Positions 1 through 35,057 of a stretch of DNA of 35,057 nucleotides are shown in pieces. This stretch comes from a virus, in the IMG/VR virus record IMGVR_UViG_3300020438_000124, positions 1 through 35,057 of that record; one strand, 5' to 3'. Position 1 is the first letter of the stretch. Each line of letters begins with the position of its first letter. The notes beneath the pieces were generated by a model, which did not search any database, had not been told where the DNA came from, and saw nothing but the letters and a program-made list of their open reading frames with translations. A program made the translations under genes and the position numbers.

Positions 1-81
1 ATCATAATCTTTTTTAGATTTCTTTTCCTCTTCATAATAAGGACGACGGAAGTCCTCATATGCTTGGTTCCAGAGACTCAT
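1..81 (-). CDS. N-terminus of a hypothetical protein (truncated by window edge)
   Basis: An ATG at 81-79 opens a frame that runs off the left edge after 27 codons. The visible N-terminus begins MSLWNQAYEDFRRPYYEEEK and is rich in charged and aromatic residues; I do not recognise it. It lies 29 bases after the stop of the 287-residue gene, and a CTAAATA late-promoter-like motif (112-118) sits 31 bases before the ATG. That spacing suggests late expression, possibly as a virion or assembly protein, but this is inference. There is no clear Shine-Dalgarno sequence. Confidence 0.55.
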   Translation of the reverse strand, partial: MSLWNQAYEDFRRPYYEEEKKSKKDYD

Positions 82-110
82 TTTCTATGGTGGACGATTG
101 ACTATTATCT

Positions 111-974
111 TTATTTAGCAGGAGTTGCGTCCTTCACCCAAGTTCTAAAAATTTTCTTACTCTCATCAAGGCAAATTAAATAGTTTGGTCCACGTCTAAT
201 GATCTTACCAGACTTATCACCGGCAGTGATTGGATCTCCTTCGTTAAAGATTTCGCCGGATTTATACTGTTCTTCTAGTGAACGCTCCTCTACAGGGATG
301 ACGTTCATCATCACGTAGTTATAGAGTTTACCGTTCTGTTCTGTCGCTAGTTTTGCGATCTCTGTAGCGCGAGACTTGCGAACTACGATGTTGATTGCGT
401 TATATCCACTCTCATAGATGGACTGAAGAACATCATAAATGGTCTCAGCATTCTCGTCATCAATTACAGCGTCACCATATGCTTCTTTAATGCGTTCGAT
501 ATCAGCATCACGAGATGGAAAGATATAAAACTGACCACCAGCAGCAGACTCCTGTGCTGTAGCGATTACACTATCACCAATCTCGTCGTTATCAAACTTA
601 TCGAAAGCAACTGTTAGTGGTTCTTGTCTTGCTGCCTGGTCGAATTGCTGTCTTGCTCTGTACTGATCGACTTGTCTAAGTAGAGCATCAACATCTACAC
701 CGTTAGCGGTACCAGGTTTTTGGTCCTGATCTTTAGCAGTCGATTTACCTGTGGTATCAGATTGATCGTCAGTAGCTTTATCAGCAGCATCCGCGTCTTT
801 CTGAGCTTGGCGAGCATCATACATCTTCAGCTCACCTCTGACGGTCTTTGCCTTCAGAGAACCCTGTTTATCATACCAATCTCCGTGCCCGTCTCCTACC
901 AGACCCAACCGCTTTGCCTGGGAACTGGCGCGGGTTGTTCGTGCCTCGACGATGAACTTCTCGAACTGCTTCAC
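111..974 (-). CDS. Putative internal/packaged virion protein with T4-like capsid-targeting N-terminus
   Basis: 287 residues from a GTG start. The first 12 residues (MKQFEKFIVEAR) closely resemble the capsid-targeting sequence of T4 internal proteins (MKTYQEFIAEAR), and I8-V9-E10 then A11 fits the (L/I)-x-E cleavage rule of the gp21 prohead protease, which is also encoded in this window. Residues about 50-90 are a low-complexity linker rich in D, A, K and Q. The C-terminus (about 245-285, with GKIIRRGPNYLI) looks like a small KOW/SH3-type beta domain. GTG is chosen because it places the targeting peptide at the very N-terminus; with one more A in the upstream A-run it would form a GTGA overlap with the preceding gene. 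The role as a packaged head protein is inferred; the mature function is unknown. Confidence 0.75.
   Translation of the reverse strand: MKQFEKFIVEARTTRASSQAKRLGLVGDGHGDWYDKQGSLKAKTVRGELKMYDARQAQKDADAADKATDDQSDTTGKSTAKDQDQKPGTANGVDVDALLRQVDQYRARQQFDQAARQEPLTVAFDKFDNDEIGDSVIATAQESAAGGQFYIFPSRDADIERIKEAYGDAVIDDENAETIYDVLQSIYESGYNAINIVVRKSRATEIAKLATEQNGKLYNYVMMNVIPVEERSLEEQYKSGEIFNEGDPITAGDKSGKIIRRGPNYLICLDESKKIFRTWVKDATPAK
112..118 (-). promoter_or_regulatory. Candidate late promoter CTAAATA
   Basis: The minus strand reads CTAAATA here, overlapping the stop codon of the 287-residue gene and 31 bases before the next ATG at 81. It matches the motif seen before gp3, gp20, gp22 and gp18 in this window. 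This is a motif match only. Confidence 0.4.
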
Positions 975-1185
975 GTATTTTTTTATAATAGATTGATTGG
1001 TTCTGACGAATTAATGCAAGACCTATGGTCTTCATATGCTTATATTTAGCTTCTTCATCAGCGAATTGTTCCATAAACTGATGGAAGAAAGCAGTAAACA
1101 TCATGATTTCGTTAGATTGCCTATCAACCTTCTTCCTAGTTGCGGCATATTCCCAGACAATGTTGTCAAAAAATTCCTCAATCAT
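871..1185 (-). CDS. Small conserved-looking protein; 3' end probably disturbed at an A7 run
   Basis: ATG 1185 follows a strong GGAGGGAG ribosome-binding site and overlaps the previous stop by 8 bases. As written, the frame encodes 104 residues and overlaps the next gene by 104 bases. The first about 70 residues look like a normal mixed helical protein (IVWEYAATRKK, FFHQFMEQFADEE). The last about 33 are very basic (GSGRRRARRLV) and are simply the neighbouring gene read out of frame. One extra A in the A7 run at 978-984 would end the protein at TGA 973-971, giving about 72 residues and a GTGA overlap with the downstream GTG start, the junction style used throughout this genome. Function is not recognised. 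Confidence 0.7.
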   Translation of the reverse strand: MIEEFFDNIVWEYAATRKKVDRQSNEIMMFTAFFHQFMEQFADEEAKYKHMKTIGLALIRQNQSIYYKKIREAVREVHRRGTNNPRQFPGKAVGSGRRRARRLV

Positions 1186-1378
1186 TTGGTCTCCCTCCAA
1201 TTTTATCCCACATTGCTTGTACCATATCTACTGCTGGTGGGGTCTCATAATGTTTCGCTGGTTCTGATTGCCACTTATCAATTGCTTCCTGTGTGGGTAC
1301 AGCAATTCTAAAAGGAATATCGTCTTTAATAAATTCCTCATTCATATCGATATATGTTTGAGGAGTGATCTTAGTCAT
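1178..1378 (-). CDS. Hypothetical 66-residue protein
   Basis: ATG 1378 to TGA 1178, ending in GGRPND, whose codons also supply the GGAGGGAG ribosome-binding site of the next gene. It starts 13 bases after the stop of the 297-residue gene. The protein is acidic and soluble, with no signal peptide or membrane segment and no motif that I recognise. Its place in a chain of overlapping short genes supports it being real. Confidence 0.65.
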   Translation of the reverse strand: MTKITPQTYIDMNEEFIKDDIPFRIAVPTQEAIDKWQSEPAKHYETPPAVDMVQAMWDKIGGRPND

Positions 1379-1390
1379 AATAATGAAAAG

Positions 1391-2284
1391 TTAAATGGTT
1401 ATAGTTATGAGTCCCAACTGAATAGCGAGTGGGACTTGTGCCATTAGTGGTGGTGGAGCATTGGTACAAGCAACGGCATCCCAATGCAATCTTTCTAGAT
1501 CATCCTCATTATCTAGATCAAATTTAGATACCCTAGGAGCTAAGTCTATCAATAATGCTGTAGAAAATCTATAAGTTCCTTTAGATGTTGATCCTTTTGT
1601 GCGGATCCTCAATTTCATAGTAGCACCAGAGTTAAGAAACGATGTTACACCTAGATTGTGTAGGTTATTAGGGTCCTGCATCAAAGAGTATAACCCATAT
1701 CCACCAATTTGGATATAGTGAACGCCTTTTGAGGAATAATAACTGGCAAATGCTCTAGCAAATCCAGTTCCTGTGATGAATGAACTTTTAAATGTCTCTA
1801 AATCGTATGATTTTTCTGCTGGAGGGACCTGTTTACTATTCTTATACTTAAAAAGATTAGGTTTTGCCTTCCAAACACGGTTAATTTCATTGACAACGTT
1901 CATCTGGTTGAGCAATTTTCTCATTTCTAACGCTTCCGTGGTATTTTTACCAGAAAGACTCCAAGAACTGCCGTCGTGAGTTAAACTTGCCTGCCCATAG
2001 TCGGCACTAGTATCAAGTTTGACCTCAATTTTTATCTTTTGTCCTGTCGAAGGGTCAGATCCTGCTAGATATTTGCCTGTCCACAACTCCAAGTCCGCTG
2101 CTGTGGAGTCGGCACCAGCAGGAGTAAACCCAGGTGGCACTAAACCAACATCTTTGTATTGTGCGAACAGTTTACTCTCATAATTAAATCCAGAGTTAAT
2201 TTTTTTACCCATCTTTCCATTCGCCCAGTCCTCATAGTCTGGATCATCACCATATATACCGGCTGGATCAGATACTACAGACAT
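1391..2284 (-). CDS. Hypothetical protein, possible PD-(D/E)XK nuclease fold
   Basis: 297 residues from ATG 2284. I do not recognise the family by name. Residues 36-98 carry the ordered pattern of a PD-(D/E)XK nuclease: E36 in a helix-like stretch (YESKLF), D64 (AADLELW), E87-V-K89 in a hydrophobic strand (IKIEVKL), then Q98. The region before D64 is proline- and glycine-rich, and the C-terminal half (about 155-297) has a tyrosine/glycine stretch (HYIQIGGYGLYSL) and a hydrophobic end. The ATG directly follows the T-run of a terminator hairpin, so there is no Shine-Dalgarno; a late-type AATAAATA lies 22 bases before the start. A structural protein without catalytic activity remains possible. 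Confidence 0.7.
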   Translation of the reverse strand: MSVVSDPAGIYGDDPDYEDWANGKMGKKINSGFNYESKLFAQYKDVGLVPPGFTPAGADSTAADLELWTGKYLAGSDPSTGQKIKIEVKLDTSADYGQASLTHDGSSWSLSGKNTTEALEMRKLLNQMNVVNEINRVWKAKPNLFKYKNSKQVPPAEKSYDLETFKSSFITGTGFARAFASYYSSKGVHYIQIGGYGLYSLMQDPNNLHNLGVTSFLNSGATMKLRIRTKGSTSKGTYRFSTALLIDLAPRVSKFDLDNEDDLERLHWDAVACTNAPPPLMAQVPLAIQLGLITITI

Positions 2285-2306
2285 AAAAAAAGACCCTTAT
2301 GGGTCT
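2285..2306 (-). terminator. Intrinsic terminator
   Basis: The minus strand forms AGACCC-ATAA-GGGTCT (2306-2291) followed by a run of T up to 2285. It lies 9 bases after the stop of the 70-residue gene, so it can end the transcript from the ferredoxin/mazG side. Its T-run directly touches the ATG of the next gene at 2284. Confidence 0.75.
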
Positions 2307-2313
2307 ATTTATT
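2306..2313 (-). promoter_or_regulatory. Candidate late promoter AATAAATA
   Basis: The minus strand reads AATAAATA immediately before the terminator hairpin. A start site 10-12 bases downstream, as in T4 late promoters, would fall inside the hairpin loop, so the late mRNA would lack the 5' arm of the terminator. Motif match only. Confidence 0.4.
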
Positions 2314-2314
2314 T

Positions 2315-2527
2315 TTAATTTTCTTCTTCTTTGTCTTTTTTATTAAATCCAAAGGGACCTTCTTTGTCTTCCAAAGCAAGTTTCAGTGCGACACCACCAA
2401 GAGACTCCATGATTTTCAGGATGTCTTCTGCTTTAGCACCTTCACCAAGTTCTTTGGCAACATACCAATACTTAGGCCAGAATGTTTCTCCTGCTTTTTG
2501 ATAATCTTCTAGTGTCAGAATTTTCAT
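2315..2527 (-). CDS. Hypothetical 70-residue acidic protein
   Basis: ATG 2527 overlaps the mazG stop as ATGA. The protein is mostly helical with two aromatic-rich turns (FWPKYWYVAKEL) and a charged tail (NKKDKEEEN). No known motif is seen. It is the last gene before the terminator at 2285-2306, so it belongs to the ferredoxin-mazG transcription unit. Confidence 0.7.
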   Translation of the reverse strand: MKILTLEDYQKAGETFWPKYWYVAKELGEGAKAEDILKIMESLGGVALKLALEDKEGPFGFNKKDKEEEN

Positions 2528-2925
2528 AGATCACCCTCAGCGCGATTTTCAGAATAGTAAGCGTCAAATGTTCCAGCAGGATAACGCTTAGATAGTTTAG
2601 TAATATTGCGGTCGAGCACCTCGTCCATGGAGACCTCAAGTGCCATACACGCTTGAGCGACATACCACATCAGATCACCAAGTTCAATAACCATGTGCTC
2701 TTTGTTGTGTTCATCAAATGGTTTACCTTGGAAAATCATTTTCTTGATAATCTCAAGGAACTCACCACCTTCGGCATTGATACCAACACCAGCAGTCAGG
2801 AGACGTTCAATGTTAGCACCTTTCCCATCTAGTTCTACTAGACGATCAGACAGGGCGAGGAAGTCAGTGGATGCGTCAGAGGTGACACCATCAACAAACT
2901 TTTTATAGGATTCAAATCGGGACAT
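2524..2925 (-). CDS. mazG: MazG-like nucleoside triphosphate pyrophosphohydrolase
   Basis: 133 residues from ATG 2925, two bases after the ferredoxin stop. The all-alpha MazG/NTP-PPase pattern is visible: an acidic NAEGGEFLEIIKK helix and the later VIELGDLMWYV helix supply the E-x-x-E and E-x-x-D metal ligands. This superfamily hydrolyses (d)NTPs to monophosphates, and cyanophages commonly carry a member often proposed to influence host nucleotide or ppGpp pools. Its stop overlaps the next ATG (ATGA). It probably shares the strong promoter before petF. Substrate cannot be read from sequence. Confidence 0.85.
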   Translation of the reverse strand: MSRFESYKKFVDGVTSDASTDFLALSDRLVELDGKGANIERLLTAGVGINAEGGEFLEIIKKMIFQGKPFDEHNKEHMVIELGDLMWYVAQACMALEVSMDEVLDRNITKLSKRYPAGTFDAYYSENRAEGDL

Positions 2926-2927
2926 AA

Positions 2928-3221
2928 TTAGTAGAGCTCTTCTTCGGTTTCAGTGCGAATAGTACAGTCGGATTTAGGATAGGATACACATAGGAGTGCA
3001 AAACCTACTTCCATTTGGTCGTCGTCAAGAAAGGATTGATCTACTTGACTAATTTCTCCTGCTAAAACTTTACCTGCACAGGATGAACAAGCGCCAGCGC
3101 GGCAGGAGTAGGGCAGGTCGATGCCTGCCTCTTCAGCAGCATCTAAGATGTAAGTGTCCTCATCACACTCGAAGGATGAAGTGGTTCCGTCAGGTGCTTG
3201 TAGGGTTACTGTATGTGCCAT
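2928..3221 (-). CDS. petF: Plant-type [2Fe-2S] ferredoxin
   Basis: 97 residues, the normal length for photosynthetic ferredoxin. The cluster ligands C40, C45, C48 and C78 are present in the classic [11 protein letters not shown]...LLC arrangement, and the acidic surface and ETEEELY C-terminus fit the family. It carries single electrons from photosystem I to acceptors such as bilin or other reductases; as a cyanophage auxiliary gene it could redirect electrons during infection. ATG 3221 lies two bases after the gp41 stop with only a weak ribosome-binding site. A perfect sigma-70 promoter (3275-3303) inside the gp41 3' end gives it separate transcription. Confidence 0.95.
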
Positions 3222-3223
3222 TG

Positions 3224-4609
3224 TTAGAATTTGAACTCGCTAAACTTAGCTTTTGATGTTTCTGATTGTTCATAATTATACTGCTCATCGTCTCCTTTGT
3301 CAAGGATATCGTCCTGCGCTGTCTGCTCACAATCATACAGTCGCATCTTTGGACGATCGATACCTACGACGAACCTTTTATTCATATTGATATCATTATA
3401 TCTATTCTTTAACTGTTTTACCATTACCTGACCTAGAGTCTCAAGCTCTTCGCTGCTAACAAGGGCAAACATAAGATCAGCAGTAGCAGGGAGACCAAAG
3501 GATTCAGAAGTATCAGTAAGGTTAGGGTCAGAGCTAGCAAAACCACTGCGAGTGGTTTGAGTAGCAGAGAAGATGGGGAGGTCGAATTCGACTGCCAACC
3601 CTCTAAGTTCTTCAGCAATTGACTTGATGTAATTATAAGAGTTGACATTAACTGCTGAGCGATACCTTGATGAAGCACAAATGTTAAGGTAATCAATGAA
3701 AATAATGTCAGGCTTAAATGACTTCTTAAGATGAAGTTCACTAAGGAGGGAACGAAAGTGTCCAGCATGGGCAGAACCCGTAGGGTACTCCTTAATAATT
3801 AGTTTGCCCGTAGTCTTATTACTGAGGTTCTGAACTTTCTTATAGAAAGTAGACTTAGGAAGTTCCGAAATCTCTTTGATGTTAACATTGAGAAGGTTTG
3901 CGTCAATTCTTTCCGCAATCTTTTCTTCTGCCATTTCACATGTGATGTATAGAACGTTCTTTCCCTGGAGGAGAACGCTGGCAGCAACATGGCACATGAA
4001 AAGAGATTTACCGACACCAGTGCCAGCCAGTGCGATGTTAAGTGTTTTGTTAGAGACACCACCCGTAGTAATCTTATTGAGCATCTCAAGATCAAAGGGG
4101 ATCTTATTTTCTTTGCGGTTATAATACGCAAATCGTTCTTCGAAATCATCTATGTAATCATGTCCAACGTGTTGATCAAACCCAACAGACAGAGCATCCT
4201 TAAGGATATCGGGGATAGCATCTGGACCTTGCTTGTCATCCTGACCGTCAGCAATCTGAATACTTTCCATCAATGCTAGGTAGATGGCACGCTCTTTACA
4301 CCACTTCTCAGTGATGTTCTCAGTCCATTCGCGTTCAGTCTCGCTAGGTTCCAGACAATCAATTAGAGTCTTGACTAGAGCAAACTCTTCTTGTGTCAGG
4401 TCTGTTCTATTTTCAGACTCAATATGGAGAACTTCTTTTGTAGGAAGTCCATCATACGCACGGATATAATTACCGATCTCTTCAAATAAAACTCGGTCTG
4501 TTCGTTCATCAAAATACTCGGATTGTACAAAGGGAAGTACTTTCCGAGCATATACCTCATCATGTAGAAGATTCTTCAGAATCGTCAGAGGTATCCTCTC
4601 TCCCGCCAT
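3224..4609 (-). CDS. 41: gp41 replicative DNA helicase (primase-helicase subunit)
   Basis: 461 residues from ATG 4609, chosen because GGAG sits 7 bases upstream and the protein then begins as short leader plus [17 protein letters not shown], like T4 gp41. It is a DnaB-type hexameric 5'-3' helicase: Walker A AGTGVGKS (about 195-202), Walker B IIFIDY (about 302-307), the ECEMA-type segment [16 protein letters not shown], and [15 protein letters not shown] near the end. T4 gp41 is 475 residues. It overlaps the uvsX 3' end by 50 bases, linking recombination and helicase synthesis. The last codons contain the petF promoter. Confidence 0.95.
3275..3303 (-). promoter_or_regulatory. Consensus sigma-70 promoter for petF-mazG
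   Basis: The minus strand reads TTGACA (3303-3298), 17 bases, then TATAAT (3280-3275): both boxes match consensus with ideal spacing. It lies inside the last codons of gp41. The predicted start near 3268 leaves a leader of about 45 bases before the petF ATG. Confidence 0.8.
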
Positions 4610-5603
4610 AAGTAAACTCCAATTTCGCGGCGGCATCAAGTTGCCGCATTACATCATCAGTAAAATATTTTTCAGGTTCTCCAAGAATTGTTTTCTCGTA
4701 AACCTTTTTGCCATCAGGCATTTTTAAATAACTACCTGCTTTCTCAAACACTCCATACTTAAGGGCAAGTTGTGGAAGACCATAATATTTGTCGAGTCCA
4801 CGCTCATCATAGAAAAGACGGATCTCAACCTGCTGATTTTCTTTACTCAGACGCGACTTGTTAGTCTTAGCCTTGATAATGTTTCCAATGATTTCTTTTC
4901 CATCCTTTTCTTTGGACTTAGAAAGATGGATGATAGTGCTAGCAGAATACTTGAGTCCGCTGCCTCCTCCCATTTCTTTTGTAGGGTGATAAGCGCCGAT
5001 GACATCGTAGGTATGATTGGTGACGATCATCGGAACATTTGCCTTTGCCAACTTGGAAGTCAGAATGCGGAAGGTGCCTTTGATCAGTTGACTTTTGGTC
5101 ATATCGCGAACCTGCTTGTCATTCAGGGTGTCTTCTGTCTCCTTAGTGGTAGACATCATGCCCAGACTGTCAAGCACAAACATCATTGGTCGCCTGTCTT
5201 CTTCAGGCTCCTTCATATAGTTATCAAGAATCTTGTATGCCTGGTGTCTAAACTCTTCAACTGTCGCAACATCTACCTTGTAGAAGCGTCCAGTTATACC
5301 ACGCGAGACCAGCAGGTCCTTCTCAATAGCACCTTCTGTGTCAAAGTAAAAGACAGCACCCTTGGGGTTTTGTACTAAAAAATTCTTTACTACTGCGGTT
5401 GCGAAGTATGTTTTACCAGTAGATGTTTCTCCAGCAATTGCTGTAATACGATTTCCTGATACACCACCAAAGACGCTGCCACTAACCAGAGCATTAAAGA
5501 TATGAGAACCGGTATCAACATAGGTTTCATGCTCTTTAATGTTATCAACATGAGTAATATAATCTTCGCCAACCTCTTTGGCGATCTTGTCGAAAAAGTC
5601 CAT
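4560..5603 (-). CDS. uvsX: UvsX RecA-like recombinase
   Basis: 347 residues from ATG 5603, preceded by AGGT and joined to the previous gene by a TGATG overlap. Walker A GETSTGKT (about 58-65) and Walker B MFVLDSLG (D145) identify a RecA/Rad51 ATPase; the L2-region GGGSGLKYSAS and the acidic C-terminus ([11 protein letters not shown]) match T4-type UvsX. It coats ssDNA, pairs homologous strands and supports recombination-dependent replication with UvsY, UvsW and gp46/47, all encoded in this window. Confidence 0.95.
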   Translation of the reverse strand: MDFFDKIAKEVGEDYITHVDNIKEHETYVDTGSHIFNALVSGSVFGGVSGNRITAIAGETSTGKTYFATAVVKNFLVQNPKGAVFYFDTEGAIEKDLLVSRGITGRFYKVDVATVEEFRHQAYKILDNYMKEPEEDRRPMMFVLDSLGMMSTTKETEDTLNDKQVRDMTKSQLIKGTFRILTSKLAKANVPMIVTNHTYDVIGAYHPTKEMGGGSGLKYSASTIIHLSKSKEKDGKEIIGNIIKAKTNKSRLSKENQQVEIRLFYDERGLDKYYGLPQLALKYGVFEKAGSYLKMPDGKKVYEKTILGEPEKYFTDDVMRQLDAAAKLEFTYGGREDTSDDSEESST

Positions 5604-6061
5604 CAAATACCTAGTAGTTTACGTTGTCTCTCAAAGTATCCATGAAGGATCCAAGAGCTGCTATTCATCTTGTCGGTGCCTCCGACACCCCACTCAAAGA
5701 TAACTCGATCATTATCCTTAAAACGATCTAGTTCTGGAGTATTATCCTTTCCACGATCGCCACCATTACAGAATACCACTTGATCAGAGATTTGTAAACA
5801 CTTCTCAATGGCACCACAAGCACTGTCGTCAGCATCATCCCAAGAGATAACACCATCAACCATGTTCAGGTGGCGTACAATGTCAGCACGTTCTGTCCAG
5901 CACTGGAAATACTGACCCTTCTTACGCTTTAACCAGGGATCACCATTCAATCCCACAATAAGATTGTTGGTAATATCCTTAGCACGCTTAAAGTATGAAA
6001 TATGTCCACTGTGGATGGGATCAAACCCACCCGTCACCAGACTCACTTTGTCAAAAAACAT
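5603..6061 (-). CDS. Cytidylyltransferase-like nucleotidyltransferase
   Basis: 152 residues with the HxGH signature of the nucleotidylyltransferase superfamily near the N-terminus (GGFDPIHSGH, residues 11-20), followed by IVGLNGDPWLKRKKG and a WTERADIVRHLNMVD helix, as in RfaE/TagD/GCT enzymes that couple CTP or ATP to a phosphorylated sugar, alcohol or cofactor precursor. The C-terminal NGGDRGKDNTPE would supply the second nucleotide-binding motif. It is joined to both neighbours by TGATG overlaps (6061 and 5603). The true substrate is unknown; a role in modifying lipopolysaccharide or a cofactor is guesswork. Confidence 0.85.
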   Translation of the reverse strand: MFFDKVSLVTGGFDPIHSGHISYFKRAKDITNNLIVGLNGDPWLKRKKGQYFQCWTERADIVRHLNMVDGVISWDDADDSACGAIEKCLQISDQVVFCNGGDRGKDNTPELDRFKDNDRVIFEWGVGGTDKMNSSSWILHGYFERQRKLLGI

Positions 6062-6231
6062 CAGATAACGTAACCGAACTGCTCTCTAGCAATTTTCTTG
6101 TATGGACCACCAGGATTATCCTTACGAATTTGGTGGATAGTATTCAGTTTTTGATACAGAGATGTATCACCACCTAGACGCAGAGCATCGACAATGGTTT
6201 TCAGCTCTTTGTCGCTAATGGGCAAATCCAT
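6061..6231 (-). CDS. Hypothetical 56-residue protein
   Basis: I place the start at ATG 6231 (MDLPISDKELKTIVDALRL), 7 bases after the gp43 stop, rather than the upstream TTG in frame, because the helix-turn-helix-sized body begins there. It is soluble, with two predicted helices and a basic C-terminal part (KKIAREQFGYVI). It ends in a TGATG overlap with the cytidylyltransferase-like gene. No family is recognised. Confidence 0.7.
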   Translation of the reverse strand: MDLPISDKELKTIVDALRLGGDTSLYQKLNTIHQIRKDNPGGPYKKIAREQFGYVI

Positions 6232-6238
6232 AATAGCA

Positions 6239-8734
6239 CTAAATGAAGAAAGATTCAAGGGTAGCGGTTTTTTCTAATGACCATCCAATAGCATCCAGGA
6301 TGGCACGAACGGGGTCAACAAACGACTTACTAAACTGAAGATCATAGTCAATATACTTCTCCAGTCCTAGTTCCACAGGGAACTCATTGATGAATGAAAT
6401 TACATTCTCGTGGATTGGATTGGGTTTTTTCAGATAGCAGAACTTAATCTTCTCGCCGTTGTTGATAGCGTTATATTTATTATCGAGTCCATGCTTTTTG
6501 ATGTAGTGATTGAAGAGCAAAGCACCCCTAGCATGGATAGGAGTTCCTTTACTATAAATTGACAAGTGACTTTTGTACTTGTTAACATCTGAGACAGAAC
6601 GTGGAAAAGAAATCAACTGTGGTGGCAACTTCTTAAAGTCAATCTTTGCTCGTTCCACAAAGTCAATCACGTCATCCTCAGTCTGAGTCATGATAACCTT
6701 TAGCACATCTTTAATAAATGTGCGACAAGGTGCTGGTGTAGAAGATTTGACTGCTTCAATACCCATCATCTTGAGTTTTGGTTCAGTAAATCGGACACCT
6801 TCGATGTCCCAGGCATTGAGAATGTATCTCTTTTTAGCAGTCCAGATGCCACGTTCAGCGATTGTTTCACGCTTCATGAACATCTTCTGCTCGTAAGCGT
6901 TTACGTATGTCGCGAGGTCTTCATAAGAACCAGTAATATACTTTTCAAGTTCAGTCTCACAGATTTTATCAAGGAAATTAACAACTGCTTCAGTAGTCTT
7001 CTCTCTTCCCGAGAATACTTTGTTAACAAGAGGACCCAGATTAAGATAAATGGAGTCAGTATCAGAAGCAACAACATAATCAACCTCGTTGGTTTTTAGA
7101 ACTTTGTTAATGTACCGGTTCATCCGGTTTTCGATCCACCGTATACTGAACTGACCCCCGAGAGTAATAGCTTCAGCATTCTCCAACTTATAATAACGGA
7201 AATAGTTATTACCAATAGCACCATAAGCACTATTAAGTTGGATTTTTTTAGCCATCTGGATGTTGTTACACCTGGCAATTTCCTTCTCAAGTGCCTTAGA
7301 AGGGTTCTTCTCATAATCTTTTTTTGCTTGGATCATCTTCTTCTTAAAGATGACACGCTCCTTATAGATTTTGTCCATCAGGACCGGTAGAAAACCACGT
7401 TCTTTAGTTGTGAACATGGCACCGTTAGGGCAAACGGTTACATCTTTGAGATCAGATAGGTCAATTTCTTCTCCCAGAAGTTTGTCAACGGTGACTGTTG
7501 GGTGTCTCTCATCCAGCAACGTTTCAGGTGAAATGTTGTACTGCATAATGAGGTGCGGGTATAGCGAGTTGAGGTCAAAAGATACAACCCAGTCATACAC
7601 ACCCGGAACTGGTTCTTTAACGTAGGCACCAGCATACTTTTCATTCTTAGACTCCTCCAGTTTGGGTGGGATAGCGATGTTTCGCTTCTTCAGATCATTA
7701 TAAATGATCATGTCCCACATGCGGACCTGATAGAAGACATCGGTAAAGTTTACCTTGGCATCATAAGCCATGGTTATCGCCAGTTCGACGAGTTTCATCT
7801 TCTCTTCCAAAGCGTCAACCAGTTTAACGTCTTGGATGTTGTACTCTACAAACTTCTGCCAGTTCTTAGTGTAGAAATCTTTAAAGGTATCATACTCTGA
7901 GTGATCTAGTTTTTTCTGTCCAAGCTCCACCTCTCCAATATAGTCAAGCCGGTATGATTCTTGTGCTTTATATGTAAATTTCTTATAGAGATCCATATAA
8001 TCAAGAACAGTAATACCACCGATATCGTAAACCGTATGTGGTCTGCCGTGGAGGTAGATCTCTTCATGTGTTACAAGTCCCCACGGAGAAAGTCCTTTGA
8101 CACGTTTCTCACCCAGAAGTCTGGCAATTCTTTTGGCAAGGTATGGAATGTCATACAACTGACAGTTCCACCCAGTAATGACCTCGGGAGTGTTCTGCTC
8201 CCAGTATGCCATAAACTTATTTACCAGTTCGAACTCATCTTTACACTCCACATACTTGACCATGGAGTCATCGTTGCGAAACGGTCCCACGCCAAACGTA
8301 ATAATACGTTTAGTAGCAAAGTTCTCTAATGTGATACAAAGAAGTTCTTCATCACAATTCTCTACTGAAGGAAACCCACGCTCTGACTGGACCTCGATGT
8401 CGATCGTGGCGATATGCATCTTGCGGATATCAAACTTGATCTCATCCTCAGGATACTTCTCAGAGATATACTGATAGATGTATCGGCGATTTCCGTAGAT
8501 CGGAAAGTTCTCAATCGCTTCGTGCTTCTTAATGAACTCACGGCAATCTCTTACAGTTCCTGGTTGGATTGACTGAAGAGGTTTACCTTCTAGAGTTTTG
8601 TATTTTGATTTTTTCTTGCTAGGAACAAATACTGTTGGTTGAAATGATTCACGCGAAGTGAATGACTCACCATTCTCATAACCGCGAACGAGAAAATCGT
8701 TCCCGACCATTTGAACGTTAGTGTAATACCTCAT
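6239..8734 (-). CDS. 43: gp43 replicative DNA polymerase, family B
   Basis: 831 residues (T4: 898). The 3'-5' exonuclease motifs are D112-I-E114 (ATIDIEVQ), N190...D195 and Y298...D302. Polymerase motif A is SFDLNSLYPH (D387, Y392), motif B is KKIQLNSAYGAIGN (about 496-509) and motif C is ASDTDSIY (D558, D560). The C-terminus TATLESFFI resembles the T4 gp43 tail that docks on the gp45 clamp. It starts in an ATGA overlap with the radical SAM gene, an unusual partner, so its expression is coupled to that gene. No intein or split is seen. Confidence 0.97.
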   Translation of the reverse strand: MRYYTNVQMVGNDFLVRGYENGESFTSRESFQPTVFVPSKKKSKYKTLEGKPLQSIQPGTVRDCREFIKKHEAIENFPIYGNRRYIYQYISEKYPEDEIKFDIRKMHIATIDIEVQSERGFPSVENCDEELLCITLENFATKRIITFGVGPFRNDDSMVKYVECKDEFELVNKFMAYWEQNTPEVITGWNCQLYDIPYLAKRIARLLGEKRVKGLSPWGLVTHEEIYLHGRPHTVYDIGGITVLDYMDLYKKFTYKAQESYRLDYIGEVELGQKKLDHSEYDTFKDFYTKNWQKFVEYNIQDVKLVDALEEKMKLVELAITMAYDAKVNFTDVFYQVRMWDMIIYNDLKKRNIAIPPKLEESKNEKYAGAYVKEPVPGVYDWVVSFDLNSLYPHLIMQYNISPETLLDERHPTVTVDKLLGEEIDLSDLKDVTVCPNGAMFTTKERGFLPVLMDKIYKERVIFKKKMIQAKKDYEKNPSKALEKEIARCNNIQMAKKIQLNSAYGAIGNNYFRYYKLENAEAITLGGQFSIRWIENRMNRYINKVLKTNEVDYVVASDTDSIYLNLGPLVNKVFSGREKTTEAVVNFLDKICETELEKYITGSYEDLATYVNAYEQKMFMKRETIAERGIWTAKKRYILNAWDIEGVRFTEPKLKMMGIEAVKSSTPAPCRTFIKDVLKVIMTQTEDDVIDFVERAKIDFKKLPPQLISFPRSVSDVNKYKSHLSIYSKGTPIHARGALLFNHYIKKHGLDNKYNAINNGEKIKFCYLKKPNPIHENVISFINEFPVELGLEKYIDYDLQFSKSFVDPVRAILDAIGWSLEKTATLESFFI

Positions 8735-10140
8735 TGACGAGCAAAACTCACAAAATTGTTAAACATATATTGGATATCTTCTTTTGACATATATGGTGGT
8801 GGCATATCCAAATATGAAGAAGTATCTTCTGTACCAAAATTCATACTGACAATCAAATCATCACTAATAAATCCAGCATCAACACAAGTTTGTCTCAAAA
8901 GTGTACCATGATATGGAGTAAAGATGAATGCGTTAATATTGTCAGAATCAATACGCTTTGCCATCTCAACAGATTCCCAACAGTAATCCATGGTTTCATA
9001 TGGATATCCCATGATGAAATTGCACGTCGTGTCCAGTCCAACCTCCCGACAAATCTTAAACGCATTGATTGCTAGTTCATTTTTATATACACGACCAATG
9101 TGCTTTCTACGAAACTCATCGGATCCATGCTCAACACCCATGTTCATTTTAACACACCCTGAGTCCACAAGACGCTTTGCTTGATACTCAGTAAGAGTTT
9201 CTGGTCTGGTTTGAGCAAAATATTCTAACCCTATCCTTTCCTGCATATCACAAAATTCATCAAACTCTTCAGGTATCATAGTCAAAAGAGTGTCTGTGAT
9301 ATTCCAAATCAAATCTATATTATGCTTCTCTTTAAGATCCATGAGTTCTCCTTCGATATGCTCAATAGATCTACGACGAAAGAACTTACCAGCACGCTCG
9401 CGGTTATAGATAAAATTTTTCTCCGGCGAGTTACAGAACTTACATCCATAAGGACACCCACGCTGAGTCTCAATCGTAGCAATTTTTCTAATTGATCCCA
9501 TAAAAGGTCTGTAAAGTGCCTTATCTGGAAAGATTGTGTGGTCAGTATAAGGGAGTTCGTTTACATCTACCGCAGGTCTAAAGGCATTAGGATATACGTT
9601 AGGTACGTTCTTACATGATTCACCTTTGCGAATCTTATCCATCATCTCAGGGATAGTTTCATCACCCTCACCACAAGCGATGTAATCACAATCAGGTTCG
9701 AATATTTTTGGAATTGACGTTGGAAATACTCCACCAACAATACTGATGAACTCCTGATCATCAACCAGTTTGATCATCTTTTTCCAAATACCATAAGTAT
9801 CTTCAACAATAGAGGAGATAACCACATCAGGTTGTACCTCAAGCATCATGTCACGCCATGCATCATACATGTTGACATTTTCTACTTGAAAATCTTCACT
9901 CCATTTATACTCCTTAAACATACCACGCTTGGCACGTTCTTTATCCCTATCTGCTTGTTCTCCAGACATAGCATCTGTGTCATCAGCGTAGGAAAACCAG
10001 GTAGAATCAAACAAATGAATATTAGTAAATCCATTCCTCTTCAGACATGCTGAGATAATGGCAATTCCACCCGGAGGTGTAACTCGCATATGTTGGTTTG
10101 GATACATGAAGAGGATTTTTAAGTCCTTCTTGTCAATCAT
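8731..10140 (-). CDS. B12-binding-domain radical SAM protein
   Basis: 469 residues. Residues 1-200 resemble a cobalamin-binding Rossmann domain (LKILFMYPN, PPGGIAIISACLKR, DVVISSIVED, SIVGGVFPT, YIACGEGDETIPEM). A radical SAM core follows with the CxxxCxxC cluster site C229, C233, C236 (RGCPYGCKFC) and later SAM-barrel motifs (MGVEHGSDEF, FIMGYPYET). The DxHxxG cobalamin-ligand motif is not evident, so cobalamin may bind base-off or not at all. Such enzymes do radical methylations or rearrangements on lipids, tetrapyrroles, antibiotics or RNA. It lies in an ATGA-linked chain with an Sm-like protein and gp43. Substrate is unknown. Confidence 0.9.
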   Translation of the reverse strand: MIDKKDLKILFMYPNQHMRVTPPGGIAIISACLKRNGFTNIHLFDSTWFSYADDTDAMSGEQADRDKERAKRGMFKEYKWSEDFQVENVNMYDAWRDMMLEVQPDVVISSIVEDTYGIWKKMIKLVDDQEFISIVGGVFPTSIPKIFEPDCDYIACGEGDETIPEMMDKIRKGESCKNVPNVYPNAFRPAVDVNELPYTDHTIFPDKALYRPFMGSIRKIATIETQRGCPYGCKFCNSPEKNFIYNRERAGKFFRRRSIEHIEGELMDLKEKHNIDLIWNITDTLLTMIPEEFDEFCDMQERIGLEYFAQTRPETLTEYQAKRLVDSGCVKMNMGVEHGSDEFRRKHIGRVYKNELAINAFKICREVGLDTTCNFIMGYPYETMDYCWESVEMAKRIDSDNINAFIFTPYHGTLLRQTCVDAGFISDDLIVSMNFGTEDTSSYLDMPPPYMSKEDIQYMFNNFVSFARQ

Positions 10141-10388
10141 TTTGTTAGATCAATATACTTTTCTTTAAGAGTAGCGATGGGTTCGCAAAGAGTTAGAATT
10201 TTGTCAGAAGAAATCATGACATCACTTTCCTGAGTAAGATCCATCAACCATGATGATAGTGTATTGTTCTCACCGACGAGCATTGGTTTGACCAATTTAC
10301 AATCCGGTTCACCGATATCAGCACCGACTTCTTCAATCTGACTTACCAAACAAGATCCGGTAGTCAGAACAATAAGTTTAATGGTCAT
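10137..10388 (-). CDS. Small Sm-like candidate protein
   Basis: 83 residues in ATGA overlaps on both sides (10388 with the nucleotidyltransferase, 10140 with radical SAM). The layout is an IKL-strand, a charged turn, a proline strand (KPMLV), a W-x-x-x-T segment (SSWLMDLTQ), a KILTL strand and a final Tyr helix. The same order recurs in the 140-residue protein at 22456-22878, which suggests paralogy. This beta-strand order would fit an Sm/LSm-like barrel, but no Sm motif is diagnostic here. A TTGACA-18-TAGAAT promoter lies just upstream. Confidence 0.7.
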   Translation of the reverse strand: MTIKLIVLTTGSCLVSQIEEVGADIGEPDCKLVKPMLVGENNTLSSWLMDLTQESDVMISSDKILTLCEPIATLKEKYIDLTK

Positions 10389-11116
10389 AAGGAAAGATTC
10401 TTAGACTTCAATTCTACCAGAGCCTTGCGTACCTTGTCAATGTATCCATTGTTACGTAGTTCTTTGTAAACCATGTTGTCAAACCCATACTCACCATACT
10501 TGTCCAGCGATTCGTTACGGATAGAATTGAGTTTTTTGAGCACCGCTTTCATACCAGAAGCGTTGTCTCCTCTGATTAGGGTTTCGATCTTACGCTTGTA
10601 GTTATTTGCTTTCTTTACAATTTCAGATTCATCTGGATCCTCAGAAATCTGCTTTGGTTCTTGGATCCACTTCTTTTTAAGAACGCTATAAACACCTTGA
10701 CTTTTTCTACGCTTCTTACCAGGTTGCTCAATATAAGGTTCTACTTCAGCACCATAAACCTTGACATCATGTGTCAGCAACCACAACATTTTTTTATCAC
10801 TGTAGTAGTCATCCATTAATTCTGGATCACAGTCAGGAACATATTTTGGATCTACTACCAGGTGGACATCAATGTCCGAATGCTTCGTGTAATTATATCC
10901 AGCGTTACCGCCGAGCATGAGAATATCCTTAATGGATGCTTCAGGAAGATCAACATACTCAGCGAACGCCTTGCCGAACTTCATCAACGCCTCACGTACT
11001 TCCCCGCGCAGTGAGTTGTCTTTCCAGAAGACGGTATTCAATTTGTCGCGAAATTTCAGCGTCAGGGATTCTCTAAGATCTGACGCTGAAATATGTCTTA
11101 GGACACGACTATACAC
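10385..11116 (-). CDS. Nucleotidyltransferase-fold protein
   Basis: 243 residues from a GTG start. The polymerase-beta-like nucleotidyltransferase motif is clear: GGN (69-71) followed by HSDIDVHLVV, with D81 and D83 as metal ligands. A basic stretch (EQPGKKRRKSQG) and a C-terminal helical domain follow. Members of this superfamily transfer NMP to RNA ends, proteins or small molecules, and minimal ones act in toxin systems. GTG is preferred because the conserved-looking LRGEVREAL lies upstream of the first internal ATG. An AATAAATA late motif is exactly 20 bases upstream. Substrate cannot be assigned. Confidence 0.8.
   Translation of the reverse strand: MYSRVLRHISASDLRESLTLKFRDKLNTVFWKDNSLRGEVREALMKFGKAFAEYVDLPEASIKDILMLGGNAGYNYTKHSDIDVHLVVDPKYVPDCDPELMDDYYSDKKMLWLLTHDVKVYGAEVEPYIEQPGKKRRKSQGVYSVLKKKWIQEPKQISEDPDESEIVKKANNYKRKIETLIRGDNASGMKAVLKKLNSIRNESLDKYGEYGFDNMVYKELRNNGYIDKVRKALVELKSKNLSL
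10411..10440 (-). promoter_or_regulatory. Candidate sigma-70 promoter
   Basis: The minus strand reads TTGACA (10440-10435), 18 bases, TAGAAT (10416-10411), inside the last codons of the nucleotidyltransferase gene. The predicted start near 10404 is about 15 bases before ATG 10388, so it would drive the Sm-like, radical SAM and gp43 genes. Confidence 0.5.
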
Positions 11117-11135
11117 AGATCACTATCGTTTTCTG

Positions 11136-11143
11136 TATTTATT
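11136..11143 (-). promoter_or_regulatory. Candidate late promoter AATAAATA
   Basis: It overlaps the hsp20 stop codon and lies exactly 20 bases before the GTG start at 11116, the same spacing as before gp3, gp20 and the gp67-like gene. Motif match only. Confidence 0.4.
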
Positions 11144-11540
11144 CACCTCCGATGAAGTACTTCGGTTTCTTCTCTTCAGGAATAATCTCATCAAAATTAA
11201 TAGTTAAGATACCATCCTCTACTTTGGCATCTTTTACTACCCAATGATCTGGCAACTTCCATACACGTTTGAATGGTCTTTGGGCAATACCCTGATGAAC
11301 GTACTCCGACACATTTTGAATAGTTGTAGTATCAACACCACTGGAGTTGATATTAAGAGTGCCTTCTTTTACAAAGACCGTGATACTATTCTTAGAGTAT
11401 CCGGCAACTGCCATCTCCATAAAATACTTCCCATCACGTTTGACAATATTGTATGGTGGAAAGTTTGGTTGTTTGACTGACTCCAAATAAGCGGCAGTCT
11501 CTGGTACACTGAGTGTGTACGAATTAGCTGTGTTAAACAT
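11139..11540 (-). CDS. hsp20: Small heat shock protein Hsp20
   Basis: 133 residues with an alpha-crystallin domain: IVKRDGKYFMEMAVAGYSKNS, a KLPDHW segment and the DGILTINFD strand near the end, with IIPEEKKPKYF as the tail. These ATP-independent holdases bind unfolding proteins; nearly all T4-like cyanophages carry one. ATG 11540 follows AGAGG at short spacing. The gene has its own extended -10 promoter (11589-11597) after the regA terminator and a stem-loop at the predicted 5' end of its mRNA. Confidence 0.92.
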   Translation of the reverse strand: MFNTANSYTLSVPETAAYLESVKQPNFPPYNIVKRDGKYFMEMAVAGYSKNSITVFVKEGTLNINSSGVDTTTIQNVSEYVHQGIAQRPFKRVWKLPDHWVVKDAKVEDGILTINFDEIIPEEKKPKYFIGGE

Positions 11541-11562
11541 GACCTCTAATGAGCATCGTGGA

Positions 11563-11582
11563 TGTCCCCTGTTCGGGCGACA
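11563..11582 (-). other. Stem-loop at the predicted 5' end of hsp20 mRNA
   Basis: The minus strand reads TGTCGCCCGAACAGGGGACA: TGTC pairs GACA and CCC pairs GGG around a GAACA loop, with one bulged G. The predicted start site (about 11582) coincides with its first base. Such terminal hairpins can protect mRNA from 5' end-dependent decay. It does not hide the ribosome-binding site. Confidence 0.45.
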
Positions 11583-11588
11583 CTACTA

Positions 11589-11597
11589 ATTATAACA
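11589..11597 (-). promoter_or_regulatory. Extended -10 promoter for hsp20
   Basis: The minus strand reads TGTTATAAT followed by TAGTA; TG-n-TATAAT is a perfect extended -10. No -35 box is seen because the regA terminator lies there. The same TATAATTAGTA string occurs at 25527-25517, also just after a terminator. Confidence 0.6.
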
Positions 11598-11605
11598 CAA
11601 GGCAT

Positions 11606-11631
11606 GAAAAAGGGGGTTGTGAAAACCCCCT
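11606..11631 (-). terminator. Intrinsic terminator after regA
   Basis: The minus strand forms AGGGGGTT-TTCAC-AACCCCCT followed by TTTTT. It starts 13 bases after the regA stop and directly precedes the hsp20 promoter, separating the replication operon from hsp20. Confidence 0.85.
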
Positions 11632-11644
11632 GTGCTATTTCGGT

Positions 11645-12076
11645 TTACCCTTCTGGGGTCCGTTTTTTGCCAATATTATATTTCGTTTCTAGGATCCACT
11701 CACCTTTTTCACGGTAAGCGATGACCTTAATCTGATTTAGTGGGGCAATATCTGTGACAAGTTCTGCGTTTACCACGCCAACCAGTCCCCAATCTGCTAG
11801 CAACTGAACAATACGGTTGCGACGTTGGATGTCGTTCATGCTTAGGTTTGCTCGCTTCCCATCGAGAGCGAACAGTTCCTTAAAGTGAACAATGTAATAC
11901 TTACCTTGCTTGTGTAGGATGTGGCAGGATTGATAGAGTTTCTTCTCTTTCCTACTCGCTACACCAATGCGTGTGAGTGTTTCTCTGACCTTTAGAAAAT
12001 CGTCTGGTTCCGCTAGGGATACCTCAATCATCTTGTCAGGTGACCAGTTATATTCTGGTTCCTGGATCACGCTCAT
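11645..12076 (-). CDS. regA: RegA translational repressor
   Basis: 143 residues (T4: 122). The core closely follows T4 RegA: EPDDFLKVRETLTRIGVAS, LYQSCHILHKQGKYYIVHFKE and LLADWGLV. RegA binds ribosome-binding regions of early mRNAs and blocks translation, including its own and clamp-loader genes in T4. The start has an excellent GGAGGA ribosome-binding site and an ATGA overlap with gp62, so the autoregulatory target would lie in the gp62 3' end. The N-terminus has about 13 extra residues (VIQEPEYNWSPDK) before the T4-like start. Confidence 0.95.
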   Translation of the reverse strand: MSVIQEPEYNWSPDKMIEVSLAEPDDFLKVRETLTRIGVASRKEKKLYQSCHILHKQGKYYIVHFKELFALDGKRANLSMNDIQRRNRIVQLLADWGLVGVVNAELVTDIAPLNQIKVIAYREKGEWILETKYNIGKKRTPEG

Positions 12077-12456
12077 CTGATTCCTCCAGTGTCAAGTCTC
12101 TTTCTGATGTATGTAATTTGATCTTCAGTCAGAATAGAAAGAACTTGCTTCGCCTTTTCATTACTATAACCATAGTATTTCTTGACTAGTTCAAGGTTCT
12201 CCATCTCTTCCTTTCTAATCCAGGGAGAGAATCTTTTCTTGGATCTCAGAGTATTTAGTAAAAAATCATACTGTAACTTTTTATCAAGATGATGATTGAC
12301 ATTCATCTCATTCGCATACATCACAGCATCCAGATGACCAGACAAACATCTGTTAACAATATACGGAAGATATTTGGACTCAATATCCGGCATCTCGTCA
12401 ATAATATTGACTTTAGATTGATTGATACTATTCAACCAGTCCTTAAGTTCAGGCAT
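12073..12456 (-). CDS. 62: gp62 clamp-loader small subunit
   Basis: 127 residues from ATG 12456, shorter than T4 gp62 (187). The pattern INRCLSGHLDAV..ANEMN, LDKKLQYDFLLN and YYGYSNEKAKQVL is, from memory, that of cyanophage gp62, and position directly before regA fits the T4 order 45-44-62-regA. It partners gp44 to load the gp45 clamp. Here it is separated from gp44 by a methylase and an oxygenase. It overlaps dam by 8 bases and regA by ATGA. Confidence 0.88.
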   Translation of the reverse strand: MPELKDWLNSINQSKVNIIDEMPDIESKYLPYIVNRCLSGHLDAVMYANEMNVNHHLDKKLQYDFLLNTLRSKKRFSPWIRKEEMENLELVKKYYGYSNEKAKQVLSILTEDQITYIRKRLDTGGIR

Positions 12457-13354
12457 CAATCAGTCCTTCTTTCTTCAGTCTTGCGTAGTTGTAACACCCA
12501 TCAAACTTTAGTTTGATTTTAGGACTTTGCTCGTAGTTAAACAGAAGCAGTTCTTTTCTTTCTTGCTGATCTTTACTATAAGATCCAGTAGATCTCATTG
12601 TGTATGTATGATCAAACTCGCTTACTTTCCACCCTTGGAATCTTTCTTTGACCAGTTGAGACGAATTGTAAGATATGAGTTGAGGACCAATAAACCGATC
12701 ACAATCGGCAGCAAAACCGTCGTGACTGAATCCGTTATGCATACTCCCCTTCCTTCCATAAAGATTGCTTCGTATATCGTAGGGTGGGTCAAGATAGGTG
12801 AGGATGTTTCCGTCGTCAGTAAGGAGTTGTTCATAACTATGATTGGTAATTTTCCAATTTTTAATAATTAAGGAGTAGTAAGGAAGTTTCTCGATCCCTC
12901 GTACTGAGAAGTTGGAATCTGATGCCTGTTTGCTGAAGGATGAGGATTCAGATAGACCAGAAAAAGAGCACTTGTTAACAATGTAGAAACTGACAGCACG
13001 AACCTTAGCATCACACCTTCGGGGGTCTTGACACAAATACTCCTTAGACTCTTGGAAAAGATATTTTGCCGAACTGGGGTCAGGGTGCCTTTGTTTAAGT
13101 TGGAGGAGTTTGTCCTTAATTTCATTACCATAATCCTGTAGTTGCTGCCAGAAGGTTACCAGAGGTTCGTAGAAGTCGTTGACCCACACTTCCACCTCAG
13201 GGCGGGTTTGCGTCACGTACAGCGCCATAGAACCGCCTCCTAGGAAGGGTTCACGGTACTCTTTAAAGTCTTTGGGGAAGAATGGGGCAATCTTATTGAT
13301 TGCTCTACTCTTGCCCCCCGGATACCGCAGTGGGGTTTTCAGAGAGCGACTCAT
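12449..13354 (-). CDS. dam: D12-class DNA adenine-N6 methyltransferase
   Basis: 301 residues. Motif X/SAM-binding start RYPGGK (10-15), FLGGGSMAL (37-45, motif I) and catalytic DPPY (189-192) identify the Dam/DpnM class that methylates adenine, typically in GATC. The gene overlaps the upstream oxygenase by 50 bases and gp62 by 8. No cognate restriction enzyme is adjacent. Likely roles are protection from host restriction or marking phage DNA; the actual recognition site is not evident. Confidence 0.93.
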   Translation of the reverse strand: MSRSLKTPLRYPGGKSRAINKIAPFFPKDFKEYREPFLGGGSMALYVTQTRPEVEVWVNDFYEPLVTFWQQLQDYGNEIKDKLLQLKQRHPDPSSAKYLFQESKEYLCQDPRRCDAKVRAVSFYIVNKCSFSGLSESSSFSKQASDSNFSVRGIEKLPYYSLIIKNWKITNHSYEQLLTDDGNILTYLDPPYDIRSNLYGRKGSMHNGFSHDGFAADCDRFIGPQLISYNSSQLVKERFQGWKVSEFDHTYTMRSTGSYSKDQQERKELLLFNYEQSPKIKLKFDGCYNYARLKKEGLIDA

Positions 13355-13967
13355 AAGTCAAAAAGAAGTTAGTAGAACAACTTACACGCTCAACGTTAGC
13401 ATTGAACGGGTAAACATAATGTAAGAGCCAGGCAGGGAAGATAAAAATATCACCTTCCTCAGGTGGAACAGGACCTAGTGAGATCATATTGTGTGGTGCC
13501 CACTGACCGTACTGCCATTCGATCATACCACCAGTAGGATTACGTCCTTGCTGATTGGGATGTTTCCATTCATCCTTTAGTTCTTCTGGAACAGAACCGT
13601 AGATAACACAAGAAAAATCACCACCATGGATGTGTGGAGGATTCCATTCACCCTTCCTCTGAACATTCACCCATGGTCTCTCAACACGAGCGTTCATCAG
13701 CATGTACGGTGGTGGTTGATAGGATCCAACCTTTGTACATTGATCAAGATAGTCGTCCAAATGAGCACGAAGTTCATCATAGAATTCGCCACTAAACGAT
13801 GAACTTACTTCTCGTTCAATGTTACCTGCAAGAATTTTGGGAATATATTCCTCACTGTTGTTGGCACATGCCATAATCTCTAGACGAGACTCTTCAGTGA
13901 TTTTATTTTTATACATGGTGGGACCAAAAGGTCGCATCACCACACCATCAGTAATTTCTCTGGTCAT
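13305..13967 (-). CDS. 2OG-Fe(II) oxygenase-family protein
   Basis: 220 residues resembling the 2OG-FeII_Oxy_5 type common in cyanophages: NPPHIHGGDFSCVIYG (H112, H114), a GDIFIFPAWLLHYVYPF segment (H183) and RVSCSTNFF with R194 as likely 2-oxoglutarate anchor. Such enzymes hydroxylate proteins, nucleic acids or small molecules. ATG 13967 forms an ATGA overlap with gp44, and the 3' end overlaps dam by 50 bases. Its position beside a DNA methylase suggests, but does not show, a nucleic-acid substrate. Confidence 0.85.
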   Translation of the reverse strand: MTREITDGVVMRPFGPTMYKNKITEESRLEIMACANNSEEYIPKILAGNIEREVSSSFSGEFYDELRAHLDDYLDQCTKVGSYQPPPYMLMNARVERPWVNVQRKGEWNPPHIHGGDFSCVIYGSVPEELKDEWKHPNQQGRNPTGGMIEWQYGQWAPHNMISLGPVPPEEGDIFIFPAWLLHYVYPFNANVERVSCSTNFFLTYESLSENPTAVSGGQE

Positions 13968-14908
13968 TTAAATTCACACTGTACCATAATTTCAGTCAAT
14001 GCTGCCAACATATTGATCTCTTGGTCAGCAACAAAAGCAGATTGATACTGATACTTTGCGATCACCAGAACTGCTTCAGGAATACTTTGTGGTTTTAGTG
14101 ATTCATACATCACATCATACACGTTACGGAGAATTGTGTTTGTGTCATTATCCATGTTCTGGACAATCCACTTTCTCACATTGGGAAATTCTTTTCTGGC
14201 GAGGTAACCCACCAGGTCTTGAACATTGCTATTCGCAAATGTTGAAACAATACCCGTGTCAATAGAACCGTTCGCCGCATATCGTTGACACTCATTTAGA
14301 ACTCTTCGCCAATCGGGCAAATGCTTCTGAATAACCGCCGCAACAACCTTCTTATCTGCCTCCACATTCTCGGCAGCAAGAATTTGATTGAGTCTCTTGA
14401 AGAACTCGGCAGCGATACTTTGCTTCTCTTTACCTGTGAGTGCGAAGTCCACGACACTGCATCTGCTGTGTAGTGGTTCGATGATCTTGTTTTTGTAGTT
14501 ACATGTAAAGATGAATCTACAGTTGTTATAAAACGCCTCAATGTTTGCCCGTAGTAGGAGTTGTACATCGTGGGTTGTGTTATCAGCCTCATCAATAATG
14601 ATGACCTTGTGTTTAGCATCCGAGAAAAGTGATGAGGTCGAAGCAAATGACTTTGCTTGATTCCGTACAGTGTCCAGGAATCTACCTTCATCGGATCCAT
14701 TGATGACATAAAAATCTGCTCCAATTTCTTTACACAGCGCCTTAGCGACAGTGGTCTTACCTATTCCAGGTGGACCGGAAAGAAGTAGATTAGGCAACTC
14801 CCCTTTATTTACAAAACCTTTCAGTGTATCCTTGATATGACTAGGAAGAATACACTCATCAATAGTTTTGGGACGATACTTTTCGACCCAAAGAAAATCA
14901 TCACTCAT
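13964..14908 (-). CDS. 44: gp44 clamp-loader ATPase
   Basis: 314 residues (T4: 319). AAA+ motifs are Walker A GPPGIGKT (45-52), Walker B IIIDEAD (D106, E107) and the SRC arginine-finger motif (S148-R149-C150). Four copies with one gp62 open and load the gp45 clamp on primer-template DNA, and the loaded clamp also activates gp55-dependent late transcription in T4. ATG 14908 overlaps the AbrB-like gene by 8 bases. Confidence 0.97.
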   Translation of the reverse strand: MSDDFLWVEKYRPKTIDECILPSHIKDTLKGFVNKGELPNLLLSGPPGIGKTTVAKALCKEIGADFYVINGSDEGRFLDTVRNQAKSFASTSSLFSDAKHKVIIIDEADNTTHDVQLLLRANIEAFYNNCRFIFTCNYKNKIIEPLHSRCSVVDFALTGKEKQSIAAEFFKRLNQILAAENVEADKKVVAAVIQKHLPDWRRVLNECQRYAANGSIDTGIVSTFANSNVQDLVGYLARKEFPNVRKWIVQNMDNDTNTILRNVYDVMYESLKPQSIPEAVLVIAKYQYQSAFVADQEINMLAALTEIMVQCEFK

Positions 14909-15059
14909 TTCGTTTCCTCAAAGAAAAAGAACCATCATCATTAGGAGTCCACTCTAGCACGTCTCCTTCCTTCCAACCAGTTTTATCAATAAGTTCTTTG
15001 GGAAAAGTCAAAATTCCATCATCATCAACTTTACAAAAGAATCTTTCATTTTGACTCAT
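14901..15059 (-). CDS. AbrB/MazE-like small DNA-binding protein
   Basis: 52 residues from ATG 15059. The body VDDDGILTFPKELIDKTGWK then EGDVLEWTPNDDGSFSL matches the swapped-hairpin AbrB/SpoVT/MazE fold of transcription factors and antitoxins. A TTG 30 bases upstream is in frame, but ATG gives the compact domain and overlaps the previous stop by 14 bases. No toxin-like partner is adjacent. It may regulate the clamp operon or neutralise a host toxin; neither is shown. Confidence 0.82.
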   Translation of the reverse strand: MSQNERFFCKVDDDGILTFPKELIDKTGWKEGDVLEWTPNDDGSFSLRKRNE

Positions 15060-15216
15060 TAGGTTCTTCAGTAATTTGATATTCGACAACGTGTTTGACT
15101 GTACGCTTTCCCGTATGATCTACTGTTTGCCAAGTTGTCCACTTAGCATCAAGAAGTTTTTCCAAACTCTCAAACAAGTCGTTTGCTATTTCTTTATTGG
15201 TAGCAAAATTACTCAT
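15046..15216 (-). CDS. Hypothetical 56-residue protein
   Basis: ATG 15216 overlaps the preceding stop as ATGA; TGA is at 15046. The protein has an N-terminal helix (NKEIANDLFESLEKLL) and a beta hairpin-like part (WTTWQTVDHTGKRTVKHVVEYQI). No family is recognised. The tight overlaps on both sides and normal codon pattern support it as a gene. Confidence 0.72.
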   Translation of the reverse strand: MSNFATNKEIANDLFESLEKLLDAKWTTWQTVDHTGKRTVKHVVEYQITEEPNESK

Positions 15217-15392
15217 GACCAACGTTTAGTTTTAAGATACACAAGCATGTCATTACGAATATCCATGAGTTCATTAAAACACATTTGATTGTGAGCACAC
15301 TGACGTAGTTTGGGGTCTGGTTTTAGAACTGACTCAATGAAGAGATCAAGTCCTCGATTCCATTTGTCCTGTTTAGATTCGTTATCAAACAT
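15213..15392 (-). CDS. Hypothetical 59-residue protein
   Basis: ATG 15392 lies within the last codons of gp45 (8-base overlap). The same frame is open further upstream inside gp45, but that part is only gp45 read out of frame. The protein is helical and charged, with NRGLDLFIESVLKPDPKLRQ and two cysteines (RQCAHNQMC). Function is unknown; position suggests a replication accessory role. Confidence 0.7.
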   Translation of the reverse strand: MFDNESKQDKWNRGLDLFIESVLKPDPKLRQCAHNQMCFNELMDIRNDMLVYLKTKRWS

Positions 15393-16059
15393 TGTATTTG
15401 GAGTCTGGTTCCAGAGCGATAAAATACGTAAGGTTGAGAGCGTTGTTGACAAATCTTGCGAGGTTTTTTCGTGAGATGACAACTTGATAACTTCCTGGCA
15501 CAAGTTTGATGTTTTCGATCTTGAAGTTAAAGCAGAAATCAGCTGATGTTTCTCCAACTACGATCTGAAAATCATTAGAAGTATCGTTCTTACGGTCAGA
15601 GACCACAAGTTTTACGACACCTGCTTCGCCAACAACAGAAAGATCAGGTAGACCCAGGATGCCAGAAGATTTCATGATGCGTCGTAGTTGCTCATCCTGA
15701 ACAACAAACTCAACATCTTCAGAAGGTAATTGCATTTCCTTCTCAGGAGGAGCGATGATGACACTAGGGTCGCTAAAGAAATACTTTGAGCGATTCATCT
15801 TTCCCTCACGAATCATGGCATGAGTATCCTCAGTAGATACGTCGATTTCGGGATCGCGATACAATGCGACAGTATTCAGGAACTGTGGAAGGTCGTAGAT
15901 AGCAAAGTCCTTCGGAATATACTCCTCAATCTCTGCTTCTGCTAGCACATTCTGCATAGGAGAAATCGTGCGGATTTTACGTCCTTCCTTAAAGGAAAGA
16001 GACTGGTTAATAGAAGTAAAGTTCTGGAGGATCTTGTGGGTCTTATCGGACAGTTTCAT
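15385..16059 (-). CDS. 45: gp45 sliding clamp
   Basis: 224 residues, close to T4 gp45 (228). The N-terminus MKLSDKTHKILQNFTSINQS and the paired beta strands fit the trimeric PCNA-like clamp. It tethers gp43, and in T4 also acts as mobile enhancer for late transcription through gp55/gp33. TAATG overlap with the DUF3310 gene upstream. Transcription probably starts at the TTGACT-17-TATAAT promoter at 16388-16416. Confidence 0.95.
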   Translation of the reverse strand: MKLSDKTHKILQNFTSINQSLSFKEGRKIRTISPMQNVLAEAEIEEYIPKDFAIYDLPQFLNTVALYRDPEIDVSTEDTHAMIREGKMNRSKYFFSDPSVIIAPPEKEMQLPSEDVEFVVQDEQLRRIMKSSGILGLPDLSVVGEAGVVKLVVSDRKNDTSNDFQIVVGETSADFCFNFKIENIKLVPGSYQVVISRKNLARFVNNALNLTYFIALEPDSKYNV

Positions 16060-16364
16060 TATTGAGGATAGGTAGAGGTCTTTTGGTGGAGACCAGAAAA
16101 ATGGTATAGAAGCACACAGTAATGAATCGCTTTGAGGATATCTAGTTCAGATTTACCTCCTTTCTTACCAAAACGAGACAAGTACTTAATGGCATTTGAT
16201 CGTGTGAATGCTTCAGCATCACCGATGCTTTCAATCAAATCGAGAGTTTGTGTCTTGGACTCTGGAGAAGTATAGTGAGAACGATATGTACCGGCAAGAT
16301 ACTCTTCTAGTTCTTTCAGTGTCACATCTTCTTGATACTTCCAAAACCCTGCGGGTCTTGACAT
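16059..16364 (-). CDS. DUF3310-like protein
   Basis: 101 residues. The segment IESIGDAEAFTRSNAIKYLSR then FGKKGGKSELDILKAIHYCVLL matches the DUF3310 pattern, found in many phages; its function is unsettled, though it is sometimes called nucleotide kinase-related. ATG 16364 has no clear ribosome-binding site and lies about 17 bases after the predicted transcription start. It is first in the clamp operon. Confidence 0.8.
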   Translation of the reverse strand: MSRPAGFWKYQEDVTLKELEEYLAGTYRSHYTSPESKTQTLDLIESIGDAEAFTRSNAIKYLSRFGKKGGKSELDILKAIHYCVLLYHFSGLHQKTSTYPQ

Positions 16365-16387
16365 GAGATATTAATGTGGTTGCTCTT

Positions 16388-16416
16388 ATTATATCAGACA
16401 CCAACTATACAGTCAA
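16388..16416 (-). promoter_or_regulatory. Sigma-70 promoter of the gp45/gp44 operon
   Basis: The minus strand reads TTGACT (16416-16411), 17 bases, TATAAT (16393-16388), with TG one base before the -10 (TGATATAAT). It overlaps the stop of the oxygenase-like gene. Predicted start is near 16381. Confidence 0.75.
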
Positions 16417-16993
16417 CTGCTGCCTGCCAGTCAAGTGGATTATCGAAACGATAAGAAAAAGAAAACCTACGGCACTCAGTCCGAGCACAGTGCCATAATT
16501 CGTGCTCTTGTTCTGGACGGAATAGACCTACTCTCGCACTCCAACCGGGGGAGTCAGGCAGAGTTCTCAACTCATTATCCTTCCAACACCGAAAATAACC
16601 ATCACCAGTCTGAGACCAGTTAAACAATATAATCCATCCTGGGGCACCATAGTTCGTGTGCCATCCTACGAATCCACTAGGAGGATAGTACCCAAGCACA
16701 GGATTGTCAAGTGCTTTAGGGAATTTGTCTAGAATAAACTTCTGCCTTACCTTAAAATCAAATTCCTCACGCGGGGTTTCAGGGCAGGCAGCGTTCCTCA
16801 CAATCTGTACGGAAGGAACATCATGCCGTATTCCACGCTGAAGTATCATCTGAAGAAGTGGCACACTAGTTTCCCACACAGGATCTTTTACGATCTTATA
16901 TGGGAACTCCCATTCCTTATCAGAGATACACTTTTTTTCTACTTGCTGAAGAAACTTAGCAAACTCCTCACCAATCTCAATATTATCAAACAT
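16394..16993 (-). CDS. 2OG-Fe(II) oxygenase-like protein with HxN in place of HxD
   Basis: 199 residues with a jelly-roll oxygenase pattern: GYYPPSGFVGWHTNYG, WIILFNWSQTGDGYF, a VGLFRPEQEHELWH segment and the RRFSFSYRF end strand that usually binds 2-oxoglutarate. The usual HxD/E metal pair reads H112-T-N114, and the distal histidine may be H164 or H168. Asparagine would weaken or alter iron binding. The ATG directly follows a terminator T-run, so there is no Shine-Dalgarno; alternative starts are not obvious. It could be inactive or use a different metal set. Confidence 0.75.
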   Translation of the reverse strand: MFDNIEIGEEFAKFLQQVEKKCISDKEWEFPYKIVKDPVWETSVPLLQMILQRGIRHDVPSVQIVRNAACPETPREEFDFKVRQKFILDKFPKALDNPVLGYYPPSGFVGWHTNYGAPGWIILFNWSQTGDGYFRCWKDNELRTLPDSPGWSARVGLFRPEQEHELWHCARTECRRFSFSYRFDNPLDWQAAVDCIVGV

Positions 16994-17016
16994 AAAAAAA
17001 GGGGGTGTGCTCCCCC
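16994..17016 (-). terminator. Intrinsic terminator of the HLIP operon
   Basis: The minus strand forms GGGGG-AGCACA-CCCCC (17016-17001) followed by seven T. It begins in the TAG stop of the 45-residue gene, and its T-run touches the ATG of the next gene at 16993. Confidence 0.85.
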
Positions 17017-17153
17017 TAGTTATATTGGTATACTGGCGTCATCATTCCACCATCTGGTGGTCCATCATCATCTTCGTTAGTTTCTATAAAGAGGAGCATA
17101 AAGAATAAAGGTGCCAAGAAAAAAATAATTGCTTGTGCCCATTCTATGCTCAT
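17016..17153 (-). CDS. Mini membrane protein with acidic-proline tail (45 aa)
   Basis: ATG 17153 overlaps the preceding stop as ATGA; TAG is at 17016. One transmembrane segment (WAQAIIFFLAPLFFMLLFI) is followed by an acidic, proline/glycine-rich tail (ETNEDDDGPPDGGMMTP). Last gene of the HLIP operon. Function is not known to me; the tail would face one side of the thylakoid or inner membrane. Confidence 0.75.
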   Translation of the reverse strand: MSIEWAQAIIFFLAPLFFMLLFIETNEDDDGPPDGGMMTPVYQYN

Positions 17154-17215
17154 GATTTTCCTGCTATTGCTCCAATAGGAATAAGCATTAGCAATGCTGC
17201 CAATACAAATCCCAT
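17150..17215 (-). CDS. 21-residue membrane peptide
   Basis: ATG 17215 overlaps the hli stop as TGATG; stop TGA 17150 overlaps the next ATG. The peptide is one hydrophobic helix (MGFVLAALLMLIPIGAIAGKS). Its size and form recall the single-helix small subunits of photosystems and cytochrome b6f, but I cannot assign it to one. The exact overlaps on both sides are the main evidence for translation. Confidence 0.6.
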   Translation of the reverse strand: MGFVLAALLMLIPIGAIAGKS

Positions 17216-17322
17216 CACCAAATGCCTGGGATAATTTGTCCGGTCAATGCATACGCTCCGATAGCAGCGATGACTCCAAGCATTGCTAGGCGACCATTGA
17301 GACTTTCTGCGTTTTCGTTCAT
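17215..17322 (-). CDS. hli: High-light-inducible protein (HLIP), 35 aa
   Basis: A minimal HLIP: AESLNGRLAMLGVIAAIGAYALTGQ carries the chlorophyll-binding ExxNxR motif (E5-S-L-N-G-R) and one transmembrane helix, ending in IIPGIW. HLIPs bind chlorophyll and carotenoid and protect photosystems or chlorophyll biosynthesis during stress; phage copies are thought to keep the host photosynthesising. ATGA overlap with the 75-residue gene and TGATG overlap with the next gene. Confidence 0.93.
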   Translation of the reverse strand: MNENAESLNGRLAMLGVIAAIGAYALTGQIIPGIW

Positions 17323-17546
17323 GAACTTTCTCCTAGTGTAAGATAAAATTTAGTTTGATCTGATGGTGCGTTCTCATAGAATGAGATATCACCGTAAGTT
17401 TTGTGGTCTTTGTATCCAACCATACGACCTTTCGTATTTTGGATTGCTCCCATCATGGCAATGATTAGGAAGATTGCAGGTGGTCCAATGATAAGAGCAC
17501 CACCAATTACATAATAAGTGAGAAGTTCAAGTAGGGTGGGTTCCAT
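17319..17546 (-). CDS. Small membrane protein (75 aa)
   Basis: One long hydrophobic segment (YYVIGGALIIGPPAIFLIIA) is followed by a soluble tail (QNTKGRMVGYKDHKTYGDIS). The MEP start recalls PsbN, but the rest does not match it well, so I leave it unnamed. TGATG overlap before, ATGA overlap after. Its co-transcription with two HLIPs suggests a thylakoid membrane role. Confidence 0.78.
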   Translation of the reverse strand: MEPTLLELLTYYVIGGALIIGPPAIFLIIAMMGAIQNTKGRMVGYKDHKTYGDISFYENAPSDQTKFYLTLGESS

Positions 17547-17632
17547 CAGTAGGTTTCTGAGAGTTGTTCCACAGTATAACCGAGAAGGCAGAAAAAAGCA
17601 ACTGCCGTCACGGTGAAAATAACTTCAGTCAT
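17546..17632 (-). CDS. 28-residue membrane peptide
   Basis: ATG 17632 and stop TGA 17546 both sit in TGATG overlaps with the genes on each side. The peptide MTEVIFTVTAVAFFCLLGYT then VEQLSETY is one transmembrane helix with a short acidic tail. No family is assigned. Confidence 0.65.
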   Translation of the reverse strand: MTEVIFTVTAVAFFCLLGYTVEQLSETY

Positions 17633-17850
17633 CAGAATCCGAAGACCCCAAAGAAAAATACGCTACCACTGAAAGCATAAGAGACAACAGCAGCAACAAA
17701 TCCAACCATAGCAGTTCGTCCATTCAACTTCTCTGCGCTCTCGGCATATGACTCGTAACCGTAACGCTCTGCGTCCGTCTTAGAGACATACATTTGAGGC
17801 TCTCTGGCGAACAAATTTGTGCGTCCACCGTCTTCGGTTGTTACAGTCAC
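17632..17850 (-). CDS. hli: High-light-inducible protein (HLIP), 72 aa
   Basis: GTG start at 17850 with GGAG six bases upstream. A soluble N-terminus with YVSKTDAERYGYESYAESAE leads to the HLIP helix EKLNGRTAMVGFVAAVVSYA, containing ExxNxR and a transmembrane segment, then a Phe/Gly-rich end. It is the first gene of the six-gene chain and has its own strong promoter (17878-17906). Role as for other HLIPs: pigment binding and photoprotection. Confidence 0.93.
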   Translation of the reverse strand: MTVTTEDGGRTNLFAREPQMYVSKTDAERYGYESYAESAEKLNGRTAMVGFVAAVVSYAFSGSVFFFGVFGF

Positions 17851-17877
17851 GATACACTCCGTAATGTTTCTTCACAT

Positions 17878-17906
17878 AGTATATAGGAAATCTAAAGTTT
17901 TGTCAA
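17878..17906 (-). promoter_or_regulatory. Sigma-70 promoter of the HLIP operon
   Basis: The minus strand reads TTGACA (17906-17901), 17 bases, TATACT (17883-17878), a near-consensus promoter in the gap before the first HLIP. Predicted start is near 17871, about 20 bases before the GTG. Confidence 0.8.
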
Positions 17907-17910
17907 GTCA

Positions 17911-18117
17911 TCAGTCGTCGTTTCTGCCATAACGGATACAGGTCTTTTGGTTTTCTGCTGATGCTTTACACCATTGCCTAACGTAAGAATCTGCATCCAT
18001 AGTCATTGTGTAGTGAGCATGGTTATGAAGCATCCCAATCATAATCACCACCCCAATAGACATCACATTAAAGTGTGTAACAGGACTAGTGAGGATCCTT
18101 ATAAGATAATTTCTCAT
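17911..18117 (-). CDS. Small membrane protein (68 aa)
   Basis: ATG 18117 follows the T-run of a terminator directly. It has one hydrophobic segment (FNVMSIGVVIMIGMLH), a histidine cluster (HNHAHY) and a soluble tail with two cysteines (WCKASAENQKTC). No clear ribosome-binding site or promoter of its own; an internal ATG (MSIGVV) is an alternative. Expression may depend on terminator read-through. Function unknown. Confidence 0.6.
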   Translation of the reverse strand: MRNYLIRILTSPVTHFNVMSIGVVIMIGMLHNHAHYTMTMDADSYVRQWCKASAENQKTCIRYGRNDD

Positions 18118-18145
18118 AAAAAATGGGGATGCCGTCGCACCCCCA
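18118..18145 (-). terminator. Intrinsic terminator after the outer-membrane-like gene
   Basis: The minus strand forms TGGGGGTGC-GACG-GCATCCCCA (9 pairs, one G-T) followed by six T and then the ATG of the next gene. It lies 37 bases after the stop at 18183. Confidence 0.88.
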
Positions 18146-18182
18146 GTATAACATCTAGATGTTTATGTGTCTATATCAACGA

Positions 18183-18554
18183 TCAGAAATTATACTTGAC
18201 GCCAAGTTTACCACCGTATCCACGATCGACGTTGCTGTCGCCACTGCCCAGAAAGGACACTTCACCATATGCGCCGAGGTTCTCGGTCAAACCAAGACCC
18301 AAACCTGCCTTACCGGAAGGAACGGTGTCGCTCTCAGCACCATCAGGGGAGACTACGCTAGCGCCGCCCTGGACGTAGTATGATGCGTTATCGCCGAATA
18401 CGCCTTCGTACCCTACGTGAAGATCTGTCGTGGTTGAATTGTAGTCAGAACCCGTCCAACCAGCATTGGCTTCTACGTTGACGTAGGGACCTGCAAAAGC
18501 AGCGCCAGCGGATACGAACAGAGCAGCGGAGGCTGCGAATACAGATTTGATCAT
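18183..18554 (-). CDS. Outer-membrane beta-barrel-like secreted protein
   Basis: 123 residues with a classic signal peptide (MIKSVFAASAALFVSAGAAFA, cut before GPYV) and alternating glycine/aromatic strands (YYVQGGASVV, YGEVSFLG, YGGKLGVKYNF). The final phenylalanine fits the outer-membrane assembly signal. It is shorter than an 8-strand barrel usually needs, so it may be a minimal or periplasmic form. AAGG lies 10 bases before the ATG. The gene has a long leader and a dual early/late promoter. Role is unknown; altering the host envelope or blocking superinfection are guesses. Confidence 0.8.
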   Translation of the reverse strand: MIKSVFAASAALFVSAGAAFAGPYVNVEANAGWTGSDYNSTTTDLHVGYEGVFGDNASYYVQGGASVVSPDGAESDTVPSGKAGLGLGLTENLGAYGEVSFLGSGDSNVDRGYGGKLGVKYNF

Positions 18555-18634
18555 TTAAAAATACCTTTTAGTTACTTGCGGAATGGTTACCCGCAGATGG
18601 ATAGAGACATCGACTTGTCTCGTTGTTAAATATA

Positions 18635-18655
18635 CAACTGGCACAGTGCCAATTG
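18635..18655 (-). other. Inverted repeat in the leader of the outer-membrane-like gene
   Basis: An almost perfect palindrome centred on TGGCACTGTGCCA with flanking CAA/TTG arms. It lies between the promoter pair and the ATG at 18554. It could be a leader hairpin or a protein-binding operator. Confidence 0.45.
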
Positions 18656-18686
18656 TCACAACTCGTAATAAAATGAGTTGGTTCAG

Positions 18687-18720
18687 TATTTATAATACTT
18701 CAGATTTTAACATTTGTCAA
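18687..18720 (-). promoter_or_regulatory. Overlapping sigma-70 and late promoters
   Basis: The minus strand reads TTGACA (18720-18715), 17 bases, TATTAT (18697-18692), and the same bases continue as a perfect T4-type late box TATAAATA (18694-18687). The -35 overlaps the gp46 stop codon. One site could serve host-type early and gp55 late polymerase for the outer-membrane-like gene; the leader is about 130 bases. Confidence 0.7.
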
Positions 18721-20441
18721 GGGGCTAGCAGATTACGTAACTGCGAGAACCCCTTGACCTTTTCGAATTCTAGCACACTTTCGAACTTATCGTGCAGTTC
18801 CGACTTGTGTGAGATAATAAAGATATTCGCATCCTTAACGACGAAGCGGATAATCTTTAAAAACTCGTCGGTACCAAAACCATCCAGTGACGAGTCAAAT
18901 ACCTCGTCCATGATAAGAAGATTTGTAGCGACACTGTTCTTCATCCTTGCGATCTCTCGCCATGTAAACAGAAGTGCAAGATCGATTCTCATCTTCTCGC
19001 CTTCAGAGAACGAAGGATAGGAAAAGTTTTCGTGTATGGGTGACTGGATTTTTTCATTGAACTCACCATCTAAGGTAAAGTTAATGAAAAAATCCATCAG
19101 TTGTAAGTATCTATTGACCTGCTGATTGATAAGAGGCAAATACTTTTTAATAATGCTCGACTTTACGCCGTCATCCTTAAGAAGCACACTAGCTTGGAGA
19201 CTGTAATTGTAGTCTTCTTTCAGCGTTTCATGGTCTTGTAATATGCTCTTTAGTTGTCCCTTGTACTGACTTAACTTCTCATGTTCAGAATTTCTGTCCT
19301 CGATTCGATCGGTAAGAGTTTGAACTTCACGTTCCAATCTTGACCGTAATTTATTAGATTCAGATACCTGAACGTTTGTTTGAGAAACCTCATTCGAGAG
19401 TTTAGTAATCTCCCTTTGCAGTGCAGTGAACTTACGTTCTCTGCTTTCCTCCGCCTTGATAGCATCCTCAAGTTCTTTGAGATTATCATCAAATTTGGCG
19501 ACCGACTGCTGGAGCTGTACAGTTTTATTTACCCGAAACTCTTCCTCTATGGTTTGAGTACAGGTAGGGCATACCGAATTTTCATTAAAGAAACTTAGAG
19601 TATCACTTGTGTGAGATTTCTTTGACTGGATCTTTCCAAGGAATTTTCCCAGTTTTCTAAGCGTCTCTGAAGCATTGCCATAGTCTGCTGCTTCGTCCTC
19701 TTTGGTTTTAACACCTGTAAGGAGGGTTTCCACACGTTTCTGGTGCTTCGCAACTTCGGAATCGAGATCCAAAATTTGGTTCTGTTTATCTTGGATATCA
19801 TTCTGACCTGATTCCTCCGTTGACTTGATGAAATTCTGCTGCATTACTATTTTATCACCAATGCCTTCTTTTTTCAAGTCCAGCGTCTTCAGGCGGTCCT
19901 TGGAGTCCTTTATCCGTGCCTTTAGGAGGTCAGACATAGAAGAGAACACAGAGATGTCTAGGAGGTCTTCTATGACCTCTCTACGGTGTGCAGCAGATAA
20001 CTGCATAAAGGGGACGAAAGAAGCAGACCCAAGAATAACAATTTGGGTAAAGGACTTGTAATTGAGTTTGAGTATTTGTCCTTCCAGATACTTTTGTTGA
20101 TCCTTTGCATCAGCGTCTTCATGAAGTTTGTTTCCGTTACGTTTGATCGTAAAGATTGTTGGTTTGATACCACGCACAATTTTGTACTGTGTGCTGTTGA
20201 CAGCAAACTCAATCTCAACTACACAGTCTTTCTCATTCTGTGCGTTGATGATCTGCCCCTTATTAATCTTACGAAAGGGTTTGTTAAACAACGAAAAACA
20301 CAGAGCATCAAGCAACGTAGATTTACCAGCACCATTCTGACCGACGATGACAGTATTCTTTACGTTGTTTAACTTGATCTCTGTGAATTGATTGCCCGAA
20401 GACAAAAAGTTTTTATAACGAATAGTTTGGAACTCAATCAT
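18717..20441 (-). CDS. 46: gp46 recombination nuclease ATPase subunit (Rad50/SbcC-like)
   Basis: 574 residues from ATG 20441 (MIEFQTIRYKNFLSSG); an in-frame TTG 12 bases upstream is less likely. Walker A GQNGAGKS (34-41), a zinc-hook C291-P-T-C294 between two coiled coils, the ABC signature FSEGEKMRIDLALLF and Walker B LLIMDEVFDSSLD define a Rad50-type protein. With gp47 it resects DNA ends for recombination-dependent replication and host DNA breakdown. It overlaps the antitoxin-like gene by 8 bases. Confidence 0.96.
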   Translation of the reverse strand: MIEFQTIRYKNFLSSGNQFTEIKLNNVKNTVIVGQNGAGKSTLLDALCFSLFNKPFRKINKGQIINAQNEKDCVVEIEFAVNSTQYKIVRGIKPTIFTIKRNGNKLHEDADAKDQQKYLEGQILKLNYKSFTQIVILGSASFVPFMQLSAAHRREVIEDLLDISVFSSMSDLLKARIKDSKDRLKTLDLKKEGIGDKIVMQQNFIKSTEESGQNDIQDKQNQILDLDSEVAKHQKRVETLLTGVKTKEDEAADYGNASETLRKLGKFLGKIQSKKSHTSDTLSFFNENSVCPTCTQTIEEEFRVNKTVQLQQSVAKFDDNLKELEDAIKAEESRERKFTALQREITKLSNEVSQTNVQVSESNKLRSRLEREVQTLTDRIEDRNSEHEKLSQYKGQLKSILQDHETLKEDYNYSLQASVLLKDDGVKSSIIKKYLPLINQQVNRYLQLMDFFINFTLDGEFNEKIQSPIHENFSYPSFSEGEKMRIDLALLFTWREIARMKNSVATNLLIMDEVFDSSLDGFGTDEFLKIIRFVVKDANIFIISHKSELHDKFESVLEFEKVKGFSQLRNLLAP

Positions 20442-20586
20442 TCTCGGGTTCAATTAAATCAGCAGGAGCAGCAACAACTGCTCGACCATCTTCTAGACGA
20501 ACTAAAAAAGTTTGACCGTCTCGTTCAATTTTTTCCATATAATCATCAAAATTAGCATGAAAAGTTTCGAAATCAACTTCAATCAT
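20434..20586 (-). CDS. Phd/YefM antitoxin-like small protein
   Basis: 50 residues, ATG 20586 to TGA 20434. The pattern VDFETFHANFDDYMEKIERD then GQTFLVRLEDGRAVVAAPAD follows the Phd/YefM N-terminal fold: helix, strand, RDGQ turn, strand, and a hydrophobic VVAAPADL end. The toxin-binding C-terminal tail is almost absent (IEPEND). It overlaps the DUF3110-like and gp46 genes by 8 bases each, and no toxin is adjacent. It may be an anti-toxin device against host systems or a regulator. Confidence 0.75.
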   Translation of the reverse strand: MIEVDFETFHANFDDYMEKIERDGQTFLVRLEDGRAVVAAPADLIEPEND

Positions 20587-20854
20587 CATCGTCATTATTA
20601 TCAGGTGGTGGAACTACAATATCGTCTTTAGTGATAATAGTATACTTAATTCCTGCTTTTTCACAAGCTCCGATTGCGAGGGCATCACCAACCTCCACAA
20701 CAGTCATGTCCATTGTACCACATGCTTCGAGTTGGATGGCATATCTCATGGCATCGTCTTCCTCCTCAAAGAGGAACACGACCTTATCACCTATAGAATC
20801 CTTAACGGCAAAGGCACCTTCATCCTCCATCCCTTCGACAGTAATAATAAACAT
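20579..20854 (-). CDS. DUF3110-like protein
   Basis: 91 residues. The stretch VVFLFEEEDDAMRYAIQLEA and the later EKAGIKYTIITKDD follow the pattern of DUF3110, a family of cyanobacteria and plastids, suggesting host origin. The C-terminus is a run of Pro, Asn and Asp. TAATG overlap with gp47 and 8-base overlap with the antitoxin-like gene. Function is unknown. Confidence 0.75.
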   Translation of the reverse strand: MFIITVEGMEDEGAFAVKDSIGDKVVFLFEEEDDAMRYAIQLEACGTMDMTVVEVGDALAIGACEKAGIKYTIITKDDIVVPPPDNNDDDD

Positions 20855-21894
20855 TACATTACCTCACATGCTTGCCTGTACAGGTCCTTAACAAGACTCT
20901 TGATCTTTGCCTTGCTTAGATCAGTTTCCAACTCATCAACGAACTTGTCTAGCAGCGTCAGAGTGTCTTCTGTTTGCTCAGCAGCGTCTTCACCAAAGTC
21001 CATCTGAGAGGTCTTCTCAACGATCTTCAGATCATAAGGATTAGCAGCAGACAGGGCATCAACAAACCTATCATAGTCTTTCTGACTAGACTTATTGACA
21101 ACGATTAACTTGACAATCTTATCCTTGTACTCAGCAAACTTAAACAGTTGTCTAGGGGTGTCATCATATTTGATAACCCTAAACATCTGAAACGGATTGT
21201 TGATTGTTTCTAGTTCGTGTGTTTCTGTATCGAAGATATGGAATCCTCGCAGATCACCCACGTCGTTCCAGAACATTTCGTAAGGGTTCCCAAGGTAGAA
21301 AATCCTACCGTCTGATGATCTGGTGTGATAATGACCAGAGAAGACCCGATCGAATTTTTGATATGGTTGGATGTCGTCTCCATCTTCCATTGTGTATCCA
21401 TGGTGAGCATAGAACCCGTTGAGTTCTAGATGACCCATGGCAACCTTAGCGGTAGACTCACGAATCTTCCTATATGTATACTCGCAGTTGTCAGAGTTAA
21501 TCCAAGGGATCATACAGATCTTACAACCGTCAATGTCTATGTCCTTACATTCAGTGAAAGTATTGACGTTATCGTACTCTCGTAGAAGCAGATCGATAGT
21601 ATTGACTTCGTTAGTATTTTTGTAGAACGCGGTGTGATTACCGACCACGGAGTGAAGGGTAATGCCAAGATCTCGGAGACGGTCAAAATAATTTCTTTGC
21701 GCCCAGTCCAAAGAATATAGGTCAATACCTTTACGACTGTCAAAAGTATCTCCCATGTCGATGACAGTTGTGATACCACGTTCCTGCAACGTTGGAAAAA
21801 AGACTTCTTCGTAGAACTTCTGAAAGTATTCATGAAATAATTTAGAACCTTTCTTAAATCCAAAGTGCTGGTCCGTGATAATAGCAACTTTCAT
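20854..21894 (-). CDS. 47: gp47 recombination nuclease (Mre11/SbcD-like)
   Basis: 346 residues (T4: 339). Metallophosphoesterase motifs appear in order: D8-x-H10 (ITDQHFG), D46-x-x-D49 (DMGDTFDSR), G85-N-H87, GHLELNGF and SGHYHTRS. It is the nuclease partner of gp46 for DNA end resection. ATGA overlap with gp55. Residue spacing shows no missing metal ligand. Confidence 0.96.
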   Translation of the reverse strand: MKVAIITDQHFGFKKGSKLFHEYFQKFYEEVFFPTLQERGITTVIDMGDTFDSRKGIDLYSLDWAQRNYFDRLRDLGITLHSVVGNHTAFYKNTNEVNTIDLLLREYDNVNTFTECKDIDIDGCKICMIPWINSDNCEYTYRKIRESTAKVAMGHLELNGFYAHHGYTMEDGDDIQPYQKFDRVFSGHYHTRSSDGRIFYLGNPYEMFWNDVGDLRGFHIFDTETHELETINNPFQMFRVIKYDDTPRQLFKFAEYKDKIVKLIVVNKSSQKDYDRFVDALSAANPYDLKIVEKTSQMDFGEDAAEQTEDTLTLLDKFVDELETDLSKAKIKSLVKDLYRQACEVM

Positions 21895-22358
21895 CTGTTA
21901 GTGCGGTATTGTACCGCGTCTTTTATTTGATTATACTCAGATGACTTATCAGATTCGTCTGCGACGAATACTTCGTCAAATCCAGATCTTTCGATAATCT
22001 TTTGTCTAATCTCTAGTTGCTTTTTCTCCTTCTGGATACGACGGAGGAAAGCATAGTGGATGATTTGGGTAAAGTAAGCAAAAGGATTGCTAGACTTCTC
22101 AGGATCAAAGTTATTAATATACTGGACACAGTTCTCAATTCCGTCACAAATCATGTCATCCTTGAACATGTAGTTGACGAAATTTGGTTTATAAGACAGG
22201 TGAGTAGCAATCTTTAGAAAACATTCACCTAGGTAATTTGTAATTCTAGGTTTAGGTTCTCCTGCTGCTTCAGCGTCTTTAATACCTTTTTTGTATACAA
22301 TAATAGCAGCAAGAAACTCCTTATTGTTTACATAATGTTCTGATCTTTTACGGACCAT
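21891..22358 (-). CDS. 55: gp55 late sigma factor
   Basis: 155 residues (T4: 185). A sigma region 2-like core is visible: ITNYLGECFLKIATHLS, then FDPEKSSNPFAYFTQIIHYA followed by FLRRIQKEKKQ. It directs RNA polymerase to TATAAATA-type late promoters, helped in T4 by gp33 and the loaded gp45 clamp. It has a host-type promoter just upstream, as expected for a gene needed before late transcription. No Shine-Dalgarno is seen in the short AU-rich leader. No gp33 homologue was recognised in this window. Confidence 0.93.
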   Translation of the reverse strand: MVRKRSEHYVNNKEFLAAIIVYKKGIKDAEAAGEPKPRITNYLGECFLKIATHLSYKPNFVNYMFKDDMICDGIENCVQYINNFDPEKSSNPFAYFTQIIHYAFLRRIQKEKKQLEIRQKIIERSGFDEVFVADESDKSSEYNQIKDAVQYRTNR

Positions 22359-22379
22359 GTAATATACTATTCTTTATAC

Positions 22380-22408
22380 ATTATAGCATAGCTTGACAAG
22401 ATCGGCAA
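22380..22408 (-). promoter_or_regulatory. Sigma-70 promoter for gp55-47-46 operon
   Basis: The minus strand reads TTGCCG (22408-22403), 17 bases ending in TGC, then TATAAT (22385-22380): a perfect extended -10 with a partial -35. Predicted start is near 22373, about 15 bases before the gp55 ATG. Confidence 0.7.
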
Positions 22409-22455
22409 ATGTATGTATGATGACTCTGTTCCCGTTAAAGGGGTGTGGCTTAGCT

Positions 22456-22878
22456 TTAAGACTCGTAGAGCTTCTCTAGAAGATTTCTTGCTTTATCTAC
22501 CGTAGAAACATATCCCATCTCTTTAGTAAGATCAGGATGACCTACGTCAAACCCATGATTAACTACTTCTTTATAAGTGTTTACTATCTCTGGAGATGAG
22601 ATTTGTGAGATTGTAATTACCTTAGACATAGGTAAGATATAAGTTTCATCATCAGTCATTTTCATCCAAGGTTCGAACTTATACCCCATGGGTATATTCG
22701 TGCCATGGGCACGAATCTCTTTACAAATAACAGGATTATCTATAACAATTGTTTCTGGTTTTTCTTTATCAGTATTATCTACAACAACCATTGCTAAAAT
22801 TTCTTCACCAGATACTAACTTGATGCTAGCATAGAACTCATCATACGGACTATCAGATTTTGATTGAGATGATGTCAT
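22456..22878 (-). CDS. Sm-like candidate protein, 140 aa
   Basis: ATG 22878 overlaps uvsW by 26 bases. A Ser/Gln-rich N-terminus precedes YASIKLVSGEEILAMVVV, a proline strand (IDNPVICKEI), PWMKMTDDETYILPMSKV and ITISQI, then a helix with Tyr. The same element order appears in the 83-residue protein at 10137-10388. It may be a small beta-barrel of Sm type; RNA binding is only a hypothesis. It ends about 100 bases before gp55. Confidence 0.7.
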   Translation of the reverse strand: MTSSQSKSDSPYDEFYASIKLVSGEEILAMVVVDNTDKEKPETIVIDNPVICKEIRAHGTNIPMGYKFEPWMKMTDDETYILPMSKVITISQISSPEIVNTYKEVVNHGFDVGHPDLTKEMGYVSTVDKARNLLEKLYES

Positions 22879-24301
22879 AGTTAAACTTCTCTTCGTTGTA
22901 GTACTTAATTCTCTCTACAAGGTGGTTCAGGGTGTAGTTACTTCTAGACCCCTTCTTACAATCATCGGCGATGTCGTAAAGTGTTGCTTTTAATTTGTTC
23001 TCACTCTTTCGCAAGACTCTACCGATTGATTGTAGAGTTCGGATTCTTGACTTGCTAGGAGATGAAAAAATTACGTTGTGAAGATTTTTTATGTTAATAC
23101 CGGTAGAGAACGTTCCAAATGACGCAATGATAATAGCGTCTTGTTCTTGCTCGGTAATTTCACGGACTGCTTCTCGTTCTTCAGTGTCAACACCACCGTG
23201 AACAAAAAATACCTTCCTACTGTCTGTATTTATGAGGTCATATAAACCCTCTCCATGTGCGGCAACCCGACTAAACAGAATGAGTGTATTACCTTTTAAG
23301 TCATGGGCAAGGTTCTTAATAAATCTATTCCTCTTCTCATGACCAATGATGAACTGTACTTCGTCCTCATAAGTCTCAAAAATTTGAGGATCATGCTTCA
23401 TTAGCAGAACTTTGATATTCAGTTTAGCAAGATACCCTGCCTCCTGTAAGTCCTTGGTGTTGATGATTTTATAAGATGGTCCAAACAGACCTTCTAGCAC
23501 CCACTTGTGAGTCTGTGTACCGTCAAGAGTTCCAGTAAATCCGTATCTATACTTCGCATCTGCGAGTTTAGACATGATGCTAATAAGAGATTTGGATTTA
23601 AATTGGTGTGCTTCGTCCCCGATAATGACATCGAACTGACCAAACCACTTACGATCCATCTTATAGATCGACTGCCAGGTACTAATGACAACATTTTTCT
23701 TGGCGATTCTCGTCTTGCCACCATAGATCTTATAGCAATTGTGCTGTGCGTTCCAACCATAATCCTCAAAGTCCTTGTACATCTGCTCCACCAGAGATGT
23801 GGTAGGAACAACAATCAAGACTTTCCTAGACTGCTCTACATGGTACCTACAAACGCCGTAGATCATCAAAGACTTGCCAGAACCCGTAGGACTGATTAGA
23901 AGGCGTCTGTTACGTCTCAGAGCGTCGTAAACACCTTCTACCTGATAATCCCTAGGTTTAAACGATGTAATGCGTTGTAGGTAGTCCTGGACCCCTTCCT
24001 GGGATACCATCTCATTCTCCTCATATGGGAGACCGTAGAACTTGTTACTCTCAAACTCAAACGTATATCCGTATCGCTGACAAAATACTTGCAGTTTATC
24101 AATTAAACCACAGTAGATTTCTTTTTTCTCAATATTAAACAGACGAATTTTTCCGTCCCAATACCTACTACGGTACTGAGGCATAAACTTCGCATTGGGA
24201 ATATCAAACGTAAACTGATCTTGTAGTTCATGTTGAATGTGTGGGTCACACTCAACCGTTAGATAAACCTCATTCTTTTTTCTAATAACCAGATCAGCCA
24301 T
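22853..24301 (-). CDS. uvsW: UvsW RNA-DNA and DNA helicase
   Basis: 482 residues from ATG 24301, chosen because it gives an 8-base overlap with uvsY and a T4-like N-terminal substrate domain. Superfamily 2 motifs: Walker A SPTGSGKS (137-144), DEAH box (229-232, GDEAHQF), GFTGTLDG, and the motif VI QSIGRVLRK. UvsW unwinds R-loops and branched recombination intermediates and switches T4 from origin- to recombination-driven replication. Confidence 0.95.
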   Translation of the reverse strand: MADLVIRKKNEVYLTVECDPHIQHELQDQFTFDIPNAKFMPQYRSRYWDGKIRLFNIEKKEIYCGLIDKLQVFCQRYGYTFEFESNKFYGLPYEENEMVSQEGVQDYLQRITSFKPRDYQVEGVYDALRRNRRLLISPTGSGKSLMIYGVCRYHVEQSRKVLIVVPTTSLVEQMYKDFEDYGWNAQHNCYKIYGGKTRIAKKNVVISTWQSIYKMDRKWFGQFDVIIGDEAHQFKSKSLISIMSKLADAKYRYGFTGTLDGTQTHKWVLEGLFGPSYKIINTKDLQEAGYLAKLNIKVLLMKHDPQIFETYEDEVQFIIGHEKRNRFIKNLAHDLKGNTLILFSRVAAHGEGLYDLINTDSRKVFFVHGGVDTEEREAVREITEQEQDAIIIASFGTFSTGINIKNLHNVIFSSPSKSRIRTLQSIGRVLRKSENKLKATLYDIADDCKKGSRSNYTLNHLVERIKYYNEEKFNYDIISIKI

Positions 24302-24743
24302 AACCAGCACTAAACCTACGCCATTCGATAGCGTTCTTGATTTGGTAGGTTCTATTGGTAATTTGCTTTAGCACCTCTTCGAGATACTTGAGCATAATGT
24401 CGTAATACTCAATTTTGAGTTTTGCTTTCTGCATCCGCTCGTCAGCGTCGAGATACAGTTGCAACTCTGCTTTGTCTCTTACTTTGTATGGAAACGGTTC
24501 GTCGATATAAATCTGCGAATCCGCTTTCCCAGAATAATACTTACGACGTTCCAGTAGAATACCTGAAAACACAGTCTCTGCTTGCTTTTTTAGCGACAGT
24601 GTTGTATTATATAGGTCGTAATATTTGGCGTGTAATTGGGGAACCTTTAGCGACTCTGTGTCCAGCTCATCTGGATTGATAACAGAATCGGTTGCCCACA
24701 TTTTCTGGATAACTTCCAGAGAAAAACTAGACTTCCTTTCCAT
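24294..24743 (-). CDS. uvsY: UvsY recombination mediator
   Basis: 149 residues from ATG 24743 (T4: 137), overlapping gp3 by 17 bases and uvsW by 8. It is all helical, with ERRKYYSGKADSQIYIDEPF and the helix MLKYLEEVLKQITNRTYQIK near the end, as in cyanophage UvsY. UvsY loads UvsX onto gp32-covered ssDNA. The order gp3-uvsY-uvsW fits cyanophage synteny. Confidence 0.9.
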   Translation of the reverse strand: MERKSSFSLEVIQKMWATDSVINPDELDTESLKVPQLHAKYYDLYNTTLSLKKQAETVFSGILLERRKYYSGKADSQIYIDEPFPYKVRDKAELQLYLDADERMQKAKLKIEYYDIMLKYLEEVLKQITNRTYQIKNAIEWRRFSAGYG

Positions 24744-25242
24744 CAATGTTCATCAAATCAAACATAGTGTATTTGAACACTGCCGTAGCAGTAAAATATT
24801 CTTGTTCCTGAATTGTGGCATTGAAGGGAATACCTTCTAAAGACACAGGAAATATATCTCTAAACTTTACTCTTCCCGAAACCCTTAGACTGCTGTTTAG
24901 AATCAACAGCGTAGCATCACTGCGGTTGTCGAGTTTAGACTGACCTAGATCTTCTGGATATCCTAGTTCGCGCATCCAGTTGTAGATCTGGTGGTAGTTT
25001 TCCATGTTCTCATCGACAAGGAAATCTACTCTTAGATCTTCATACTGAATCTTATCGCCAGGAATAGGAATATCTCTAAGATAGTTTGACTGTCTAGCAG
25101 TTCCCATAGAAATACCAGGCAGATTTGCCTTGTTACACAAGAAATCTACCTTACGACATCTATTCAAAACCAGTTGGAATCCACCAATAGAAAGAAAATT
25201 CCTATTAGATACCTGATTCAACTTGCACGGATTGTTAGACAT
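24727..25242 (-). CDS. 3: gp3 tail completion/sheath stabiliser protein (likely)
   Basis: 171 residues (T4 gp3: 176). The protein begins MSNNPCKLNQVSNRNFLSIG and contains FQLVLNRCRKVDFLCNKANLPG and FLVDENMENYHQIYNWMREL, which recalls the tail-tube-like fold of gp3/gp19 family proteins; cyanophages carry gp3 directly before uvsY. It caps the tail tube and stabilises the sheath in T4. A CTAAATA late motif lies exactly 20 bases before the ATG. The call rests on synteny and remembered pattern. Confidence 0.75.
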   Translation of the reverse strand: MSNNPCKLNQVSNRNFLSIGGFQLVLNRCRKVDFLCNKANLPGISMGTARQSNYLRDIPIPGDKIQYEDLRVDFLVDENMENYHQIYNWMRELGYPEDLGQSKLDNRSDATLLILNSSLRVSGRVKFRDIFPVSLEGIPFNATIQEQEYFTATAVFKYTMFDLMNIDGKEV

Positions 25243-25261
25243 CAGTTTCCCAGTCTGACAC

Positions 25262-25268
25262 TATTTAG
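25262..25268 (-). promoter_or_regulatory. Candidate late promoter CTAAATA for gp3
   Basis: The motif overlaps the stop codon of the 54-residue gene and lies exactly 20 bases before the gp3 ATG. Confidence 0.55.
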
Positions 25269-25429
25269 TAACGATACTCTTGGATATTATCTAGCAACTT
25301 GTTAAGCATAGTATGAGCACCTTGATGCCATTCATCACCTTTACTTTGGTATTTTCCATCATACAATTCTTTCTTCAGTTTCATTGTACGATTAAGGATC
25401 TCTTCTCGCTCTAATCTGTTCTTAGGCAT
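25265..25429 (-). CDS. Hypothetical 54-residue helical protein
   Basis: ATG 25429 to TAA 25265. The charged helical sequence begins MPKNRLEREEILNRTMKLKK, contains LYDGKYQSKGDEWHQGAH and ends in LLDNIQEYRY. Two helices joined by a Gly/Lys loop suggest a small dimeric helical hairpin. GGGGAG lies about 12 bases upstream. It starts inside the last codons of the 25-residue ORF. No family name is assigned. Confidence 0.75.
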   Translation of the reverse strand: MPKNRLEREEILNRTMKLKKELYDGKYQSKGDEWHQGAHTMLNKLLDNIQEYRY

Positions 25430-25499
25430 ATGCGTTTTTGACTCCCCAAAAAACCAAGTAAATTACTGGTGACAGAATGAGCGATGCTTTTATTAACAT
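25422..25499 (-). CDS. 25-residue membrane peptide
   Basis: ATG 25499 to TAA 25422, overlapping the start of the 54-residue gene by 8 bases. The peptide begins MLIKASLILSPVIYLVFWGV and ends KNAYA: one transmembrane helix with a basic N-terminus. No clear ribosome-binding site. It is the first possible ORF after the extended -10 promoter at 25522-25530. Confidence 0.45.
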   Translation of the reverse strand: MLIKASLILSPVIYLVFWGVKNAYA

Positions 25500-25521
25500 G
25501 GCACTACGTTCACGTATACTA

Positions 25522-25530
25522 ATTATAGCA
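25522..25530 (-). promoter_or_regulatory. Extended -10 promoter after a terminator
   Basis: The minus strand reads TGCTATAAT then TAGTA. No -35 is seen because the terminator at 25537-25564 occupies that place. It would drive the two small ORFs and could feed gp3-uvsY-uvsW. Confidence 0.6.
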
Positions 25531-25536
25531 AAACAT

Positions 25537-25564
25537 AAAAAAAAGACCCCCACTTGTGTGGAGG
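25537..25564 (-). terminator. Intrinsic terminator after the 60-residue gene
   Basis: The minus strand forms CCTCCAC-ACAA-GTGGGGG (one T-G pair), then TC and eight T. It lies 22 bases after the stop at 25587. Confidence 0.85.
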
Positions 25565-25586
25565 CGCTGACTATTTGTAGCAAGAA

Positions 25587-25769
25587 TCACATAAGCACTT
25601 CTTTACAGATTCTTTTACACGATGCTTGATTTGAGGTATCACACTCAATCAAACATTCATAATAATCGTTTAGTAAATTTTTTTGATTTTCGTATTCCTC
25701 CCAATTTTTTACATCGTTATCTGAACGACCCCATTCTGATAATTGGTTACTCGATAGTAGGTTATGCAT
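25587..25769 (-). CDS. Hypothetical 60-residue cysteine-containing protein
   Basis: ATG 25769, flanked by terminators on both sides, so it is a one-gene unit. The protein is acidic and helical with three cysteines in the C-terminal third (ECLIECDTSNQASCKRICKE), possibly a disulphide or metal site. The 143 bases before it (25770-25912) hold the gp23 terminator and AT-rich DNA with TATACT/TATATA but no convincing -35. No known family. Confidence 0.6.
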   Translation of the reverse strand: MHNLLSSNQLSEWGRSDNDVKNWEEYENQKNLLNDYYECLIECDTSNQASCKRICKEVLM

Positions 25770-25864
25770 AAGGTTGCATTGCCAGAGGTCACTTTATATA
25801 GTATACTTTGTGTTTGTTTACTAACATTAGTTGCTTTTTTACATTACTACAAATTAGTACACAT

Positions 25865-25892
25865 AAAAAAAGAGACCCCCGAAGGAGTCTCT
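25865..25892 (-). terminator. Intrinsic terminator after gp23
   Basis: The minus strand forms AGAGACTCC-TTCG-GGGGTCTCT (9 pairs with a stable UUCG loop, one T-G pair) followed by at least six T. It lies 20 bases after the gp23 stop and closes the virion block. Confidence 0.92.
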
Positions 25893-25912
25893 GTACGGTA
25901 TATAAACCGTGA

Positions 25913-27331
25913 TCACATAAGGTTTTGGACCTTGACGCGACGGTAGTAGCGGTTGGAACCAGCAGTGATACGTCCGAGACCCTGTGTGGTGCCTTCGGCG
26001 TAGGGGTTCGAGACCATGCCGTAGCGAGTCTTGAATCCGATTTTTGGCTGGAAGGTGTCCTGACCGACGGCACGAACCATCTGGAGAGGAACATAAGGAC
26101 AGTAGAACAGACCTGCGTCGTAAGGGGAAGAACCCTTATAACCCATGACGTAGTACTGATCGGCGCTTAGGTTAGCAGCGAAAGGATCGATGTAGACCTT
26201 GAAGCGACCATTTAGCAAACCAGCGAAGGTGTTGCCGGTGTCGTCAACGGTTAGGTTGGCGTTCAGGGCAGGCGTATAATCCAGTTGTCCAGCAGCGGCT
26301 AGAGCAGAAGCAACGTCAGCAGAGCAAAGGATGATGTTACCCTTCCCGCGACGAGTTCTCTGAGCGATTGCGTTCGCATCTCTTTCGAGTTGGAACATCA
26401 TACCCTTAAACTTCTCAACCATCCAACGTCCGTTGGAGTCAACGTCGAGGTCGAACACGCCACCAGTGGCAGTGTTGGTTTGGGCACCAGGCTCAGCAGC
26501 CTTGTAGATGGTACGGATGATCTCGCGGTTGATCTCAGCAAGAATCTCAGTGCTGAGGATGTTAGCGAGTTCAGCCTCGGCGTCTAGACCGTGGATCGCC
26601 TTAAGGTCCTGAGCAAGCTCAAGTGAGTACTCAGCTTTCAGTGCTCTGGAGCGAGCAGCAACAGTGACCTTTTCGATGCTGAACGACATCTCGCGGAAGT
26701 CGTTGCTAGAAGCATCACCTAGAGCTTCCAGTTTCTGAGCATTAAATCCCTGACCAGTGTTATAAGCGTTACCAGCACCACCGTTAAGGATGGAAGGATT
26801 AGTACCGCCTTGGGCAGTTGTACCGAAACCAACGTCGGAGTCGCCGTCAACAGTGCCAAGGGCGTAATCGCCTTGATCGGTGAAGGAGGCGTTGGAGTTC
26901 TGAGCGGAGAATGCCGAATCAGGCTCGTTGAAGAATGCTTCAGTTCCGTTCTGGTTGTCGTAACGTGAACGCATCGCGAAGATGAGTCCAGTAGGACCGT
27001 TCATTGGTTGAACGCCAGCAAGGTCATAAGCGACCAAGTTGGGCATTGCGCGACGGATGAGGCTGATTAGAACGGGGTCAAAACCAGCAACAGGACCACC
27101 AGAGGCAGCACCGCCACCAAAGGCAGGGGAGGAAGCAGTTCCACCACCATTACCTAGTGAGGTGGTAGGGGGTGCTTCGGCGAGGAACGCACGGTCCTCT
27201 CTTAAAAATCTTTCTTGGTTTTCGAGAAGTTGGGCAGTAACAGCTCTACGGTGATTGTCCTTGATATTATCAAGACCTTCAGCTTCTAGTAGAGGTGCCC
27301 ACTTCTTCTGTAATTGAGAAGAATTGAACAT
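25913..27331 (-). CDS. 23: gp23 major capsid protein
   Basis: 472 residues. The N-terminal part (1-52) is a scaffold-facing propeptide ending in FLAE, followed by A53; L50-A51-E52 fits the gp21 cleavage rule, like the site after E65 in T4 gp23. The rest is an HK97-fold capsid protein of T4 type, with DLAGVQPMNGPTGLIFAMRS and a long NREIIRTIYKAAEPGAQT region. AAGGA lies about 9 bases before the ATG. A Gly/Ala/Ser-rich linker follows the cleavage site. Confidence 0.96.
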   Translation of the reverse strand: MFNSSQLQKKWAPLLEAEGLDNIKDNHRRAVTAQLLENQERFLREDRAFLAEAPPTTSLGNGGGTASSPAFGGGAASGGPVAGFDPVLISLIRRAMPNLVAYDLAGVQPMNGPTGLIFAMRSRYDNQNGTEAFFNEPDSAFSAQNSNASFTDQGDYALGTVDGDSDVGFGTTAQGGTNPSILNGGAGNAYNTGQGFNAQKLEALGDASSNDFREMSFSIEKVTVAARSRALKAEYSLELAQDLKAIHGLDAEAELANILSTEILAEINREIIRTIYKAAEPGAQTNTATGGVFDLDVDSNGRWMVEKFKGMMFQLERDANAIAQRTRRGKGNIILCSADVASALAAAGQLDYTPALNANLTVDDTGNTFAGLLNGRFKVYIDPFAANLSADQYYVMGYKGSSPYDAGLFYCPYVPLQMVRAVGQDTFQPKIGFKTRYGMVSNPYAEGTTQGLGRITAGSNRYYRRVKVQNLM

Positions 27332-27365
27332 TTGGGGGTTTCCTTAAGGGGAAGTTTTAGTTAAT

Positions 27366-28391
27366 TTAGTTGAACTGGGTTAGAGCGCGTAAGTATGCAT
27401 CCATTGCTGGAGAAACGTCTTCGCCAACAGGGGCATCTTCAGAGATAACCTCTTGCGAATCTGTTACAGGTTTCTGAGCAAAATATGCTTCGCGAAGTGT
27501 AACAAGTTTTTCGCGATATTGTTCCTCACTTTCAAACTCAACACCTTCAGCAAGACCCGCTAACTTTTCCTTTTGGGAAAGGGCAAGACCTTCACATACG
27601 TCATCTAGGATGTTGTCAGAAACAGATTCGGAAAGACGCTTAGTTAAAGCGACATTGCTCTCAATCTGTTCGTTGAGCTTGTTTTCCATCTCATCAAGTT
27701 TAGAGACCATTGCCTCTAGTACATCGTATTTTTCTTCAGGGAGTTGTACATAATGTTCTTCAAAAAGTCCCTTGAGACCTGTCATAAAGGACTCCGAAAG
27801 TTCGCCACGGATACCGCTTTGGACTTGGAGTTCGTTTTCGTTGATCCATTCTTGAGCAACGTACTCAAGATAACCATCAACGCGCTCAGTAAGTTCAGAC
27901 TTGATAGCTTCTACTTGCTCTACAAGTGTCTGCTCGTACTGAGATTCGATTGCTTCTTTAGCGGAAGCAATACGAGTTTTTACTACTGCTTCGAAAACAG
28001 TTTTTGCTTTTTCTTGGAACTCATCGGAAAGCTCTTCGCCTTCGAGGAGAGCAGCAACGTCCTCCTCCAGATTGAGTTCTTCTTCTGCTTCTACTTCTTC
28101 GTTAGCGCCACGACCATAACCAGAACTCTTTAGAGCACCGGGTCCTGGCATCGTGGTGGAAGCGGCAGCATTTTTAAAATGCGGATCGCCTTTCTGTGCG
28201 AGAGTAGCAGAAGGGGTCTTTAGTTTGTTAGACCCATCGTCTGGTCTGGAGTTGGTTGGAGTAGGACCGCCGAGATCTTCAATTGCTCCTGCATCAGGAA
28301 CATAATTAGGTGCCTTAGGCATTGGATCGGCAGACTTAGCACCCTTCGTTACCTGGTTCTCCATCTCATGTAGTTCGTTATTAACGCTCAT
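27366..28391 (-). CDS. 22: gp22 prohead scaffold core protein
   Basis: 341 residues, acidic, with long coiled-coil helices from about 120 to 280 (VEQVEAIKSELTERVDGYLE, LDEMENKLNEQIESN) and a Pro/Gly-rich N-terminal part. Position between gp21 and gp23 matches T4. It forms the inner scaffold and is then cut to small peptides by gp21; several L/I-x-E sites are present. GGAAAC precedes the ATG, and a CTAAATA late motif lies 36 bases upstream. Longer than T4 gp22 (269). Confidence 0.93.
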   Translation of the reverse strand: MSVNNELHEMENQVTKGAKSADPMPKAPNYVPDAGAIEDLGGPTPTNSRPDDGSNKLKTPSATLAQKGDPHFKNAAASTTMPGPGALKSSGYGRGANEEVEAEEELNLEEDVAALLEGEELSDEFQEKAKTVFEAVVKTRIASAKEAIESQYEQTLVEQVEAIKSELTERVDGYLEYVAQEWINENELQVQSGIRGELSESFMTGLKGLFEEHYVQLPEEKYDVLEAMVSKLDEMENKLNEQIESNVALTKRLSESVSDNILDDVCEGLALSQKEKLAGLAEGVEFESEEQYREKLVTLREAYFAQKPVTDSQEVISEDAPVGEDVSPAMDAYLRALTQFN

Positions 28392-28426
28392 TTGAAGTTT
28401 CCGAGAGTACCTGAAATTGCTAGTAT

Positions 28427-28433
28427 TATTTAG
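28427..28433 (-). promoter_or_regulatory. Candidate late promoter CTAAATA for gp22-gp23
   Basis: Located between the gp21 stop and the gp22 ATG, 36 bases from the latter. Confidence 0.5.
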
Positions 28434-28436
28434 GGT

Positions 28437-29087
28437 TTAGATATTTGACAGGAAGTCTGCAAAGAGGCGCAATTTATTAGCCTCATAGAGTTCTCTGTCT
28501 ATCATAGTAATATTTAGAGATTCTTTAATCTCTTCACATTTTTTCTCGCGCAAAACTGATCCTTCCCACACCCACTCTTTGCCTTCCATGATGCCATTAA
28601 CAAAAGCATCTGGGGCAGAAGGGTCTGCTACAATATCAGCAGCAGTGGCAAGCATGAAGTCTTCGCCAACATAATTTACACCGTCGCGTTGGACAATGGA
28701 ACCCATGCCGCGAGAGGAGACACCCAACTTAACCCCATCCGCCAGAAGGGATTCGGCGATTTTACCCATTGGTGTGGATAGGATTTGTGCCTTGCCGATA
28801 AAGTTATTACCTTCCTGACGTAGTTCCACAATTTTGTGAGAAACACGATCAAGGTTAATTTGTGGACCATCAGGATGACCCAGTTCACCTAGTGCCCGAC
28901 CTGTGGATACAAAAGCATCAGTATAACGCTTTACTTCGTTACACATGGTAGCGATTGGATAGCAACGCCTATTGCGATTGACTACCTCTGCTTGTAGAAA
29001 TGGTCCCTGAATGTATAGGGTTTTCTTACCGTCTTTTTCTTCGGTAAGAATATCTACTGATTCGATTTCTTCGGAAATTAGTTTCAT
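28437..29087 (-). CDS. 21: gp21 prohead core protease
   Basis: 216 residues (T4: 212). The assemblin-type serine protease triad appears as H71 (GELGHPDGP), a serine in GVSSRGMGS (S124/S125) and D151 in AADIVADPSAPDA. It matures the head by cutting gp22, gp23 and packaged proteins after L/I-x-E. ATGA overlap with the upstream 188-residue gene. Potential substrates in this window are gp23 (after E52) and the 287-residue protein (after E10). Confidence 0.94.
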   Translation of the reverse strand: MKLISEEIESVDILTEEKDGKKTLYIQGPFLQAEVVNRNRRCYPIATMCNEVKRYTDAFVSTGRALGELGHPDGPQINLDRVSHKIVELRQEGNNFIGKAQILSTPMGKIAESLLADGVKLGVSSRGMGSIVQRDGVNYVGEDFMLATAADIVADPSAPDAFVNGIMEGKEWVWEGSVLREKKCEEIKESLNITMIDRELYEANKLRLFADFLSNI

Positions 29088-29650
29088 CCTACTTGTACCT
29101 CTTGAACGTAAGCGTCACATCCGCTAGAAGTTGCTGGATAAAGAACTGGAATTACGGATTTTGCTACAGTAGCAGTACCGGCAAATGCTCCGGCACCTGA
29201 TGCATCGTGAGAAACAGTGATCGTCTGAGCGTACTCGTTAAATCTCTGTGGACTTGATACTGCGGTTACTTCTTTGTGGACCGCATTGTAATCACCAACG
29301 GAAGAACCGCTGATAGTTACATAATCACCAACCTTGATTTTGGTATCAGGATGGTTAAGTGTTAGAACTGTAGGATTAGCGGCAGTTGCTGCTGTCACCG
29401 TTGCATTTGCTGGATGACCTACACGAAGTAGTTTCTCGCCGTTCTTGTTTACGTGACACGTAACAAGACCAACACCACCAGAAGTAGTCGTGTTGCATAC
29501 GCCGATGTGACCGCTCTTCTTTTCGTCAGTGACGGAAATAGAAAGGGTGCCAGTCTTGATTACGATGGCGTCCTTAGTTACAGCGGTAGCATTTGCTGAT
29601 GCAAGATTACCTACATTTTGTACTGGACGGATTGGTTGTGATGCGCTCAT
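29084..29650 (-). CDS. Uncharacterised 188-residue beta-rich protein in the prohead cluster
   Basis: It sits in ATGA overlaps between the gp67-like gene and gp21, the place of gene 68 in T4, but does not resemble gp68. The sequence is rich in Ala, Thr, Val and Gly with beta-strand motifs (VLTLNHPDTKIKVGDYVTIS, TITVSHDASGAGAFAGTATV) and a short C-terminal cysteine segment. This composition is typical of head decoration or fibre domains. A virion surface role is inferred from composition and place. Confidence 0.75.
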   Translation of the reverse strand: MSASQPIRPVQNVGNLASANATAVTKDAIVIKTGTLSISVTDEKKSGHIGVCNTTTSGGVGLVTCHVNKNGEKLLRVGHPANATVTAATAANPTVLTLNHPDTKIKVGDYVTISGSSVGDYNAVHKEVTAVSSPQRFNEYAQTITVSHDASGAGAFAGTATVAKSVIPVLYPATSSGCDAYVQEVQVG

Positions 29651-29913
29651 TCTTCCTCTTGAGGTTCTGGATCAACTTCAGGTTCTGGTTGGATTTCGGT
29701 CTCAGGTTCAGTTTCGAGTTCTGCTTCTACCTCTGGTTCCTCTGGTTGCTCTGGCACTTCTGGTTTGTCACCAAAAAGACCTGCGGCAACTTCGGGACGC
29801 ATGGCATCAACTTTTTCGCCTGCTTTAGAATAAAGAACACCTTTGATGTAATCGGATACTTCTGAAGGAGAAGCGTCACCAACCATTTTGTTAATCAATT
29901 CAGCAGAATCCAT
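29647..29913 (-). CDS. 67: gp67-like prohead core protein
   Basis: 88 residues. A helical N-terminus (AELINKMVGDASPSEVSDYI) is followed by a very acidic Pro/Glu-rich tail (about 50-88). T4 gp67 is a similarly small protein with an acidic tail, encoded just after gp20, so synteny and composition agree. In T4 it is part of the scaffold core and is cut by gp21. A late motif AATAAATA lies exactly 20 bases before the ATG. Confidence 0.75.
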   Translation of the reverse strand: MDSAELINKMVGDASPSEVSDYIKGVLYSKAGEKVDAMRPEVAAGLFGDKPEVPEQPEEPEVEAELETEPETEIQPEPEVDPEPQEEE

Positions 29914-29932
29914 AATTTTTTATAAAGTGATG

Positions 29933-29943
29933 TATTTATTTAT
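29933..29943 (-). promoter_or_regulatory. Candidate late promoter ATAAATAAATA
   Basis: In the gap between gp20 and the gp67-like gene; AATAAATA at 29933-29940 is exactly 20 bases before ATG 29913. Confidence 0.55.
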
Positions 29944-29946
29944 CAG

Positions 29947-31611
29947 TTAGATCTTTGCTTTTTTAATATCAATACCAGGAGACTCGGTTGATGACTCATC
30001 TGGCGCGGGATCTTTACCATTTTTTCCAAGATCAGTGTTGGCACCATTCAGTGACATTTGACCCTGCATCATCATTTGCTGAGTCTCCAACGGAACACCC
30101 GTGCCCAATGAATTCTCTTCCTCCATCTCAGAGTCCATCTCCATGATCTCCTCATCCGTCTGGCGAAGGATCTTACGTTTAACATAGTCCCTACTGTAGT
30201 AAGTACCTATGTATGGTTCGATCTGAACCATGAGGTTGAGACGCTCGTTCATCAACTCTGCCTCTTTAAGTTCAGCAAAGTGATTGTCATACAGATAGTC
30301 GAACTGGATGTGTTCGGACATCTGATCCCAATCCTCAGGGGTGACAATGTTTTTGAGGATTAGTTGTGTCTTAAGTAGATCGAGGAATAGTGAAGAAAAC
30401 CGCTTGCGGAGACGACCCACAAACTTGGAGAACATAAGTTCATCACGAAGAATCTCGCTGCTTCTTCCGAGGTTAAAACCTCCGTCAGCGCCAATACGAG
30501 ACTCTGGTACGTTAAGACTTCTGTAAAGTTTTTTCTGGAAATAATCTACGTCTGTCAGTTCACCCAGATTTTGACCACCTGGTAGTGTAGAAATTTCTGT
30601 TCCACGACCACCTTCACGCCGAGGCAACCAGAAGTCTTCCAGCATGGACATGAACTTCTTGTCGTCTTTGATCTCACCAGTGTTGGCGTCATACACCAAC
30701 TTGTTCCGGTAACGACTCATGACATCGCGAAGATATTGCTCTGCCTTTACTTTTGGTAGATTACCAACGTCGATGTAAAAAATACGTCTTTCTGGCGCAC
30801 GCGACATGCGATAGATAACCAGCGAGTCCTCAATCATTCTAAGTTGATTGAGAGACTTAATTGCCTTATGAAGATAAGACAATGTGATGTGCTTATTGCG
30901 ATCTACAAGACCAGAAGTAACATGGCAGATGGCATCTTTGGCAATTTTAACGCCTTTGCCATGCATACTTCCATACTTCTGTGCCGTGCCCTGCGGATAA
31001 TATGTGTAGAATTCTACGACTTCAGCATCTTTACCACCCTTAGAAGGATCTTGTAAATCCTGCATTGGAGGAGATATTCTGTTTCTATTAGCGTCCTCTT
31101 TGGGTTTGATACGCATCAACTTGATCTTGAGCGGATCAATATAACGCACTTCTTTCAGACCTTCTTGGGGTTTCTGAAGGTCAATTACTTTATGATAGAA
31201 AATTCTTCCGTCAACATACCAGTTGCGGAAGATTTCATGTGATTTTTTATCAAACTCAAGTGTATCTTTAATATACTTAAATTCGTTTCTAATAACCTTC
31301 TTCAGACTCGCACTGGTTTGGAGATTATCTAAATCAATTTCAATAGGACTATCGTTCAAATCTGAAACGATAGCTTCATTCACAACATGCTCAATAGCGG
31401 TGTCACACTCGGGGTGCAGCGCCATTTCGCGATACTTTCTGATAATGTCAAATTCAGTTTTGTAAACACCTTCGATGTCTACATACTGACCGTAAAAACC
31501 AGAAGAAAGATAATAGTCAGACCCATCCTCGTCATTAGGAGTGACGGGACTAACTATACTTTTTGATTTCTGGTCCTCATTATCAATAGAGAATCCAAAA
31601 AGTTTCGCCAT
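29947..31611 (-). CDS. 20: gp20 portal vertex protein
   Basis: 554 residues (T4: 524). Portal features include the conserved core VYRMSRAPERRIFYIDVGNL, the WLPRREGGRGTEISTLPGGQ segment and SRIGADGGFNLGRSSEI, all typical of T4-like gp20 used as a cyanophage marker gene. Twelve copies form the DNA entry ring and initiate prohead assembly. The C-terminus is acidic and Met/Gln-rich. A CTAAATA late motif lies exactly 20 bases before the ATG. Confidence 0.97.
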   Translation of the reverse strand: MAKLFGFSIDNEDQKSKSIVSPVTPNDEDGSDYYLSSGFYGQYVDIEGVYKTEFDIIRKYREMALHPECDTAIEHVVNEAIVSDLNDSPIEIDLDNLQTSASLKKVIRNEFKYIKDTLEFDKKSHEIFRNWYVDGRIFYHKVIDLQKPQEGLKEVRYIDPLKIKLMRIKPKEDANRNRISPPMQDLQDPSKGGKDAEVVEFYTYYPQGTAQKYGSMHGKGVKIAKDAICHVTSGLVDRNKHITLSYLHKAIKSLNQLRMIEDSLVIYRMSRAPERRIFYIDVGNLPKVKAEQYLRDVMSRYRNKLVYDANTGEIKDDKKFMSMLEDFWLPRREGGRGTEISTLPGGQNLGELTDVDYFQKKLYRSLNVPESRIGADGGFNLGRSSEILRDELMFSKFVGRLRKRFSSLFLDLLKTQLILKNIVTPEDWDQMSEHIQFDYLYDNHFAELKEAELMNERLNLMVQIEPYIGTYYSRDYVKRKILRQTDEEIMEMDSEMEEENSLGTGVPLETQQMMMQGQMSLNGANTDLGKNGKDPAPDESSTESPGIDIKKAKI

Positions 31612-31630
31612 TACATACGGTCTTTTCGTC

Positions 31631-31637
31631 TATTTAG
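31631..31637 (-). promoter_or_regulatory. Candidate late promoter CTAAATA for gp20
   Basis: In the 30-base gap between gp19 and gp20, exactly 20 bases before the gp20 ATG. Confidence 0.55.
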
Positions 31638-31641
31638 GTGA

Positions 31642-32280
31642 TCAGACGATGGCGTCTTGAGCATCCTTATCGAAGGCTTCCCAGTACTGGACCTGCAAGG
31701 TCACCTGGAATTCCTCAATAGTATCAGCAGAATCGTAAGAAAGTTCGATACCACTGACAGCACTTGGCCAACATCCATTCATTCTGTAAGAACGAAGAAC
31801 TGGGAGTTGATTAGCGTTCAGTTCGCCTGGTGTCAATAGATCACCGGCACCACGACCTAGTTGATGAACAGTCCAATTTGCCTGATAATCAGCAGGGTTG
31901 ATTGTACCAGAACCATCAGATACTTTGACGATGAAGTTAGACCACTTCTCAAAAGCATCACGGATATTAAAGTCCCCATCGTTCATGATGGTGATTGTCC
32001 AAGGATCAAAGCGTCTGTCACCAGCAACTTTGAGTTGGCGTCCACGGAAAGGAACTACAACTTCAGCAATGTTAGAAGCAGGGAGCTGTGCTCCCTTGAT
32101 CATCATGCGGAACTTGAGATCTTCCTCTACTGTGGAAACAGAGAGTTGATCTCCGATCGCTGTAGGGAAGTTAAACTCAACTTCGAACAGATTGGGGCGA
32201 GCGCCCCCTTGGACTAGACGACTCTTAAAATCGTCGATAGTGCGATCACCGATTGGTGGAATGTTACGGTTTAATGGCAT
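31642..32280 (-). CDS. 19: gp19 tail tube protein
   Basis: 212 residues, longer than T4 gp19 (163). The N-terminal half (RPNLFEVEFNFPTAIGDQLS, KGAQLPASNI, PFRGRQLKVAGDRRFDPWTI) is the tail-tube fold, and SYRMNGCWPSAVSGIELSYD with EEFQVTLQVQYWEA is the conserved end. Hexamers stack to form the tube inside the sheath. The ribosome-binding site AGGAGGT is excellent, fitting a protein made in many copies. Confidence 0.95.
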   Translation of the reverse strand: MPLNRNIPPIGDRTIDDFKSRLVQGGARPNLFEVEFNFPTAIGDQLSVSTVEEDLKFRMMIKGAQLPASNIAEVVVPFRGRQLKVAGDRRFDPWTITIMNDGDFNIRDAFEKWSNFIVKVSDGSGTINPADYQANWTVHQLGRGAGDLLTPGELNANQLPVLRSYRMNGCWPSAVSGIELSYDSADTIEEFQVTLQVQYWEAFDKDAQDAIV

Positions 32281-32288
32281 TAGTAGTT

Positions 32289-32295
32289 ACCTCCT
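32289..32295 (-). promoter_or_regulatory. Strong ribosome-binding site of gp19
   Basis: AGGAGGT, a full match to the anti-16S sequence, 8 bases before ATG 32280 and just after the gp18 stop. It is the strongest Shine-Dalgarno noted in the window. Confidence 0.8.
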
Positions 32296-32297
32296 GA

Positions 32298-34514
32298 TCA
32301 AACTGTGCCGACGACTTCTGAGAAAGATACGCCTGTGCGTGTAGCAACAAACGTTAGACCGATGAAGTTGATCGATCTTGCTGGTTTTACAAAGATATCC
32401 GCTACAAACTCATTGCGGTCAATAACATCTGGGGTGTTGTTGGTATCGTCACAAACAAGTAGGAAGTCTTGGATACCACGCTTTGACTGAACGTCGCGTA
32501 GGAAAGGTTCTACGATGTTCACGAAGTTGGTTCTTGTACCAGCATCGTTGAATTCGAAGAGTTGAGCGTTAGCAGCGTTCTCGATTGCTTGCTCAATAGT
32601 GATGAACAATCTACGAACATTGATACGATCAAAGGCGCTTTCATAAGCAAGACCAGTCTTATCACCAAATAGAACTGTACCAGAACCAGGTGATGTGATT
32701 ACTGGATTGATTCTGCTACTGTAGAGTCTGTCTCTTGCGTCCTGACCAGGATTAAAGGAAAGTTTTACAGCGTTTGCTAGAGCACCACGAGTGGTACCAG
32801 CAGGAGAGAACCATGGGAACTGATTGATATCAGTTCTTACCATTAGACCAGCGATATCGTTAGAAAGTGGTACGTAGTTAAAACGCTTGTTAAAGCGATC
32901 ATAAGTGTACTGATAACCACTATCAAAGATGGCGTATGAGGAGGAACTTAGTGGAGCAAAGAACTCAAGTACATTCTTAAGTTGAGTTGCTGCGTTAGTT
33001 ACGCCTACAACAGCATCTCTGTTTGGAGAGATCGTTGTAACACAATCCTTACGTGCTTCACAAATACTGATTAGTTTCTGTGCCTTCGCTTGTTCTTCTT
33101 CCTTACTCTTAAAGGCAGAACCTTGTAGAAGGAAACGGATGTCAGCGTTGACAGGATCAGCAAGTTTTTCGTAACTAGTTAAAATGTCACCTAGGTAAGC
33201 ATCGTACTGGCCAATTGTTCCTTTATAATCCTTACCACCAGATAGTCTGTAAGAAACAGAACCAAGAGAGTTAAAGTTAACGTTTCTTGCGTCCTGACCC
33301 CAGGCACCAGCAGCAGGGGCGATAGGAGTAACTCCAGTGCTGAATCCGTTTGCTAGTGGTTGTGTGTTGCGGAAACTGTCAGCAGCATTTACTAGAGAGA
33401 TACCAGCAAATACATACTCGGAGTTCTCAGCAAGATAATCTTTGTAGTAGACTGCCTTGTTAGGACTTACTTCAGCGTCTTTTGCCTTGGACAGGTTACC
33501 GTGCTTCTCAAGGATGCTGTTAGGAGAACCTGATACATCACCGTCGGTGTCGAAAACAACAACGTTTAGACCATCGTTATCACCGCCTCTTTCTATTACA
33601 TAACCATTTGTTCCTGGTTTTGGTAGTAGAGATCTCCAAGCAAGAGTGACATTATCTTCGCCACCGTCAGCAACAGAGGTTAGAGCATTTTGCTGACTAT
33701 ACCAGTCAGAAGGAGAATGAGCTGCTGTAGTGAAACCTAGTGGGTTACCGATAGAAGAAACGCCGATAGCAGAACCGGTCTTAAACTCTAGTTGGGAACC
33801 TTCTTGGTAGTTTCTTGCGGTCTCTAGACCAGCAACTACAACTGAGGTAACCTTAACGTCGATAAAACCAGAACCAACCTTGGTGATGATACCCTTAAGG
33901 TGATCGTTTACATCAGGAGTTCCGGTTGTACCGATACCGATGTTTGTACCACCTAGTTTCTGAGTTACCGCCATACCGACGATAACGCCTTTAGTACCGA
34001 TGGCACCGCCACCGATAGCAGGGAATACACCTGCAGTATTAACACCAGAAATTCTTTGGTCAGCAGCGTTGTCAATAACGCAAACCTTTAGACCGTCACC
34101 CCAGAAACCAGGGTTCTTAGCGATCCAGTAGGCGCTTGTGATGCCTGCAAAATTGTTGTTGTAGTGATCTACATTCTCAATCGTTAGACTGGCAACAGAA
34201 GAAACACCAACAGCAGCGTTGGCGTTGACGAGCTCAGAACCGCTTGCTCTGACAACTTCTAGTTGACCACCATAACTTAGGAAATTCGAAGCAGCATACC
34301 ACGTTTCGTAGTGATAATCAGTGGTTCCTGCCCCAGGACCACCAAATACTTCGACTAGTTGCTTTTCACTAGTGATTCTGGTTACTTCATTGACAGGTCC
34401 CTGTTTAAAAGGACCAGCAATACCAGCGGAGACGTTGATAGAAGCGTTTATCCCGCCTCGGGTTAGATCAACCTCTCTTACACTAATACCTGGGGACGAT
34501 AAACGTAGTGCCAT
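32298..34514 (-). CDS. 18: gp18 contractile tail sheath protein
   Basis: 738 residues (T4: 659). The N-terminus SSPGISVREVDLTRGG and INVSAGIAGPFKQGPVNEVT and the C-terminal part (SFNPGQDARDRLYSSRINPV, VRRLFITIEQAIENAANAQL, PARSINFIGLTFVATRTGVS) are typical of the T4 sheath family. The middle region is variable, with extra surface-domain sequence. GGGAG lies 5 bases before the ATG. A CTAAATA late motif is 34 bases upstream. Confidence 0.97.
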   Translation of the reverse strand: MALRLSSPGISVREVDLTRGGINASINVSAGIAGPFKQGPVNEVTRITSEKQLVEVFGGPGAGTTDYHYETWYAASNFLSYGGQLEVVRASGSELVNANAAVGVSSVASLTIENVDHYNNNFAGITSAYWIAKNPGFWGDGLKVCVIDNAADQRISGVNTAGVFPAIGGGAIGTKGVIVGMAVTQKLGGTNIGIGTTGTPDVNDHLKGIITKVGSGFIDVKVTSVVVAGLETARNYQEGSQLEFKTGSAIGVSSIGNPLGFTTAAHSPSDWYSQQNALTSVADGGEDNVTLAWRSLLPKPGTNGYVIERGGDNDGLNVVVFDTDGDVSGSPNSILEKHGNLSKAKDAEVSPNKAVYYKDYLAENSEYVFAGISLVNAADSFRNTQPLANGFSTGVTPIAPAAGAWGQDARNVNFNSLGSVSYRLSGGKDYKGTIGQYDAYLGDILTSYEKLADPVNADIRFLLQGSAFKSKEEEQAKAQKLISICEARKDCVTTISPNRDAVVGVTNAATQLKNVLEFFAPLSSSSYAIFDSGYQYTYDRFNKRFNYVPLSNDIAGLMVRTDINQFPWFSPAGTTRGALANAVKLSFNPGQDARDRLYSSRINPVITSPGSGTVLFGDKTGLAYESAFDRINVRRLFITIEQAIENAANAQLFEFNDAGTRTNFVNIVEPFLRDVQSKRGIQDFLLVCDDTNNTPDVIDRNEFVADIFVKPARSINFIGLTFVATRTGVSFSEVVGTV

Positions 34515-34547
34515 CCTAACTCCCGTATTACCCGTTTAGACTAAAAC

Positions 34548-34554
34548 TATTTAG
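34548..34554 (-). promoter_or_regulatory. Candidate late promoter CTAAATA for gp18
   Basis: In the 79-base gap before gp18, 34 bases from its ATG; flanking sequence reads TCTAAATAG. Confidence 0.5.
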
Positions 34555-34593
34555 AAAAGGGGATGTTTTAATGGCGTGAATAGTGCGTGAACC

Positions 34594-34818
34594 CTACCAG
34601 TCAGGATACTCCCATTCGGATCGTAGTTTTGTCTTTCTTTTACTTGTTACTCTTATCTTCGTACAATCCTTACACTCATAAGAATATGCTGATGGTGTAG
34701 TCCTATCATTTTTTGTTCTATAAAAATCATTCAACAAATCTTTTTTCTGACCACATTTTCTACATACTCTTTCAGTAAAAAGTAAGTGGTCTAGTAAAAA
34801 TTGATCTTCAAATTCCAT
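34594..34818 (-). CDS. Small zinc-ribbon-like protein
   Basis: 74 residues from ATG 34818, which overlaps the preceding stop as TAATG; an in-frame GTG lies 15 bases upstream but the overlap favours ATG. Two CxxC pairs (CRKCGQKK and ECKDCTK) about 30 residues apart form a likely zinc ribbon, with a basic segment (VTSKRKTKLRSEW). The pattern resembles the zinc-binding part of phage HNH proteins, but no HNH catalytic motif is present. It may bind DNA or RNA. Confidence 0.75.
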   Translation of the reverse strand: MEFEDQFLLDHLLFTERVCRKCGQKKDLLNDFYRTKNDRTTPSAYSYECKDCTKIRVTSKRKTKLRSEWEYPDW

Positions 34819-35057
34819 TACTGGAATTCCCACATATAAGACATATCCCCATATTCATCAACCTTCCATATGTCACCATTAGAGTCAACCTCACCATCAA
34901 TGTCCGTCAGACCATCGCTAACGAAACCGAATGGTGACATATCCTGCTCAATTTGATTCTTCTGTTCTTCGTAAATTCTCTTACGGACATCATTATCCGT
35001 CATTTCTTTAAAATATTCTTGTGCTACTAACCACGCAAAGATAACCAGACACATTGC
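34818..35057 (-). CDS. Hypothetical acidic protein (possibly cut by window edge)
   Basis: The frame is open to the right edge, with an ATG at 35054 and another at MTDNDVRKRIYEEQ inside. From 35054 it would have 78 residues with a hydrophobic start (MCLVIFAWLVAQEYF); from the inner ATG it would be a soluble acidic protein. The C-terminus DIDGEVDSNGDIWKVDEYGD is Asp/Gly-rich and might bind metal. The true start cannot be decided. Confidence 0.65.
   Translation of the reverse strand, partial: AMCLVIFAWLVAQEYFKEMTDNDVRKRIYEEQKNQIEQDMSPFGFVSDGLTDIDGEVDSNGDIWKVDEYGDMSYMWEFQ

Follow-up and report, generated by a model that had tools for sequence, protein, structure and literature searches.

Predicted T4-type late promoters before virion genes of an uncultured T4-like marine cyanophage

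The stretch of viral DNA analyzed here (35,057 nt of IMGVR_UViG_3300020438_000124; the window) carries nearly all of its genes on the minus strand, and a heptamer CTAAATA or ATAAATA lies shortly upstream of eight of them. Are these boxes late promoters, and does the spacing of exactly 20 bases found at four genes have a function? We consider it very probable (about 0.93) that a T4-like (Kyanoviridae-like) marine cyanophage uses them as late promoters of the T4 type. This reading is based on the motif, its placement and conservation, the class of the genes behind it and the homology of gp55; start sites, late timing and recognition by gp55 are predictions from sequence.

The promoter type is already known. 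For cyanophages such as S-PM2 and Syn9 the late motif NATAAATA has been published (PMC2984593; PMC3037559 for the method), and CTAAATA is the late promoter of phage Aeh1 (PMC1524935). Relaxation of the T4 octamer has been published for Aeh1 (at −12) and cyanophages (at −13), both filed as T4-type late promoters.

Genes and boxes in the window

The genes concerned are listed below (all on the minus strand).

32298..34514, minus: gp18, tail sheath (phrog_23, 3e-116)
31642..32280, minus: gp19, tail tube (phrog_45); no motif of its own, Shine-Dalgarno present
29947..31611, minus: gp20, portal (phrog_213, 2e-214)
29647..29913, minus: gp67-like gene (phrog_14164 and position)
28437..29087, minus: gp21, prohead protease, operon-internal (phrog_207); motif in 0/45 relatives
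27366..28391, minus: gp22, scaffold (phrog_237)
25913..27331, minus: gp23, major capsid protein (phrog_138)
24727..25242, minus: gp3 / tail-tube-like gene (phrog_45)
21891..22358, minus: gp55, late sigma factor, 155 aa (phrog_234, 4e-68; T4 gp55 in cryo-EM structure PDB 7d7c, 1.5e-17; alignment)
15385..16059, minus: gp45, sliding clamp (phrog_223; PF09116)
13964..14908, minus: gp44, clamp loader (phrog_168)
12073..12459, minus: gp62, clamp loader (phrog_225)
10385..11116, minus: 243-aa gene, GTG start (phrog_36119, unknown function), with a nucleotidyltransferase-like GG...DxD segment
6239..8734, minus: gp43, DNA polymerase (phrog_262)
1391..2284, minus: 297-aa gene, unknown function (phrog_26930)

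Neither the 243-aa nor the 297-aa gene had a Pfam match. Distances of the boxes were counted from the last motif base to the first base of the start codon. Relatives are 80 related contigs, and per-gene fractions refer to distinct relatives.

34548..34554, minus: CTAAATA before gp18, predicted late promoter; at distance 34, giving an expected leader of about 28 nt; 18/18 relatives
31631..31637, minus: CTAAATA before gp20, predicted late promoter; at distance 20, giving an expected leader of about 14 nt; 25/26 relatives
29933..29943, minus: ATAAATA before the gp67-like gene, in two copies that overlap; at distances 20 and 24; 39/39 relatives
28427..28433, minus: CTAAATA before gp22, predicted late promoter; at distance 36; 38/38 relatives
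25262..25268, minus: CTAAATA before gp3, predicted late promoter; at distance 20; 41/48 relatives
11136..11142, minus: ATAAATA before the nucleotidyltransferase-like 243-aa gene, predicted late promoter; at distance 20; 6/6 relatives, at 20-21
2306..2312, minus: ATAAATA before the 297-aa gene, predicted late promoter; at distance 22
112..118, minus: CTAAATA before the gene that starts at 81, predicted late promoter; at distance 31

The original prediction had given these coordinates and distances correctly (20 at four genes, 22-36 at four), as well as the presence of gp55, gp45, gp44 and gp62, all found as PHROG matches. It also held that several boxes overlap the preceding stop codon, which is the case at the 243-aa gene (Hsp20 stop), at the gene at 81 (stop of a 287-aa gene) and at gp3, where the TAA of the box ends a 54-aa ORF (25265-25429). 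At gp20, gp67 and gp22 the preceding stop is 3-4 bases from the box. The doubled box before gp67 also occurs in several relatives, and the ATAAATA of the 297-aa gene is kept in L305-L308 and L310, with CTAAATA at distance 13 in L309.

In the proposed mechanism, gp55, a sigma region 2 protein, would guide the RNA polymerase of the host to one −10-like element, [A/C]TAAATA (−12 to −6), probably with no −35 element, as in T4. Transcription would start 6 bases after the last A of the box, which predicts leaders of about 14 nt for gp3, gp20, gp67 and the 243-aa gene and of 16-30 nt for the others. Each virion promoter would serve a short operon (gp18-19, gp20, gp67-68-21, gp22-23 and gp3); co-transcription of gp19 with gp18 is likely. 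The exact spacing is unconstrained, but two leader classes recur: short ones lacking a Shine-Dalgarno sequence (gp20, gp67, gp3) and long ones (gp18, mostly with one).

Placement of the motif

Both strands were searched, and all 15 [AC]TAAATA sites of the window are on the minus strand, with none on the plus strand. Their total number is near chance (CTAAATA 8 versus 5.9 expected, ATAAATA 7 versus 6.9), so that raw counts are uninformative and placement is the telling measure. The motif lies 15-40 bases upstream of eight genes, whereas shifting the gene starts circularly 20,000 times gave a mean of 0.49 genes and a maximum of 4; no shift reached 8. One might still suppose that the motif arises by chance from AT-rich intergenic sequence or, because the box contains TAA, from stop-codon context, and the near-chance totals and the three stop-codon overlaps fit that idea. 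However, permuted cores of the same composition hit no more than 3 genes, the antisense strand gave 0, and near-perfect conservation at five gene starts, with absence at others, is hard to reconcile with chance, which we regard as practically negligible. Sites within genes or far from starts (28511, 12252, 23227, 6474, 18687 and 1043) may be chance occurrences.

The single TATAAATA in the window does not precede a virion gene, so the full octamer with T at −13 and A at −12 is not the form found there; at the window boxes −13 is mixed and −12 takes A or C. A search of the record for NTAAATACTATT, a longer fixed motif, gave no match.

Conservation and spacing in relatives

Across the related contigs the box is almost always present upstream of gp18, gp20, gp67, gp22 and gp3. 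It is absent before gp55 (0/29), gp47 (0/21), gp46 (0/18) and uvsY (0/45) and never precedes gp21 or gp68; antisense occurrences number 0, and uvsW has a box in 3/36 relatives. In five cyanophage genomes (S-BM1, G001, Syn9, S-PM2 and S-SSM7) [ACGT]TAAATA occurs at 2.3-3.2 per kb within 60 bases upstream of genes and at 0.22-0.39 per kb in coding sequence. The original prediction had named equal frequency before early genes or inside coding sequence as evidence against a late-promoter network; neither was found. Named marine T4-like phages show a strand bias across the whole genome, for example 27/0 and 34/2 in S-BM1 and 23/2 and 37/1 in Syn9. Placement, strand, gene class and conservation thus agree, and the network is strongly supported.

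The gene gp23 has a box in only 2/57 relatives. A promoter of its own was rejected because relatives have no conserved upstream box, and gp23 must rely on the gp22 promoter or a variant; the gp22 box at 28427..28433 probably serves both genes. That gp23, strongly late in T4, is boxless in 55/57 relatives speaks against the late-promoter reading.

The spacing claim fared differently. Orthologous boxes lie at distances from 6 to 54 (gp20 19-31, gp67 19-29, gp22 32-49, gp18 35-54 and gp3 6-46, not counting a few second sites that lie further upstream), which refutes exactly 20 bases as a rule. The network could be real and the spacing nevertheless functional, for example by setting a 14-nt leader for ribosome loading. 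Four of eight window genes at exactly 20 is unusual (P about 0.0035, post hoc), and in relatives the short-spaced gp20, gp67 and gp3 are nearly devoid of Shine-Dalgarno sequences (0-12%, against 70-91% for gp18, gp19, gp21 and gp68). On the other hand, the orthologue ranges, the 20 or 21 bases at the 243-aa gene and a broad peak at 20-30 in T4, S-BM1, Syn9 and P-SSM2 make a functional distance of 20 highly improbable.

The base at −12

The boxes share with T4 late promoters a single −10-like element ending in TAAATA before virion genes, together with a sigma-2-type gp55, the gp45 clamp and the gp44/62 loader (PMC2988020, PMC7892883; PDB 7d7c/7d7d). Unlike T4, where −12 is A, the window has A or C at this position, the T at −13 is not conserved, and gp23 lacks its own promoter. 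With the published cyanophage promoters (PMC2984593) the window shares clade, motif core and gene classes; A is fixed at −12 in that consensus, whereas C is a frequent alternative in the window and in the cyanophage genomes counted. Aeh1 and the window have the identical heptamer with C at −12, nearly all C in Aeh1.

Relaxation of the first base from TATAAATA to CTAAATA, as originally proposed, was mis-registered: set against T4, CTAAATA spans positions −12 to −6, and C stands for A(−12), not for the first T (−13). The same replacement has been described for Aeh1 (PMC1524935, PMC2988020). C occupies −12 in 5/8 window promoters, 22-61% in the cyanophage genomes counted (61% in the related G001), 20-61% when KP15, KVP40 and HTVC008M are taken with the cyanophages, the window excluded, 64% in phiM12, 88% in Aeh1 and 0% in T4. 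Since A or C is common at −12 in T4-like phages, C is no mark of the window phage.

The original suggestion of altered gp55 specificity holds only in a weak, clade-wide sense. In T4, a gp55 pocket that includes Y97 receives the flipped −12 base, and the DNA-contacting residues are N13, L54, R57, F86, H95, Y97 and T99 (PMC7892883). The window gp55 has the sigma-2 homology and DNA-pocket residues of the T4 gp55 family, with N, L, K, F, F, Y and T aligned at these positions. A derived preference of this gp55 for C could be read from the change of a pocket that takes the −12 base (NLRFHYT to NLKFFYT) and from the frequency of C here and in G001 compared with T4. We find it rather unlikely, because A and C are mixed between genes of one phage and between phages at one gene, KVP40 matches T4 at the pocket residues yet has about 25% C, Syn9 and S-BM1 have about 40% C with R57 retained, and the C fraction roughly tracks genome GC, Aeh1 excepted. 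Tolerance of A or C fits these data better than a switch. R57K is ruled out as the cause since Syn9, S-BM1 and HTVC008M keep R yet use C, and so is H95F since KVP40 keeps H and uses C and Aeh1 keeps H and prefers C. No single pocket residue accounts for C at −12 in the phages compared.

The gp55 tail and leaderless messages

The window gp55 (155 aa versus 185 in T4) ends in ...EYNQIKDAVQYRTNR, and the alignment shows no clamp-binding motif. None of the gp55 proteins in the related cyanophage set has an LxFL-type tail; cyanophage gp55 ends instead in a conserved segment, SxYNxIKDxxQxR, which may be its replacement. The clamp-binding tail is present in gp55 of T4, Aeh1, KVP40, KP15 and pelagiphage HTVC008M; the Aeh1 protein, far more diverged (31% identity to that of the window), keeps a similar tail, LGGLSFLED. 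None of the open-access papers found describes the missing tail. Although gp45, gp44 and gp62 are all present, activation by gp45 through gp55 as in T4 is in doubt because of the missing tail, which, together with the location of gp33 outside the fragment, counts against the late-promoter reading. The genes seen in the window include no gp33, which is located elsewhere in other cyanophages; its C-termini there are VLPL (Syn9, S-BM1), KLPL (S-SSM7), KLMLV (S-PM2) and KFFSI (G001), not LDFLL. DNA polymerase gp43 ends in TLESFFI, similar to a clamp-binding tail.

The box of pelagimyophages is often placed at a distance of exactly 6 bases from the ATG, so that leaderless late mRNAs are predicted; late messages of this sister group probably begin at the start codon itself. 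The pattern is weaker in Mosig and Melnitz (6 and 3 genes), so that the strong form is seen only in HTVC008M, at eleven genes, and at gp3 of its relatives. For the window itself leaderless late mRNA was rejected, as no box lies at distance 6. Leaderless transcripts appeared in the open-access papers found only in reference lists or for unrelated organisms. RNA-seq work on Syn9 reportedly exists.

That cyanophage gp55 lost its sliding-clamp tether and that pelagimyophage late mRNAs are leaderless at many virion genes is, taken jointly, a tentative proposal to which we give somewhat less than even odds; late transcription in marine T4-like phages would then differ from the T4 model in both respects. 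If the tether was lost, late transcription would be uncoupled from replication or coupled through another contact. Both features bear on whether the clamp couples late transcription to replication generally in T4-related phages, a question raised in PMC2988020. The comparison pairs a clade-conserved late promoter with a changed apparatus: a tailless gp55 and, in the sister group, a box position at which the start codon would be the transcription start. These by-products matter more than the identification of the boxes, which lets late operons of an uncultured cyanophage be read from sequence alone.

A further feature, recognized from sequence and fold, lies between the promoter and the start of the 297-aa gene.

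2285..2305, minus: terminator-like hairpin GACCC-ATAA-GGGTC followed by T7

The predicted +1 of this gene (2300) is the first loop base, so that late transcripts would lack the 5′ arm of the hairpin. In L310 the hairpin has the same geometry as in the window, with a different stem sequence.

Late boxes in the window

The record (35,057 bases) carries almost all of its genes on the minus strand, with these contents:

Virion and late part: gp18, gp19, gp20, gp67-like, gp68-like, gp21, gp22, gp23 (25913-27331), gp3
Replication, recombination and transcription: uvsY, uvsW, gp55, gp47, gp46, gp45, gp44, gp62, regA, gp43, uvsX, gp41
Other genes: Hsp20, ferredoxin, MazG
1391..2284 (-): 297-residue gene
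8731-10140: radical SAM protein that matches no PHROG and has a B12-binding-like domain
10385..11116 (-): 243-residue nucleotidyltransferase-like gene
25265-25429: 54-residue ORF between gp23 and gp3, its stop codon inside the gp3 late promoter

Among named phages, marine cyanophages are closest, matching part of the late region at a DNA identity of about 75%. Within the phage collection, gp55 of Marine virus AG-345-D19 is closest to the window gp55 (87% identical).

The original prediction had placed CTAAATA or ATAAATA before certain genes, and rechecking confirmed every motif position and distance as well as the joint presence of gp55, gp45, gp44 and gp62. Raw counts of the box, [AC]TAAATA, are near chance level in the window, and its plus strand has none. 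At 15-40 bases upstream, the box was observed at 8 genes versus 0.49 expected (20,000 circular shifts; maximum 4), whereas permuted cores of the same composition reached at most 3 genes. Boxes are carried by 5/9 virion genes versus 3/38 other genes (Fisher P = 0.0036). Four virion genes have no box of their own: gp19, gp21 and gp68, which lie directly downstream of neighbours within apparent operons, and gp23, which follows gp22.

Conservation was examined in 80 contigs fetched for encoding a close gp23; gene starts were located by homology, the box was scored within 60 bases of the start, and distinct sequences were counted. The box precedes gp18 (18/18), gp20 (25/26), gp67 (39/39), gp22 (38/38) and gp3 (41/48), and was absent before gp21 (0/45), gp68 (0/30), uvsY (0/45), gp55 (0/29), gp47 (0/21) and gp46 (0/18) and from the antisense strand of the upstream regions. 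Complete cyanophage genomes are heavily strand-biased for CTAAATA and ATAAATA, respectively (S-BM1, 27/0 and 34/2; Syn9, 23/2 and 37/1; S-SSM7, 33/2 and 36/5), unlike T4 (CTAAATA, 13/18), and in those examined box density upstream of genes is about sevenfold or more above coding density. On this sequence evidence, we read the boxes as ordinary, well-conserved T4-type late promoters in a new cyanophage fragment. T4 P23 is the model late promoter, but 55 of 57 distinct relatives lack a late box before gp23, whose expression probably depends on the gp22 promoter. In relatives, ORF ends related to the 54-residue ORF (DEYW, EEYR) precede the gp3 box.

Before the 297-residue gene, a terminator-like hairpin (2285-2305; folded) lies immediately downstream of the box (2306-2312), and transcription is predicted to start at the first base of the loop (2300). 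A late transcript initiated in the loop would thus escape the terminator that would halt read-through. Alternatively, the terminator could work in both directions, with this ATAAATA being no more than its A-rich side. Among relatives, the box-hairpin geometry is kept in L305-L308 and, with a different stem, in L310; L309 has the box and no hairpin.

Spacing and the -12 base

A fixed 20-base spacing was not borne out. The exact distance occurs at 4/8 window genes (P ~0.0035, post hoc), but it is not a rule, because orthologue distances range widely (gp20, 19-31; gp67, 19-29; gp22, 32-49; gp18, 35-54; gp3, 6-46; 243-residue gene, 20-21). What recurs is a short-leader class (gp20, gp67, gp3). T4 late transcription starts 6 bases past the last A of the box (PMC1524935, PMC2988020); with the same start point, the 20-base class would have 14-nt leaders. 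Shine-Dalgarno sequences occur in only 0-12% of relatives for the short-leader genes, in 32% for gp22, in 83% for gp18 and in 70-91% for operon-internal gp19, gp21 and gp68. Their scarcity is not peculiar to late genes, since uvsY, uvsW, gp55, gp47 and gp46 are likewise poor (0-19%).

Aligned with T4, CTAAATA spans positions -12 to -6, which makes the substitution an A to C at -12. In T4 the -12 base flips into a pocket of gp55, where it stacks on Y97 (PMC7892883). The altered gp55 specificity proposed from the C is a weak claim. T4 has A and Aeh1 mostly C, while KP15, KVP40, phiM12, HTVC008M and cyanophages are mixed; in cyanophages the base varies between genes and between phages at one gene. 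No single pocket residue tracks it. A/C at -12 is a tolerance, not a switch. A 2006 publication on Aeh1 (PMC1524935) reported CTAAATA and the diverged gp55 of that phage, and NATAAATA was on record as the cyanophage late motif by 2010 (PMC2984593).

The gp55 C-terminus

Two parts deserve specialist attention, one being the missing clamp tail of gp55. Window gp55 matches T4 gp55 in PDB 7d7c across the sigma-2 region (1.5e-17) and ends in ...EYNQIKDAVQYRTNR. Comparison of ends found no LxFL-type clamp-binding tail in gp55 of the window and closely related contigs, nor in that of S-PM2, Syn9, S-BM1, S-SSM7 and P-SSM2; all of these end much as the window gp55 does. The tail is present in T4 (SLDFLYE), Aeh1, KVP40 and KP15, and in HTVC008M and several relatives (KLEYFM, KLEFFM); other contigs from the pelagiphage query end differently, with no clear tail. 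Tail-less cyanophage gp55 terminates in a conserved SxYNxIKDxxQxR segment. In these phages gp43 retains a clamp-binding-like tail (window gp43, TLESFFI), and gp33 ends in VLPL, KLPL, KLMLV or KFFSI. A review (PMC2988020) describes S-PM2 gp33 as without an obvious clamp motif; it also states that the gp55 motif is retained, which conflicts with the S-PM2 gp55 end as read here. Because C-terminally truncated T4 gp55 keeps basal transcription (PMC7892883), basal use of these late promoters would be expected.

Spacing of 6 in pelagimyophages

The second part is a leaderless spacing in pelagimyophages. In HTVC008M (L136-L143), the distance from box to ATG is exactly 6 bases for 11/26 upstream boxes (P ~5e-13), several of them at virion genes. 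Four of these starts were checked, and all match the GenBank annotation:

head completion
tail-tube-associated baseplate protein
baseplate wedge
tail completion protein

In 80 contigs fetched with HTVC008M gp23 (L172-L251), there are 58 distinct distance-6 sites versus at most 8 at any other distance, and 39/64 gp3 starts have such a box. Among contigs near the window, eight also have it at gp3 (L003, L007, L008, L009, L011, L012, L018, L056); Mosig and Melnitz have no more than 6 and 3 such genes, respectively. If transcription starts as in T4, a box 6 bases before ATG places the mRNA start at the A of ATG; leaderless late mRNAs are thus predicted in pelagimyophages.

Extended -10 sequences

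Promoter-like extended -10 sequences, TGnTATA[AC]T, lie on the minus strand of the window upstream of genes that have no late box:

22388, 18153, 16396, 11597 (-): upstream of gp55, a 68-residue gene, the 101-residue gene/gp45 group and Hsp20

Upstream of gp55, the stretch TTGTCAAG...TGCTATAAT is repeated across many relatives.
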